A stretch of 64,000 bases of DNA from Candidatus Thorarchaeota archaeon (lineage in GTDB: Archaea; Asgardarchaeota; Thorarchaeia; Thorarchaeales; Thorarchaeaceae), in NCBI GenBank assembly GCA_029858305.1, contig JAOUFI010000004.1:23862-87861 (forward strand). Reading direction: 5' to 3'. Positions 1 to 64,000 of the stretch are shown here, piece by piece (the first letter of the stretch is position 1; each line of letters begins with the position of its first letter). Under the pieces are notes generated by a model. That model saw only the letters and a program-made list of their open reading frames with translations. It was not told the DNA's origin and did not search any database. A program made the translations under genes and the position numbers.

Positions 1-1
1 A

Positions 2-973
2 TTCAAGCTCTTGGTTGGAAGTGAGCTTGAGTTCTTTACTATCACAAGAAGTACTGATAATAATGTAAAACCATGCGATCATGGAGGATATTTCTCATCA
101 ATCCCACTCGACTCTTCACTTGAATTAAGACGGGAGATCATTCGAGCATTGAACGCAATAGGGATACCAACCACATCACATCATCACGAAGTTGCACAAG
201 GGCAGCAAGAGATAGGCTTGCGGTACTTGCCAGCAGAAACCGCCGCAGATAACATTATGATGGCACGACTCATCATCTCAGAAATCGCATATAGAAGAGG
301 TTTGATTGCCACGTTCATGCCCAAACCATTTGTCAATCAAAATGGATCGGGAATGCATTTGCATCAGAGTGTCTGGAGCGTGAACGAATCAAAGAACCTG
401 TTTGCTGGTGAGAGATGTGGAGAAATCTCCACCCTTGCGACTAATTACATTGGAGGACTTCTCGAGCATGCAACCACTCTTGCAGCAGTCTTGGCTCCGA
501 CTGTGAACTCGTATAAGAGATTGGTACCCGGGTTTGAAGCTCCAACAGCCATAGCATGGGGATATCGGAATCGGAGTACGATGATTCGTGTCCCTCATTT
601 CAATGGCTCCCATGATGCGGCGAGGATCGAACTTCGATGCCCTGATGCATCATCTTCACCACATCTTGGGATTGCTGCAATGCTTAGTGCAGGACTTGAC
701 GGAATTCAACGAAAGATTGAACCTCCCCTCCCATCAGATAGTAATCTGTATGAATCGAAGAAATCTATCAAGTGTTTACCAGTTTCATTACAAAGCGCGA
801 TATCATATTTAGAAAAAAGTAGGATGTTGAGGGACAGATTAGGTAACTCTACAATTGATTTCCTTGTTGCCAAACGAAGGCAAGAGTGGACAGATTATGT
901 TCAATCAACTGAAGATCCTGGGAGCTCTGAAATAACATCTTGGGAGATTGAGAAGTATCTGCTAGCCAACTAA
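2..973 (+). CDS. glnA: Glutamine synthetase, type I-like (5' truncated by window edge)
   Basis: Frame is open to the window start (FKLLVGSELEFF...). GS motifs: NQNGSGMHLHQSVW, NSYKRLVPGFEAPTAIAWGYRNRSTMIRVP, ARIELRCPDASSSPHL. Confidence 0.93.
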   Translation, partial: FKLLVGSELEFFTITRSTDNNVKPCDHGGYFSSIPLDSSLELRREIIRALNAIGIPTTSHHHEVAQGQQEIGLRYLPAETAADNIMMARLIISEIAYRRGLIATFMPKPFVNQNGSGMHLHQSVWSVNESKNLFAGERCGEISTLATNYIGGLLEHATTLAAVLAPTVNSYKRLVPGFEAPTAIAWGYRNRSTMIRVPHFNGSHDAARIELRCPDASSSPHLGIAAMLSAGLDGIQRKIEPPLPSDSNLYESKKSIKCLPVSLQSAISYLEKSRMLRDRLGNSTIDFLVAKRRQEWTDYVQSTEDPGSSEITSWEIEKYLLAN

Positions 974-1033
974 TAATAGGTAAAGAACTATCAGCCAAAA
1001 GACTTCTAACTCCCTTTCAGCATACCGCAGTCT

Positions 1034-1471
1034 GTGGAGGTTTGCCTTTTGGTAGCCTTTGAGAATAAAGAACAACTTATGGAAATCTTCAACAAATTCT
1101 GGATTGAAGCAAGAAAAGAAACTGAAGTGATGGACAAACTGGCAAAGTCGCAGGTTGTTGTCAGGTTTGATATAGAGGACCCTGAAGTACACATGACAAT
1201 CAACTTTAGAAACCCTGGTCCAAATGGTGAGATAGGAACTCTCACTTTTGATAGTGATGTGGAACCAGAGATAACAGTCTGGTCAAAATCCGAAACAACT
1301 AACAAGTTCTGGCAGAACAAATTGAGCACAACTGTTGCAATGGCTCGAGGTCAGGTCAAGTTGGAGGGATCCGTGTCAAAGGCACTTGGGCTCCTATCCA
1401 AAATCAAACCATTATACAACATCTATCCTGAAATCCTAAAAGAAATGGGATTAGAAAATATGATACTTTAG
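1034..1471 (+). CDS. SCP2 sterol-binding-domain-like protein
   Basis: 145-aa ORF with SCP2-like pattern (VVVRFDIEDPEVHMTINFRNP...GTLTFDSDVEPEITVWSKSETTNKFWQNKLS...ARGQVKLEGSVSKALGLLSKIKPLYNIYPEILKE). Confidence 0.65.
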   Translation: MEVCLLVAFENKEQLMEIFNKFWIEARKETEVMDKLAKSQVVVRFDIEDPEVHMTINFRNPGPNGEIGTLTFDSDVEPEITVWSKSETTNKFWQNKLSTTVAMARGQVKLEGSVSKALGLLSKIKPLYNIYPEILKEMGLENMIL

Positions 1472-1484
1472 CTTATGTAAGCTG

Positions 1485-2459
1485 GTGGCGTTCAACATGG
1501 TCATTTGTCCACACAGAGTGGATAGTATTGAAATCATCACTCTAGTGGACAATGTCATCGAGATTTTAAGCAGCAAGTCACATGATAATTTTGTTCCCGT
1601 TCGTCAATGGGTAACAGCAAAGGACGCATCACCAAACTATCTCTTTGGTGGCCATGGATTCTCCACTCTGATTAGAACCAAACACCGAGAGAAAATATAC
1701 TCGGTTCTGTATGACACTGGGCCTTCAGGAGATATTCTCATCCACAATGTAGTGTCGCTAGGCTTGGATACCAGTTCAATTGGCACAATTGTGATTAGTC
1801 ATGGGCACTGGGATCACATGGGTGGACTTCTTTCAATTCTCGCTAGAATAGGACATCCTAAGACTCCTGTATATCTGCATCCGCGAATGCTTGTTAAACG
1901 TCGAATCGCTTCAAAAACACAACAGGGAGAACACATCAGAGAACTACCATATGTGTGCACTGCCAATGATATCACTGAAGCAGGTGGAAATCCTATTCTA
2001 ACCACAGAGCCAACTTTGATTGCAGGGAACACTATTCTAAGGTCAGGAGAAATACCAAGACTGACGGAGTACGAGAAAGGATTTCCGAATCACCAAGCAC
2101 TCATTGATAATGAATGGAGAAACGATTCAGAGATAATCGATGACAATTGTCTGATCTTGAGGACCAAGGAAGGATTGATCATAATAACTGGCTGTGCTCA
2201 CTCAGGAATAGTAAATTCCATCTACGAAGCAATTAGATTGACCGGAGTGAATAAAGTGCATGCTATAATTGGTGGTTTTCACCTTGGAGGAAAGCAAAAC
2301 ATTCCCCGCATCGAACACACAATTAGAGATTTGCAAGCTATCTCTCCATCCATGATTGTTCCATGCCATTGCACAAGTACTCCAGCTCAACACCTGATAG
2401 CTAGCGCTTTCTCAAGAGCATATGTAACAAGTAGCGTTGGAAATATGTACAAATTTTAG
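1485..2459 (+). CDS. MBL-fold metallohydrolase
   Basis: Metallo-beta-lactamase motif ISHGHWDHMGG plus GCAHSG and GGFHLGG, typical of the archaeal dihydropterin/RFA-P synthase-like MBL family. Confidence 0.85.
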   Translation: MAFNMVICPHRVDSIEIITLVDNVIEILSSKSHDNFVPVRQWVTAKDASPNYLFGGHGFSTLIRTKHREKIYSVLYDTGPSGDILIHNVVSLGLDTSSIGTIVISHGHWDHMGGLLSILARIGHPKTPVYLHPRMLVKRRIASKTQQGEHIRELPYVCTANDITEAGGNPILTTEPTLIAGNTILRSGEIPRLTEYEKGFPNHQALIDNEWRNDSEIIDDNCLILRTKEGLIIITGCAHSGIVNSIYEAIRLTGVNKVHAIIGGFHLGGKQNIPRIEHTIRDLQAISPSMIVPCHCTSTPAQHLIASAFSRAYVTSSVGNMYKF

Positions 2460-2484
2460 TATAAGGCAGACTTGTGCCAGTGTA

Positions 2485-3129
2485 CTACTCCTCAAGAAGA
2501 CTCCTGATTTTTCTTACACCTTCAATAGCATCTGCCCCATAGGCATCTGCACCGAGCTCCTTCGCGAGATTCTCACTAAGAGGTGCGCCTCCGACGATAA
2601 GCTTGATGCTATCACGGAGACCTGCTTCTTTCAGAGCCTGATTGACATTGGAGATCTCTCTCATTGTTGTTGTAAGCAAGGCACTTAGTGCTACAACTCT
2701 GGCTTTATGCTCTCTCACGGATTGAACAATTGTATCAGCGGAACAGTCGGTTCCCAAATCGATGACCTCGAACCCTCCAGACAGAAGCATCGTGATGAGA
2801 ATATTCTTGCCAATATCGTGTGTATCACCCTGCACCGTTGCAGTGATGATAGCACTCGACTCGCTCGCATCACCCACTTTCAGATATGGTTTGAGCACCT
2901 TGAAGGCTTCCTTCATGGTCTCACCAGCTAGAACAAGCTCAGGGAGGAAGTATTCGTTCTCTTCATACAATCTGCCAACTTCGTTCATGCCGCGCGTCAA
3001 TGCCTCCAAAATCTCTTGGGGCTCCGCCCCATTGCTGAGCTTTTCCTCAACTCGGTCAGCAATATCATCCACTTCTAGATTAATGAGCATCTGTGAGAGA
3101 TCTTCGTGGTGCATCATGTAAATCAACAA
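2485..3129 (-). CDS. Corrinoid (B12-binding) methyltransferase protein, MtaC/MtbC/MttC-like
   Basis: B12-binding motif GDTHDIGKNI...GTDCS; N-terminal four-helix cap domain (EILEALTRGMNEVGRLYEENEYFLPELVLAGETMKEA). Confidence 0.9.
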   Translation of the reverse strand: MLIYMMHHEDLSQMLINLEVDDIADRVEEKLSNGAEPQEILEALTRGMNEVGRLYEENEYFLPELVLAGETMKEAFKVLKPYLKVGDASESSAIITATVQGDTHDIGKNILITMLLSGGFEVIDLGTDCSADTIVQSVREHKARVVALSALLTTTMREISNVNQALKEAGLRDSIKLIVGGAPLSENLAKELGADAYGADAIEGVRKIRSLLEE

Positions 3130-3327
3130 TTAATTGAGAAAACAGGGTAATATCCTTTATTCAAGAGGAATGAAAAGAATTCAAGCTTCGTGTATGGAAT
3201 AGACGGAAATGACATTCCTAGGGCATCTAGGACAAACACACACAGAAGGTAAAGTATATTAGCACATTTTTTCCATCTCTAATTGTTAACCATAGTTATT
3301 CTTAATAATAGTTAATGGTGAATTACA

Positions 3328-3537
3328 ATGTCGCATGCAGTAAACAAGAACATGAGTATTGCTGAAGTCGTTATGAAATGGCCTGAGACTGCTGGAGCCT
3401 TTATGGAAGCAGGTCTTCATTGCTATGGTTGCGCTGCAGCAAGATTTGAAACAATTGAGCAGGGAGCTCTAGCCCACGGCATAGATCCAGATAAGCTGAT
3501 TGAAGCCATCAACGAGATTGTTGAAGAGAAGGCATAA
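3328..3537 (+). CDS. DUF1858-domain (hybrid-cluster-associated redox disulfide) small protein
   Basis: 69 aa, MSIAEVVMKWPETAGAFMEAGLHCYGCAAARFETIEQGALAHGID, with CxxC characteristic of DUF1858. Confidence 0.85.
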   Translation: MSHAVNKNMSIAEVVMKWPETAGAFMEAGLHCYGCAAARFETIEQGALAHGIDPDKLIEAINEIVEEKA

Positions 3538-3540
3538 ACT

Positions 3541-3576
3541 GCTCACGAGTGAGCCCTCTAGGGAGAGGGCTTATTT
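3541..3576. terminator. Hairpin between convergent genes; bidirectional terminator candidate
   Basis: Perfect 8-bp stem agccctct(3552-3559)/agagggct(3564-3571), plus overlapping alternative stem gctcac(3541-3546)/gtgagc(3549-3554). Confidence 0.55.
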
Positions 3577-4409
3577 CTTCCATAGAGTCTACCAGTTTCT
3601 TCTTCTGACATCTCAAAGCTGTGTTCAGCGTCGGGGAATGTACCATTTCTTATATCGTCGGCATATTCCTTGACTGCGTTTCTAATCACTTCTCTAACAT
3701 TGGCATATCGTTTTACAAATTTTGGTTTAAAATCCTCAAACAAGCCAAGCATGTCCCAGAGTACAAGAACCTGACCATCACAGTGAGGTCCAGCGCCTAT
3801 ACCGATTGTAGGGATCTTGACTGCTTCCGTGATCAATTTTGCTGTTTCAGTCGGAACCAACTCAATGACAAGTGAAAAGGCACCAGCATCTTCGAGACTC
3901 TTTGCTTGTTCAACAAGAACCTCCGCCATATCTGCAGTCCGACCTTGGACACGATACCCACCGACTTGGAAGATGGATTGTGGCGTAAGACCAATGTGTC
4001 CCATAACAGGAATTCCTGCATCCACAACCGAACGTACTATCTCAGTGACTCGTCCAGCACCCTCAATCTTCACAGCCTCAGCTCCGCCCTCTTGAAGCAT
4101 ACGGGCACAATTCTCCAAAGCCTGCTGCTCACTGACTTTATAGGACATGAATGGCATGTCACCAATGATTAGAGAGTTTGGATGGGCTCTAGCGACTGCT
4201 GCACAATGATGAATGACATCATTCAGTGTAACGGGAATTGTGCTCTCATACCCGAGTAGCGAGTTGCCAACAGAGTCGCCAACGAGTATCATGTCAATCC
4301 CACATTCACTAAGGATAGACGCGGTAGGAGCATCATAGGCAGTAAGCATAACTATCCTCTTACTCTTCTCCTTCATCAGTCGTATCTTATGAGTTGTCAT
4401 CCTTGTCAA
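3558..4409 (-). CDS. panB: 3-methyl-2-oxobutanoate hydroxymethyltransferase
   Basis: KIRLMKEKSKRIVMLTAYDAPTA, DMILVGDSVGNSLLGYESTIPVTLNDV, PVMGHIGLTPQS, PTIGIGAGPHCDGQVLVLWDMLGL. Confidence 0.97.
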   Translation of the reverse strand: MTRMTTHKIRLMKEKSKRIVMLTAYDAPTASILSECGIDMILVGDSVGNSLLGYESTIPVTLNDVIHHCAAVARAHPNSLIIGDMPFMSYKVSEQQALENCARMLQEGGAEAVKIEGAGRVTEIVRSVVDAGIPVMGHIGLTPQSIFQVGGYRVQGRTADMAEVLVEQAKSLEDAGAFSLVIELVPTETAKLITEAVKIPTIGIGAGPHCDGQVLVLWDMLGLFEDFKPKFVKRYANVREVIRNAVKEYADDIRNGTFPDAEHSFEMSEEETGRLYGRNKPSP

Positions 4410-4496
4410 GGGTCAGCCTCCGATAATGCTTGCTCACATTGGTTATTTATATAGTTCCTATACTAGACACATATTGTATATACATTATACATGGGA

Positions 4497-7424
4497 CTAC
4501 AAATCGACATCTCTGTTCCTGAAATACCGTTTATAGAGCTCCACACCAAGAATAGTAGGCAACGCAAATAATATGCATATTAGCCAATCATAGAGGGTGA
4601 GGGGTATGATGTAGAAATTAAGTCCAACTGTTGAGAGAATCTCATTTACCTGAGGGACATACATGAGTAGGAGATGGGCTAGATAGATGAGACCTAGGAA
4701 TATTGCGAAGATCCAGGTTCCCGGTTCACGTAGACTCTTATGGAGGGGTATGTTAATCCTACGGATTAGTAAGACTATTGTACTCTCAACAATCAAAATC
4801 ACTGAAAGAAGCATCGAAGTTGCCTTTAGGAGTGTCCAGATTGGATCTTCGGTGGAATAGATTGTTGTCCAGAAACCACTCACATTTTCAGGAGTCACTT
4901 CAACAATTCCTAGATAACCAGTAAAGGTCAGGAAGTACACGACAGATGCGCCAACTGCCATTAGGATGACATTCAATGCCATAATCTTGCCTAGATTCCT
5001 AGTGATGATCCCTTGACTATCCCTAGGCTTGTCTTCCATTGCTCGAGGTGACGTCCTATCAAAAACTAACGCAAGCCCGGGGAATGAGTGCGTGGTGACA
5101 ACAAGATAGATCTGTTGCCAATAGGTCAGAATTTCTAGGTTTGGTAGAATGAAGAGAGCTCCAAAAAAGATAACGCTCTCAAAGAGATTGATGGCTATGT
5201 AGAAATAGATCATCATTCGAATCTTGTTGAAGAGACCTCGACCCTGGTGAACGCCAGACACAATTGATGCAAAACTGTCGTCAGTAATGACGATGTCTGC
5301 AGCTTCCTTTGCAACATCAGTACCTGTGATGCCCATCGCAATTCCAGCATCGCTCATAGCTAGGGCAAGGGCGTCGTTCACACCATCTCCGGTCATCGCG
5401 ACAACTTTGTTCTGATCCTGATATCGTTCAACAATGATCTGCTTATGATCTGGATTAACCCGAGCAAAGACATTCGTTCGTGCAAAGTCTTCGTCACTGA
5501 TATCATTAATCTTGGAACCTTCCGCAACAAGTGAATTCTGTTGAAAGACTCCAAGGTCTATAGCTATGGTCTTTGCTGTTGCCGCAGCATCGCCAGTAAT
5601 CATGACGACATTGATCCCTGCGCTGTGACAGGCTTGGACAGCCTCCTTGACGCCTTCTCGTGGAGGATCGACTATGCATGCAAATCCAAGATAAGTAAGA
5701 CCACTTTCCGCAACATGGCGTGCTTTCTTGCCAGTCGGAATGGAATCCATCTGTTTGTATGCAAGAGAAATTACGCGGTATCCTTTGGCTGCAAAATCAT
5801 TCGTAAGATTAGTTACACGTTGGAGAAGACCGGGAGTCATTCTTGTCGGATTGTCCTTTCCATTCGCATAATCACATAGTGGTATGAGAACTTCTGTGGC
5901 ACCCTTCACAAATGTAATGAAGGAATCTCCATCTTGACATATCTTTGACATCCTCTTCAGTTCTGATTCGAATGGGAACTCCTCAACAATTTTGTATCGT
6001 TCCTTGACTGCGACTTCATCTATTCCACTCTTTCTGAAGAGTGTTAGCAAAGCTGCGTCAGTAGGATCTCCAAGCGGAACCCATATTGTTCCCTGATCGG
6101 GGAGGTCTTCGGTTATTATTTCTGCATCATTTGCAAGTCCACCGCAATTGATTAGACGGAAGAGGCCTTTCCACGCAAACACATCATTGATTGGCTCTTC
6201 CTCAATATTACCAATATTGGAGCTCGTGGCACCCTTTAGATGGCTGATACCACCTTGAGGATTATATCCATCACCCATGACAGAGAAGAGGTTCTCTGTG
6301 TCCCAGCAGTACTTGACAGTCATCTGGTTCTTAGTCATTGTACCAGTTTTATCACTGCATATGACACTTACTCGGCCAAGGCTCTCAACCGCTGAGAGGT
6401 CTCTAATGATAACACCTCTCTTGGCCATCGCCAGAACTCCCGTGAGAAGAACGATCGTAGTCAATAATGGGATGTTTATTGGCATGATTGTCATAGCACG
6501 TGTGATACCAGCTCCAATCCGTTCAGAGAGATATTGAATATTAAAATCAAAAGGATTCCCTCCCAGAATTGGGTAAAGGAATACTTGCCATAGAACTGAA
6601 ATTGCCATGAGTAAGATTGCTGCGATTCCCAGGTATTTTGCTAAACGATTGACCTTTCTCCTTAGGGGAATATCGCCAGTGTTTAGAGCTTCGAGCGTTC
6701 CTTGAATCTTGCCAATCTCTGTACGACCACCAGTAGCTGTCGTAACAATGGTTGCCATCCCTGTTGCAACATACGTTCCGAAATAGACCATGTTCAATCT
6801 ATCAGTAAGGGGAGAATCTTCACTGACGTGTGCATCCTCACTCTTCATAACAGGAACGCTTTCTCCAGTTAGTGATGCTTCATTTGTCATCAGATTGGAA
6901 GAATTAATTACTCGTGCATCAGCTGGAATCCTGTCGCCCTGCTCTAGCTTCACAATGTCGCCAAAGACAATATCCAATGGTGAGATATAGGATTCTCTCC
7001 CATCTCTAATAACTCGAGCTTCTCCCGCTGAGAGTTTCTCCAGAGCTTCTAATTTTTTCTGAGCACGGAATTGTTGAATCATTGCAACAATAGCATTGAC
7101 TGCAACAACAGCAAGCCATACACTCGCTCCACCTATAGTATTAAGCTCAGATGGAAAGAGGAATGCAATTGTGATCAGTGCAAAAGAGCTTATGATATAG
7201 ATAGTGATTAGCCAATTGAGAATGGGTGCGATGTACACCTGCCAAAATGCGCCTCTGTATCGAGGAATAGTATTTGGCCCAAACTCAGCAAGACGTTTCT
7301 TTGCTTCATCGACTGAAAGACCTCGGGTCGCATCAACGCCAATGAGATTGAGGACCTCCTCAAGAGGTTGCGAGTGATATTGCGCAGTTGTGCTGCTTTC
7401 TGTGATGGCATCGTCTAGTGACAA
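4497..7424 (-). CDS. Cation-transporting P-type ATPase (type II, Ca2+/Na+/K+-like)
   Basis: 975 aa; TGESVPV, CSDKTGTMTKNQMTV, MITGDAAATAKTIAIDLGV, MTGDGVNDALALAMSDAGIAMG; multiple TM segments. Confidence 0.95.
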   Translation of the reverse strand: MSLDDAITESSTTAQYHSQPLEEVLNLIGVDATRGLSVDEAKKRLAEFGPNTIPRYRGAFWQVYIAPILNWLITIYIISSFALITIAFLFPSELNTIGGASVWLAVVAVNAIVAMIQQFRAQKKLEALEKLSAGEARVIRDGRESYISPLDIVFGDIVKLEQGDRIPADARVINSSNLMTNEASLTGESVPVMKSEDAHVSEDSPLTDRLNMVYFGTYVATGMATIVTTATGGRTEIGKIQGTLEALNTGDIPLRRKVNRLAKYLGIAAILLMAISVLWQVFLYPILGGNPFDFNIQYLSERIGAGITRAMTIMPINIPLLTTIVLLTGVLAMAKRGVIIRDLSAVESLGRVSVICSDKTGTMTKNQMTVKYCWDTENLFSVMGDGYNPQGGISHLKGATSSNIGNIEEEPINDVFAWKGLFRLINCGGLANDAEIITEDLPDQGTIWVPLGDPTDAALLTLFRKSGIDEVAVKERYKIVEEFPFESELKRMSKICQDGDSFITFVKGATEVLIPLCDYANGKDNPTRMTPGLLQRVTNLTNDFAAKGYRVISLAYKQMDSIPTGKKARHVAESGLTYLGFACIVDPPREGVKEAVQACHSAGINVVMITGDAAATAKTIAIDLGVFQQNSLVAEGSKINDISDEDFARTNVFARVNPDHKQIIVERYQDQNKVVAMTGDGVNDALALAMSDAGIAMGITGTDVAKEAADIVITDDSFASIVSGVHQGRGLFNKIRMMIYFYIAINLFESVIFFGALFILPNLEILTYWQQIYLVVTTHSFPGLALVFDRTSPRAMEDKPRDSQGIITRNLGKIMALNVILMAVGASVVYFLTFTGYLGIVEVTPENVSGFWTTIYSTEDPIWTLLKATSMLLSVILIVESTIVLLIRRINIPLHKSLREPGTWIFAIFLGLIYLAHLLLMYVPQVNEILSTVGLNFYIIPLTLYDWLICILFALPTILGVELYKRYFRNRDVDL

Positions 7425-7624
7425 AATCTATACCTCTCAAGGGTGCAGATGAGAAGCTGTTTGAGCAGATAAATGAAACTCGAATGAGCCCATCAGCCTA
7501 ATACTATTCCTGAATGAGAAGAGCAACCTTTTGAAGCTTTTCAGTTTTGTTCAATTACTACTACGTCGATAGGTTCATGTATATAGGATGTTAGGCAAGA
7601 ATATCGCACGCTATCTACTATTGA

Positions 7625-9604
7625 ATGGTGTATACCATGAGTTTTTACTGGGAGCCTGCAAGTACACAAAGACAATCCAAATCGAATGGAACGAAGATTA
7701 TCGCACTTGTCATTATTCTCATGATTATAGTTTCTACTGGGATTGCACTGATTGTTAATTTTATCCCAAACAGTATAGGTCCTACTGAGCCTGTTAGGGT
7801 CGCTGTGCTTGATTCGGGTATTGATTCTGACTTATCTCTGCAAGGGAGGATTGTTGCGCAGCAGAGTTTCATAACATTACAGAATGGATATGAAATCGTA
7901 GATTCATCGGTCACGGATTCTAGGCCAGATGATGTTCCTCATGGTACTTTGATTGCCAAGCAGATTGCGCAAGCTCCGAACTCATTAATCCTTAATGGAA
8001 AGATATTGAGCACTGATGGCACTGCACCAACAGTAGCGCTAGTTGAAGCGATACATTGGGCCGTTGAGCAGAATGCAAGCGTGATCAACCTAAGTCTTGG
8101 TGGTGTACCAACTCTTGGCGACCCATCAGAGACAGCGATTGATTGGGCTTTCTCTCAGGGAGTCATTGTTATCGTTTCGGCAGGAAATAGTGGAGATAGT
8201 GGACTAGCTGGAACAAGCATCGAATCACCAGCAGTCTACAAGAACTGCCTGGCGGTTGGTGCATTGACAGATAATAATGAACCAGCGTTTTTCAGTTCTA
8301 CTGGACCCGCAAATGGACACTATGTGAAGCCAGATATTAGCGCGTTAGGATACACAACTGGCAGTGATGGGACGAGGTACTATGGAACTAGTTTTGCGGC
8401 TCCGAGAGTCTCTGCAGCAGCTGCCGAATTGGTTGGATACTCTATGGCGAACAACATCACCTGGTCCCCTGGTTCAATCATGACCGCTCTAATGAAGGGA
8501 TCCACAGTTCTTAGTGATTATCAACCATATGAAGTAGGGGCTGGAAAACTGAGCATTCAGGGAGCTCTCAATCTCATCAAGCAATCTGTATCCACGAATG
8601 AACTGCCACCTATTAGTTACGCCTTCCCAGGAATATTACCTATTGATTATGAAAGATTGTTTCAGGGAGATACATATCATTTCAATATCAGACTTTTCAC
8701 AAGCGGAACGACAGTGTTCATTACAGAAGTTTACAGCACAAACACATCATTGTTCATCATTGATGATGAGATCGAGGTGAATCAGATTGCTCTTGTTCCA
8801 GTCGCTGTAGATGTTCCAAATTCAGGGGTAGAGGAGATTGCAGGTACAATCACTTTCACTTCAGAAGACTTTGGTAATACCAGTGTCTTCATTAGCTTCC
8901 CAGTCGGAATTCCAAATGCTCGTGTTGCCTTTGATATCTCTCACACGGCATGGGACATTGACACAATCTATGGACAATTTAGAGAGTTCTACAAGGAACT
9001 AGTAAACAACAATATCTCGGTGACTGAGATTCGTAATAGTACTGCAACAACCTTAACAGTCTTGCAAGAATTTGATGCAATTGTACTTCTTGACCCGTGT
9101 GCCTATTCAATAAATGATACAGATCCAGAGCGTTCCACTTACTTCTCTCTTCCCTTTTCAGAGTCTGAAAAACAAGCCTATGAAGACTACTACGATGCAG
9201 GCGGTGGGCTTTTTGTAGTGGGGCTATCAAATTCTACTCTCAATGTCTCAGCCTTGAATGAGTTTCTCTCTTGGACTGGATTCTCATTCACAGAGGATGA
9301 AGTGCCAACTGGAGATACACCTACTATCATAGACACTATAGATTCACATCCTATCACCAATGGTGTGAATAGATTTGACTATCTAGGAGCGACAATTCAG
9401 ATTCCTGGTGATGGACACAGACTGGCACGTTATGTTGGAATGCCAGTTTTGGGTTATAAAGAGGGAGCAGGCGGTGGAAAAATAGTGGTGATAGGAAGTA
9501 ACTTTATGCTGGATAACTGGGGTCTCCTTGACGAGTATTCCACAATAAACGATAATGCGAGATTAGTACTTCAAATCGTTCTCTGGTGTGCAGGTAAGCT
9601 TTAG
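7625..9604 (+). CDS. Membrane-anchored subtilisin-like (S8) serine protease with C-terminal extracellular domains
   Basis: N-terminal TM; catalytic Asp VAVLDSGIDSD, His PHGTLIAKQ, SAGNSG, Ser GTSFAAPRVSAAAAEL; C-terminal GATase/DUF4350-like region. Confidence 0.9.
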   Translation: MVYTMSFYWEPASTQRQSKSNGTKIIALVIILMIIVSTGIALIVNFIPNSIGPTEPVRVAVLDSGIDSDLSLQGRIVAQQSFITLQNGYEIVDSSVTDSRPDDVPHGTLIAKQIAQAPNSLILNGKILSTDGTAPTVALVEAIHWAVEQNASVINLSLGGVPTLGDPSETAIDWAFSQGVIVIVSAGNSGDSGLAGTSIESPAVYKNCLAVGALTDNNEPAFFSSTGPANGHYVKPDISALGYTTGSDGTRYYGTSFAAPRVSAAAAELVGYSMANNITWSPGSIMTALMKGSTVLSDYQPYEVGAGKLSIQGALNLIKQSVSTNELPPISYAFPGILPIDYERLFQGDTYHFNIRLFTSGTTVFITEVYSTNTSLFIIDDEIEVNQIALVPVAVDVPNSGVEEIAGTITFTSEDFGNTSVFISFPVGIPNARVAFDISHTAWDIDTIYGQFREFYKELVNNNISVTEIRNSTATTLTVLQEFDAIVLLDPCAYSINDTDPERSTYFSLPFSESEKQAYEDYYDAGGGLFVVGLSNSTLNVSALNEFLSWTGFSFTEDEVPTGDTPTIIDTIDSHPITNGVNRFDYLGATIQIPGDGHRLARYVGMPVLGYKEGAGGGKIVVIGSNFMLDNWGLLDEYSTINDNARLVLQIVLWCAGKL

Positions 9605-9698
9605 TAATGTCAAGGTGTATCATGGCACACTTTGATTGCCTTGAAACTTGTGTTTTAAATGTAGATGAGGATTAGTTGTAATTACTAACAACCTTTCC

Positions 9699-9766
9699 GA
9701 GTCGAAATCGGACTTGCTGGTGACTGAGGTTCACTCCAAAGTTGCCAGCTCACTCGACTCTTTTTT
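9699..9766 (+). ncRNA. Structured intergenic element (possible terminator or small RNA)
   Basis: Nested stems gagtcga(9699-9705)/tcgactc(9754-9760) and gctgg(9716-9720)/ccagc(9745-9749), followed by T6 (9761-9766). Confidence 0.35.
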
Positions 9767-9836
9767 CAAATTAATTGTAATCTTGATGAAATCAGTATGT
9801 TTAACTTAGGGACATTGTGCCACGGGATTCCAGGAC

Positions 9837-11075
9837 GTGATATTCCTCTTGGCACGAACAACACAAGCATCCTATGCAGTTTTGGCAGCCTGTACGATTT
9901 CACATTTCATAAATCACGTCTTCACAGGTGCATTATCCCCATTTTTAGAAGTGATACAGTCTGAACTTGGTATCAGTTACACGTTGATTGGAATTATTGC
10001 GAGCGCTGCAGTGGTTGCTATGACCACAGCACATCTTTTGGTTGGATATCTCGGGGACAAAGGGTACCGTGATGCATTCATCTCAATCAGCATTATCGGG
10101 GCAGCATTCGCAACACTACTGACCAGTTTTGCTCAGGAATTTGTCTTTCTGACCATCTTTCAGATTTTCATGGGTATTGGTGCATCAGGATATCACCCAA
10201 GTTCATTTCCTGCCTTAGCAGAGAAGTTTCCCAATTCGGATCGTGCAAAGGCCACAGGTATTCAGGCAATGGGTGGGCTTGTCGGGATGGCCATAACTCC
10301 ATTTCTTGGTGTGACCTTGCTCATATTTCTTGGTTCTTGGCAAGGATCTCTACAAGTGCTTGCTATTCTAGGATTTGTCCTGTTTATCCCGACACTATTC
10401 CTAATGAGGCGCTCATCCAGTGAATCTAAAGACATGAAGGTCGTTGTAGAGTCCGAAGGACCTGAGGGCTGGACTCGAAATTTCTGGTTAGTTATTGTGC
10501 TCATGGGTCTTCGAGGAATGGCATTTCGATGTACATCTCTGTTGATGCCACTCTATCTTGTTGTCACATATGGTGCTAGCACAGTTTCTGCAGGAATACT
10601 TACTGCAATTATGCTGACCGCAGGCCTCTTTGGTGAAGTCGTTTCATCCATACTATCAGATAAACTGCATAATCGCGTTGCATTCCTTGTTGTTTCTACG
10701 GGTTTTGCAACACCAGCCCTCTTGTTGTTGAACTTCGCTCTAGAGCCTATAATGTTAATCCTAATTCTTGTTATCATCGGATTCTTCTTCTATCTAGGAG
10801 TTCCAGCGAATACTGCTCTACAGACAGAGATATCGCCACGTAGGAAGAGAGGTTTAGCCTTTGGAATTATCTTTTCAATTGGCTCAATACCCGGAGCAGT
10901 GTCACCTATCATCTTTGGATACATTGGCGATCTATATGGACTTGCAGCTTCAATACTGTTTCTTGTTGTCACAACCTTCCTAGCAACCATAGTTGCACTA
11001 TTTCTGAAGGAAGAGAAGCTACAGAAAGGAGTAGTGCAGATTGCCATGCCTGGGGAAGCAATATTACATCAATGA
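9837..11075 (+). CDS. MFS transporter
   Basis: 412 aa, ~12 TM; GYLGDKGYRDAFI loop motif; GTG start. Confidence 0.88.
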   Translation: MIFLLARTTQASYAVLAACTISHFINHVFTGALSPFLEVIQSELGISYTLIGIIASAAVVAMTTAHLLVGYLGDKGYRDAFISISIIGAAFATLLTSFAQEFVFLTIFQIFMGIGASGYHPSSFPALAEKFPNSDRAKATGIQAMGGLVGMAITPFLGVTLLIFLGSWQGSLQVLAILGFVLFIPTLFLMRRSSSESKDMKVVVESEGPEGWTRNFWLVIVLMGLRGMAFRCTSLLMPLYLVVTYGASTVSAGILTAIMLTAGLFGEVVSSILSDKLHNRVAFLVVSTGFATPALLLLNFALEPIMLILILVIIGFFFYLGVPANTALQTEISPRRKRGLAFGIIFSIGSIPGAVSPIIFGYIGDLYGLAASILFLVVTTFLATIVALFLKEEKLQKGVVQIAMPGEAILHQ

Positions 11076-11128
11076 GCAAACCTTCACCTATAGGCAATCT
11101 GAAATAACATGCACCTCAGTGAATTGAC

Positions 11129-11971
11129 ATGTTTGATTATCATGTCCATCCCGGATACTCAATAGACGCAGAAGGAAGTGTAGAGGACTTCTGTCATTCA
11201 GCTTTAGAGAGAGGACTCAAAGAAATCGCCTTCACAACTCATCTTGACACAGATACCTCAACAGATGATTGCTTTGTTGTGGTCCAAGGCGAGAGGGTAG
11301 AAACTCTTTCTGGAGGATGGTTGGAAGACTATGAAATGACAATAAGAGCTGCAGAAGATAAGTATAGAGAGTTAGGACTGAAGGTTCTTCTGGGAGTCGA
11401 GGTGGACTATATCCCGAATGTGGAAAGTATCCTGCCAGAGCAATTCTATTCGACGGATTTTGATATAGTCCTAGGTTCAGCTCATCTTGTTGATCATATC
11501 GCAATATCTGCTGGTGACCGTGCACGGGAAGCCTTCAGAAGATACACAATTGAAGAGCTTGGAGAAAGATACTACGGTCTCCTTCTTGATGCAATAGAAA
11601 CTGGACTCTTTGATATCATGTCTCATCTGGACCTCTATCGGAGATTTGGACAAGTCTTCTACGGTGAAAAAATTCGTGAGATATGGAGATCCTATCTCGA
11701 TGATCTTGTTATGTCGATGAGAAGAAACAATGTTGGTTTTGAGATAAACACATCTCCTCTCAGAAGAGGGCAGGACGAACCCATGCCAGAGGAGAACATT
11801 GTCAGAGCACTGAAAGAATCAGGAGTGACGACTGCGACAGTGGGTTCTGATGCACACTCTCCAGACCATGTTGGAGTGGGTATTGAAAAGGCCATTCAGA
11901 TACTCAAGAGAGTTGGGTTTTCCAGTGTTACAACATTTGATCGTCGAATATCTAGTACACATGATATCTAG
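11129..11971 (+). CDS. PHP-domain phosphoesterase, histidinol-phosphatase (HisJ/HisK)-like
   Basis: MFDYHVHPGYSIDAEG, FTTHLDTD, GVEVDYIP, GSAHLVD, MSHLDLYRRFG, VTVGSDAHSPDHVG. Confidence 0.85.
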   Translation: MFDYHVHPGYSIDAEGSVEDFCHSALERGLKEIAFTTHLDTDTSTDDCFVVVQGERVETLSGGWLEDYEMTIRAAEDKYRELGLKVLLGVEVDYIPNVESILPEQFYSTDFDIVLGSAHLVDHIAISAGDRAREAFRRYTIEELGERYYGLLLDAIETGLFDIMSHLDLYRRFGQVFYGEKIREIWRSYLDDLVMSMRRNNVGFEINTSPLRRGQDEPMPEENIVRALKESGVTTATVGSDAHSPDHVGVGIEKAIQILKRVGFSSVTTFDRRISSTHDI

Positions 11972-12007
11972 GATAGGCATTTAGTGCAAAAGACAGTTAT
12001 CTGAGAG

Positions 12008-12457
12008 ATGTATTGTCCACACGGTGATTCGATGAGAAACGTGAAGTCGTTTGTTCTATGTCTTATTGGCGGTATCCTGATGTTTTATGCTGGATTTGTG
12101 GGTAGTGTTGGAATCTGGGGAGACCTGATTGCTCTTGCAAACTCACTGGCTCCAGGATTTGCAGATGTCCTCTTTTGGGTTCTTATCATACTTCAGAACA
12201 TCGCTACCCTCGGTGGTATTGCTGTGATTATCGGAGCAATCTTGTTCACGACAGATAGAGTGGGAACTGGGAAGTTCATTATAGGAATAGCTGCAGGGAT
12301 GGGCATCATCGGTCTCATATTCCTCATCTATGATATGTACATGGCTTTGGGTGTCGATGCGCTTCTGGAGTTCTACAACTTGCTATCTAATTCAATGGGA
12401 ATGCTCGGTGTGATCTTGACAATAATTGGTCGAATGATGGTCAAAAAACCCGAATAA
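12008..12457 (+). CDS. Small integral membrane protein, unknown function
   Basis: 149 aa with about four hydrophobic segments; no family recognised. Confidence 0.6.
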   Translation: MYCPHGDSMRNVKSFVLCLIGGILMFYAGFVGSVGIWGDLIALANSLAPGFADVLFWVLIILQNIATLGGIAVIIGAILFTTDRVGTGKFIIGIAAGMGIIGLIFLIYDMYMALGVDALLEFYNLLSNSMGMLGVILTIIGRMMVKKPE

Positions 12458-12500
12458 TCCACTTGAGTAACTCTTATCCGAAGCCTATTGAGTACAAATC

Positions 12501-13142
12501 ATGGTTGACGTGACAGAGAACAGTGATAATGCAATTCAGAAAGCTGTAAAACTAATAGAAAATGGACTCTTCAAAGAAGCTATCGTAGAGCTCCGTGACT
12601 TCTTGCGGGATCACCCAGAGTCTATAGAAGGATGGTATAATCTAGGTTACGCATTAACAGAAAATGAAGAATATGATGCAGCAAACAAGGCATATGATGA
12701 AGCCCTAGCGATTGACAATGGAATTTTTGCATTGTGGTTCAATAAGGGCACTGTATTCTATGAACAGAAGGATTTTGAGAATGCAAAGGAGTGTTATGAG
12801 AAAGCCCTCGAGATTGATCCGGAAGATGCTGAGGCATGGAACAACTTGGGAAATTGTTTTTCAAGACTAGCAGATGGAAGATCTGCAATTGATGCATATA
12901 CTAGAGCTGTAGCACTAAGACCTGACTACGCAGAGGCCTTCTACAACAAAGCAAACGCACATTTCATCGAGGAAGAGGATGAAAAAGCAGTTGCATATGC
13001 TGAGCTTGCCCTTGAATTGAATCCAGCCTTAGAAGAAAAAATTAGTCAATGGATTCATGTTTCACGTAACAGGCTATTATCAAAGAGAGACCAAGAAGAG
13101 CATGAACGGAGAGTCAGAGAACGTTCAAAGCAAACAGATTGA
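12501..13142 (+). CDS. TPR-repeat protein
   Basis: Consecutive TPR units: EGWYNLGYALTENEEYDAANKAYDEALAID, ALWFNKGTVFYEQKDFENAKECYEKALEIDPEDAEAWNNLGNCF. Confidence 0.9.
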   Translation: MVDVTENSDNAIQKAVKLIENGLFKEAIVELRDFLRDHPESIEGWYNLGYALTENEEYDAANKAYDEALAIDNGIFALWFNKGTVFYEQKDFENAKECYEKALEIDPEDAEAWNNLGNCFSRLADGRSAIDAYTRAVALRPDYAEAFYNKANAHFIEEEDEKAVAYAELALELNPALEEKISQWIHVSRNRLLSKRDQEEHERRVRERSKQTD

Positions 13143-13185
13143 TTGATTCATCAGACCTAAAAGGAGTAGAGGCACCGTACAGGTC

Positions 13186-13740
13186 ATGATTCCGGGTATG
13201 ATTCCAGAGGAAACTTCTGAAGGATTCTCTCCACCGTACAAATACATAATATTGATAGCGGCTCTAATTACTGTGGGGGGAGTAATATTGGCGTGGCTTG
13301 GAGGACAGGGTATTCTACCTCTCAATCCAGCAGTAACTTTGGGGATGAGTATTCTTCTAGCGACAATCGTCATTTGTTGTGCGGGCGTCATAATGCAAGG
13401 AACCTATGCATCAAGAATTGTCAATTATAGCGAGATGGAGCTCAGATACGAGGAGGGCATGGGACATTATGAAAATGAAGAGTGGGAGAATGCACTCCTT
13501 ATCTTTACAGAGCTTGCAGGTCCAAAATTGGATCATAAACGGGGAACATATTATTCAGCCTGCTGCTATGAAAAGCTTGGAGATTGGGAAAATGTCAAGA
13601 AATACACAAATGCCTACCTGAGGATGAAGCCAAAGGATGCAGAAGCCTGGGAGATGCTGTCTCGAGCCCACAAAACTCTTTTCGAATACGAAGAGGCGCA
13701 GTATGCCAGAGACCAAGCGGACAGGTTCAGAACTAGTTAA
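13186..13740 (+). CDS. TPR-containing membrane protein
   Basis: Two hydrophobic segments, then a TPR-like region (GTYYSACCYEKLGDWENVKKYTNAYLRMKPKDAEAWEML). Confidence 0.75.
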   Translation: MIPGMIPEETSEGFSPPYKYIILIAALITVGGVILAWLGGQGILPLNPAVTLGMSILLATIVICCAGVIMQGTYASRIVNYSEMELRYEEGMGHYENEEWENALLIFTELAGPKLDHKRGTYYSACCYEKLGDWENVKKYTNAYLRMKPKDAEAWEMLSRAHKTLFEYEEAQYARDQADRFRTS

Positions 13741-13864
13741 GAAGCTCTTCAATTACGTAGATAATGCTGGAGAAGGTCTCTCGAGAAATTGTAGCTGGTG
13801 GACATGAATTTCAATTCAATCAAGTTCGCCGATGACGGTCTCCAAGAAATCTAAGCTATACTAA

Positions 13865-14773
13865 TTAGCATTCAATAACCGGATTACGCAAGAATCCAAT
13901 CTTCTCAATGAATTGTTCTACTACATCGCCTGATTTCAGAAACTCTGGCGGATTTCTCACAAATCCGACTCCAGAGGGAGTTCCAGTAGCAATCACATCG
14001 CCCGGCTCGAGTGTGAATGACTTCGAGAGGTGAGCAATAATTTGTGGAACACTGAAGATCATCTTTGATGTTGTTGAATTCTGTTTTATTACACCGTTGA
14101 TTTTCGTTATCATCTTAAGGTCGGAACCATCACCCAGCTCGTCTCGTGTGACAATACAAGGGCCCATGGGACAGAAGCTGTCCAGAGATTTAGAACGTAC
14201 ATACTGTCTATCGCTGTGTTGAAGATCTCTCGCACTCACATCGTTGATGATTGTGTATCCAGCAATGAAGTCTAGGGATTGGTCCTCCTCGACATCTTTA
14301 CACATCTTGCCTATTACTACCGCAAGCTCAACCTCCCAGTCTATCTGTTTCGATATTTTCGGTATCTGTATAGGATCATTAGGACCAATTACACATGATG
14401 GAAACTTAGCAAAGACTACCGGAAACGTGGGAACTTCAGTCCCGGTCTCTTTGATATGATCAAGATAGTTACGCCCGACAGCAATAATTTTCCCTGGCCG
14501 TGGTATTGGAGCTTCCAGTGTCAGTGAGCTCGGTTCCCGGGTGAGAAGACGTTCTTCATTCGGTGATTGTTCATGTCGTTTGACAATCTGACTTACAACT
14601 TCAATACCTGATTCCCAATTCAGGAGATCCAGCATGGTTGTCGGAAAACTCTGACCATGAACGTGATACTTCCTGCCAAAGTAAGAGGCCGCATCTGGAA
14701 TGTCAAGAATCCCTGATTCTATGTGCACACCAATGGAAGGCACGCCCATTCGTGAGTATGTGACCAATCGCAT
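13865..14773 (-). CDS. Fumarylacetoacetate hydrolase (FAH) family protein
   Basis: IAVGRNYLDHIKETGTEVPTFPVVFAKFPSCVIGP, DWEVELAVVIGK, GYTIINDVSARDLQ, GDVIATGTPSGVGF. Confidence 0.93.
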   Translation of the reverse strand: MRLVTYSRMGVPSIGVHIESGILDIPDAASYFGRKYHVHGQSFPTTMLDLLNWESGIEVVSQIVKRHEQSPNEERLLTREPSSLTLEAPIPRPGKIIAVGRNYLDHIKETGTEVPTFPVVFAKFPSCVIGPNDPIQIPKISKQIDWEVELAVVIGKMCKDVEEDQSLDFIAGYTIINDVSARDLQHSDRQYVRSKSLDSFCPMGPCIVTRDELGDGSDLKMITKINGVIKQNSTTSKMIFSVPQIIAHLSKSFTLEPGDVIATGTPSGVGFVRNPPEFLKSGDVVEQFIEKIGFLRNPVIEC

Positions 14774-14837
14774 GATATCATAGGTCCAACCAACTCATTT
14801 ATTCGTAATGGTAACAAACACGTCATAGTGATTACGC

Positions 14838-15167
14838 ATGACGAATGAACCATCACTTGATGAGTTACCCGACAAGGTTTTCGTTGCCCTAGGCAGAAGA
14901 GGTATGGAGGGTATTCCTCTAAAAGAATGTACGTACGAGTGTGATGGAAAAGAGCTTCGTTTCCTCAAATTCAGCAAGAGCAAAGACTATCTCAAGGGAC
15001 AAGGTGTTGAAGAGGTAGTCGAGGACTGGCTTGTTGAGTGTATGAAATGTGGCAAACCTTTCACAATCCGATGCATCATCAGATATGCAGAGGGAGAAAG
15101 GATAGATACAAGAGTAGACATTATAGATGATACTGGCAAGAATCTTGGTTGGCTAGGAAGCTATTAG
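14838..15167 (+). CDS. Conserved-looking small protein of unknown function with a CxxC pair
   Basis: 109-aa ORF directly upstream of and co-directional with the leuBCD-like genes; contains CMKCGKPF. Confidence 0.55.
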   Translation: MTNEPSLDELPDKVFVALGRRGMEGIPLKECTYECDGKELRFLKFSKSKDYLKGQGVEEVVEDWLVECMKCGKPFTIRCIIRYAEGERIDTRVDIIDDTGKNLGWLGSY

Positions 15168-15177
15168 GTGAGTTGAA

Positions 15178-16338
15178 ATGTCTCGGACCTACAAGATATC
15201 AATCCTTCCCGGAGATGGCATTGGTCGTGAAGTCGTGCCTCAGGCAGTTAACGTACTTCAAGCTGCAGAGGAACTTGTTGGAGGTTTCCAGATGGACCTT
15301 CACAAATATGAGTGTGGAGGAGAGTTCTATCGGAAGGAGAAGAGAGAATGGACAATCGAGGCGGAGGAGTTCACGAAAAAAGAGGCAGATGCTGTGCTCC
15401 TTGGTGCTATAGGTGCGGTCAATTCAGATGGGAGTAGTGTGAGACTTCCAGATGGGAATCTCGCAGGTTATAGTATAGTGATAGGACTAAGGATGGAACT
15501 TGATCTCTTTGCCAACGTCAGACCGGTCAAGCTCTATGAAGGAGTATGGACACCACTTAGCGGAAAAGGACCAGATGATATCGACATGACCATTATCCGA
15601 GAGAACACAGAAGGACTCTATTCACCAACTCGGGGAACTTTGAAGAGAGGGAAAGAATCTGAATTAGCAATCGATACCAGAGTTATAACAAGAAAGGGGT
15701 CAGAGCGGGTTATACGTTATGCTTTCCACCTTGCTGTCAATAGTCACGGAGCTCCAAGTGACAGACAAAAGAGAGTGACCTGTGTCGATAAGAGCAATTT
15801 ACTCGCTGGTTGTCAACTCTTTAGAAGTGTATTCGACGAGATTGCCCAAGAGTATCCAAGCGTTGAGAAGGACTATGCATATGTGGATGCGTGGACTCAG
15901 TGGTGTCTCAGAAAGCCTGAGTACTACAATGTTGTTGTTGCTCCCAATGAATTTGGAGACATAATCACAGACCTTGGAGCAGCAGTCCAAGGTGGTCTTG
16001 GTGTAGCCCCTGCAGGGAATATTGGAGTCAAGCATGGTGTCTTCGAACCAGTTCATGGCTCAGCACCAAAATACTATGGATCTAATAGTGCAAATCCGAT
16101 TGCCGCCATTCTGGCATTGAGTATGATGCTAGACTGGCTAGGAACAGAGCATCGCGATAAGAAAGTTAAAAGTGCTGGAGAATTAATCAAAGCATCAGTC
16201 GCAGAGCTACTCAGAGAAGGCAAGGTACGAACGCTAGACTTGTGTGTGGGGCCATGGAGCTCTGTAAGTCCCAGCTCCACAGAAAATGTGACTTCTGAAA
16301 TAATTAAATTACTCAAAAGAATTCAGACGAAACGGTGA
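15178..16338 (+). CDS. leuB: Isopropylmalate/isocitrate dehydrogenase family
   Basis: [84 protein letters not shown]. Substrate inferred only from the neighbouring leuCD-like genes. Confidence 0.88.
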
Positions 16339-16344
16339 GTTACA

Positions 16345-17610
16345 ATGGGCAAAACTCTAGCAGAAAAACTACTGGCAAATCATACTGATGATGGAAAAGC
16401 CACTGCAGGAGACATAGTTGAAGCACACATCGACCTATTGATGGTACATGAGGTCCTTGGCTCGAGAATTATCCCCATTCTTAAAGAGATGGACTTCAAA
16501 CATGTGTGGGATCCAAAGAGAATCATTGTGGTGAATGATCATTGGGCACCAGCATCCGATATTAATAGCGCAGAGATTCATCGCCGTAATCGCAATTTCG
16601 TCCGTGAACAAGGCATCATGAATTTCTGTGATGTCGACTGTGGAATATCCCATCAAATACTTCCTGAGAGTGGCCTTGTAGCGCCTGGAGACCTTATCAT
16701 AGGAAGTGATTCTCATTCTACAACATATGGTGCGTTTAACGCATTCTCTACGGGTCTAGCAGCCACTGACTCCGCGCTCATACTAGCAACTGGTATGTCT
16801 TGGTTCATGGTTCCCGAAACAATCCGTATAGAAGTGGATGGAAAATTATCGAAGATGGTCATGAGCAAGGATCTCATTTTGCTGATTCTCAAGGATCTCG
16901 GACCTGATGGAGCCAACTACAAATCAATCGAATTCTTTGGAACTACCATTGACAATATGGATGTAGGACCACGAATGACAATGTGTAACATGACCGTTGA
17001 AGCAGGGGCAAAGTGCTCACCTATGATGGTGAACGGCTATGTAGAATCATGGATGAAAAATGTGGCACCGACACGTAAATGGACATCAACTAAACCAGAT
17101 GATGATGCAGAGTATATACAGAATCTAACCTACGATTTAAATAAAGACCCTCTTTGTCCGATGGTTGCAACACCCGATAATCCTACGAACGGACAGTCAG
17201 TTATCGAGGTGAGTGGTGTACCAATAGATCAAGCATTCATCGGTTCCTGTACAAATGGGAGAATAGATGATCTTGAGATTGCAGCAAAGATACTGAAGGG
17301 CAAGAAGATTCGAAAAGGAGTACGTCTTATTATCACACCTGCAAGTAGAGAAACATACGTGCATGCTCTACATGAGGGGCTTGTGGAAATCTTCATGGAC
17401 GCTGGAGCAATAGTCACAAACTCAACCTGCGGGGCTTGTGTTGGCGGCCATCTTGGAGTCCTAGGAGCAGGGGAGGTGTGCATCTCTACAACAAATAGGA
17501 ACTTTCGAGGAAGAATGGGACATAAAGATTCGTCAATCTATCTGGCATCTCCAGCTACTGTAGCGGCAAGTGCTCTAGAAGGAGCTATAACTGATCCCAG
17601 GAGGGTATGA
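16345..17610 (+). CDS. leuC: 3-isopropylmalate/homoaconitate dehydratase large subunit
   Basis: GSDSHSTTYGAFNAFSTG, IGSCTNGRIDDLEIAAKIL, NSTCGACVGGHLGVLGAGEVCISTTNRNFRGRMG ([4Fe-4S] cysteines present). Confidence 0.93.
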   Translation: MGKTLAEKLLANHTDDGKATAGDIVEAHIDLLMVHEVLGSRIIPILKEMDFKHVWDPKRIIVVNDHWAPASDINSAEIHRRNRNFVREQGIMNFCDVDCGISHQILPESGLVAPGDLIIGSDSHSTTYGAFNAFSTGLAATDSALILATGMSWFMVPETIRIEVDGKLSKMVMSKDLILLILKDLGPDGANYKSIEFFGTTIDNMDVGPRMTMCNMTVEAGAKCSPMMVNGYVESWMKNVAPTRKWTSTKPDDDAEYIQNLTYDLNKDPLCPMVATPDNPTNGQSVIEVSGVPIDQAFIGSCTNGRIDDLEIAAKILKGKKIRKGVRLIITPASRETYVHALHEGLVEIFMDAGAIVTNSTCGACVGGHLGVLGAGEVCISTTNRNFRGRMGHKDSSIYLASPATVAASALEGAITDPRRV

Positions 17611-18125
17611 TTGTGACAAGAAATCTCACTAATATCACAGGAAGAGCTTGGGTCTTTGGTAATGACATAAACACGGATCAAATCATCCAAGGTCAATACC
17701 TCACAATCCTTGATTATGCTGAAATGGCTAAACATACATTCGAAATCCCTCGTCCACTCTTTGCCTCAAAGGTCAAGAAGAATGATATTGTAATCGCAGG
17801 TCGTAACTTTGGAGGAGGATCGTCACGGGAAGAAGCTCCTAAGGTTCTTCTTGAGTCAGGAATCGGATGTGTAATTGCAGAATCCTTTGCAAGAATTTTC
17901 TACAGGAACGGGTTTAATGTTGGTCTTCCTCTTCTCATCGCTCCTAATGCAGCCAAGCTAGTAAAGGATGGAGAAACTGTTACAGTAAATCTAGTTGAAG
18001 GTACACTCACTCTACGAAGTAATAAAGACATTATCCACGGCAAGCCAGTAACTGAAAGAATCCTGAACCTCCTGAGCGCAGGAGGCGCAGTCCAGTGGTA
18101 TAGAAAAACGCTTGGAAAACGCTAA
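17607..18125 (+). CDS. leuD: 3-isopropylmalate/homoaconitate dehydratase small subunit
   Basis: GRAWVFGNDINTDQIIQGQYL, IVIAGRNFGGGSSREEAPKVLLESGIGCVIAESFARIFYRNGFNVGLPLL; overlaps leuC by 4 bp. Confidence 0.92.
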   Translation: MIVTRNLTNITGRAWVFGNDINTDQIIQGQYLTILDYAEMAKHTFEIPRPLFASKVKKNDIVIAGRNFGGGSSREEAPKVLLESGIGCVIAESFARIFYRNGFNVGLPLLIAPNAAKLVKDGETVTVNLVEGTLTLRSNKDIIHGKPVTERILNLLSAGGAVQWYRKTLGKR

Positions 18126-18176
18126 AAGGCATCAATAAGCTGTTGCATACGACGTCATCATCTATGAGGTTATCTG

Positions 18177-19961
18177 ATGAATGCATTAGTATTCTTATTA
18201 ATTTCAATTATTGCACATGCAATCCCAATACCGTTTGCACGGCAATATATGATACCAAGCAGACTAATCAAATGGTTGCCCTTGCGTCTTGTGTGGGGAA
18301 CTGTCGCTTGGGTAATCATATGTCTTCTATTCGGAGCAGCGCTACCTTGGGCAATTCTTGGACTTGTAATGAGCCTAGGAGCACTCATGATGATCACAAG
18401 CGGATTCCGCCCGGGTGGTCATATTGAGAATATGTTAGAGGGCATCAAAGTACCCTTTGCCTGTATTGGTTTAATCATACTCATAACAGTACCAGCATTT
18501 GGGAGTGTTATTAGCTGGACATCGGGGGTTGCAAACGCCGAATATTTTGATGCCATGATTTCAGAAACTGACGAGCCACTTTTCACAAGTCCAATCCCTG
18601 ATAGAATGGTTCGTCTTGTCACAGAAGAATATGCAAAATATGTAGCAAGCCAACACCTATCACCTTTTGGATCAAACAACTTAGTTGCTGCAGCACATAT
18701 CACTCTTAGAAACGGAACTTTGGTCTGGGTGTGTACGATAGTATCGACAAATGTACTTGCTGAGAACTATATCAAGGGATTCATCGTTGTGGATGCAAAT
18801 GATCCCCAGACAGTTGAACCCCTTGCAATCACCTCTACGAGCATTCCTGTCGGGGAGGGTCTATTCTGGGACAAGAACATTCAGTTCGGGAACTATTTGA
18901 ATGACATAACATCAATGTATGAATATGCATATCCAACATGGGATCCCAGTGGAAATTTGGTCTACGTCCAGACACGGACACCACTTGGCTTTGATTTCGT
19001 AGAAGCCGCAATCGGACCAATTGTCTATGCAGAGAATGGTTCAGTGTTCGCGTATGATACCATTGCAGATACACCATCGTGGATCACACAAGCTTATGCA
19101 GAGGAATGGCTGGAGAGGCAAATAACACGATGGGGAAGTTTCCGAAGAGGTAGTGGATTTGACCTATTTGCTGGAGGATTATTGTGGGTTATTCCACCCT
19201 CAAACGACAGGCTCGAGATTACAGAGGATACAAGATATATCTTGAATCCAGACACCGGTCGAATTGAGGCGTTCATAGCAGTCCATCCAGTGAACTCACC
19301 AAGTACTCTTGCAGGAGTATTCCGTGCAACACAGAACGAGGTGTACTATCATGACCTAAGTGGATTGGGATATGTTAGTGGTGAGGCTGCAGTCGCCAAT
19401 GTTGTCGGGGACATAGGTCAACCAGCAAGCGGTTACTACTATGGAGCTATGCCGCTTCTCTATCCAGTCACTATTAATTCCACACTCACAAAGTGGACAT
19501 GGTACACGCCAATCTATTGGGCTGATACCTACTACGACGAAGATCTTGGAGAGTATATCTCATCCAATATGAGGCTTCATGCACTTGGCTTAGTCGATGC
19601 CTCAAATATCGATCGATTCGTTTGGTTGCCCTTGGGAGGAACTACATCTGGTGAGGACCTAGTATACGATGTCAGAAGTGATTATCTAGGCTTGTTTGGG
19701 GGTGTCATTGAGGAGGAGCCATCCGATAGCTTCAGCATCACAGCTAATGTTACAGCAAAGACCACATTTGTCCAGAATGGTCAGCAGCACGTTCTACTAC
19801 AGACGAACAATGCCACCTATGAATTCCTAGAAGGTGCTCAAGCTTGGATGAACACAACAGATTGGTATACACTCCTATTTATCGACGTAGACGATAATTT
19901 CACCGCAACGATTCTACAAGTAGGAGATGTCTATCGAATAATCGCTATCGTCAAAAACTAG
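18177..19961 (+). CDS. Large membrane-anchored protein of unknown function
   Basis: 594 aa; ~4 N-terminal TM segments then a ~430-aa soluble, probably extracytoplasmic domain rich in aromatic residues. Confidence 0.7.
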   Translation: MNALVFLLISIIAHAIPIPFARQYMIPSRLIKWLPLRLVWGTVAWVIICLLFGAALPWAILGLVMSLGALMMITSGFRPGGHIENMLEGIKVPFACIGLIILITVPAFGSVISWTSGVANAEYFDAMISETDEPLFTSPIPDRMVRLVTEEYAKYVASQHLSPFGSNNLVAAAHITLRNGTLVWVCTIVSTNVLAENYIKGFIVVDANDPQTVEPLAITSTSIPVGEGLFWDKNIQFGNYLNDITSMYEYAYPTWDPSGNLVYVQTRTPLGFDFVEAAIGPIVYAENGSVFAYDTIADTPSWITQAYAEEWLERQITRWGSFRRGSGFDLFAGGLLWVIPPSNDRLEITEDTRYILNPDTGRIEAFIAVHPVNSPSTLAGVFRATQNEVYYHDLSGLGYVSGEAAVANVVGDIGQPASGYYYGAMPLLYPVTINSTLTKWTWYTPIYWADTYYDEDLGEYISSNMRLHALGLVDASNIDRFVWLPLGGTTSGEDLVYDVRSDYLGLFGGVIEEEPSDSFSITANVTAKTTFVQNGQQHVLLQTNNATYEFLEGAQAWMNTTDWYTLLFIDVDDNFTATILQVGDVYRIIAIVKN

Positions 19962-19963
19962 TG

Positions 19964-19998
19964 GAAGGAGAGATTTCTCTCCTTCATTCTCCTTTTTT
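19964..19998 (+). terminator. Intrinsic-type terminator
   Basis: Perfect 9-bp stem gaaggagag(19964-19972)/ctctccttc(19977-19985) with tetraloop attt, then T6 at ~19993-19998; begins 3 bp after the stop codon of 18177..19961. Confidence 0.75.
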
Positions 19999-20176
19999 AT
20001 TCATTTGTGCGAGTACCCATACTCATCCTGGTTTTCATTGAAGCATACTTCACCTTTGCCATGTCTCAAATCTATTCACGTCGAGTTCTGTATTGTATTG
20101 CATTGGTATAGATAGCGCATTTGTTTCCAAGTGGGCATTGATCTTCAAACTCGCCATGATCGTGCATACTTTCCAA

Positions 20177-21346
20177 TTATTTTGGAAAGAATTCCTTGTA
20201 TACCTCGCGCTGGATAAGGAACCGAAGGATTTCTGCGGTTCCGCCACCGATGGTCATTAGGCGTGCATCCCTCAAGAAACGTTCAACTGGATAATCGGTT
20301 GTATAACCCATGCCACCTAGTATCTGAAGAGCATCATTTGTAATCTGAATAGCTGCTTCAGTTGTGTATAGTTTCGCAATGGATGCGGCTTTTGTAATCT
20401 TCTCGCCACGATCATACATTCTTGCAGCTGTTAGGGTGAGTGCACGACCGGCTTCGAGTTTCATAGCCATATCAGCAATCTTGAAGCTCACACCCTCAAA
20501 CGCACTGATAGGTCTTCCAAATTGATGACGCTCGGTAGAATACCTCACAGCAATCTCATATGGTGTTCTACCATATCCTATTGCCTCGCCTGCTATTGCA
20601 GTCCGCTCGGAATCTAATTCATCCATTAGAATGTGAAAACCCATACCAGGATTACCAAGGAGCATATCACCAGGAACTCTAACATCTTCGAGTTTCAACC
20701 AAGACACACGGGCTGATTTCATCCCAAGTAGATCGTGGTCTTGCACAACGCTAAAACCATCACTCTTTGTATCAATAATGAAGGCAGACATTCCATCCTT
20801 TGCTTTCAAATTAGGATCTGTGATAGCAAAAGCACACATAAAATCAGCTTGGCTTCCATTCGTTATGAATCGCTTTTCACCATTAAGTATCCAGTCATCA
20901 CCATCTTTCTCTGCACGGGTCTTCATCCCAGCAGTATCTGAACCGACATCTGGTTCTGTGATCCCAATACATCCAATCTTATCCCCTGCGACAACTGGCT
21001 CTAGATACTTCTTCTTTTGCTCAGGAGTTCCAAACCTTGCAACAGGCATTCCATAAAGTGTAGTGGACGCCATTCTAGCCATATCGAGACCGCCATTTGT
21101 CGCAGAAATCTCCTCAGCAACTATTATCTCGTAGGATAAGCCTCTGTTTGTTCCGCCCACGGTTTTGTCATGGTGAACGCCCATGTATCCAGATTTGCCA
21201 ATTTTCCTCAACAATTCCCGAGGGTACGGACCTTTGTCAATCTCATCTGCAATTGGAGCAATTTCCTTATCGCAGAAAGCACGAACTTCTCTACGAAAAT
21301 TAATCTCATCCTCAGTCCAAAGTGCATTTGATAGATACTCAGCCAT
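20177..21346 (-). CDS. Acyl-CoA dehydrogenase
   Basis: IGCIGITEPDVGSDTAGMKTRAEKDGDDWILNGEKRFITNGSQADF, RHQFGRPISAFEGV, QILGGMGYTTDYPVERFLRDARLMTIGGGTAEILRFLIQRE. Confidence 0.96.
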   Translation of the reverse strand: MAEYLSNALWTEDEINFRREVRAFCDKEIAPIADEIDKGPYPRELLRKIGKSGYMGVHHDKTVGGTNRGLSYEIIVAEEISATNGGLDMARMASTTLYGMPVARFGTPEQKKKYLEPVVAGDKIGCIGITEPDVGSDTAGMKTRAEKDGDDWILNGEKRFITNGSQADFMCAFAITDPNLKAKDGMSAFIIDTKSDGFSVVQDHDLLGMKSARVSWLKLEDVRVPGDMLLGNPGMGFHILMDELDSERTAIAGEAIGYGRTPYEIAVRYSTERHQFGRPISAFEGVSFKIADMAMKLEAGRALTLTAARMYDRGEKITKAASIAKLYTTEAAIQITNDALQILGGMGYTTDYPVERFLRDARLMTIGGGTAEILRFLIQREVYKEFFPK

Positions 21347-21417
21347 TATTGAAACCCGCCTGTTTCGTGGAGCACTTGCTTAAATTAGTAACTGACTTTT
21401 GAAAAGGGTATATAAAA

Positions 21418-21750
21418 TCAGGGAAGTAAGCGGAAACGAAACCGCTCCTCTCCATCCAAGGTAATCTCAACTAGAGCTCCTATCTGAGGTTCAAGCCGCT
21501 CCTCATTATAACCAAGACACAACACCACAGCGCCTTGATCTAGTTCTACTAATGCCATCTTCAGAGGTGTATCAAATCCATCAGGAGGCAATTGTAGGGT
21601 TGTGTGACTGAGGATTGATCCTTTATTATCAATCTCAGATGTTGACATTCTTCCAGCTATTTTGCCACAATATGGGCATACCTCACGTGGAGGCACAATT
21701 GTTCGTTTACATTGACCACAGTGAGATGCTTGAATCTTCATCCTCCACAT
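21418..21750 (-). CDS. DUF35 / Zn-ribbon OB-fold acyl-CoA-binding protein
   Basis: Rubredoxin-like Zn ribbon CGQCKRTIVPPREVCPYCG followed by an OB-like region; typical thiolase/HMGCS/aldolase partner. Confidence 0.88.
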   Translation of the reverse strand: MWRMKIQASHCGQCKRTIVPPREVCPYCGKIAGRMSTSEIDNKGSILSHTTLQLPPDGFDTPLKMALVELDQGAVVLCLGYNEERLEPQIGALVEITLDGEERFRFRLLP

Positions 21751-21816
21751 CGAAATATCTGAAGCCAGACTCTTTGAAAAGACTTCCGCCTTTAAAAGTG
21801 GGAATCTTCTCGCAAG

Positions 21817-24800
21817 TTATTTTTCTGGCTCTAAGAATGACTCCAACAGACTGATTATTTCTTTCTTAGAGAGTCTTCTCAATTCTCTTGGACTAGCTGT
21901 GCTTTTGATGTCATCAGGAAGCAGCTCCAACAGCACTTTCTTATCAAGCTTCGAGAGATCCTCTAGTCTTAAAGCGACATCAGGCATTTCTGCAGGGATT
22001 GAATCAGGTAGGACTTCAGGTAATGGCTCTTCAGCGGGAGTATAGGATTCAAGAAGTGATCGAACCTCTTTCTTAGACATTCTTTTTACATCCTCTTCAG
22101 GAAGAGCATCTCGAATTTCTGGGGGTAATCTGTCAAGAAGTTCCTTCTTCGTCAATGATTTGTCTATCACAATCTCTGATTCAGGCAGGATTTCTGGCTC
22201 TGAAACAGGCTCAGGTATGACATCGATAGATTCAGCTTCAATAGATTCGATATATTCTTCATCTGAAGGAACTGCCTCATCGATTTGTGGTTCTTGGGCA
22301 GAAACGGAGGGTTGAAGATCCAGCTCAGTTGCAATATCTGTTTCTGCCTCAATCACTTCGATTTGACCTTCCTCTGTAGGTAGAACTTCTTCTTGCATTG
22401 ATTCAGGTACATCAGGCTCCTCAGACAATGCGATGCTGTCTTCAGGGATACTAATGGACTTAGAATCTTCAATAGGCTCAAGCTCAGTTTCTTGAAGAGT
22501 AACTTCTGGTTCGTATACATCCATTTCAGAAGAAGCAACAGGTGCGGCAGCCTCTGCTTCAGGTTCAACGACCTCGGCAGCTACAACATCCTCGACCAAA
22601 GCACCTTCTTCTGCGGTCTCAGCGAGCAATTCAGTTTCTAAAAGCTCCCTTGCATCAGGTCCAAGTCCATCACTGATAGGCGCGACATCAGTTTCTATGA
22701 TCTCGGGTTCCGCAGGAGTTGTAATCGTCGGTTCAGGTATTCCAAAATCAGAAACCTCAATTTCTCCAACTCCAATGCTGACCCCTCCTCGTCTTCTTCG
22801 TGAGGCGATTAAAGCTACTCCAATAAGAACTATGCCAGCGCCACCACCAATTAACATCAGCGTCATTGTATCTAGAGTGAAACCTGGAACAGCAATCCAT
22901 TCTACTTCTACACTCAAACTAGCTGGGTCAAAAGCCGATACACCATACAGGCTATCTGTGATGCTTCCGATTGTAAATGCGTAATTGCCAGCGAGAGTCT
23001 TCGTGATACTGATGGTCCAATAACCACCTACAGAATTGTAGGTCATGGAAACACTCTCACCTGTGAGAAACACTTCACCATTAGTGAATGGTGTGTCATC
23101 AAATTCGTAGGCGAGAGTTGCACGAATCTCAGTAGCTAAACCTGCATCTTGAGAGAGCGATGTTGCTGTAAGTGTGATTGCCTTGATTCTATCCCAGATG
23201 ATTGTTATATCGCCAACTGATTGAACAAAGTTATTGATTTCTCCCAATGACGCAGAGATTATGCTGTATGTTGTACTTCCCACAGTGCTCTGCGTAACCG
23301 ATGCAACAAATAATCCACCGGACGGGATACAGGAGATATCACCTGTCATACTGACTGAGATGCCAGTAGGGATGATTATACCAGCGGTTTCAAGTCTAGC
23401 ACCCCATTGAATATCTACGGATTCACCTACACCCACTCTGCCATCATCAGATGATACTGAGTAGAATTCAATTCTATCCCAATACACAGTGACCTCATTC
23501 GAATCCATATTATATTCACTAATACCGTGGTCTGTGGCATTACAAAGCGTAAGATCGTCAAATGTAATAGCAATGTATGAACCAAGAGTGACATAGGTTT
23601 CCCAAATGCCAGATCCGACGTGAGTCAAAGAATAACCTGCTATGTTGAATTCACCCGCGACGACAGGCGAATCATCGTACTCAAAGTGAATCTCAACAGA
23701 TATTCTAACATTATCGCCAGGATCATGATACAGCTCATCAGCGAGTACTGAAACAATCAGTACCCTGTCCCAGATGCAGTAAGTGATATCATTGGAGAGA
23801 ATGGCTGTTATGTTGAATGCATCAAAAGTCGCTGAAAGAACCGTGTACCATTGTATTTGAGGCGAAGTGTACACGAAATTGGTATTGTTTAAAGTAAGGA
23901 CACCATCAAACGGAGTGTTGTCGAATGCATAGGTGGCACTGACAACTATACCAGTGGCATTTGCACCTACATTGACATGTGCGTCAGTAGGATCAGTTAT
24001 GATAATATTTAGAGCGTCCCAAATCACCTGTTGAACAGAGGTTGATTCAAACCACTCTGTCAGACCATAAGTCGATTCACTTGCAGATGCTACATCAAAC
24101 CAAGCCACGGAAGGACTGGTTGAAGTTTCTTGCCATCTCCAATATAGACCTAAAGCATCCCAGACCAGAGTTCTGGAACCATTGAGGTCTAGTATCAATC
24201 CACTCTGGATTGTAAAATCATCATACTCATACCTGGCTCTCCACCAGACTTCACAGTAGGAGTTGATATCGATTCGACCATCGACAACACCAGCCTCATA
24301 GATCTCTATCCTATCAGTGATGAACGTAGCAATCAAGCTTGTCGTGTAGTATAGGTCAGTTCCTCCAGATCCACTTCCCTGAACAACAATCTTGAATGTG
24401 TAATTGTTTAATCCAATTGTTGCAGGAGAGCCAATGCTTGAAATACTGAAACTTCCAGCAGATAGGTCTCCACTCCATGTTTCAACACCATCTCGTATTA
24501 TCCAAACATCTGTTTCGTTTGCTAGAGGACTGTGGCTTGATCCATAGTATGTTACAGAACCAGATCCAATGAGATCTGCAGTATTGATGTTTCCACGGTC
24601 ATCAGAGAGACTTGGTGAGGTGGAGTAATCAAGCCTGGTTTCAAAGTTCCAATTAGTTTCATAGTAGTTTGACGCAGAATCAATTCCATCACTGACGAAT
24701 TGAAGTATGTCAGTGTCTATCAAGACATCATGATTCCAACCAATTTTGATGTACCAAGTGATTGTCAGTGTATTACCTGCACCAGTCGCATAGGACATGA

Positions 24801-27800
24801 CATCAGCAATTACTATTGAGCTACCAGATTCGAGCGAGAATGTATCTGTGGCAGTAGTGTATCTAATAGTCCAATATGGGGTGATTTGGTCATCAGAATA
24901 GAGGGTTAATTCGACATAGCTTATGTCAGTGTATCCATCAAGATCACTCACTGAAGTTGTGATAATGTAGAAACGATACCGTGCGTAGAGATAGTTTGTG
25001 TCGTCGCCATTTGTCAACACAGGACTTGAATCGTTGACTGGAATCTCGTTTGGAGCTACAGACCATGTAACCTGTTGTGTGGTAGTGGTGAACGCAGTGA
25101 TATCATATGTAGACTCACTTGACACCAGACTCGCATTGTAGAAATATGTCACGTCGGTATTTGTATCAACAAATTGTGAAACGTTTCCATCAACAAATGA
25201 GTGCCACCAAGTTCCATTCCGATCGATTACAAGCTGATAGGTTGTGCAAACTGCACTATTATACTCAAATGTAACTGATAGAGTGAAGTTTGCTTGATGA
25301 CCATTTACCGATGATGCATCATCGACTCCAATGACAATGACTAGTCTGTCCCAGATGACATTCTGCGACTGAGTATTCTGGTCCACAACAGTGAGCCCAT
25401 GGATATTACCACTTCCTGCAACTAGGTTGTACGTGTTCATAACGACTATGGATTCAGAGTCAGAGAATCTCCAGAGACCTGCACCTTGATGAGATGCGGA
25501 GATTCCGTTCACTGTAATTGTACCATCAGTAACGGGAGAGTCATCATAGTCGTAGTAGAGAATCACATCAATATCAACACTGTCACCAATATTGACATGA
25601 TTATCACTCACAGAGTATGACTGGACTTGTATTCTATCCCAGATGACACTTACATTATTGCCTGAGAGATTTAATGAAGTAATACCAAAGTTGGATTCGG
25701 AGCTTGAGTTCACATAGTAGATCCAAGATCCTACTGAAGCTTGACTAACTATCAATTCAAATCGTCCATCGCTAAAGTCCCAGTTCATTGAAGATCCAGC
25801 TAGAGTCACTGTGTCTCCTGAGCCTAGGAACGAGCTGTCATAAGCAAGCCATAATGTGACTCTTATCTCAACATAGGCTCCAACATCGACCCTTGTGGCA
25901 TTAGCCAAAGTTGTTTGAACGACAATCTGATCCCAGATGACATCCTGAGTCATAGCATTCTGGTTAACCTGGGTAAGTCCGTGAATGCCACCGGAATAGG
26001 CAACAGTATCGTAAGTGAACAATTGTACAGATGATTTTGTGTCAGTAAATCTCCAAGTCCCACTTCCTTGATGTGTAGCTGCAATTCCGTTTATTGTAAC
26101 TGATCCGTTAATGACTGGGCTAGAATCGTACTCGTATAAGAGTTCTACATCAATTGTGGCAGCGTCATTGATATCTATTCGTGGATCCAAAGCCGCATAT
26201 GATTGAACAGCAATCTGATCAGTTATGTATGTTGATTGTGTTGTGCTGCTGAGAAGATCAGTTCCTCCACTTCCAGCGGCCTCAATAACAGCTTTAATTG
26301 TCAAAGTGTCTTGACCGACTTCATCATCAGCGTAGACTGTCAGACTAAACTGTCCAGAGGTGAGTGAAAGGTCACTCCATGGGCCAATAGATGTTCCATA
26401 CTCTGAACTTGACACCCAGACATCGGTTTCATTAGCAAGGGGATAGTTGTCGACAGAACCTAGGAAGATGAGTGTTCCTGAAACAGTAAAAGCTCCATCA
26501 AGAGGACCACGATTTTCTGTTCCTGAACCGTCGTCAATTGTTAGACCAGTAATCTCTAGACGGGTTTCAACATCCCAATCTGATTCATAGAAGTCCTCAT
26601 CTCCGATTTTTCCATCATGGACATATTGTTTCATGTCCACATCGGTCAGATCTAAATGATCCCAACCAATTTTGATGTACCAAGTAACATCCAAATCATT
26701 TCCAAAGCCAACTGCAAATGATGAGGTGCTTAGAGTGATGTAAGTACCGCCCAACTCAACTGTGAATATGTCACCTGAAACAGTATATCTAACCGTCCAG
26801 ACAGGAGTTGTTCTAGAGTTGTCATAGAGTGTCAATTCTATGTAGTCGATATCGTTGTATCCATCTGCATCTGATACACTGCTAGTGATGATATAGTAAT
26901 TATAACGAGCATACAAGTTGTCAGTATCATCAGGATTTGATAAATTAGGTGCAGAATCGTTTACTGGAGCAGAGTTGGGCGCTGCAGACCATACAACCTG
27001 CTGACTGTTCGTTGAGAAAGAGAGCACACCATATGTGGATTCTGATGTCACTACAAATACGGTGTAGGTGTAAGAGTCGTCAATGTTTGCATCAACAAAT
27101 GATGATTTGTTTGTATCAGTAAATGAGTACCACCAGGTCCCATTCCTATGAATAGCAATCTGGTAGGATGTGCATACAGTATCATCGTAGTCAAAGAGGA
27201 CTGCAAGAGTGAAGTTTGCTTGGACTCCATTAAGTGGAGTAGAATCATCAACACCAATCATGATAACGAGTTGGTCCCAAATCATGTAGGTTTCATCATT
27301 CGAACTTATCGTGGTTATTCCGAAACCATCTCCAGAAACACTGAGAACTGTATAACCCCACTTGACAGCTGTTCCATCTCCATCAAAGTCAGTGTTGTTT
27401 AAAGTGAATGTGCCATCAAACACCGATCCATCATAATCATAGATGGCTGACACAATGATACCTGAAGCATTGGCATTGATGCTTTGTCTGTTGTCTGTGG
27501 GTCCAGTGATGGTTATAGTAATTGAGTCCCAGATCATGAAGGTCTCATCGTTCGAACTTATGGTCGTAATACCGTAGGAGTCTCCAGAAACACTGAGCAC
27601 TGTGTAACCCCACTTGACAGCTGTTCCATCTCCATCAAAATCAGTATTATTCAGAGTAAAGGTGCCATCAAATTCCGCTCCATCATAATCATAAACTGCG
27701 GATACAATTATTCCAGATGCATTAACGTTTAGATTTTGCCTATTGTCTGTGGGTCCAACGATGGAGATTGTAATTGAGTCCCAGATCATGAAAGTTTCAT

Positions 27801-30800
27801 CATTCGAACTTATCGTGGTTATTCCGAAACCATCTCCAGAAACACTGAGGACCGTATAGCCCCACTTGACAGCTGTTCCATCTCCATCAAAGTCAGTGTT
27901 GTTTAAGGTGAAAGATCCATCAAACACTGACCCATCATAATCATAAACTGCGGATACAATGATGCCTGAAGCATTGGTATTTAGATTCTGTCTGTTATCT
28001 GTTGGTCCAGTGATGATTATAGTAATTGAGTCCCAGATCATGAAGGTTTCGTCATTGGAACTTATGGTAGTTATGCCATAGGAGTCACCTGAAATGCTGA
28101 GAACTGTGTAGCCCCACTTGACAGCTGTGCCATCACCATCATAATCTGTATTGTTTAAAGTGAAGGTGCCGTCAAAGGGTGTACTATCATAATCATAGAC
28201 TGCTGTCACTATAATGCCTGAGGCATTTGCATTCAGGTTCTGTCTATTGTCTGTGGGTCCAGTGATAGTGATAGTCACTGAATCCCAAATCATGAAGGTC
28301 TCATCATTGGAGCTTATTGTGGTTATACCGAAACCATCACCTGAGACGCTGAGGATTGTATAGCCCCACTTGACAGCTGTCCCATCTCCATCAAAGTCAG
28401 TATTGTTCAGAGTAAAGGTGCCATCAAAGGTTGCACCATCATAGTCATAGACTGCTGATATTATGATTCCAGATGCGTTAGCATTCAGGTTCTGTCTGTT
28501 ATCTGTGGGTCCAGTGATGGTGATTGTAATTGAGTCCCAGATCATGAAGGTCTCATCGTTCGAACTTATGGTCGTTATACCGAAACCATCACCTGAAACG
28601 CTGAGGACTGTGTAGCCCCACTTGACAGCTGTCCCATCTCCATCAAAGTCAGTATTGTTCAGAGTAAAGGTGCCATCAAAGGTTGCACCATCATAGTCAT
28701 AGACTGCGGATACAATTATTCCAGATGCGTTTGCATTCAGGTTCTGTCTGTTATCTGTAGGACCAGCAATTGTAATAGTAATTGAGTCCCAGATCATGAA
28801 TGTCTCATCGTTCGAACTTATCGTCGTTATATCGAATGAGTCTCCAAAAACACTGAGAACAGTGTAGCCCCATTTTACAGCTGTGCCATCCCCATCAAAG
28901 TCTGTGTTGTTTAGAATAAACGTGCCATCAAAAACTGTGCCGTCATAGTCATAAATTGCGGATACAATTATTCCAGATGCGTTTGCATTCAGGTTCTGTC
29001 TGTTGTCTGTAGGTCCAGTAATGGTAATGGTCACTGAGTCCCAGATCATGAATGTCTCATCGTTCAAACTTATTGTGGTTATTCCATAAGAGTCTCCAGA
29101 AACGCTGAGAACTGTGTAACCCCACTTGACAGCTGTTCCATCTCCATCAAAGTCAGTATTGTTTAGAGTAAAGATACCATCAAACGCTACACCATCATAG
29201 TCATAGACAGCTGATACAATGATTCCAGATGCGTTAGCGTTGAGGTTCTGCCTGTTGTCGGTAGGACCAACAATGGTGATTGTAATTGAGTCCCAGATCA
29301 TAAAGGTCTCATCGTTCGAACTTATTGTGGTTATTCCAAAACTGTCTCCGGAAACACTGAGAACAGTGTAGCCCCACTTGACAGCTGTTCCATCTCCGTC
29401 AAAGTCTGTGTTATTTAGAGTGAAAGTTCCATCAAACGCTGCACCATCATAGTCATAGGCTGCTGATATTATGATTCCAGATGCGTTTGCATTCAGGTTT
29501 TGTCTGTTGTCTGTAGGTCCAGTGATGGTAATGGTCACTGAGTCCCAGATCATGAATGTCTCATCGTTTGAACTTATGGTCGTTATACCATAGGAGTCTC
29601 CGGAAACGCTGAGAACTGTGTAACCCCATTTGACAGCTGTGCCATCTCCATCGAAGTCTGTGTTGTTCAAGATAAATGATCCCTCAAAAGATGTACCATC
29701 ATAATCATAGACTGCTGTCACTACAATACCTGAAGCATTAGCGTTAAGGTTCTGTCTGTTGTTGGTAGGACCAGCGATTGTAATAGTAATTGAGTCCCAG
29801 ATCATAAAGGTCTCATCGTTCGAACTTATGGTCGTTATACCATAGGAGTCTCCGGAAACGCTGAGAACTGTGTAACCCCATTTGACAGCTGTGCCATCTC
29901 CGTCAAAGTCTGTATTGTTTAGAATGAATGATCCGTCAAAAGATGTACCATCATAATCATAGACTGCTGTCACTACAATACCTGAAGCATTAGCGTTAAG
30001 GTTCTGTCTATTATCTGTGGGTCCAGTAAAGGTGATTGTAATTGAGTCCCAGATCATGAAAGTTTCATCATTCGAGCTTATTGTGGTTATACCGAAACTA
30101 TCTCCAGAAACACTGAGAACTGTATAGCCCCACTTGACAGCTGTCCCATCTCCATCAAAGTCTGTATTGTTAAGGGCGAAAGTACCATCAAACACTACGC
30201 CATCATAGTCATAGACAGCTGATACAATGATTCCAGATGCGTTAGCGTTCAGGTTCTGCCTGTTGTCAGTGGGTCCAGTAAAGGTGATTGCAATTGAGTC
30301 CCAGATCATGAAAGTTTCATCATTCGAACTTATTGTGGTTATACCGAAACTATCTCCAGAAACACTGAGAACTGTATAGCCCCACTTGACAGCTGTCCCA
30401 TCTCCATCAAAGTCAGTGTTGTTTAAAGTGAATATGCCATCAAACACGGCTCCATCGTAGTCATAGACTGCTGATACTATGATACCTGAAGCATTGGCAT
30501 TCAAGTTCTGCCGGTTGTCTGTTGGACCAACAATTGCTATTGTCAGAGAGTCCCATATATGGTATGTATAATCATTAGTACTAATCACAGTGATTCCATG
30601 TGTTCCACCACCAATCGAGGAAACTGTGTAGTACCATCTGACAGCAGTTCCATCTCCATCAAAGTCTGTGTTGTTTAGGGTGTAAGTTCCATCAAATGCT
30701 GTACCATCATAATCATAGACTCCACTAACGATAATACCTGTGGCGTTTGCATTCAGGTTCTGTCTGTTGTCTGTGGGTCCAGTGATTGTGATAGTTACTG

Positions 30801-33354
30801 AGTCCCAAATGCAATAAGTGGCATCATTTATGCCAATAAGTGCCACACCATGAGTCCCTCCAGAAGCTGAAGAAACTGTGTAACCTCGTTTTCCTATATC
30901 TCCATAATCAAAGGTTGTATCATTAAGAGTTAGCAATCCATCAAAAGAGGAATCATCGTAATCATAGATTGCAGAAACGATAATGCCTGTTGCGTTCGCC
31001 CCAATATTGATTCTCTGATCTGTTGGATCAGTTATGGTGATAATTAGTCTGTCTGCAATGTAGGTATCAGTAGCACTGGCTGCATGATAAAGATCAGTAC
31101 CACCTGAGCCTGCACCTTCTTCAACCACTTTAACTGTGTAGGTGTCCTCACCGATGACATCATCAGCATAACAAGTTACATCGAATACACCAGAAGTGAG
31201 ATCTGTGTCACTCCATGGACCTATATTGGTGCCATATTCAGATGTAGACACCCAGATGTCTACTGCTGTGGAAGAAGGATAAGCGTTTGTGGACGTATAA
31301 TAGATGACCGTTCCAGTTAGTGAAAATGAACTGTCAAGATTGCCTCTATCTCCAGTGCCAGAGCCATCATCTACACTAAAAGGTCCTGTATAGTCCAGAC
31401 GTGTTTCCACATCCCAAGTGATAGAAGGACTACCATATGAGTCAGCGTCATTCAAATTTTGAGTGTCGACCACATAGCATTTAGCTACTAAGTCTGAAGA
31501 ATCAGGGAAGTCCCAATCAACTGTGAAATAGAAAGTTGCATCTATATCATTACCACTTTCTATCGCAGTTGAACTTACTGCGTTTAGAGAAACAACCGTT
31601 CCAATATCATAAACCTCGGTGAAGGCGTTTGTATCCTCATCATATCTAAATCTACAATACTCTGTTGTTCCACTAGTATCCCAAAGTCCTATTTCCAGAT
31701 AGTCAATGTCACCAAATCCATTCTGGTCTGAAACATGTGATGTCACTTGATATTCTTGATATTGGGCATACATATTATCTGTATCAGAGGGATTATCGAG
31801 AGTGGGTGCTTGATCATTTACTGGTGCATAACTGACAGTCCAAGAATGAATGAGTACAGTATCTACTTCCCATGTGCTCTGGGTTGTATCCCCAGTTTCA
31901 GTACCTCCTAGAAAACGAATCTCCAAGGCACTGCTTGTGAGATAACTGCTGACACTTACATTGTTCCACTGATCAGGTGTAAGATCTGGAAGGATAGTGG
32001 ACCAGGTACCATTCCAGACATCTATCTTGATGTCCTCAGAGGGCCATCCACCTCCCGTGACGGGATAGATACAGAGCTCTTCATTTTGTTCGTCAAAATC
32101 AGCTGTGGTCCATCCAACTTCCAAATCCAATTCATAGTTGGCAGAACCTACGGTCCACACATGGAGGAGAACTCCTTCAACTTGCCAGGTATCTTGAGCT
32201 GTTGAGTCGTCACTTGTGTCTGTGAATCGAATCTCAAAGGTGGAACTAGTCAAATATGAGGTCACAGATACATTATTCCATCCTGTTGCGATGTCAGAAA
32301 TCACGTTCTGCCACACTGAGCCATCCCAAACATCAACTCTCAGTGCTTCGGTGCCTTGTGTACCACCATAAATGCAGACATATTCATTGGTTTCATCGTA
32401 ATCAGCACCTGTCCATCCGACCTCAAGGTCGAGATCGTAGTTATTAGTGCCAGCTTGATAGACGTTTAGATAAGCCGCATCTACCCAGTTATTGACTGGA
32501 GCACCGAGTCCTTTTTGCATGGTGAACCTAATACGACATGCATTTATCTCTGAAACAGAATCTAGACCTGATATTGCACCACTGTTATACCAAGCACCAG
32601 TTGGGTCTACAAAAGTGCCGCTAGCGTCTGCCGTTCCTTCACCAGTCCAATCTAACTCCCAAAAGATATCATCATCATCAGATTGTCCACAGTACACATA
32701 AAGAATGACTGTAAAGACCCCAGCCGTTCCACTTGTGGCAGCAAAATCATACCATCCAGAAACAGCACCATTTGAGGCTGTGGAGATATAACTTGTAGGA
32801 TAGTTCTGTGTATCCAAATATGGCGATATTCCTGTTTGAATCCAAGTTACAGGTGTTGGAGCTGTGTCAATATACAGGTTTTCATCAATTGTAGGAGTAC
32901 CTGTATTTGCCTCTGTAAGGGTATCGAAGGTTGAATCTATATCCTGCATCTCAGCAAAATCACTGTGAGTACCCACATCTACAGGAGCATGAAGATTAGA
33001 TTGCTGATCAACATAATCTTCGAGGTTATAGCCCGCAGAACCAGTATCGGATTCTCTCATCTGATTGTAGTTTGAACCGAAGTCTTGAAGGTCTGAGAAG
33101 ACATTGTGAGTGCCGATATCAGAAGGACTATGAAAGTCAGACAAGGTGTCAATGAAATCCTCAAAATTGTCGCCAATTCCTGAAGGCACATTTTCTGAGG
33201 AATTTGGATACAAGAGTGAACTAGTCAAGGAATCGTCATAATTAGTTGATGGAATAAATAAGCTGAATCCCATGAGAGATACAAAGAGAGATAGTAGAAG
33301 CACCTTTCTATTCATATTCTGGACTCCTTCATACTGTCGACTGTTACATTGCAT
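21817..33354 (-). CDS. Giant repeat-containing cell-surface protein (likely start Met at ~33315) with C-terminal TM and cytoplasmic tail
   Basis: 3845-aa ORF; signal peptide MNRKVLLLSLFVSLMGFSLF; Ig-like-length units separated by IWDxI; TM TMTLMLIGGGAGIVLIGVALIASRRRR; acidic tail with duplicated KKELL..LPxxI..SKKEVxSLLES. Confidence 0.93.
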   Translation of the reverse strand: MQCNSRQYEGVQNMNRKVLLLSLFVSLMGFSLFIPSTNYDDSLTSSLLYPNSSENVPSGIGDNFEDFIDTLSDFHSPSDIGTHNVFSDLQDFGSNYNQMRESDTGSAGYNLEDYVDQQSNLHAPVDVGTHSDFAEMQDIDSTFDTLTEANTGTPTIDENLYIDTAPTPVTWIQTGISPYLDTQNYPTSYISTASNGAVSGWYDFAATSGTAGVFTVILYVYCGQSDDDDIFWELDWTGEGTADASGTFVDPTGAWYNSGAISGLDSVSEINACRIRFTMQKGLGAPVNNWVDAAYLNVYQAGTNNYDLDLEVGWTGADYDETNEYVCIYGGTQGTEALRVDVWDGSVWQNVISDIATGWNNVSVTSYLTSSTFEIRFTDTSDDSTAQDTWQVEGVLLHVWTVGSANYELDLEVGWTTADFDEQNEELCIYPVTGGGWPSEDIKIDVWNGTWSTILPDLTPDQWNNVSVSSYLTSSALEIRFLGGTETGDTTQSTWEVDTVLIHSWTVSYAPVNDQAPTLDNPSDTDNMYAQYQEYQVTSHVSDQNGFGDIDYLEIGLWDTSGTTEYCRFRYDEDTNAFTEVYDIGTVVSLNAVSSTAIESGNDIDATFYFTVDWDFPDSSDLVAKCYVVDTQNLNDADSYGSPSITWDVETRLDYTGPFSVDDGSGTGDRGNLDSSFSLTGTVIYYTSTNAYPSSTAVDIWVSTSEYGTNIGPWSDTDLTSGVFDVTCYADDVIGEDTYTVKVVEEGAGSGGTDLYHAASATDTYIADRLIITITDPTDQRINIGANATGIIVSAIYDYDDSSFDGLLTLNDTTFDYGDIGKRGYTVSSASGGTHGVALIGINDATYCIWDSVTITITGPTDNRQNLNANATGIIVSGVYDYDGTAFDGTYTLNNTDFDGDGTAVRWYYTVSSIGGGTHGITVISTNDYTYHIWDSLTIAIVGPTDNRQNLNANASGIIVSAVYDYDGAVFDGIFTLNNTDFDGDGTAVKWGYTVLSVSGDSFGITTISSNDETFMIWDSIAITFTGPTDNRQNLNANASGIIVSAVYDYDGVVFDGTFALNNTDFDGDGTAVKWGYTVLSVSGDSFGITTISSNDETFMIWDSITITFTGPTDNRQNLNANASGIVVTAVYDYDGTSFDGSFILNNTDFDGDGTAVKWGYTVLSVSGDSYGITTISSNDETFMIWDSITITIAGPTNNRQNLNANASGIVVTAVYDYDGTSFEGSFILNNTDFDGDGTAVKWGYTVLSVSGDSYGITTISSNDETFMIWDSVTITITGPTDNRQNLNANASGIIISAAYDYDGAAFDGTFTLNNTDFDGDGTAVKWGYTVLSVSGDSFGITTISSNDETFMIWDSITITIVGPTDNRQNLNANASGIIVSAVYDYDGVAFDGIFTLNNTDFDGDGTAVKWGYTVLSVSGDSYGITTISLNDETFMIWDSVTITITGPTDNRQNLNANASGIIVSAIYDYDGTVFDGTFILNNTDFDGDGTAVKWGYTVLSVFGDSFDITTISSNDETFMIWDSITITIAGPTDNRQNLNANASGIIVSAVYDYDGATFDGTFTLNNTDFDGDGTAVKWGYTVLSVSGDGFGITTISSNDETFMIWDSITITITGPTDNRQNLNANASGIIISAVYDYDGATFDGTFTLNNTDFDGDGTAVKWGYTILSVSGDGFGITTISSNDETFMIWDSVTITITGPTDNRQNLNANASGIIVTAVYDYDSTPFDGTFTLNNTDYDGDGTAVKWGYTVLSISGDSYGITTISSNDETFMIWDSITIIITGPTDNRQNLNTNASGIIVSAVYDYDGSVFDGSFTLNNTDFDGDGTAVKWGYTVLSVSGDGFGITTISSNDETFMIWDSITISIVGPTDNRQNLNVNASGIIVSAVYDYDGAEFDGTFTLNNTDFDGDGTAVKWGYTVLSVSGDSYGITTISSNDETFMIWDSITITITGPTDNRQSINANASGIIVSAIYDYDGSVFDGTFTLNNTDFDGDGTAVKWGYTVLSVSGDGFGITTISSNDETYMIWDQLVIMIGVDDSTPLNGVQANFTLAVLFDYDDTVCTSYQIAIHRNGTWWYSFTDTNKSSFVDANIDDSYTYTVFVVTSESTYGVLSFSTNSQQVVWSAAPNSAPVNDSAPNLSNPDDTDNLYARYNYYIITSSVSDADGYNDIDYIELTLYDNSRTTPVWTVRYTVSGDIFTVELGGTYITLSTSSFAVGFGNDLDVTWYIKIGWDHLDLTDVDMKQYVHDGKIGDEDFYESDWDVETRLEITGLTIDDGSGTENRGPLDGAFTVSGTLIFLGSVDNYPLANETDVWVSSSEYGTSIGPWSDLSLTSGQFSLTVYADDEVGQDTLTIKAVIEAAGSGGTDLLSSTTQSTYITDQIAVQSYAALDPRIDINDAATIDVELLYEYDSSPVINGSVTINGIAATHQGSGTWRFTDTKSSVQLFTYDTVAYSGGIHGLTQVNQNAMTQDVIWDQIVVQTTLANATRVDVGAYVEIRVTLWLAYDSSFLGSGDTVTLAGSSMNWDFSDGRFELIVSQASVGSWIYYVNSSSESNFGITSLNLSGNNVSVIWDRIQVQSYSVSDNHVNIGDSVDIDVILYYDYDDSPVTDGTITVNGISASHQGAGLWRFSDSESIVVMNTYNLVAGSGNIHGLTVVDQNTQSQNVIWDRLVIVIGVDDASSVNGHQANFTLSVTFEYNSAVCTTYQLVIDRNGTWWHSFVDGNVSQFVDTNTDVTYFYNASLVSSESTYDITAFTTTTQQVTWSVAPNEIPVNDSSPVLTNGDDTNYLYARYRFYIITTSVSDLDGYTDISYVELTLYSDDQITPYWTIRYTTATDTFSLESGSSIVIADVMSYATGAGNTLTITWYIKIGWNHDVLIDTDILQFVSDGIDSASNYYETNWNFETRLDYSTSPSLSDDRGNINTADLIGSGSVTYYGSSHSPLANETDVWIIRDGVETWSGDLSAGSFSISSIGSPATIGLNNYTFKIVVQGSGSGGTDLYYTTSLIATFITDRIEIYEAGVVDGRIDINSYCEVWWRARYEYDDFTIQSGLILDLNGSRTLVWDALGLYWRWQETSTSPSVAWFDVASASESTYGLTEWFESTSVQQVIWDALNIIITDPTDAHVNVGANATGIVVSATYAFDNTPFDGVLTLNNTNFVYTSPQIQWYTVLSATFDAFNITAILSNDITYCIWDRVLIVSVLADELYHDPGDNVRISVEIHFEYDDSPVVAGEFNIAGYSLTHVGSGIWETYVTLGSYIAITFDDLTLCNATDHGISEYNMDSNEVTVYWDRIEFYSVSSDDGRVGVGESVDIQWGARLETAGIIIPTGISVSMTGDISCIPSGGLFVASVTQSTVGSTTYSIISASLGEINNFVQSVGDITIIWDRIKAITLTATSLSQDAGLATEIRATLAYEFDDTPFTNGEVFLTGESVSMTYNSVGGYWTISITKTLAGNYAFTIGSITDSLYGVSAFDPASLSVEVEWIAVPGFTLDTMTLMLIGGGAGIVLIGVALIASRRRRGGVSIGVGEIEVSDFGIPEPTITTPAEPEIIETDVAPISDGLGPDARELLETELLAETAEEGALVEDVVAAEVVEPEAEAAAPVASSEMDVYEPEVTLQETELEPIEDSKSISIPEDSIALSEEPDVPESMQEEVLPTEEGQIEVIEAETDIATELDLQPSVSAQEPQIDEAVPSDEEYIESIEAESIDVIPEPVSEPEILPESEIVIDKSLTKKELLDRLPPEIRDALPEEDVKRMSKKEVRSLLESYTPAEEPLPEVLPDSIPAEMPDVALRLEDLSKLDKKVLLELLPDDIKSTASPRELRRLSKKEIISLLESFLEPEK
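27270..31050 (-). repeat. Coding tandem array of 15 units, period 252 bp (84 aa), within the giant surface protein
   Basis: Consensus GPTDNRQNLNANASGIIVSAVYDYDGxxFDGTFTLNNTDFDGDGTAVKWGYTVLSVSGDxxGITTISSNDETFMIWDSITIT; 13 units nearly identical. Period checked from gggtcc at 27499 and 27751. Confidence 0.95.
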
Positions 33355-33514
33355 TGCATGACTTCAAGTCAGATTTGTTCTGGACTGCGCAGCAAGCTCA
33401 CTATCGAGCCGTACAGGTGAGTATGCAACTTTACAATCAAATAAGAGAATCTTGGATGAATTGGATTGAAAGATTGTCAAAATAGAACCAAGTAGGTAGA
33501 TAGAGCAGTCTGGG

Positions 33515-34687
33515 TTATCTTCTTTGGAATATACCAACGACAATATTATTCCCAAATCCTCCGATATTGTGCGTAAGCCCAATATTGGGAACATCTACTT
33601 GGAGACCTTTGGGTGCTTCACTCCGCAGTTGCATGACAATATCGCGAATCTGAGCAACTCCTGTGGCTCCAGTTGGATGGCCTCGAGCCTTGATACCTCC
33701 GGTAGTATTTACTGGCATACTCCCTGAAACCTCTGTAAGTCCCTCCCTCACAGCTTTTATCGCCTCTCCTCGATTAACTAATCCAATGTCTTCCATGTTC
33801 ACTAGTTCGAGTATAGAGAATGCATCATGAACTTCGCATACATCAATGTCTTGAGGACCGACCCGGGCCATCTTGAAGGCCTTTTCTGCAGCCACGACAG
33901 TTGCATTCATAGAGGTGAGTGAAAGTCGATGCTGGACTGCGAGATAGTCAGTTCCATGGCCGATTCCGAGCACCCGTATTGCTCTATCTGCAAGACCATG
34001 CTCCTTCACAGCTCTATCGGATGCCACAACCACAGCAGATGCGCCATCACTCGTTGGGCAGCAATCGTATAATGTAAGCGGATCTGCGACTGTCCTTGCT
34101 GTGTTCACCTGTTCAATGGTAATCTCTTTTTGAAAGTGAGCAAGGGGATTCTTCGCACCATTTCGATGAGCCTTTACAGGCACTAGAGAGAGTTCATCCC
34201 GGGTCAGTCCATAATCATGCATGTACCGACGAGCAATCATAGCAGCAAGTGCTGTAGGTGTCGCACCATATCGGGACTCGTTCTCAAAGGACATCATCTT
34301 CGCAAGAATTCTTGATGCTGTCCCTCTATCAACCTCTGACATCTTCTCAACACCAATGACAAGAACAAGGTCCGCCATCCCAGCAGCCACGACTGTAAAC
34401 GCAGCCTCAAATGCACTTGAACCTGAGGAGGGGCCAGTTTCCACTCGCGTAGCTCCTGCAGGAACTAATCCAAGCACATCAACAAGTACGGTAGAGAGAT
34501 GACCTCTACTCACGAACTCATCAGGATTCTGAGTACCCACGAACAGATGGTCAAATTGGGCCCCAATTGTTGAAGAATCCTCCATCGCCTCAAATACGGC
34601 GTTCTTGGCTAGTTCAAGGATTGAATCATCAAGTATGCCAAACTTCGTCATCCCAACACCGATGATGTTGACTGGCTCCAAAGTCAA
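33515..34687 (-). CDS. Thiolase-superfamily protein (SCP2-thiolase / Ltp2-like)
   Basis: VNIIGVGMTKFG, DVCEVHDAFSILELVNMEDIGL, NTTGGIKARGHPTGATGVAQI; nucleophile-Cys region reads VETGPSSGSSAFEAA. Confidence 0.9.
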   Translation of the reverse strand: MTLEPVNIIGVGMTKFGILDDSILELAKNAVFEAMEDSSTIGAQFDHLFVGTQNPDEFVSRGHLSTVLVDVLGLVPAGATRVETGPSSGSSAFEAAFTVVAAGMADLVLVIGVEKMSEVDRGTASRILAKMMSFENESRYGATPTALAAMIARRYMHDYGLTRDELSLVPVKAHRNGAKNPLAHFQKEITIEQVNTARTVADPLTLYDCCPTSDGASAVVVASDRAVKEHGLADRAIRVLGIGHGTDYLAVQHRLSLTSMNATVVAAEKAFKMARVGPQDIDVCEVHDAFSILELVNMEDIGLVNRGEAIKAVREGLTEVSGSMPVNTTGGIKARGHPTGATGVAQIRDIVMQLRSEAPKGLQVDVPNIGLTHNIGGFGNNIVVGIFQRR

Positions 34688-34693
34688 ACACCC

Positions 34694-35218
34694 TCACTCA
34701 ATGAGAACTAGAACATCTGTGGGGTTAACCATGGTTCCCACTTCGACATTCACTTCCTTCACAGTACCTTTGATATCAGTTTTCAACTCATTGAACATCT
34801 TCATTGCCTCAAGTATACAGACAGTCTGACCTGCTTTGACCGTATCACCAATCTTCACGCGTACTTCTGTGATCTTGCCAGGCATAGGAGGATAGATACC
34901 ACCAAGGACTCTCGGTCCAGTCTGAGAAGATGAAGAAGACTTCTTTGCTATTTCCTGTTTTTTAACTCGTTCCCATTCAATTTCATGCTCTTGACCATTT
35001 ATCTCCAGCACAACTGCTTTCCCCGCCCGTTTTAGTACTTTCACTGAATAATCAGAAGTTGTATCATTGACAATCCACGATCCATCTTCAGCTGGAGTTG
35101 GTTTCATGGTAAAACTCTGGTCTGCAACCTTCACGACCAGCAAGCCGCCCTCATCGAGCTTCCTTACCTCTACTTCGAACGGTTTCTCATCAAGTGTTAT
35201 CTTGTATTCTGGACTCAT
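34694..35218 (-). CDS. Biotin carboxyl carrier protein
   Basis: C-terminal biotinyl domain GGIYPPMPGKITEVRVKIGDTVKAGQTVCILEAMKMFNELKTDIKGTVKEVNVEVG (EAMKM). Confidence 0.94.
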   Translation of the reverse strand: MSPEYKITLDEKPFEVEVRKLDEGGLLVVKVADQSFTMKPTPAEDGSWIVNDTTSDYSVKVLKRAGKAVVLEINGQEHEIEWERVKKQEIAKKSSSSSQTGPRVLGGIYPPMPGKITEVRVKIGDTVKAGQTVCILEAMKMFNELKTDIKGTVKEVNVEVGTMVNPTDVLVLIE

Positions 35219-36804
35219 TAAAGTCCCTCCTGGTTGCGTCCCCTCATGACGTCTTTCCTACCAGCGGATCCCCAGGATGTAGTTGACTGTTCCCATTTTC
35301 CTGCTCCATACTCAATTGTTCGCGTAGCAATGAGGTCACTACGACCTGTGTCAGTCCAAACCTCGCCACGAACTGCTGCAGTTCCAATCCCACCTAAGCT
35401 CATCCCATTCATGTGGAGAATAGCAGCAGCAATTGCAACTTCCAGCTCAGCTGTCATCTGACCTGTGATTCTCTTTTGAGCCCTGCGCTTCAAGAAGTCT
35501 ATTGCATATTGTGGGAAAAGAGCATAGGAGACCTCATCACGTGGAATATGTGGAATATCCTTGAGAGCTTCTCGTGCTGCGGGGAGCTCAGGTTCAAGGA
35601 GATCGGCGGGTCGGCATTCAAGTGTCTTCTCATCTCCAATGGCTAATTTCTTGACTTTAGGATCTATCTCTGCGGGAGGGCGTCCATAATAACCACGGAT
35701 ATACTGCTTGACTTCTGTTGGAATCATACTGTATCTTTTTCCAGTCACAACATTGAGCGTCGCCTGTGTCCCAACAATTTGACTAGATGGTGTCACAAGC
35801 GGAGGATACCCAAGTTCAGCTCGGACTCGAGGTACTTCAGCTAGAACTTCATCATATTTGTCTAATGCACCTTGCTCTCGGAGTTGATTATCAAGATTCG
35901 AAAGCATCCCACCAGGAATTTGAAACTCGAGAACTTGTGGATTGACTCCTTGAAGACTACCTTCGTACTGTGTATATTTTCTCCGAATCTTACGGAAATA
36001 ATCTGCAATCTCAGAGAGTTGATTAATACTCAGACCAGTGTCCCGAGGTGTTCCCTTGAGTGCCTCAACAATGGACTCTGTGGCTGGCTGGGAGGTGGCC
36101 ATTGATAATGCAGATATTGCGCAATCTACAACATCAACTCCTGCATCTGCTGCCTTGAGATATGCCATTGCTGCCATCCCGCTCGTGTAGTGAGAGTGAA
36201 GCTGGACAGGAACATCAATCTCTTCCTTGATACCGACTACGAGGTCATATGCGGCCTTGGGTGAGATGAGCCCAGCCATGTCTTTGATACAGATTGAATC
36301 TGCACCTTTTTCGTAGAGTTCCTTGGCCATGGCTACAAACTTGTCATTTGTGTGAAAAGGACTCAACGTGTAACTAATGGCAGCTTGAACATGACTACCC
36401 TCACGCTTCACAAAGTTCATGGCTGCCTCCATATTACGAACATCATTGAGGGCATCAAAGATTCTGAAGATATCGATGCCAACCTTTACTGCTTCAACGA
36501 TGAAAGCCTCTAAGACATCATCAGGAAAGTGTCTATACCCCACTAAATTGCTACCTCTCAACAACATCTGGAATTTTGTCTTGGGCATGGCTTCCTTAAG
36601 CATCTCAACGCGTTCCCAAGGATCCTCATCCAGAAAGCGCATCATCGAGTCAAACGTGGCTCCGCCCCACATCTCAAGCGAGTGATAGCCAACTTTGTCA
36701 ATCTTCTCACAGATTGGAAGCATGTCCTCTGTGCGCATTCTAGTGGCTATAAGGGACTGATGAGCGTCTCTTAGTGTTGTGTCGGTAATCAGGAGTTTCG
36801 TCAT
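35218..36804 (-). CDS. Carboxyltransferase subunit (OadA / PycB / methylmalonyl-CoA 5S-like)
   Basis: ITDTTLRDAHQSLIATRMRTEDMLPICEKID, EMWGGATFDSMMRFLDEDPWERV, SICIKDMAGLISPKAAYDLV, VQLHSHYTSGMA. Confidence 0.95.
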   Translation of the reverse strand: MTKLLITDTTLRDAHQSLIATRMRTEDMLPICEKIDKVGYHSLEMWGGATFDSMMRFLDEDPWERVEMLKEAMPKTKFQMLLRGSNLVGYRHFPDDVLEAFIVEAVKVGIDIFRIFDALNDVRNMEAAMNFVKREGSHVQAAISYTLSPFHTNDKFVAMAKELYEKGADSICIKDMAGLISPKAAYDLVVGIKEEIDVPVQLHSHYTSGMAAMAYLKAADAGVDVVDCAISALSMATSQPATESIVEALKGTPRDTGLSINQLSEIADYFRKIRRKYTQYEGSLQGVNPQVLEFQIPGGMLSNLDNQLREQGALDKYDEVLAEVPRVRAELGYPPLVTPSSQIVGTQATLNVVTGKRYSMIPTEVKQYIRGYYGRPPAEIDPKVKKLAIGDEKTLECRPADLLEPELPAAREALKDIPHIPRDEVSYALFPQYAIDFLKRRAQKRITGQMTAELEVAIAAAILHMNGMSLGGIGTAAVRGEVWTDTGRSDLIATRTIEYGAGKWEQSTTSWGSAGRKDVMRGRNQEGL

Positions 36805-36860
36805 CGTTAAGCGTGCTAAAGAAGATGGGATGAGTATTTAGTCGTTCTGTTGTAGAAGTT

Positions 36861-37047
36861 CTCTAGCAATAGCTAGAGCAGTAAGGCTCTGTGGGACCCA
36901 CTTCTAATGAATCTCCCATTTCTTTGAGTTGAAGGGACTCACATGCAAAATAAGATTGCAGACGAGTTAGATGCAAATCAATATGTGTCTTTTACACACC
37001 TCCCGTCTGGATTGTTGGCTTGATGAATCTTGGGTTCATCAAGCCAA
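36861..37047. promoter_or_regulatory. Hairpin-rich intergenic region; strong stem-loop at 37015-37047
   Basis: ctctagc/gctagag (36861-36867/36872-36878); ttggcttgatgaa/ttcatcaagccaa (37015-37027/37035-37047, 13 bp); smaller stems between them. Confidence 0.45.
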
Positions 37048-37060
37048 AACGAAACTAGTT

Positions 37061-37531
37061 CTATTCTTGAGTTATGCTAGCACCAATGATACCAGGGATA
37101 AAGAGAAGGAAGAATGCTATTCCAAGATCAATTGCCATTGTTTGAATCTCAGATAACAAAGCACTGAAATCAAAGGCACCGCCTGCCATACTTAGCAAGA
37201 AGTAGCATAGGAATAAGATTATGATAACAAGTATGGAAACTGGGAGCATCTTCACACGATTCTTGGAAACTAAACCTGATACAAACCCAGCAACAACCAA
37301 TGTTATGAGAGGGAGATATAATGAGTGAAGTGCCAGTGAATATGGTTTCAGCAACAACTCGAAGATCATAGATAATTGAATCATCATATTAGGGATGATT
37401 CCACCTATGAGTACAGCTGCAAGGGTAATAACGTCCATATACAACTGGAGTGCCGCAAGTAAGACTACAATTATAATTGCCACAACTAATGCGATTATTG
37501 TTCTTTTCAATAGAGATGTCACATCCTTCAA
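37061..37531 (-). CDS. Integral membrane protein, unknown function
   Basis: 156 aa with about four hydrophobic segments. Confidence 0.6.
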   Translation of the reverse strand: MKDVTSLLKRTIIALVVAIIIVVLLAALQLYMDVITLAAVLIGGIIPNMMIQLSMIFELLLKPYSLALHSLYLPLITLVVAGFVSGLVSKNRVKMLPVSILVIIILFLCYFLLSMAGGAFDFSALLSEIQTMAIDLGIAFFLLFIPGIIGASITQE

Positions 37532-37699
37532 TTTGGAACCTGTTAAGGCATCATTGAGCGCAAAGAAGAGTCTTATATTTCTTGGTTATGTAGTAATATG
37601 CCGCTTACTAACGAACAGGGCAGATATGTTTCAACTCTGTGAAACATGAGTTGACTCTCACAGATTGTGTGAGTTGATTCCCAATCTGAAAAAGAGAAT

Positions 37700-38428
37700 C
37701 TATATTTTTTTACCGATCGGACATACGTCCATGCATCTCGTACATTCGATGTAACTGTTTGGAGTAGGTCTCTGGAAGAGTCTTTGTTCTTCTTTTCTTA
37801 CAAACTCAGGAACATCCGTTGAACCTGGACACTCAGCTGAGTACACCATGCAGTGAGTGATATTCAATCTATAGGGCTCAATTGCGTTGGTTGGACAGAC
37901 TTTGACGCATTTATCACAGTCTCCACACAGATCGCGCTCAAATGGTGAGTCGATATCAAGGATTGCATCTGTTAGGATTGCTATCAGCTTAATTCTTGGA
38001 CCAAAAACTGGCGATATCAAGAGAGTGTTCTTCCCCTGAGAGCCTACTCCGCACTTGACTGCAGCAGTCTTGAGCGGAATATTTACTGACCATTTAGCAT
38101 CAAACCCTCTTCGATGTAAGAAATCAACAATGCCCCATGCTTTGTTTTTCATGATCTCATCAGAGAAGTAGTGGCTCTCATAATGTGATTCATCTTTGCA
38201 ATCCTTCGGAGGTTCAACATTCAAGTTAAACGTCTTATCCCATGAGTGCCATGCCAGTAATATGACTGACTTCACCGTCTGCAATTCTTCCTCAAGATTG
38301 TTTAGTCTACGAATCTTCCCAACCCAGCCATATGGCAAATCACGGAGCATCTCTGGTTTCGTGATTCCAATAGAGACAAAGCCCGTTTCCATAGCCATGT
38401 CTTTCAATTCATTAGACAATGTTGACAT
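37700..38428 (-). CDS. QueG-like / 2x[4Fe-4S] ferredoxin-type protein
   Basis: CGVGSQGKNTLLISPVFGPRIKLIAILTDAILD, CGDCDKCVKVCPTNAI, CTRCMDVCP; resembles epoxyqueuosine reductase / reductive-dehalogenase C-terminal half. Confidence 0.8.
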   Translation of the reverse strand: MSTLSNELKDMAMETGFVSIGITKPEMLRDLPYGWVGKIRRLNNLEEELQTVKSVILLAWHSWDKTFNLNVEPPKDCKDESHYESHYFSDEIMKNKAWGIVDFLHRRGFDAKWSVNIPLKTAAVKCGVGSQGKNTLLISPVFGPRIKLIAILTDAILDIDSPFERDLCGDCDKCVKVCPTNAIEPYRLNITHCMVYSAECPGSTDVPEFVRKEEQRLFQRPTPNSYIECTRCMDVCPIGKKI

Positions 38429-38520
38429 GTTGATTCATGGATTGAGATGGTATTTGACTCTTCAGCCGACATATGATGGTAGTAAATTTTTCTGGACATT
38501 TCGCCAACGTGCTGGATCTG

Positions 38521-39426
38521 TCAAAACTTCTTAATCAGATAGTACTCCTTCACTCCGTTTGGATAGGCATCTGACACTCCATATGCACTATATCCGTGTT
38601 TGTGGAAAAATTCAAGATTCTGAAATGTGAAGCATGCTGTCTGAACGGCAATGCAGTTATTGTCTCTTGCAAGTGCTTCTGCCTTCATCAAGAGACCCGT
38701 CCCATAGCCTTGACTATGATATCTCTCATCGACCCAGAATTCTTCAATATTCATGGTCCCGAGAGTGGTATATCCTAATATGCCGCCAATTACTTGCCCG
38801 TGGTCATTCTTAATGATCGATTTGATTTCAAGCTCTCGATTTTCCCTCCGTAGTTCTCCAACCTGCTCATCCACATGCTTTCCCATTCCTGCATGTACGA
38901 TTTTCTGAGATTCTTCCGTCGAATCTTCATAGATACCAAACCGAGAAGGGATTTTCTTCTTCAATGAATTATAATCAATCGTATCAAGACGTTTCATAAG
39001 GATGTATTCCCTAATTCCATTCACATATCCTTCATAGGTAGCTATCATTTTGTAGCCTATTGCCTGATAGAAGTCAGGAGCTTGCCACGAGAATGTATAT
39101 GTCTGAGATGCCAGACATCCATTTCTTTTCGCTATTCTTTCTGCTTCTAGAACAAGGTCTTTCCCATAGCCCAACCCTTTGTACCTGTCATCAACCCAGA
39201 GAACATCGAGGTACTGGGTCCAGTAAACCATGCTTGTCATAACTCCACCTACAATCCTACCTTCATGGTCTTTGAGTACAACACTAATCCAGTATTTGGG
39301 ACTGTTGAATTCTCCATCTGTCTGCTTGAGATTATATGATTCAAATCCCTTTTGGAACTCGATCACATCCTCTTCTGATGGATTTGTTATGATTGAAAAT
39401 CTACCAAGGTCTGATTTTCGGGTCAT
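38521..39426 (-). CDS. Tandem two-domain GNAT acetyltransferase
   Basis: Two GNAT A-motifs: LWVDDRYKGLGYGKDLVLEAERIAKRNG and FWVDERYHSQGYGTGLLMKAEALARDNN. Confidence 0.88.
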   Translation of the reverse strand: MTRKSDLGRFSIITNPSEEDVIEFQKGFESYNLKQTDGEFNSPKYWISVVLKDHEGRIVGGVMTSMVYWTQYLDVLWVDDRYKGLGYGKDLVLEAERIAKRNGCLASQTYTFSWQAPDFYQAIGYKMIATYEGYVNGIREYILMKRLDTIDYNSLKKKIPSRFGIYEDSTEESQKIVHAGMGKHVDEQVGELRRENRELEIKSIIKNDHGQVIGGILGYTTLGTMNIEEFWVDERYHSQGYGTGLLMKAEALARDNNCIAVQTACFTFQNLEFFHKHGYSAYGVSDAYPNGVKEYYLIKKF

Positions 39427-39664
39427 TTGAAAGCATCTCTGTTAGAATATACGTGCCATCAGAATTTGCTCACTTAACAGCTATGGAAAAGGCCATTTTT
39501 CTAATTTCCGAAGAATCCCGAGAATAAAGGTAGAAGAGATAGGATGATACCGATAACTATAGGCAGAAAATTTCCTGTCGATCTCAGAGGCGATAATTCA
39601 TTACTAGGATTGAAGGTATGAAACTTTATACGGATTGGAGAGCAGTTACTTCTGAGGTAAGTAT

Positions 39665-39829
39665 GTGGGATTTCGTGATTTCTTACGAATATGGCATGCA
39701 GACCGTGTTATTTCGGAAATCAAATGCCCCTTCTGCAAAAAATCTATCGCCAATAATGAAATTGAACAATCAGGTTCACTGATTATCTGTCCTAATTGTA
39801 AGAGGAAATTTAGATCTGGCAGTACCTAA
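39665..39829 (+). CDS. 54-aa zinc-ribbon protein (absent from ORF track)
   Basis: GTG start after gaggtaa SD-like sequence; translation (M)GFRDFLRIWHADRVISEIKCPFCKKSIANNEIEQSGSLIICPNCKRKFRSGST*, with CPFC-x18-CPNC zinc knuckles. Confidence 0.65.
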   Translation: MGFRDFLRIWHADRVISEIKCPFCKKSIANNEIEQSGSLIICPNCKRKFRSGST

Positions 39830-39928
39830 AAACATGTGGAATTAGAATTTTCATAATGTAGTGGAAGCAAGATCATCTCACAGCTGTTTTTAGAAATCTC
39901 CGTTACTAGAAGAGTACGATTCATTCCC

Positions 39929-40795
39929 TTAATAGTCGGTAAGCCCTAAAATCTCAATGGTTTTTGCCCACAGTTGTTTTTGAAGACTTTCGTCATTAGA
40001 GATTTCTGTAGTGGTCACTACTTGCTTCTTTGAGAAGCACTTTCCAGATAGTCCCTCTACATCTGACGATACTGCAACATACACTGATGTCTCAGCGCCT
40101 TCCTTCGGGCTCAATTGAAAGGGCTTCATCATCCCAAACATGAGACCCTGCATACGGCTGCCACTATTCTTTCCTAGATTTGTTGCCACAAATCCAGGGA
40201 GGACTGCATTAACTGCTACACCAGTTCCTTCTAGATTTCGAGCAAGAGTATAAGTATGCATCAATAGGAGCAATTTGGCATTTCTATAGACTTTCTGAGA
40301 ACTGTATTTTCTCTTACTCTGGAGATCGTCTAAAACAAAATCACCGGATTTGTACAATCCAGAACAGAGATTGATTACCCGTGATGGCGCACTGGATTTG
40401 AGCAGGGGTAGAAGGCGTCTCGTCAAAAGGAAGGGACCGAGATAATTAACTGCAAACGTGCGTTCAAAACCATCTTCCGTCATTTGACGTCTACTAAAGA
40501 CTGCACCTGCATTGTTCACGAGCACATGTAGAGAATTATGGTTGCTCTTGAACTCCGATACAAACCTTTCAATTGATGCTTTAGATGCAACATCACATTG
40601 CATCAGTTCAATTTGCAATTCTTTAGTTTCATGATGAAAGGAATCAAGCGCTGCTCGTCCACGCTCAAGATTGCGTACTGCCATAATCACACTTGCACCC
40701 ATCTCTGCCAAGGCAAGAGCAGTTTCTTTGCCTATTCCAGAATTACTACCGGTTATAATGCAGATCTTACCATCCATGTTTGCCATAGAACTCAC
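39929..40795 (-). CDS. Short-chain dehydrogenase/reductase (retinol dehydrogenase-like)
   Basis: CIITGSNSGIGKETALALAEMGASVIMAVRN, VLVNNAGAVFSRR, FAVNYLGPFLLTRRLLP. In the YxxxK region, YSSQKVYRNAKLL. Confidence 0.9.
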   Translation of the reverse strand: MSSMANMDGKICIITGSNSGIGKETALALAEMGASVIMAVRNLERGRAALDSFHHETKELQIELMQCDVASKASIERFVSEFKSNHNSLHVLVNNAGAVFSRRQMTEDGFERTFAVNYLGPFLLTRRLLPLLKSSAPSRVINLCSGLYKSGDFVLDDLQSKRKYSSQKVYRNAKLLLLMHTYTLARNLEGTGVAVNAVLPGFVATNLGKNSGSRMQGLMFGMMKPFQLSPKEGAETSVYVAVSSDVEGLSGKCFSKKQVVTTTEISNDESLQKQLWAKTIEILGLTDY

Positions 40796-41028
40796 ACATT
40801 CATCTTCGCAACTAACATGATTGCTCTACAACCATTTGATCGATATGTAAAACACTATCGGTCAAACAAGAAATGATGTTTGGACAATTAACGTCAATCT
40901 TAATGGACAAGTAGATTCCATTCTTGAATACTGAGTATTGTGCTAGATTTCATCCGAAACAGTAAAATATGCGACATAATGGCGTGTGTGTCGATGTGTT
41001 CAATCAAACATATCGTTGGTGATAAAAT

Positions 41029-42027
41029 ATGCGCAGAGAATCACGGATAATTGCCACGATAGCAGTGATTGCAGTCATCTTGAGTGGAGCGGCGTTCTAC
41101 CTTTACCTGAGTCAAGTTGAGGGAAAAGAAACACTCACAATCTCGACAACGACGAGCCTCTATGATACAGGTCTGCTCGACTTAATCAAAGATACGTACG
41201 AACAGAGAAATCCGAACGTGATTCTTGCATTCATTTCTGCAGGGACTGGAATCGCTATAACTCACGCAAAGAATGGAGACGCAGATATGATTCTAGTACA
41301 CTCACCTTCTCAGGAATTAGCATTCATGCAAGAGGGGTATGGTGTAAATAGAAAGATATTCGCATACAATTACTTCGCTATTGTCGGGGCATCTGCAGAT
41401 GTGGTGGGCATAAATCAGACGGATCCTATAGAAGCCCTTCAAGCAATCTACACATACGGACACGCGCATAATACGAGCCTTTGGGTGAGTCGTGATGATC
41501 TATCTGGCACGAACTCAAAAGAGATAGCTCTGTGGACTGCGGCAGGTTATAATTACACAGAACTCAAGGATGAGTTTTGGTTCATTTCATCAGGGCTTGG
41601 AATGGGTTCCACCCTAAATATAGCAGATGAGCAATCATTGTACACCCTATCAGACATTGGAACATATCTCAAATACAAAGCTGATGGCCTGATAACACTT
41701 GAACAGCTCGTTGCAGAAGGTCAAGATCTTCTCAATGTCTACAGTGGTATAGCTGTTAACAGCATAACTGTAACTAGTATAAAATTCGCATTAGCAATGG
41801 ATTTCATAAAGTGGCTGGTGAATGATACTGCCCAAGCGTTAATTGCAGCCTATGGGGTCGCAGATTATGGCCAAGGATTATTCTTACCGGCGGTAAATAT
41901 AATCAAGGATCAAGCCCCAGCTCAGATTTTTGAATGGATACGCGACTATTCTTTCTTTGATGAGGGCGGTCAACTATATGAATGCCCTCCAGCATGGCGG
42001 TCTGGAGATTTCGGTCTCTACATCTAG
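41029..42027 (+). CDS. tupA: Tungstate ABC transporter substrate-binding protein
   Basis: LTISTTTSLYDTGLLDLIKDTYEQRNPNVILAFISAGTGIAITHAKNGDADMILVHSPSQELAFMQEGYG...FAYNYFAIVG; TupA-like; upstream of permease and ATPase. Confidence 0.9.
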   Translation: MRRESRIIATIAVIAVILSGAAFYLYLSQVEGKETLTISTTTSLYDTGLLDLIKDTYEQRNPNVILAFISAGTGIAITHAKNGDADMILVHSPSQELAFMQEGYGVNRKIFAYNYFAIVGASADVVGINQTDPIEALQAIYTYGHAHNTSLWVSRDDLSGTNSKEIALWTAAGYNYTELKDEFWFISSGLGMGSTLNIADEQSLYTLSDIGTYLKYKADGLITLEQLVAEGQDLLNVYSGIAVNSITVTSIKFALAMDFIKWLVNDTAQALIAAYGVADYGQGLFLPAVNIIKDQAPAQIFEWIRDYSFFDEGGQLYECPPAWRSGDFGLYI

Positions 42028-42054
42028 AAAAAAAAGTAAGGAGTGATGAAGTAA

Positions 42055-42717
42055 ATGACAGTAGAGAGTGACCTGTTGCAGATAACCCTACAGAGCCTTT
42101 TCATATCCGGCTCAGCAGCTCTCTTTGCATCCGTGATTGGCCTTCCCGTTGGTCTAGTCTTGGGACTTAAACGGTTCAGAGGAAGGCATGCAATAATCGG
42201 AGTGTTCAACTCATTATTAGGCATTCCAACAGTGGCATTGGGTCTCCTTCTCTACCTTGTTTTCTCGAATGCAGGACCATTGGGATTCCTTCACATGCTC
42301 TACACTCCTATTGGAATAATCGTGGGACAGACGATTCTAGTCCTTCCCATAATGATTAGTGTCACCACAGAAACACTATTGGGCGTGGATGAATCCATCC
42401 GCAACCTCGCTCTTACTATGGGCGCTGATGAGCAGGCTGCTGCTTTCTCAGTAGTCCGTGAGTCAGTTGGCGGATTACTCTTAGCTATATCTGCGAGTTT
42501 TAGCAGAGCAATTGCTGAGCTTGGAGTGGCACTGATGATTGGTGGAAATATCAGGGGAATCACAAGAGTACTAACAACATCCATTGCTCTTGAAACGACA
42601 AGGGGTGAAATAGCCCTTGGGCTGGGTTTGACAGTGATTCTGATCGTGCTTATTCTCATTGTCAATGCTGGCTTGAATATATTGAAGCGACGGGTTCAGT
42701 GGTGGCTATGGGAATAG
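42055..42717 (+). CDS. tupB: Tungstate ABC transporter permease
   Basis: LQITLQSLFISGSAALFASVIGLPVGL...; EAA-like loop RESVGGLLLAISASFSRAIAELGVALMIGGNIRG. Confidence 0.9.
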   Translation: MTVESDLLQITLQSLFISGSAALFASVIGLPVGLVLGLKRFRGRHAIIGVFNSLLGIPTVALGLLLYLVFSNAGPLGFLHMLYTPIGIIVGQTILVLPIMISVTTETLLGVDESIRNLALTMGADEQAAAFSVVRESVGGLLLAISASFSRAIAELGVALMIGGNIRGITRVLTTSIALETTRGEIALGLGLTVILIVLILIVNAGLNILKRRVQWWLWE

Positions 42718-43781
42718 TTGAACTTCGAGATGTCACAGTAGAATTCGGAACTGTAAAAGCTCTGGATAGCATCAATGTTGATATTCACGCGGGGGAGATG
42801 TTTTCGGTTATTGGACCAAATGGTGCCGGGAAGACCACAGCGCTCAGAGTCATTGCAGGACTACTCAATCCCTCAGCAGGAGAGGTGTATTTCCATGGAG
42901 AACTCATGGAAAAATCAAACAGGCATGCATTAAGACGGCAGGCTCCAATGGTCTTCCAGAAGCCAGTGCTTTTCAACACGACACTCTTCAAAAATGTGGC
43001 ATATGGACTTAGAATAAGAGGTATGGCTGAAGAAGAGATCCGGAAACGAGTGCTGGAAGTGCTTGAGATGGTACAACTGGCCAATTTACAGGACAGATTA
43101 GGAAGAAATCTCTCGGGAGGAGAACAACGTCGAGCTACATTAGCAATGGCAATTGTCCTGGATACTGAGCTTTTACTTGTTGATGAGCCAACAGCCTATC
43201 TAGATAGTGAGAGCGCTGAAATTGTTGAGTCCACGCTCCAGCGGCTCAATTCAGAGCGAGGCACAACTACCGTGATGGTGACTCATAACATTCTGCAGGC
43301 TCAAGTTCTAGCTAATAGGGCGGCTATGATGAAACAAGGTCGGATTCAGAAGATCGGTACAGTGAGCGAGATATTCAGAACAGAACTTGACAGCCTCCTG
43401 CACGAAGAATTCAAGATGAACACGTACTCAGGAACTGCAAAAGCAAGTGGCAAGATGACTCAAAACGGAATGCTTGTACAGATTGACTTAGGCAATGGTG
43501 TAGAAATAGAAGCCCTTTCAAAGCGAGAAGGTAACGTTACAGTAATGATTCCCCCCGACGATATTATTGTTTCAAGAGAAGAGGTGTTTACCAGTGCGCG
43601 GAATTGTCTGATAGGAAAAATCATTGGCATCGATGAACGCGATTCTACCGTGTTCCTGACAGTTGATGTAGGATTGAGTATGACAGTTCAAATAACAAGA
43701 CGTTCTAGAGAGAAGCTTGACATTAATCTTAAGGATGAAGTGTATGTGACTTTCAAGGCATCCTCTGTAAGAGTGTTCTAG
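42699..43781 (+). CDS. tupC: Tungstate/molybdate ABC transporter ATPase with C-terminal TOBE-like domain
   Basis: Walker A GPNGAGKTTALR, signature LSGGEQRRATLAMAI, Walker B LLLVDEPTAYLD; TOBE-like C-terminus. Confidence 0.92.
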   Translation: MVAMGIVELRDVTVEFGTVKALDSINVDIHAGEMFSVIGPNGAGKTTALRVIAGLLNPSAGEVYFHGELMEKSNRHALRRQAPMVFQKPVLFNTTLFKNVAYGLRIRGMAEEEIRKRVLEVLEMVQLANLQDRLGRNLSGGEQRRATLAMAIVLDTELLLVDEPTAYLDSESAEIVESTLQRLNSERGTTTVMVTHNILQAQVLANRAAMMKQGRIQKIGTVSEIFRTELDSLLHEEFKMNTYSGTAKASGKMTQNGMLVQIDLGNGVEIEALSKREGNVTVMIPPDDIIVSREEVFTSARNCLIGKIIGIDERDSTVFLTVDVGLSMTVQITRRSREKLDINLKDEVYVTFKASSVRVF

Positions 43782-43849
43782 TGAATCAAGACAAAGAGGT
43801 TCTCGGTGGAGTTACTCCCGAAATGCATGACCAAACATAACACTTATCT

Positions 43850-44869
43850 TTGTCAACAAAACACAAGCTCCAAACCATGTCAAACTCGAATTCAAACACC
43901 CTAGAGTCTGAACAGCAAACTCCAGCAAATCAAACATATATAGATGGATTCGGGCGTCCAGTGGACTATCTCAGAGTATCCCTGACACAGAGATGTAATC
44001 ACTTTTGCTTCTTTTGCCACCACGAAGGCGAATCACATCCAAAATCTGAGATGACACTGACTGAAATTGAAAAGATTGTTGTTCATGCAACCAGACATGG
44101 TGTTCGCCGTTTGAAATTGACTGGTGGGGAACCTCTCCTTAGAGAAGACATTCTTGACATAGTCCGTATGGTATCCCCATTGGTAGAAGATTTATCGATG
44201 ACCACGAATGGAACGCTCTTGGAAGATAAGGCTCTTGATTTAAAGAGGGCAGGTCTTTCACGAGTAAACATCAGTCTGCATTCCTTGAAAGAAGATACCT
44301 ATCATAGAATCACTGGCACGAATAATCTGGAAACTGTCAAGAGAGGCATCAAGAGAGCAGTCGAAGTTGGTCTTTCCCCTGTCAAACTGAATATGACCGT
44401 TCTTCATGGCTTCAATGAAAGTGAAATTATGGATATGATGGAGTTCGCAGCGGAAACAGGATGTATACTGCAACTCATAGAATTGCAACACATGCCAAAT
44501 GACGATTCTGAGAGAAGAGAACTATGGTTCAATCTAGATTCGATTGAAGACGAGATTGGCAAGAGAGCAATTCGAACTGACCAAAGCCACATACACAGAA
44601 GGAAACAGTATGTAGTCAAAATGAACAACGGTTGTGAAGTAAAAATAGAAGTGGTGAGACCAATGCATAATTCAATGTTCTGTGAAGGATGCACCCGCTT
44701 ACGAGTCACTTCAGACGGAAAATTAAAGCCTTGTTTGTTACGTAGCGATAACCTTGTAGAAATCTTGTTTGAAGATGGAGTCCATTCTAATAAGGGATCA
44801 CTAGAGCTGGCATTCAAGGAGGCTGTCAAGAACAGGGAACCATACTGGCGAGATGAACACATAGGATGA
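43850..44869 (+). CDS. moaA: GTP 3',8-cyclase (radical SAM)
   Basis: GRPVDYLRVSLTQRCNHFCFFCHHEGE, LKLTGGEPLLREDI, MHNSMFCEGCTRLRVTSDGKLKPCLLRSDN. Confidence 0.96.
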   Translation: MSTKHKLQTMSNSNSNTLESEQQTPANQTYIDGFGRPVDYLRVSLTQRCNHFCFFCHHEGESHPKSEMTLTEIEKIVVHATRHGVRRLKLTGGEPLLREDILDIVRMVSPLVEDLSMTTNGTLLEDKALDLKRAGLSRVNISLHSLKEDTYHRITGTNNLETVKRGIKRAVEVGLSPVKLNMTVLHGFNESEIMDMMEFAAETGCILQLIELQHMPNDDSERRELWFNLDSIEDEIGKRAIRTDQSHIHRRKQYVVKMNNGCEVKIEVVRPMHNSMFCEGCTRLRVTSDGKLKPCLLRSDNLVEILFEDGVHSNKGSLELAFKEAVKNREPYWRDEHIG

Positions 44870-45285
44870 TAGAGGTTACAGAAGCAGATTTTCAAATTGA
44901 TCAGATTATCGCTGAAACAAGGAAGCCATCCATGGGATGCATTGTCTTATTTCTTGGAACAGTTAGAGATATGACTGACGACAGAGCAGTTCTAGGAATC
45001 GAGCTGGAATCTGATGAGAAAGAGGCTATCAGACAACTCACACAAGTCAGAGATGAAACAATAGAGAAGTTTGGAGTGACAGATGTTTCTATCGTTCATA
45101 GAGTTGGTTCTCTAAGCGTTGGTGAGAATATTGTTCTCATAGCAGTTGGCGCGGGGCATCGACCCGAAGCATTTGCAGGTTGTCGATACGCCATTGAACG
45201 GCTCAAGGAGTTCGTTCATATATGGAAGAAGGAAATCACGGAGGAAGGCGAGTACTGGATAGGTGATAGAAAGAATGACAAGTAG
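44866..45285 (+). CDS. moaE: Molybdopterin synthase catalytic subunit
   Basis: CIVLFLGTVRDMTDDRAVLGIELESDEKEA, IVHRVGSLSVGENIVLIAVGAGHRPEAFAGCRYAIERLKEFVHIWKKE; 4-bp overlap with moaA. Confidence 0.95.
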   Translation: MIEVTEADFQIDQIIAETRKPSMGCIVLFLGTVRDMTDDRAVLGIELESDEKEAIRQLTQVRDETIEKFGVTDVSIVHRVGSLSVGENIVLIAVGAGHRPEAFAGCRYAIERLKEFVHIWKKEITEEGEYWIGDRKNDK

Positions 45286-45730
45286 AGAGAACCTTGTAGA
45301 GATGGTAGATGTATCAGGGAAGAAGATAGTACATCGGTTTGCAGAAGCTAGGGGAGAGGTCATACTTCGTCCTGAGACCGTTGCTGAAATACGGAAGGGC
45401 ACCACAAAGAAAGGAAATGTTATCGCAGTATCGGAAATCGCAGGAATCATGGCTGCAAAGAAGACATCTGAGATTATCCCTTTATGCCATCAAGTTCCAC
45501 TCTCATCGGTTCAAATCAGTTTTGATTTTGATGAGGACAGGATTCATTCATGTTGTAGAGTCGCAGCAACATATGCAACCGGTGTAGAAATGGAAGCGCT
45601 TGTAGGAGTAACCACTGCGCTCCTCTCAGTGTGGGATATGGTAAAGTATCTAGAGAAAGATGAGAATGGCCAATATCCAACTGCTAGAATCGAGAATGTA
45701 AGAGTCACAATTAAGAAGAAGGACGACTAG
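45263..45730 (+). CDS. moaC: Cyclic pyranopterin monophosphate synthase
   Basis: MVDVSGKKIVHRFAEARGEVILRPET, MAAKKTSEIIPLCHQVPLSSVQISFDFDEDR, TGVEMEALVGVTTALLSVWDMVKYLEKDENGQYP. Confidence 0.97.
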   Translation: MIERMTSRENLVEMVDVSGKKIVHRFAEARGEVILRPETVAEIRKGTTKKGNVIAVSEIAGIMAAKKTSEIIPLCHQVPLSSVQISFDFDEDRIHSCCRVAATYATGVEMEALVGVTTALLSVWDMVKYLEKDENGQYPTARIENVRVTIKKKDD

Positions 45731-45732
45731 CC

Positions 45733-46233
45733 TTGATGAACGAACATAGACGGGATCAAAAGGTGGCAGCCGGATTCGCAGTTCTAATTGTCAGTGACAG
45801 CCGAACAAAGGAAACAGATGAATCAGGCAAGATCGCTAAAGAGTTGATAGAGAAAGCTGGGCATATAGTAAAAGCATATGATATTGTGAAAAATGAAAAC
45901 AGCCAGATTGAAAATATATTCAAGAAGTACGCTGAAAATTCTGATATTAGGGTGATTCTCACTAGTGGTGGCACAGGTGTGAGTAAGAAAGACAAAACGG
46001 TCAGTACACTAGCTCCATTGTTTGAGCAGTCACTTCCAGGTTTTGGAGAACACTTTAGACGCCTCAGTTACGAAGACGTGGGAGTGGCAGGTATCTATAG
46101 TAGGTCTACAGCAGGTATTATCAAGAAGCAGGTCGTCTTTTGCTTGCCAGGATCAAAGAATGCTGTTCGTACTGCCCTTACTGAAATAATTCTGCCAGGT
46201 ATTGGACATCTATTATGGGAGATGGACAGATGA
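45733..46233 (+). CDS. moaB: Molybdopterin adenylyltransferase
   Basis: FAVLIVSDSRTKETDESGKIAKELIEKAGH, VILTSGGTGVSKKDKTVSTLAPLFEQSLPGFGEHFRRLSYEDVG, VFCLPGSKNAVRTAL. Confidence 0.94.
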   Translation: MMNEHRRDQKVAAGFAVLIVSDSRTKETDESGKIAKELIEKAGHIVKAYDIVKNENSQIENIFKKYAENSDIRVILTSGGTGVSKKDKTVSTLAPLFEQSLPGFGEHFRRLSYEDVGVAGIYSRSTAGIIKKQVVFCLPGSKNAVRTALTEIILPGIGHLLWEMDR

Positions 46234-47444
46234 AAGAGATGGAACCCTTCAAACTTCTGGTTTCCCAAGAAGAGGCTGAGAAGCTCATTCTATTAAGAAC
46301 TCCTATGATTGATCGTACTGAAGTCATATTGGTTCATGAAGCCATAGGTCGAGTTTTGGCCCATGATGTTGTGGCTGATAGATTTGTGCCCCCATTCAAT
46401 AGAGCTGCGATGGATGGCTATGCTGTCATTGCTGAAGATACATTCGGGGCAACAGAACAGGATGTCTTTTTAGCTTTAGATGGCGTAGTCCATGCCGGCG
46501 AGGTTTCAGATATCACTATCGCAAGGGGTCATTGTCTACAAATTGCCACAGGATCACAAATGCCGCTTGGTGCTGACGCAGTCGTGATGGTGGAGTTCAC
46601 TGAACGACATGGCAATCAAATCCATATCACGAAACCGGTATACCCCGGGGGTAATATGTCGAAGCGAGGAGAAGACATAGTAGAAGGAGATGTGGTGATT
46701 AAAAAAGGCAGCACACTTACTCCTGCAAAGATAGGTACACTAGCAGCTTTAGGCAGAACGCAGGTAGAAGTTTATCAGAAACCAACAGTCAGTGTAATCG
46801 CCACAGGTAGCGAGATTGTTCCTCCAGGGGAGGCACTTCTCCCGGGTCAGATCTATGATGTGAACTCTTTCACTCTAGAAGCAGTTCTCAAAAATAATGG
46901 TGCTACAGTATATAGACACCCGATTGTATCTGACAATTTGCAAAAGCTTAGGGAAGAAATAGAGAAAGCAGTCAATTCGGATATGATAGTTTTCTCGGGT
47001 GGTAGTTCGGTTGGAGAGAAGGATCTTCTGTCAAATATAGTGGAAAACATGGGCGAAATACTATTCCATGGAGTCCAGATAAAACCAGGAAAACCGACAC
47101 TCTTTGGAATAATTAACGGAAAGCCAGTTTTCGGGATGCCAGGTTATCCAACATCGTGTTTGAGCAATGCATACATATTGCTTGCTCCTGCAATTCGGAA
47201 GATGGCTCGCCTATCTGAGAATGTGGAGAAGACAGTCAGAGCCAAAATGAGCAAGCGTTTTGTATCCTCATCTGGGCGAAAACAATTCCTCACAGTACGA
47301 TTGGAAAACGGTGTAGCTTACCCTGTATTCAAGCATTCAGGTGCCATAACAAGCATGGCACAAGCTGATGGTTATGTTATGTTGCCTGTCAATCTGGATG
47401 TAATCGAGGAAGGCGAAGAAATCGAAGTAATATTGTTGGATTAA
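46215..47444 (+). CDS. moeA: Molybdopterin molybdenumtransferase
   Basis: FVPPFNRAAMDGYAVIAEDT, RGHCLQIATGSQMPLGADAVVMVE, VIATGSEIVPPG, IKPGKPTLFGIINGKPVFGMPGYPTS. Confidence 0.96.
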   Translation: MGDGQMKEMEPFKLLVSQEEAEKLILLRTPMIDRTEVILVHEAIGRVLAHDVVADRFVPPFNRAAMDGYAVIAEDTFGATEQDVFLALDGVVHAGEVSDITIARGHCLQIATGSQMPLGADAVVMVEFTERHGNQIHITKPVYPGGNMSKRGEDIVEGDVVIKKGSTLTPAKIGTLAALGRTQVEVYQKPTVSVIATGSEIVPPGEALLPGQIYDVNSFTLEAVLKNNGATVYRHPIVSDNLQKLREEIEKAVNSDMIVFSGGSSVGEKDLLSNIVENMGEILFHGVQIKPGKPTLFGIINGKPVFGMPGYPTSCLSNAYILLAPAIRKMARLSENVEKTVRAKMSKRFVSSSGRKQFLTVRLENGVAYPVFKHSGAITSMAQADGYVMLPVNLDVIEEGEEIEVILLD

Positions 47445-47465
47445 ATCCTGAGATGGCTTGAGATA

Positions 47466-47930
47466 CTAAGTTGAACTCAATTGTATAGATTTGGACCAGA
47501 TTATCTCTTGTGGATGGTTCGCTCCAAATGATTCGAATTTCTTAGATGTTTCAAGATGCATTCTTAGACTATCCACACATGACCTCAACTTGAATTCGCT
47601 GTCAGGATGACCTAGACTAAAAGCATTTGGCCCAATAGGACGACCGTGTTTAAACGCCGCGTAAAAACAGGCTTCAATTCCCTTGACTCCAAGTCTTTGA
47701 GCCCTGTGCCCGACTGTCAAAATGAGATCCAGGTCCTCTTGTGTTTCAATAGCCATATAATATGACGGTCGTAGGGGATGCGATTTATCAGTAAACTTGA
47801 CAATCCGAGACCCTTCAGGAAATCGAGTACCTAAGCAGCTATTACATCTCCACTCGCCAGCCTCACAAAACGAGTCATAGACATACTGCAGGTTCTCTGT
47901 GGATCCGCACGCTCCGCATTGATTAATCAT
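47466..47930 (-). CDS. Zinc-ribbon protein of unknown function
   Basis: 154 aa; CGAC...CNSC tetracysteine at N-terminus; remainder unrecognised. Confidence 0.6.
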   Translation of the reverse strand: MINQCGACGSTENLQYVYDSFCEAGEWRCNSCLGTRFPEGSRIVKFTDKSHPLRPSYYMAIETQEDLDLILTVGHRAQRLGVKGIEACFYAAFKHGRPIGPNAFSLGHPDSEFKLRSCVDSLRMHLETSKKFESFGANHPQEIIWSKSIQLSST

Positions 47931-48048
47931 ATCAATACCCCTTGTTCTCTCTGACGAGGGGTACTATAAAAATCGAAGAACATGAGATGTTATATTCTCT
48001 GTGTGATACTAACTAAATCTGCATTTTCCATCTTTACCAAAATGCTAA

Positions 48049-49518
48049 ATGGATAATTATAGAATAAAGCATGTTTTCAATAATATTCGTAAGGGGATAT
48101 GTATCCTGACATTGCTAGAGGATAGCGCCAAGCTGCTGTCTGAATTTGGCCTAACATATTACGAGGCAAAAGTCTACATTACTGCTCTTCAGATTGGTGT
48201 TACTACAGCAAGTAAAATAGCTAAACAAGCTGATATACGCCGCGAGGAAGTCTACAGGACAATACCAAAACTCGAGAGAGTAGGTCTTATCGAGCGAATT
48301 CTTGGGAGACCTGTGAAGGTCAAAGCACTTCCTCTCCAAGAAGGACTCAATACGCTTTTTAAAATGAAAGAGGAAGAAGCCAGTCATGAGTTGAAAGAAC
48401 TTATCTCAAAGAAAGAGGAGGTTCTCAAGAAGTTCGACTATGTCGTTCGAGGGCAAAAACCTGAGGAAGAACAGTCTCATTTCGTTTTGATATCGGAAAA
48501 AGACGTTCTATCAAGAAAAATCAATTCAGCCATCGTAGATGCCAAAAAGAGCGTGGATTTTGTAGATTCCTTTGAGAATGCTTTTCGATTCATTTTGTCC
48601 TATGGGGATGTTCTCAAGATAGCAAAGAAAAAGAATGTGGACGTGCGTATCCTGACTGAATGTCCAGAGGAGATCGGATTAATACCTGAGTATTTGAAAA
48701 AACAGATTCCGCACAACTCATTTACTGTTCGTTATTCAGAGAATATTCCTAGCCGCTATATTCTCATTGACAAGAAGCAAGCAATGATTACAACCTCTGC
48801 AGGTGGTTCGTTTAGCGATGGAGCATGTCTCTGGACAAATGATCATAGTCTGATTGGAATTGTAAATAGAGACTTTGAGGAGCAATTTCGTGATGCATTG
48901 GACTGGAGAGACCTCTCTGTCGCGCCAACTCAGAAACTGACACGAATCCTAAATAGGCTGAGACCAAGAGACCATGTTGTCCTCTTCTATGATTCTCTTA
49001 AAACCAAGCACGAAACTCTGTTTGCATATATTGCAGATGGATTAGACCGAGATGAGGCAGCAGCCTATGTATGCTCTGAAGAATCAGTTGCTGAGATTAG
49101 AGATGCTATGTCAAACTACGGGCTTGATGTTAAGATACACGAAGACAGCGGTGCTCTTCAGATATTCAACTATACTGACGTATACATCGTAGATGGAGAA
49201 TTCAATCTTGACCATACGTTGGATTTCTGGAATAGGACGTATACCAAAGCACTCTCCAAGGGCTTCAAAGGAATGCGGGTAACTGGGGAGATGAGTTGTT
49301 TTATCGAATACAATTTAATCCAAGAATTGATCAATTATGAAAGAGCACTTCATACAGTACTTGATATACCTATGACAGCTATCTGTGCCTATAATGCAAA
49401 TATTCTTGCAAGTATTGAGAATCCAATTGACATCTATTCAGAACTGGTCAAAGCTCATGGAAAAGTGCTCTTTGCAGGAGAAGAGAGCATCGGCAAGATT
49501 GAGGTCCGAGCAGGATAA
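48049..49518 (+). CDS. TrmB-family HTH regulator fused to a C-terminal MEDS (DcmR-like sensory) domain
   Basis: LLSEFGLTYYEAKVYITALQIGVTTASKIAKQADIRREEVYRTIPKLERVGLIER; C-terminal PRDHVVLFYDSLKTKHETLFAYIADGLDRDEAAAYVCSEE...AICAYNANIL. Confidence 0.82.
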   Translation: MDNYRIKHVFNNIRKGICILTLLEDSAKLLSEFGLTYYEAKVYITALQIGVTTASKIAKQADIRREEVYRTIPKLERVGLIERILGRPVKVKALPLQEGLNTLFKMKEEEASHELKELISKKEEVLKKFDYVVRGQKPEEEQSHFVLISEKDVLSRKINSAIVDAKKSVDFVDSFENAFRFILSYGDVLKIAKKKNVDVRILTECPEEIGLIPEYLKKQIPHNSFTVRYSENIPSRYILIDKKQAMITTSAGGSFSDGACLWTNDHSLIGIVNRDFEEQFRDALDWRDLSVAPTQKLTRILNRLRPRDHVVLFYDSLKTKHETLFAYIADGLDRDEAAAYVCSEESVAEIRDAMSNYGLDVKIHEDSGALQIFNYTDVYIVDGEFNLDHTLDFWNRTYTKALSKGFKGMRVTGEMSCFIEYNLIQELINYERALHTVLDIPMTAICAYNANILASIENPIDIYSELVKAHGKVLFAGEESIGKIEVRAG

Positions 49519-49532
49519 TGACCCATATCTCT

Positions 49533-49784
49533 CTATGCAGGAAGATAGATCCACTGACGCATATCTGACAGACACGGATACCTTCTGATAAGGCGCTTCT
49601 TGAGAAGTTTCCTCAGGGCATACCGAACAGTTCTTGGTGCAAATGTAACATTATCTATGAGTTGCTTAGGTGTAACGCCATTCTTTCCAGTTTCTCTTAA
49701 TACAGACAAAACAATCATCTGACTCTTTGTGAGCCTATGGAAACCTAATTCTATTGCAAGCTCTTTGTCTGAAATCATTTCCAA
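49533..49784 (-). CDS. Small winged-helix (MarR-like) DNA-binding protein
   Basis: 83 aa; LTKSQMIVLSVLRETGKNGVTPKQLIDNVTFAPRTVRYALRKLLKKRLIRRYP. Confidence 0.8.
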   Translation of the reverse strand: MEMISDKELAIELGFHRLTKSQMIVLSVLRETGKNGVTPKQLIDNVTFAPRTVRYALRKLLKKRLIRRYPCLSDMRQWIYLPA

Positions 49785-49814
49785 ACCACCTTCTATATTG
49801 ATAATTCAATTGAT

Positions 49815-49860
49815 TATTTATAATATAAACAATTGTTACTGTGAAGGTACAGTAACAATT
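49815..49860 (-). promoter_or_regulatory. Archaeal TATA box plus 12-bp inverted-repeat operator candidate
   Basis: AT-rich TATA element (tttataatataaac on +) at ~49818-49830 abutting perfect inverted repeat aattgttactgt(49831-49842)/acagtaacaatt(49849-49860); ~30-75 bp upstream of the wHTH start at 49784. Confidence 0.6.
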
Positions 49861-49911
49861 TGTTGTAAGAATTAGTTGATTATAGCTACTCAAAGTATTG
49901 TCAGAAACATC

Positions 49912-50742
49912 CTATTTCTTGCGTTTAAGCCCAAGAATCACCCTTGCATCCTCAGGAGTTGCCACGTCACGACCTAGAGTTTCAGCCATGTGTTTGACTC
50001 TTGCAACAAAGTCTTCATTCGGGGCAAGCTGGCCTTTCGAGTAGTAGATATTATCTTCGAGTCCGACCCGAACATGCCCACCAATACCAATCGAGAGATT
50101 TGTCATGTTGAGCTGAGATCTTCCAACTCCTGCTACAGTGTATACAGAATTCTCCGGCAATTGTCTAGTCATGTGCAAGAGATTATCGATTGTTCCAGGA
50201 ATACCACCATCAACACCCATAACTAACTGGAAGAGCGGAGGCTTTTCGACAAGCTCCTGCCGAAGTAGTTTGATTCCTTGATGAATAAAACCGATATCAA
50301 ATGCTTCTAGTTCTGGCTTAATCTTGAGCTGATGCATTTTTTCAGCTAAGAATGTCACAGTCTCCCAACTATTGAGATAGACGATAGAAGGCTTTCTCCC
50401 AGCAAAATTTAACGAACCGGTAGTGAGGCTTGCCATCTCGGGTTTTACGACAAGGGGTTGAGCACGTTCCTCGTCTGATTTTCCTGCCACGCCACTTGTT
50501 GAAACCATCACAAGGAGCTTTGTCCGTTTTCGAATTTTGTCCACGGTCTCCTTGAATAAATGAGAATCTGAGGTGGGTCGTTCATTCTCATCCCTGCAGT
50601 GAACATGAATGACAGAAGCCCCTTCCTGTTCACAGAGATAAGCTGTTTCTGCAATCTCATCAGGAGTAGTAGGCAAGTATGGTGTATCTTTCTTTGCAGG
50701 AACAGATCCTGTAGGTGCAACTGTTATAATTAGTTTCTCCAT
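49912..50742 (-). CDS. BKACE / 3-keto-5-aminohexanoate cleavage enzyme family (DUF849)
   Basis: IITVAPTGSVPAKKDTPYLPTTPDEIAETAYLCEQEGASVIHVHCRDE, PEMASLTTGSLNF, PELEAFDIGFI, VRVGLEDNIYYSKGQLAPNEDFV. Confidence 0.93.
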   Translation of the reverse strand: MEKLIITVAPTGSVPAKKDTPYLPTTPDEIAETAYLCEQEGASVIHVHCRDENERPTSDSHLFKETVDKIRKRTKLLVMVSTSGVAGKSDEERAQPLVVKPEMASLTTGSLNFAGRKPSIVYLNSWETVTFLAEKMHQLKIKPELEAFDIGFIHQGIKLLRQELVEKPPLFQLVMGVDGGIPGTIDNLLHMTRQLPENSVYTVAGVGRSQLNMTNLSIGIGGHVRVGLEDNIYYSKGQLAPNEDFVARVKHMAETLGRDVATPEDARVILGLKRKK

Positions 50743-50912
50743 TGTCGAAACGCCTCAGATACAATACCGGATGAAGCATGATATGAAGGCGCTTGTATCT
50801 TAACTTTCTGATTCTGTGCAGTTGTAAGATGACTAAACACTATCTCTATCATGCTAGTATCTTTATTTGGGAGTAGCGTCCGTGCTATTTCTGAAAGAGA
50901 GAAGGTGGTAAA

Positions 50913-52202
50913 ATGCTCTTAACTGCAGCTGGAAAGAAGACAAAGCGCTCTGCAACACTGGTCATGAATGAAACAGTAAAGCAACTTCGTAAGAGTGGCA
51001 AGGAAGTCTTTCATTTGGGCTTTGGCGAATCGCCATTCCCGATACATCCTATAATCCAAAAAGCTCTGTGCGACAATGCACACCAAAGGAATTATCTTCC
51101 TACTCAGGGCATCTTACCTCTTCGTGAACAAATATGTAGATTCTATGAAAACATGTATGGTTTTGATGTCACACCAAATCAAATCGTTGTTGGACCTGGA
51201 AGCAAAGTTCTTCTCTACAATGCAATGATGGCTCTTCAGGGTCCACTTTTCGTTCCTACCCCATCATGGGTCAGTTATGATGAACAGGCTCGGCTCTTGG
51301 GCAAGGAGATCTGCTATGTCAGAACTAGTCACGAAACCTCGTACTTGATGACATCTGAAATATTCGAAAATGCATTGAAGGAACATTGGACGCACACTGC
51401 TGATCAGAAAATACTGGTGATTAATACCCCGAATAATCCGACAGGTCAGAGTTACTCAAAGGCACAGTTGAAAGAATTGGCTAATGTGGCAAAAGAGAAC
51501 AATGTTATTGTTCTATCGGATGAAATCTATGCATTATTGACATACCGAGAATATGAGCATCATAGTATTGCGGAATACTATCCAGAGGGTACGTTGATTA
51601 CAGGAGGTCTCTCAAAAGACCGTTCAGCAGGAGGGTTCAGAGTTGGCACCATCATACTTCCTGCGGAGGAATCAGAGCTTTTGGAGTCTATACTGACTAT
51701 TGCAAGCAATACATGGTCTTGTGTAGCAGCACCCATACAATACGCCGCAATTGAGGCCTATAGACCAAATCAGGAAATCTTAGATTATATTAGAGACTGC
51801 ACTGCAATCTCTGAAATCATAACAAAATACACCCATCAACGCTTACGGAGTTGTGACATCAGATGTCCAGCTCCAATGGGAGCATTCTATCTATTTCCTG
51901 ACTGGAATAGTGAACGTGAGCAAATGGCAGCCAAGGGGATAAAAACATCAATGGATATATCAGAAGTGCTTCTGCGCGATTGGAGCGTTGCCACATTGCC
52001 CGGATCTGATTTCGGGATGGTTCCTGAGGAACTCTGCATTCGACTAGCTACCGTTGACTATAATGGAGAAATAGCTCTTAGAAAGTATAGAGAGAATCCA
52101 CAAAAAGCAATGGATGATCCAGACTCGTTTGTCAAGTGCGTGGCGCCTCGCCTCATCACTGCAGCTGAGATTCTAGAGAAGTTCACTGAATCAATTAGGT
52201 GA
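50913..52202 (+). CDS. PLP-dependent class I/II aminotransferase
   Basis: VFHLGFGESPFPIHP, VVGPGSKVLLYNAM, ILVINTPNNPTGQSYSKAQLKELA, VLSDEIYALLTY, LSKDRSAGGFRVG. Confidence 0.95.
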   Translation: MLLTAAGKKTKRSATLVMNETVKQLRKSGKEVFHLGFGESPFPIHPIIQKALCDNAHQRNYLPTQGILPLREQICRFYENMYGFDVTPNQIVVGPGSKVLLYNAMMALQGPLFVPTPSWVSYDEQARLLGKEICYVRTSHETSYLMTSEIFENALKEHWTHTADQKILVINTPNNPTGQSYSKAQLKELANVAKENNVIVLSDEIYALLTYREYEHHSIAEYYPEGTLITGGLSKDRSAGGFRVGTIILPAEESELLESILTIASNTWSCVAAPIQYAAIEAYRPNQEILDYIRDCTAISEIITKYTHQRLRSCDIRCPAPMGAFYLFPDWNSEREQMAAKGIKTSMDISEVLLRDWSVATLPGSDFGMVPEELCIRLATVDYNGEIALRKYRENPQKAMDDPDSFVKCVAPRLITAAEILEKFTESIR

Positions 52203-52236
52203 GTAGAAAATAGCAGCAGGTTCTCAAATTAGGAAA

Positions 52237-52788
52237 CTATCGCTTGTTCTTCAACCAAGCTAATGCATTTGTAGCCTCCTCCTCGTCTTGGAAGAAACCT
52301 AGGTGACGGTAGACTTCGACGGCGAACTCAGCAAATGCTTGCCCTCGGGCAGTTATTATATTACCCTCTACGACAACATCTTCATCCGTAATCATACTTC
52401 CTTCAAATACTCGCTCGGCTTCTTCAGAGGCATAGCCATGCGCGATTCGCAAGCCCTTTAGGAGTCCAGCATGAGCCAAGAAACCAGGTCCACCGCAGAT
52501 AGCTGCAATTGGTTTACCATTTTGTTGGATTCTCTTCAGTAGTTTGTGGAGTTCGATACGGTCTTTATAGGGTTCAGGTTCGCCACCTGGAATGATGAGA
52601 AGGTCAACGTCATTAGGATCAACGTCATCTATTGACTTGTCTGCAACTACTTTCAATTGCCCCTCGCTTTGCAGAACACCCCTTTCAAAGGAGAATGTGA
52701 TGATCTCAGTCTTCTCCCTAAGAAATAGGAGGAGAGGTGTAATCTCGAAGTCAGCAAATCTATTATATAGAAAAACGTATGTTCGCAT
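52237..52788 (-). CDS. DJ-1/PfpI family protein
   Basis: DVDLLIIPGGEPEPY, IAAICGGPGFLAHAGLLKG (nucleophile-elbow Cys), ITARGQAFAEFAVEVYRHLG. Confidence 0.88.
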   Translation of the reverse strand: MRTYVFLYNRFADFEITPLLLFLREKTEIITFSFERGVLQSEGQLKVVADKSIDDVDPNDVDLLIIPGGEPEPYKDRIELHKLLKRIQQNGKPIAAICGGPGFLAHAGLLKGLRIAHGYASEEAERVFEGSMITDEDVVVEGNIITARGQAFAEFAVEVYRHLGFFQDEEEATNALAWLKNKR

Positions 52789-52990
52789 CTGTTATCTTGA
52801 CCAGACGAATCAAATGTGTAAATAAGAAGAACCTTGAGAGCAACATTGAATCAAGATTTTCAATCATACTCATTTAGTATAGATAGTTCCTATGAAAGAA
52901 AAGGTAGAATTCACCACCCAGCTTTCATTTCGTGTCCTTATAGAAGAGCTTAATTCAGTGATTTAGAACAAATTTTAGAGGTTTATATCA

Positions 52991-53650
52991 ATGAAAGTCG
53001 AGCAGTCAATTTGTTGTAATGATTTAATGAAATTGGATGTTCTTGATTCATCAGGTCGAAAAATAGGCAAAATAGGTGATCTTACCTTCAAGTTTGATGG
53101 AGAATTAAAACTCTCAAAGTTCATACTTGCTGGTCCAAAATGGGAAGAACTACTCGAGTCCCTAAGTATCAGAAAGGATAGAGATCCTGTTTTTGATGGC
53201 TCCAAAATAAAGAGGATTGGAGAATCTGTACATCTTGACACCTCTGTCAATCAGCTCAAGACAACATTAGATAAGGACGCAATTCCGAAAGGGGACATTA
53301 GATACTCGGTTCTTGAAAGGATGGAAATCATCGATAATCACGGAAAGAAAGTGGGATATGCCATCGATATTGATTTTGATGTTTCAGGAGCTGTGTCAAT
53401 GATTGTCGGTGGAAGTTTCATCGAAGAGAAGCTTGAGGCGTTTGGACTGAAAGCAGATGTAGATATTATTGTACCTGGAAACGTCATCTCTTCCATTACG
53501 GATAAGATTCATCTCAGAGTTACCAAGGGCGAACTTGAAACAACTATGGTTGAAGCCATCAAACCAGAAAGTGTCAAAAAGACCCAAGAAAAAAGACAAG
53601 TGTCACAGCAAGTGACCAAGGTAAGACTATTTACACAGCGGCCAATGTAA
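52991..53650 (+). CDS. Two PRC-barrel-like domains protein
   Basis: Two copies of the VxDxxGxKIGxxxDxxFxxxG pattern: LDVLDSSGRKIGKIGDLTFKFDG and MEIIDNHGKKVGYAIDIDFDVSG. Confidence 0.75.
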   Translation: MKVEQSICCNDLMKLDVLDSSGRKIGKIGDLTFKFDGELKLSKFILAGPKWEELLESLSIRKDRDPVFDGSKIKRIGESVHLDTSVNQLKTTLDKDAIPKGDIRYSVLERMEIIDNHGKKVGYAIDIDFDVSGAVSMIVGGSFIEEKLEAFGLKADVDIIVPGNVISSITDKIHLRVTKGELETTMVEAIKPESVKKTQEKRQVSQQVTKVRLFTQRPM

Positions 53651-53676
53651 TTGTAAACACTGATAGGTTTAGAGAT

Positions 53677-53747
53677 AGTTTCCCTATCCAATCACTGTTC
53701 AGATGTAGAAAGATATCTGATAGTCACTAATCTATGATAGGGAAACT
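53677..53747. terminator. Structured convergent-intergenic element (bidirectional terminator or RNA candidate)
   Basis: Perfect 12-bp IR agtttccctatc(53677-53688)/gatagggaaact(53736-53747) enclosing tcagat(53699-53704)/atctga(53715-53720). Confidence 0.45.
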
Positions 53748-53771
53748 TCTTCATATCGTTCTGAGGTTTAG

Positions 53772-54794
53772 CTATTCCTCTTCCTCGGATTCAAGTTTTT
53801 CTCCTGAATTATGCTCTTCGAAGGATGGAGCAGTCACCTTTTCTGAGTCCCTTAATTCTTGGAACTGTGCTGGTACAATTGTTGGCAGTTCCTTTCTCGT
53901 AAGGTTCTTTCCATCCCTGATGAATGCAATGAAGACAATAATGTAAGCTATTGCACAAAATATGATTAGACCGATTGATACATTGCCCCAAGAGGTGTAG
54001 CTTGTTATTGCGAAGGTTCCAATCGTATTGAAAGTAGCATGGAAAAGTGCAGGGATTAGAACACTGTCAGTATTATTGAAGATCCAAGTGTAAATGAATG
54101 CAAGGGCGATGTAAAATGCTAAGAAGAACCATATATCAGAGCCAAATGCGCCACTCCAAGTAAAGGCGAGATATAACGGAAGATGCCATATCCAACCCAT
54201 TAGAGCCTTTATCAGAGTTGCAGGAATCACAGGCATCTGCTGTTGCAATCTCAGTTGAGCAAAGCCTGTCCAACCTACTTCTTCTTGGCCTCCCGATGGG
54301 ACAAGTTCCCCAAAAAATACCATCAGGATTGCTAGAACTGAAACTCTCTCAAAGTCTGAAACAAATGTACCTCCAAGAAACCAGACATTCAGATAGAAGG
54401 TTCCGTACTTGATGAGAGTTGGCACGCCAAAAGCAATAATGTACCATGGAAGTGCTACTCGCCAGTTAAAGACCTTCTTCAGTAGTCCTCTTGTACCAGC
54501 TTTTCCATAATTCACTCTATAAACAATGAAAGCCGAGAGGAGGGGGCCCCATACTGCTCCGATGGCAAGAAAGGGATAGAATATCATGAAGTAATATCCC
54601 TCGGCGACTAACTCGACGAAGTTCCGTTCCTGCCCAAAAGAAGCGAATACGAAGTCCATTACCAGCCATCCTCCCCAAGTAATCAGGAAGGCGATAATGT
54701 AGAATATCAGGATGTCAAACTTCTTGAATAGGATTCTCATCTGTGATGGCGTTTCGGAGGTCATGTGTAACATGTTGTCACGACGATTAGGCAT
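53772..54794 (-). CDS. CPBP (Abi/CAAX-like) family intramembrane metalloprotease
   Basis: Multi-TM; PSGGQEEVGWTGFAQLRLQQ (glutamate-pair motif) and ALFHATFNTIG (FHxxxN). Confidence 0.88.
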   Translation of the reverse strand: MPNRRDNMLHMTSETPSQMRILFKKFDILIFYIIAFLITWGGWLVMDFVFASFGQERNFVELVAEGYYFMIFYPFLAIGAVWGPLLSAFIVYRVNYGKAGTRGLLKKVFNWRVALPWYIIAFGVPTLIKYGTFYLNVWFLGGTFVSDFERVSVLAILMVFFGELVPSGGQEEVGWTGFAQLRLQQQMPVIPATLIKALMGWIWHLPLYLAFTWSGAFGSDIWFFLAFYIALAFIYTWIFNNTDSVLIPALFHATFNTIGTFAITSYTSWGNVSIGLIIFCAIAYIIVFIAFIRDGKNLTRKELPTIVPAQFQELRDSEKVTAPSFEEHNSGEKLESEEEE

Positions 54795-54851
54795 ATTAAC
54801 CTTCGGAGGAATGCAACAATAAACACCCAGCTATTACAAAGCCATGAGTAA

Positions 54852-56123
54852 TCATTGTGGGCCAATTTGGTAACTTTTCATTTTAAGAAATAATTTCTCA
54901 ACAGCACGTTTGCCACATATTGTTGATAGATGTTCACTCAATTCTTGAATGAATACCTCTAATGCGTTGGCTAGTTCATCCAAATCATCAGTTGTCATGT
55001 TCGCGTCGAATATAGAATGAACACGCATCTTGGCTGTCAACATAATTCTATATATACGTGGATGGCGGTTGCCCCACATCTTTCGAATTGTTTCAAAAAT
55101 CTCTCTCATTTTCTTTGTACCGATAATCGAGGCCCCTTCAGAAACAAGAAATGAGAGAATTGATTCACTGAGTAGGATTCGATGTTGCTCTAATGAGATT
55201 CTTTGTAGAAAACCTCTGTTGATCAGAATGCCCAATTCATCCAAAAGAACCTCTAGGTCTTGACTGTCTACATATTCTGTTAATTGAGATAGAGAGGTGC
55301 GGCCATCAAAACGCGCTGTCACATTAAGAGTCACATTTGACAATCTCAACGGATTATCTTTTTGGAATAAGATGGTAGATGACCTCTCAGAAAGCGTAAG
55401 AATTTCATCATCAGGAGGGATATATTTCAGAAACGCAGCCTTGTTCCAGTATGCTTTAGAAACAAGGTCGATTGCGTGTTCTAAACTAAGATCTTGGAAT
55501 CCTGCTATTTCCTTGATCGTTTGCTTTTCTTCAAATCCTAGCAGAATCTTTGACACTGCAAAAGCTGTACTTGGGAGATCAAAAGCGAAGAGTGAGCGTC
55601 TCCACTCAGGATTTTTTATTACCAAAGTCCTACCGGTTATTTGATCATTCACGAAAATCCTTCTAACATATTCATCAAAATCGTGTAAGGCACTTCCTTC
55701 AATACCATCCGAGTCCTTTAGGACTGTAAAATAATCTTCAAACTCATGAACAACTCTCCTTAGTCTACGACGACCATCAGCGGTTTCTCTTGATACTACA
55801 AGAACTCCGATAGCCCATGCTCCATGCTCTACTAGAAGCATTAATTCTGAGCCATACTCTGTCTTCCATTGCGTTTGTAGCTCACCCATCATAACAGCCA
55901 TAAAACTCGTCATGGCTGAAATGAAACCCGATATTATTTGGGGATCCAAATTACTTTTGCTGAATTCATGAGAGTATGGAGCTAAACCACTGTTCTTGTT
56001 CAAAATCATTACTAGTTTCTCATTAGCAACATTAGGATCACAAGAGATGTCTACGCTCAGTTCGTTGAGAGAATCTTTCGAAATTCTCGATAGATTCTCA
56101 ATGAGGTCATCAGCCAATCTCAT
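54852..56123 (-). CDS. Protein of unknown function with possible longin/roadblock-like N-terminal domain
   Basis: 423 aa; N-terminal pattern ISGFISAMTSFMAVMMGE...ELMLLVEHGAWAIGVLVVSRETADGRRRLRRVVHEFEDYF resembles archaeal longin/roadblock-type domains; remainder unassigned. Confidence 0.45.
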   Translation of the reverse strand: MRLADDLIENLSRISKDSLNELSVDISCDPNVANEKLVMILNKNSGLAPYSHEFSKSNLDPQIISGFISAMTSFMAVMMGELQTQWKTEYGSELMLLVEHGAWAIGVLVVSRETADGRRRLRRVVHEFEDYFTVLKDSDGIEGSALHDFDEYVRRIFVNDQITGRTLVIKNPEWRRSLFAFDLPSTAFAVSKILLGFEEKQTIKEIAGFQDLSLEHAIDLVSKAYWNKAAFLKYIPPDDEILTLSERSSTILFQKDNPLRLSNVTLNVTARFDGRTSLSQLTEYVDSQDLEVLLDELGILINRGFLQRISLEQHRILLSESILSFLVSEGASIIGTKKMREIFETIRKMWGNRHPRIYRIMLTAKMRVHSIFDANMTTDDLDELANALEVFIQELSEHLSTICGKRAVEKLFLKMKSYQIGPQ

Positions 56124-57129
56124 CCCTTCCCTTTACTTGTTGTGCAGCAGTTTTTTTGTACCCTAGGAGTTTGTAACTCTCTTTGAAACCACACTTTTCG
56201 TAAAGAGAAATTGCAGTTCTATTGGAACTTAGCACCACGAGTTCGGAGGATACATGTTGCTTTATGTATGCGCGCTTGAGAATTTCAGACACTATTGCGC
56301 AGCCATATCCTCTCCTTTGAAATTGCGGCAAGACCCCCATCCCCTTAATCTGGAGGATTTTTTCTTTGTTCATTGATTCAATCGAAAATCCCAAACAGCA
56401 TCCTATGGGCTCAGAGAAGTATGTACCAATGACCAACAGACTCGAATCAAAAATACGGTGCTTAATGATGGAGTCAAGAATTTCTGCATTAACAGCCTCA
56501 TAGCCAGGAGACTCTTTGAATATCGTATTCTGAAGCTGTGCCCATGTTGTTAATTCCTCCTTGACATTGAGTGCTCGTACTGTCAATCCTATTGGGTGGG
56601 GGAATACTGGTGCTGGATTCCTTAGCTCAATCTGCATCTTCACCCATGTATAATCGAGCTTGAAGCCATGTTTTTCTACAAAGGAGGCAGCATATGAACG
56701 AAAGCTTGGAACTCTGCAAACAAATTCAGATGCACCTCGCTTCAGTCCGATCTGTACTAGATGATTCAATACCTCGGAGCCAATACCTTGACATCTGTAA
56801 TGGGGATGGACTTGAATCATCAATCTTGAAGTAAGTGAGGAGTTATCTTCAGTAAAAATCGTCCCTGATGCTATCAAATCTCCCGCATTATTCCGAACTA
56901 GTACGAAGTCCTCAGACAAATCAGCATTGGAAAATGAGAAAGAGGATTGGAAGTACCCTGTAGGGAGTTCACTATGCTCAGGATTGTCAAAAGAATCTAC
57001 AGCATTTTGTAGCTTTGCGTAATCTTTCAATAATGCCTCATCCCCAGACATGGGCGTAATAGTTTCAACCTTACACATTGATTCAGCCCACCGTCTGTAC
57101 TCCTTCAACGGAACGATTAGAATAGGCAT
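56110..57129 (-). CDS. Tandem GNAT acetyltransferase
   Basis: Two acetyl-CoA-binding motifs: IQVHPHYRCQGIGSEVLNHLVQIG and MGVLPQFQRRGYGCAIVSEILKRA, followed by ALSLYEKCGF-type end (AISLYEKCGFKESYK). Confidence 0.88.
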   Translation of the reverse strand: MPILIVPLKEYRRWAESMCKVETITPMSGDEALLKDYAKLQNAVDSFDNPEHSELPTGYFQSSFSFSNADLSEDFVLVRNNAGDLIASGTIFTEDNSSLTSRLMIQVHPHYRCQGIGSEVLNHLVQIGLKRGASEFVCRVPSFRSYAASFVEKHGFKLDYTWVKMQIELRNPAPVFPHPIGLTVRALNVKEELTTWAQLQNTIFKESPGYEAVNAEILDSIIKHRIFDSSLLVIGTYFSEPIGCCLGFSIESMNKEKILQIKGMGVLPQFQRRGYGCAIVSEILKRAYIKQHVSSELVVLSSNRTAISLYEKCGFKESYKLLGYKKTAAQQVKGRDEIG

Positions 57130-57817
57130 CCCATACTCGTCGCTTTCTAAGTTGCTTGTGATGAAGTATGACAGAGCCTAATTCTGTTATCTGAACTTTC
57201 TTTATTCTGGCAACACGGTCTCTTTCCACAAAACCTGCGAGCTCTAAATCACGAATGTGCCGCGATATACCAGATTGTCTGATTCCTGTATTTCGTGAAA
57301 TCTCTTTCTGAGCAACTGGAAAGCCAGAATTCTCAAGATAGTCAAGAATCTCTCGCTTCTTAAGCGTAAGATTGACCAACTCAGATGGCCACACTTCAGA
57401 TATATGCAGTGTTTCCATCTCAGTTGCACACAGAATCGAGGCTTTTGCTATTGCCGCGGCGACACAGGCTGCCAGAATGATGGTGCTATGCTCAGATGTT
57501 ATGCTAAACTCAATTTGATAATCATCGAGTTTACGGTGGTTTAAAGCAGACAAAATTGATGAAAGGGTGTTATAGAAATCATGGGACAAAACGCATACTG
57601 ATTCAACGGTGATTCCAAAGCTCGAGAAATATTCAATTGCTTTACCAGCAAGCTCAGTTTTTTCCTGAGGATAGACAATAATCAGCTCATCAATACTTCG
57701 CCGGATTGCCAACTGTTCTAGGGTTTTTTGTGTTCCAAGAAATGCTACATGGATTTTTTGCTTCGTCAAATCTCTCAAACTCCAGGTGTACATAGTTATC
57801 TCATTGTTCTCCGTCAT
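57083..57817 (-). CDS. CARF-like/Rossmann + winged-helix transcriptional regulator (Csa3-like architecture)
   Basis: N-terminal Rossmann-like IHVAFLGTQKTLEQLAIRRSIDELIIVYPQEKTELAGKAIEYFSSFGITVESVCV...IEFSITSEHSTIILAACVAAAIAKA; C-terminal wHTH REILDYLENSGFPVAQKEISRNTGIRQSGISRHIRDLELAGFVERD. Confidence 0.65.
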   Translation of the reverse strand: MTENNEITMYTWSLRDLTKQKIHVAFLGTQKTLEQLAIRRSIDELIIVYPQEKTELAGKAIEYFSSFGITVESVCVLSHDFYNTLSSILSALNHRKLDDYQIEFSITSEHSTIILAACVAAAIAKASILCATEMETLHISEVWPSELVNLTLKKREILDYLENSGFPVAQKEISRNTGIRQSGISRHIRDLELAGFVERDRVARIKKVQITELGSVILHHKQLRKRRVWDAYSNRSVEGVQTVG

Positions 57818-58127
57818 ACAAGATCGTTTTCACTTTCTTTGATCTGACGGATGCCAAAGAGTACCAAGGCATCTAATATGGAGTTTTGATTTCTCCACAT
57901 TCCTACTGGTCTCCCCCCTCCCCGGATGTTTTTCGCTACAGGAACTCCTCGAATAAATCGGTCCCTGGTCCCCAGATATATCGCGTATTCTTACTATATA
58001 AGCACTTGATGATGCCCTAGAACTGCATATTTACAAGGCAAAAGACGAGTTTCAATAACCAGCTACCTTGAAACTAGTAGCATCTATTGACGATTTTCAT
58101 AATATCAAATAATGCTGCTACCAGAAT

Positions 58128-59801
58128 TCAATATTGCTGACGTACACGTGATATGGCACGTGAAGAGTGGGGTGCTTCAACAGCAAGATTCTCACATTCT
58201 TCACCCACTCGACCAAGCCAAGTAGCGATTTCGTCTTTTGGAGATTGCCAACATTGACTTTCAACATCCCAGAGGCTGAATGGAAACTGCCATTGGCCCC
58301 AGATCCCACTACTGAGAGGTGATACGATAACAGCCCATTTGAGAGAACGAAGGGTGTCCATCAATTGTGTGGAACCTCCTGCAGGAAGATCAGTCATCAT
58401 GAGTAGTTTTCGATTCTCTTCATAACGTAGAAAAGCGTGCGGCAGTTCTCTTGCCCAGGTATCAAGAATAGAAGCAGTGTCTCTATCATTTGCCCGTATT
58501 GCAACACGCTCTACAAGACCAAGATTTTGAACATTCCAAACGCGACGAATCAAATCCTCTGACCTAAGCTTCTTGATGCGAGACGAGAGTTTAGCCTGTC
58601 CAATTGCAAGCCTTTTTCTCAATGCTCTTGAAGATGTGATTCTGTTGTTCACAAGGGCAAGAATTTCCATATCTATAGAATCAAGATACGCATCAGTAGT
58701 CTTTGCAGGCAGGTCGATGCGCTCGACAACGTGATGCAATGATTCTTCTGTAATTTTGTGACCCCAGCCTCTCATCGCTATCCAAGGAATCTCCCACCTT
58801 CTTTTTTCCGTGTTGTAATGATAGAACGAGTTTGATATGCCAACCGAATAAGTTTCCGCAATATCGACAGCTATGCCGTTGTTATTGAGCATCGATGACA
58901 TCTGATCAAGGGATTGGATATTTCCCGTGCAATCTGGGATAGCAAGACGTGCAATTGTCTGCCAAGGACCATTGAGAACTGAACGAACATCATACACGAA
59001 TGGACATCCTTCAAGGATTCTTGAAGGTTCGCTCCGAGAGGGACCAGCGAGCATAACATGAAATGTGCGTATTCCGATTCTTGAAAAGGGAGTAGTTGTG
59101 ACACTCCTCAGTATATACTTCCGTTTGAGTCGATTGATTCGTGTACATACCCAAGATTCGCTTAACCCAGTAGTTTTAGCCACTTGGCGATAGGAGGCGG
59201 TTTCATTTTTCAATAGAACATCGATAATCTTCAGGTCTGCGTTACCGAGCTCAACAACAATGTTCTGAGCCCTTAGAGTTAAGTAATCAACATACTCATT
59301 GAAATCTAGCGATATACCATAACGAGCCATGCTCGCAAATTCATGCACCAGAGAGTCCAATTCAGACTGACCGCCTAAGGCAATAATCCACTCCATCATC
59401 TTGTATGATGTGTAGAGAAGGTTTACGCGTACTCTTTCTGTAGGGATTTTCTGCCACTCTATTATCCAGCTGGTTCTCTCTTCTTTCTTTAGCATCTGTC
59501 TTGCAAACTCAAACGCCATATCGCGTGACGCTTCGAAGCAGAGCTCAGGAGGCATAGAATGGAAGAAACACTCTCTAAAAATCACTCCTCTGAGTGGAAT
59601 CACTTCTGACACAACTTCAGGGTGGAGTTGAAGTTCATCTTTAGTAGAAGAATAGTGACCACCTATTCGTGAAATATCATGGCCATCGATGACTTTGACT
59701 GATTTGGGTACAGGAGGTGCCTGAAGCCCAAAACGCTGCGTTATTATTCTCGAACATTCGCTCCATAAAGCTGAAGTCTGAGATTTAATGTCAGTCATCA
59801 A
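58128..59801 (-). CDS. Large Lrp/AsnC-like regulator with two HTH domains and an unassigned N-terminal domain
   Basis: 557 aa; HTH1 LKIIDVLLKNETASYRQVAKTTGLSESWVCTRINRLKRKYIL; HTH2 DSIDMEILALVNNRITSSRALRKRLAIGQAKLSSRIKKLRSEDLI. Confidence 0.7.
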   Translation of the reverse strand: MMTDIKSQTSALWSECSRIITQRFGLQAPPVPKSVKVIDGHDISRIGGHYSSTKDELQLHPEVVSEVIPLRGVIFRECFFHSMPPELCFEASRDMAFEFARQMLKKEERTSWIIEWQKIPTERVRVNLLYTSYKMMEWIIALGGQSELDSLVHEFASMARYGISLDFNEYVDYLTLRAQNIVVELGNADLKIIDVLLKNETASYRQVAKTTGLSESWVCTRINRLKRKYILRSVTTTPFSRIGIRTFHVMLAGPSRSEPSRILEGCPFVYDVRSVLNGPWQTIARLAIPDCTGNIQSLDQMSSMLNNNGIAVDIAETYSVGISNSFYHYNTEKRRWEIPWIAMRGWGHKITEESLHHVVERIDLPAKTTDAYLDSIDMEILALVNNRITSSRALRKRLAIGQAKLSSRIKKLRSEDLIRRVWNVQNLGLVERVAIRANDRDTASILDTWARELPHAFLRYEENRKLLMMTDLPAGGSTQLMDTLRSLKWAVIVSPLSSGIWGQWQFPFSLWDVESQCWQSPKDEIATWLGRVGEECENLAVEAPHSSRAISRVRQQY

Positions 59802-60168
59802 GTATCCTCAATGTAATTTGGACTTAAGGACTTCTTGTTCAAATATATTGCCCCTAGGAGGACACTGGTCTGTGTTTTTAAAATGAGAGTTGCGTTCCAG
59901 AAAGCAATTGTCATTCTTGATGAGCAGTTATCTCGTTATGGTTTGAAAAGATGTACGTCCGATTATTTTTGATAACTATGTACGATCCTCCAGATAATCC
60001 TAATGAACCATGGTAAGGAATACCATAGCTTGTTCGAAGTCGTTTCTACATGACTGTGAATCGCGATGCGGAAGAATGAATAGGAGCATCTCCGGACATT
60101 CTTCTCCATCGCTATATTACATTGATGCTTTTTCACCAATTCAATTTGAATATGTTGACTTTAGTCAC

Positions 60169-61314
60169 TCAAATGAACCGCTCCATGAGTCTATCAATTA
60201 CCAGATCGATGTTCTCACTTGATATACCCTCATCAACTGCAATCTGCAATACTCTGTCCATCTTTCTAATGTCATCCATGTCTTTGAGATGATTGAAAAG
60301 ACCGAGCCTTCTGCCAAGTCTGTAGAGAATCTGCTTTTCAGAATCCATTTCCAAGAATGCGTGGAGGATTGAGAGCATGTGTTTTTTCCCATCAGGAAGT
60401 TTGCCCTCGAGATCAGCAAATAGATTGAGAATGTGATCACTCACAACCATGCTGTTGATTCCCTCGAGGTCTTCGATGAACATTATGAGTTCCTGTGCGA
60501 TATCAATGTCATTGCACTTCACGAATTTGCCGGATTCAAAGTCAGAATATAGTGGGGCTCGGTCTGTCAGTGCAAGAGGTCTCAATCTGATGAAATCAGG
60601 GTCTATCTGATTAAGTGCATCCGCAGACTCCTTTGCATGAACCTCTGAGAGGCGCTTTCCACCAAGACCGGGCATGATATACTCTGACAGCTCTAGATTA
60701 GCACTCTTTATCATGATTCCAGCCTTGATGTGCATCGCTTTTGATGCTCCTTTCTTTGCAATTTTCAGAACCTCATCTGAACCGGACTCGAGCCCAACAT
60801 GGACTCTATTCAATCCTGCATCTTTGAGCTCCTTCAATCCATCCTCGCCCACCTTGAGAATCGTACTTGAGCGAGAATATGTTGTGATACGTTCAATCCA
60901 AGGGAATCTATTCCGAAGATGACTGAGGACGTTTGCCAAGTTCGTGGCACCAATTATGAGAGCATCAGCATCCTGGAGGAACACTGACTGCATCCCATCA
61001 TTAAACCATTTCAATGCGTAATCGAAAGCAACAAGCTCTATTGGTTCGACCTTTTGTGTGAGTGACCAGACCTTGTCAGATGTCACATCAAGAGGAGATG
61101 AAAAGGTCGCACGAATATTCGAGAGATGTTTGTCTAACAAATCAATGTCTGAGAGGATCTCATCGACTGGTCTCACTGAGAATTCCTTGTTTTTGTAAAC
61201 TGGACAAAAAGAACAGCGGTTCCAATGGCAGTTCCGAGTTATTCTAATCAATAGACTTCTAGCTTCGCTTGGTGGACGTATAGGACCAACTTCAAAGGCG
61301 AGAAGTCTACTCAT
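60169..61314 (-). CDS. Radical SAM protein with CX4CX2C cluster motif
   Basis: LIRITRNCHWNRCSFCPVYKNKEFSVRPVDEILSDI; VFLQDADALI; LKELKDAGLNRVHVGLESGSDEVL. Confidence 0.92.
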   Translation of the reverse strand: MSRLLAFEVGPIRPPSEARSLLIRITRNCHWNRCSFCPVYKNKEFSVRPVDEILSDIDLLDKHLSNIRATFSSPLDVTSDKVWSLTQKVEPIELVAFDYALKWFNDGMQSVFLQDADALIIGATNLANVLSHLRNRFPWIERITTYSRSSTILKVGEDGLKELKDAGLNRVHVGLESGSDEVLKIAKKGASKAMHIKAGIMIKSANLELSEYIMPGLGGKRLSEVHAKESADALNQIDPDFIRLRPLALTDRAPLYSDFESGKFVKCNDIDIAQELIMFIEDLEGINSMVVSDHILNLFADLEGKLPDGKKHMLSILHAFLEMDSEKQILYRLGRRLGLFNHLKDMDDIRKMDRVLQIAVDEGISSENIDLVIDRLMERFI

Positions 61315-61432
61315 CTGTTTTTCCTCAAGGTTCAGGATTTATGCGGACTACTCAAATGTTACTCCGGAGGAAGTATTCGAAAATGTGGAAACAGTCTATC
61401 CTTCCTCTTGCGTTGTGAGGTTCACACCTATA

Positions 61433-62101
61433 TCATCGCCTTCTCATAAAGATGACCAGAACCACAACTACAGCAATCCCAACAGCTGCTCCGATGTAGA
61501 GAACGGATGCATCTCCACCAGCTACCAACGTGACCTCGCGTAGAGAGTAGTATTCAGGATGGGTTTCATTGAAAAATCCCATACGAAAAGTATGAAGGAC
61601 ACCGTTTACTTTGGAATAGAGCATGGTCTTGAGAGTCGTTCGATTCTCGAAGGAAGTTGTATAGTTATAGCCTACAAGGTCCTGTGTGTTGATTATATCA
61701 GTCTCATTTATCACAGGAGTGTCCAACCAAAAATCAATGAGTAAGTCCCAGTTCCCTATTGGCCTTGCATCCCATGCGATAACAGATGAGAATTCAAATG
61801 ATATTTCTGTTCCATTTAGATAGTAACAATCAAACTGTGGAGCATAAGGAACGTCATCATGATCGATATCATCAGGAATTGTAGGTAGACTTTCTACAAC
61901 TAAATAGTAACGGATGTTCGAGCCACTTTCATATATGTATCCAATACTTTCACTATTGTGTTCGACATACAGATTGTAATCGAATCTTTGATTGGCACTT
62001 ACGCCCCATTCCAGACTCTGATTATTTGCAGCATATACAAGAGAAGTACATAGCCCAATTGATAGTATCAAAGTTAAACTATATAGAAACCATTTGTTCA
62101 T
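61433..62101 (-). CDS. Secreted/membrane-anchored protein of unknown function
   Basis: N-terminal signal peptide MNKWFLYSLTLILSIGLCTSLVYA and C-terminal TM plus RRR anchor (SVLYIGAAVGIAVVVVLVIFMRRR). Confidence 0.7.
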   Translation of the reverse strand: MNKWFLYSLTLILSIGLCTSLVYAANNQSLEWGVSANQRFDYNLYVEHNSESIGYIYESGSNIRYYLVVESLPTIPDDIDHDDVPYAPQFDCYYLNGTEISFEFSSVIAWDARPIGNWDLLIDFWLDTPVINETDIINTQDLVGYNYTTSFENRTTLKTMLYSKVNGVLHTFRMGFFNETHPEYYSLREVTLVAGGDASVLYIGAAVGIAVVVVLVIFMRRR

Positions 62102-62499
62102 TTTTCTCCACCCAAGTCGTTCAACAAATTATAGAGAAACCCAAAATCCCCCTCTATTATATTTTTAGGATTAAATCGGTAGCTTGTGAACATCGACTCA
62201 TAGGGACTCCAGCAATGTGGCACTATGATATAGTTGGATAATTGGATTATAAGCCCACACTTCACGGTTATAGCTGTATATGTGTACAAAGTTCCAACTG
62301 TACCATCACGAGCAAAAGGGTCGAATACATTCATTCCTTGCTTATCATAATTCTCCAAGACAACGACAACTACATGAGGAATGAATTTTGCAGATTGGCG
62401 ATATAAGCCAAAGGTGCCGTAAGTAGTAGATGGGAGGTTGACCAGCTCCCAAAATACAACTTCCTTTTCCGGACCTAATGAATATTCACTATCAGACAT
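62098..62499 (-). pseudogene. Truncated DNA (N4/N6) methyltransferase-like ORF
   Basis: KFIPHVVVVVLENYDKQGMNVFDPFARDGTVG resembles the SAM-binding motif (VLDPFaGsGT) region; ORF stops after IIEGD, before any (S/D/N)PP(Y/F) catalytic motif. Confidence 0.5.
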
Positions 62500-62822
62500 T
62501 TCTGCGCAACTTGTTCATATTTCAGATGTGTTCTGCCACACTTAAACTCCCTTACTAGATTATGCTAGGAACACAAGAAATAGAAATTCCACTAGTATGC
62601 TGTCTGGCTGCCAAAAGATTTCATGCGCTCATAGAGGAATGTTCCCATGCTTTTTCGGAGGTCTGTTCTGGCGCTTGCTCTCCAGCATCCCAGACCACAA
62701 CAAATCAGCGATTTTGTTTCTCGTGGAAAAATCACCCTATCAATGTAGCCAAAGACAAATCAGGAAGAGTATCAGAAGCAATTTAACGAAATATAGGGAA
62801 TTATGGAAGGAGGAAGTTAGTT

Positions 62823-64000
62823 GTGGAATATGTTTTACTCAATCGTCTTGGTCTTGGAATAAGCCAATACAAACAACGAATAATCAACGAGCTTCGCACT
62901 CTTCTTCTAAAAGGGCGATTTGAAGAGGTCAAACAGAGATTATCTCAGTTAGCAAACGATAAGGGAACTGAAGAAGCATTCTTCTTGCTACAAGCAGCCG
63001 CAGAAAATGATGCAGAAGGATGGGGAGCAATTCTTGAAACGCTCAATAATCTTTTCAATGTATCCGAAATCTCAGGGATGGATTGCACTCCCAAAGAGTT
63101 CATAGATCAAATCAGTAAGAAAACAACAAGCTGGAAAGAGGTTGAAGATGTAGCTAGAGAAGTTGGTTTGAGCGTGATTATGGCACAAATATCTCACGGA
63201 GATGTATATCTACTTCAACCTGCTAGCATGAAACATCCAAATCTTCTTCCTTGTGCTGCAGAAATTCTTGAGATTAGAGAAAAACAGAATGAAACTATTG
63301 AAATCTCTAGACTATCAAGTGGGGATATCAATCTAACAGGGGTTTTTGGATCAGCACAAGGATTCCAGCTTCTGGTTGAAGCCAAGATTGGACCCATTTT
63401 AAGAGATGAAGAGGCAAAAAAGGCACTGACTCTCTTAAAAAAAGCCAAACTAGTAAAGAAAGATGTAGCAGTTGAAAGTCTTGAAAAGGAAGACTTGAGT
63501 TTACCTAGGGTGCGTGATTACAGCCACCTATTTGCAGGATTTTCGCAAAAGAGGAAGAGCCTTCTCAATGGAGTTGTCAGAACATTGGACACCTCTCCAA
63601 CAGCGGATATAGGTGTCAAGGCGATAAGTGGAATTGGCCATCCAATATGCAAAGCGCCGTTGGAGAATTATGTATTGCGAGGAGGAAATAGTATCATTGA
63701 GGCATTACTTGGTCTTCATTTCTTTGGTTTGGAAGGGATAGAACGCCACATATTGGATTTGCTAGATGGTAATGATGTCAAAATTAAAGCCGCTACTGCA
63801 GGTTGTCTCGAGAGAACTCAATCAACCAGAGTGATCTCGAAACTCCTGAGTCTATTGAAATCAGGAGATCTGGAATCTGAGCAAATTGGGGTAATCGGTC
63901 TTGCTACTATTAATGAACCCAAATCACTAGGACAGTTAATAGAGTTTTTGACCTCGATAAATCCATTTGAGAGAGGAGCATACGTTGAATACATTGCTAA
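62823..64000 (+). CDS. Partial CDS running off window (HEAT-repeat-like C-terminal half)
   Basis: Open frame with GTG start after aaggagga SD-like sequence: (M)EYVLLNRLGLGISQYKQRIINELRTLLLKGRFEEVKQRLSQLANDKG...; later VKIKAATAGCLERTQSTRVISKLLSLLKSGDLESEQIGVIGLATINEP is HEAT-like. Not in ORF track (no stop within window). Confidence 0.75.
   Translation, partial: MEYVLLNRLGLGISQYKQRIINELRTLLLKGRFEEVKQRLSQLANDKGTEEAFFLLQAAAENDAEGWGAILETLNNLFNVSEISGMDCTPKEFIDQISKKTTSWKEVEDVAREVGLSVIMAQISHGDVYLLQPASMKHPNLLPCAAEILEIREKQNETIEISRLSSGDINLTGVFGSAQGFQLLVEAKIGPILRDEEAKKALTLLKKAKLVKKDVAVESLEKEDLSLPRVRDYSHLFAGFSQKRKSLLNGVVRTLDTSPTADIGVKAISGIGHPICKAPLENYVLRGGNSIIEALLGLHFFGLEGIERHILDLLDGNDVKIKAATAGCLERTQSTRVISKLLSLLKSGDLESEQIGVIGLATINEPKSLGQLIEFLTSINPFERGAYVEYIA

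Follow-up and report, generated by a model that had tools for sequence, protein, structure and literature searches.

Asgard archaea, including Thorarchaeota, are the group closest to eukaryotes, and how they couple a crowded, S-layer-free surface to an internal cytoskeleton is a question in eukaryote origins. A minus-strand gene in a 64,000-nucleotide stretch of Thorarchaeota DNA (the window) raises this question for a single protein: what does a giant surface protein do with a long acidic tail behind its membrane anchor? The initial annotation had placed the reading frame correctly at 21817-33354 and described a modular giant archaeal surface protein with a cytoplasmic tail, for which a link from the envelope to the cytoplasm was suggested. 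This description has held. The protein belongs to an Asgard archaeon (Thorarchaeota), and its conserved tail contains a module that can be set apart from the rest.

The giant gene and its ectodomain

Read from the upstream ATG, the open reading frame runs from 33354 to 21817 and comprises 3845 codons; all amino acid numbers given here refer to this reading. The start is most likely M14 (window position 33315), because the Shine-Dalgarno sequence GAAGGAG lies directly 5′ of this codon and complete orthologues begin at the equivalent methionine. The coding sequence (21817..33315, minus strand, as are all features of the gene given below) thus encodes 3832 aa. Hydropathy analysis agrees with the proposed signal peptide, very long ectodomain, single C-terminal transmembrane helix (TM) and acidic tail. 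The signal peptide (MNRKVLLLSLFVSLMGFSLFIPS..., 33241..33315) is matched by the orthologue N-termini, and one strong TM is found near the C-terminus; a weaker hydropathy peak at aa 204 (1.48) falls within the ectodomain. A frameshift or assembly artefact that would separate TM and tail is ruled out by intact orthologues of 3638-4027 aa, some from other genera, in the same gene order, together with the synonymous divergence among the repeats described below. Orthologues in this gene order share the layout of signal peptide, ectodomain, TM, acidic tail and a microdomain (MD).

The giant gene stands inside an otherwise metabolic cluster (20177-36804), whose order is conserved across genera. It is preceded by genes for a PYC subunit, a biotin carrier and a thiolase (33515..34687, minus strand), and followed by those for a ChsH2-type zinc ribbon/OB protein (21418..21750, minus strand), the thiolase's usual partner, and an acyl-CoA dehydrogenase; the two immediate neighbours were assigned by Pfam and synteny. 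This order holds in L074, L075 and, in another genus, L076, within the limits of each contig, and is also seen in the partial contigs L077, L078 and L089. Elsewhere in the window, a 594-aa membrane protein without a Pfam match (18177-19961) keeps the same order in those of the examined relatives whose contigs extend that far. Genes for a substrate-binding protein and an ABC transporter adjoin molybdopterin-biosynthesis genes (41029-47444), and this transporter probably serves tungstate/molybdate uptake.

The beta-rich ectodomain spans about 3450 residues (aa ~45-3486). Its N-terminal region (aa 45-504, 31843..33222) is conserved in L074 and variable in L075 and L076. It is followed by the first copy of a B module (aa 505-766, 31057..31842), 16 beta-rich A modules in tandem (aa 767-2122, 26989..31056), the second B module (aa 2123-2377, 26224..26988), four A modules (aa 2378-2764, 25063..26223), the third B module (aa 2765-3012, 24319..25062), and five membrane-proximal A modules (aa 3013-3486, 22897..24318). 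A modules were delimited by an HMM domain map, supported in the 16-module stretch by TRF, and B copies by identity comparison. The three interspersed B modules of about 250 aa each share 33-51% identity, copy 1 being 51% identical to copy 2 and 33% to copy 3. By an HMM trained on the repeats, the window protein has 25 A modules and its complete orthologues have 25-27.

Within the 16-module stretch lie 14 consecutive, near-identical 84-aa repeats with DxDGDG motifs, which TRF reports as 14 copies of 252 bp at 27274-30807. Pairwise comparison of these repeats gave a median dS of ~1.2, a dN of 0.065 and a dN/dS of ~0.05, with codon position identities of 90% (first), 93% (second) and 59% (third). 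The array is therefore truly translated and constrained, not the product of an assembly collapse, and it is old as DNA and constant as protein. The orthologue centre consists of different units of 96-98 aa with ~21-40% identity to the window centre, whereas L075 and the window protein share 46-91% identity across aa 2001-3500. The central array (27274-30807) appears to have been replaced with the module count kept at 25-27; judged from these alignments, the stalk would be renewed and its size kept. As the Ca-type DxDGDG motif occurs in the window version only and is absent from the orthologues, Ca binding was rejected as a general feature.

No credible relative of the ectodomain was found in Pfam, NCBIfam or among PDB sequences, and neither Pfam nor NCBIfam revealed a recognised S-layer or adhesin domain. 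Matches to Pfam CsrA and NCBIfam HFX_2341/CsrA proved to be repeat artefacts, far below curated cut-offs or with no passing stretches. Among 226 genomes of the phylum, no A modules were detected outside this Thorarchaeota family. The 57 N-glycosylation sequons compare with 48.9 +/- 5.9 in shuffled sequences, so that an enrichment is not clear. In the structure prediction that the initial annotation had recommended, AlphaFold returned a beta-rich ectodomain model of low confidence (pLDDT 64), for which no fold match in the PDB reached an E under 0.1, and it rendered the MDs of the HEAT protein described below as short helices. We therefore call the ectodomain beta-rich and make no claim of an Ig-like fold; because the model is poor, the designation as a stalk is based on repeats and composition.

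A microdomain at the end of the cytoplasmic tail

The TM (TMTLMLIGGGAGIVLIGVALIASRRRR, aa 3496-3522, 22789..22869) is followed by RRRR and a tail of 323 aa with a charge of -66 (21820..22788), both assigned from hydropathy or composition and by comparison with orthologues. The tail consists of 20% Glu, contains no Asn, and has a juxtamembrane DFGxxEP motif that is retained in several orthologues. All orthologues (L074-L078, L089) possess TM, acidic tail and MD, with tail lengths of 164-324 aa and net charges of -44 to -79. The acidic linker is probably flexible. Two copies of the MD, a module of ~35 aa with the pattern TKxELLxxLPxxIxExxSxExLKxLSKxELxxLxE, stand at the tail end. MD1 (TKKELLDRLPPEIRDALPEEDVKRMSKKEVRSLLE, aa 3735-3769, 22048..22152) and MD2 (DKKVLLELLPDDIKSTASPRELRRLSKKEIISLLE, aa 3804-3838, 21841..21945), the latter seven residues from the C-terminus, match the profile with E 3.9e-15 and 3.0e-12, respectively.

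In the genome from which the window stems, a 30-sequence profile yields six matches in three proteins, the next match having an E of 0.96. The carriers are the window giant (two copies), a 2501-aa giant with seven predicted TMs (L036, one copy) and a HEAT protein (L037, three copies). The HMM search across Asgard archaea that had been advised with the first description located the MD in this Thorarchaeota family in 46 of 47 genomes, as against none of 181 other Asgard genomes. Between orthologues, the MD is 54-69% identical, versus 37-47% for the tail linker. All 19 distinct surface-protein tails close with it, leaving 4-22 residues to the C-terminus. It sits under different ectodomains and is a transferable unit. 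Its location is predicted to be cytoplasmic in three settings: behind TM and RRRR in single-pass proteins, after seven TMs, and in a protein without signal peptide or TM. In the L036-type giants, the loops show a positive-inside alternation that leaves the C-terminus inside, and the same holds for L086. The RRRR behind the TM and the MD at the inner end of a 7-TM giant both argue against a tail outside the cell.

Pfam contains no family that matches the MD, and the best PDB match of the profile is a designed repeat protein hit in fragments, with none spanning the whole module. Sub-cut-off Pfam similarities to a UBM-type ubiquitin-binding motif (best E 0.064, 5 of 30 MDs), SAP (best E 0.009, 3 of 30) and DEK_C (best E 0.02, 1 of 30) were rejected. 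Since the UBM match stays below the cut-off and Thorarchaeota have been reported to be without true ubiquitin (PMC9192718), ubiquitin binding is unlikely. The open-access literature yielded no description of the MD, the HEAT-MD protein or the window giant.

Other giants illustrate the variety of such tails. The L036 protein (L036:3597-11102, contig C119 of the window's genome) has an FG-GAP-/invasin-like ectodomain and seven predicted TMs, whose loops follow the positive-inside rule, and ends in a cytoplasmic tail with the MD. It is resembled by proteins in L086 and L029, and its outline is like that of adhesion GPCRs in topology only. In another genus, two single-TM giants (L084:2056-9390 and L084:10960-17784) carry an HHH_5 helix-hairpin-helix in the cytoplasmic tail ahead of the MD (E 2.9e-12 and 8.8e-10); one of them directly follows a thiolase gene, in the place that the window giant takes in its own cluster, and has a different ectodomain. 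Two related giants (genomes G005 and G009; L147, L150) have a tail segment of 52-62 aa that is 77-90% identical to MD3 of the HEAT protein and is a captured copy of that protein's last MD. Divergent MD-like tails occur in the giants of L139 and L140. A different helical tail of ~110 aa is found in L138, L145 and L148, with L146 cut by the contig end. The L138 protein (L138:28-19866) is a 6612-aa giant with 57 A modules, whose conserved helical cytoplasmic tail of this other type is also assigned to L145, L146 and L148. For comparison, a count of huge Asgard proteins lists three above 5000 aa in Thorarchaeota (PMC11573180).

The initial annotation had also stated that such proteins usually end right after the anchor. 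This applies to some Thorarchaeota giants (L143, L144 and L151 have no tail). Yet tails are common in the lineage, since further giants possess conserved cytoplasmic tails of other kinds. In some family genomes (e.g. G008), A-module giants carry a tail of another type or no tail at all, so MD docking is not obligatory.

A HEAT-repeat protein with the same microdomain

The HEAT protein comprises ~370-540 aa, with N-terminal HEAT repeats and three to four MDs at the C-terminus, and has no signal peptide and no TM. The HEAT assignment is based on Pfam (HEAT_2, 44.7 bits versus a cut-off of 27.7) and on PDB fold matches to alphaRep/HEAT. AlphaFold models the HEAT part with a pLDDT of ~90, the linkers as disordered, and each MD as about four short helices (pLDDT ~77-82). 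The protein is single-copy in 44 of the 47 family genomes, and the rest of the phylum shows weak HEAT similarity only. A scan of GTDB genomes returned 33 full-length relatives, the records being labelled Thorarchaeota with the exception of one Lokiarchaeota and two 'archaeon' entries. In all 33, MD1 and MD2 are separated by a Lys/Arg-rich linker with a charge of +9 to +18. The HEAT gene and the giant genes are not neighbours. Among the 33 HEAT loci, genes for a divergent Rce1-like membrane protease (31), an NfeD-domain protein (28) and a Band_7 protein (26) recur, and a VWA protein is also encoded nearby. In L092 (7351-8931), for example, SPFH/Band_7 and NfeD-domain genes lie beside the HEAT-MD gene and the Rce1-like protease in a conserved arrangement.

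To avoid circularity when scoring surface-protein tails, we built MD profiles from the HEAT copies only. The HEAT MD2 profile assigned 21.5 bits to the window tail and up to 36.7 bits to other surface tails. As the maximum among 3900 shuffled tails was 7.9 bits, a mere effect of composition was rejected. Tails score weakly with the HEAT MD1 profile and the MD3 profile lends no support, so the link between tail and HEAT MDs rests mainly on HEAT MD2. Charges differ between the two groups: surface-protein MDs are near neutral, with a mean of -1.4, as opposed to -5 to -6.5 for the acidic HEAT MDs, a difference that would fit an unequal pairing.

Docking model, alternatives and known systems

The sharing of the MD with a cytoplasmic HEAT protein suggests a lineage-specific link from the surface to the interior. 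We propose a model, to which we give about an even chance, in which giant surface proteins dock through the MD on a cytoplasmic HEAT adaptor, the window giant being single-pass and stalk-like with a docking tail. By its sequence, the giant is held outside the cell by a signal peptide, ~25 A modules interspersed with three B modules, and a single TM, and inside, the acidic linker presents one or two helical 35-aa MDs at the extreme C-terminus. The MDs, assisted by charge complementarity between acidic tails and the basic HEAT linker, may then join the tails to the HEAT protein, either directly or through a shared partner. One HEAT adaptor per genome might thus cluster or anchor several giants from within, conceivably where SPFH/NfeD proteins, whose genes lie next to the HEAT gene, would organise a patch of the membrane. 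The envelope-to-cytoplasm link proposed earlier is consistent with the shared MD; adhesion, signalling and cytoskeletal roles of the giant are guesses to which this support does not extend.

One may ask whether the tail has such a function at all. The protein could be an S-layer-like or stalk protein with an inert, low-complexity acidic tail, as the compositionally simple linker, the variable length (164-324 aa) and the existence of giants without a tail might indicate. However, conservation within the tail is highest at its MD ends, and these are met again in membrane contexts unrelated to this one. Since they also score far above shuffles and are conserved above the linker, we regard an inert tail as very unlikely. 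An archaeosortase-type sorting signal at the C-terminus (PGF, TM, Arg cluster), with removal of the tail, is also hardly credible. Although VPGFTLDTMTLM...RRRR resembles this order, some orthologues have SGF or APF in place of PGF, 164-324 aa follow the Arg cluster (323 in the window protein), and the NCBIfam PGF-CTERM model gives no match. The best genome match of an exosortase model (E 0.035) is below threshold, albeit in a weak test with a genome that is 89% complete and a Haloferax control that was also negative.

Other alternatives accept a functional MD. A shared domain may reflect a shared third partner, e.g. a cytoskeletal or membrane-remodelling protein, of which the HEAT protein and the tails would be parallel clients that do not bind each other. 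A shared, cytoplasmic and transferable module fits this idea equally well; yet no candidate partner emerged in our analysis, and the opposite linker charges point, if weakly, to a contact of the tail with the HEAT protein. Charge complementarity is generic, and the charge statistics of related sequences are not independent. We consider parallel clients a lesser possibility. Alternatively, the MD could be a biogenesis or quality-control tag that is read, at insertion or turnover of the giants, by the HEAT protein with the Rce1-like protease, NfeD and SPFH/Band_7 proteins, with no lasting link. The neighbourhood of the HEAT gene (31, 28 and 26 of the 33 loci, as given above) and the invariable position of the surface-protein MD at the extreme C-terminus are tag-like. 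Synteny is weak evidence, however, because HEAT loci also keep many unrelated neighbours. Moreover, a tag reader would not need three to four MDs of its own, and some giants have no MD, which makes a tag rather unlikely.

With docking on the HEAT adaptor, a loose idea about an acidic tail becomes a concrete pair to test, namely the 35-aa domain of the giant tails and the one conserved HEAT protein per genome; both are short enough for expression and binding tests without a Thorarchaeota culture. More tentatively, unrelated giant ectodomains (single-pass and 7-TM), a common MD and one HEAT adaptor may form a dedicated receptor-adaptor system of Thorarchaeota that has no known homologues and would be the archaeal parallel, independent in origin, to the linkage of eukaryotic adhesion receptors to the cell interior.

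With archaeal S-layer and large C-terminally anchored proteins, the window giant shares the signal peptide, a long repeated ectodomain with sequons, and a C-terminal TM, but it is far larger, its ectodomain matches neither an S-layer nor an adhesin domain of Pfam, and it continues into an acidic tail (164-324 aa among orthologues) with a conserved module. In a cultured Lokiarchaeon, no ordered S-layer was seen and many surface proteins stand on a single membrane (PMC9834061). Bacterial Ca-stabilised Ig-like stalk adhesins likewise consist of tandem near-identical beta-rich modules, and DxDGDG resembles Ca-binding loops. Unlike them, the giant matches no known adhesin module, lacks the Ca-type motif in its orthologues, and has a TM anchor and a proposed cytoplasmic docking tail. 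Integrin/talin and cadherin/catenin are comparable only in how they would work, with a large ectodomain, one TM and a tail module shared with a helical-repeat cytoplasmic protein; no homology was seen, and the known families searched include none that the MD resembles. The HEAT-MD protein resembles HEAT-repeat scaffolds in its N-terminal repeats, by Pfam and by fold, and adds to them a C-terminal array of three to four MDs and a conserved basic linker, a combination seen in Thorarchaeota only. With its signal peptide, ectodomain, TM and C-terminal MD, the window giant belongs to what we define here as the Thorarchaeota MD surface-protein group.
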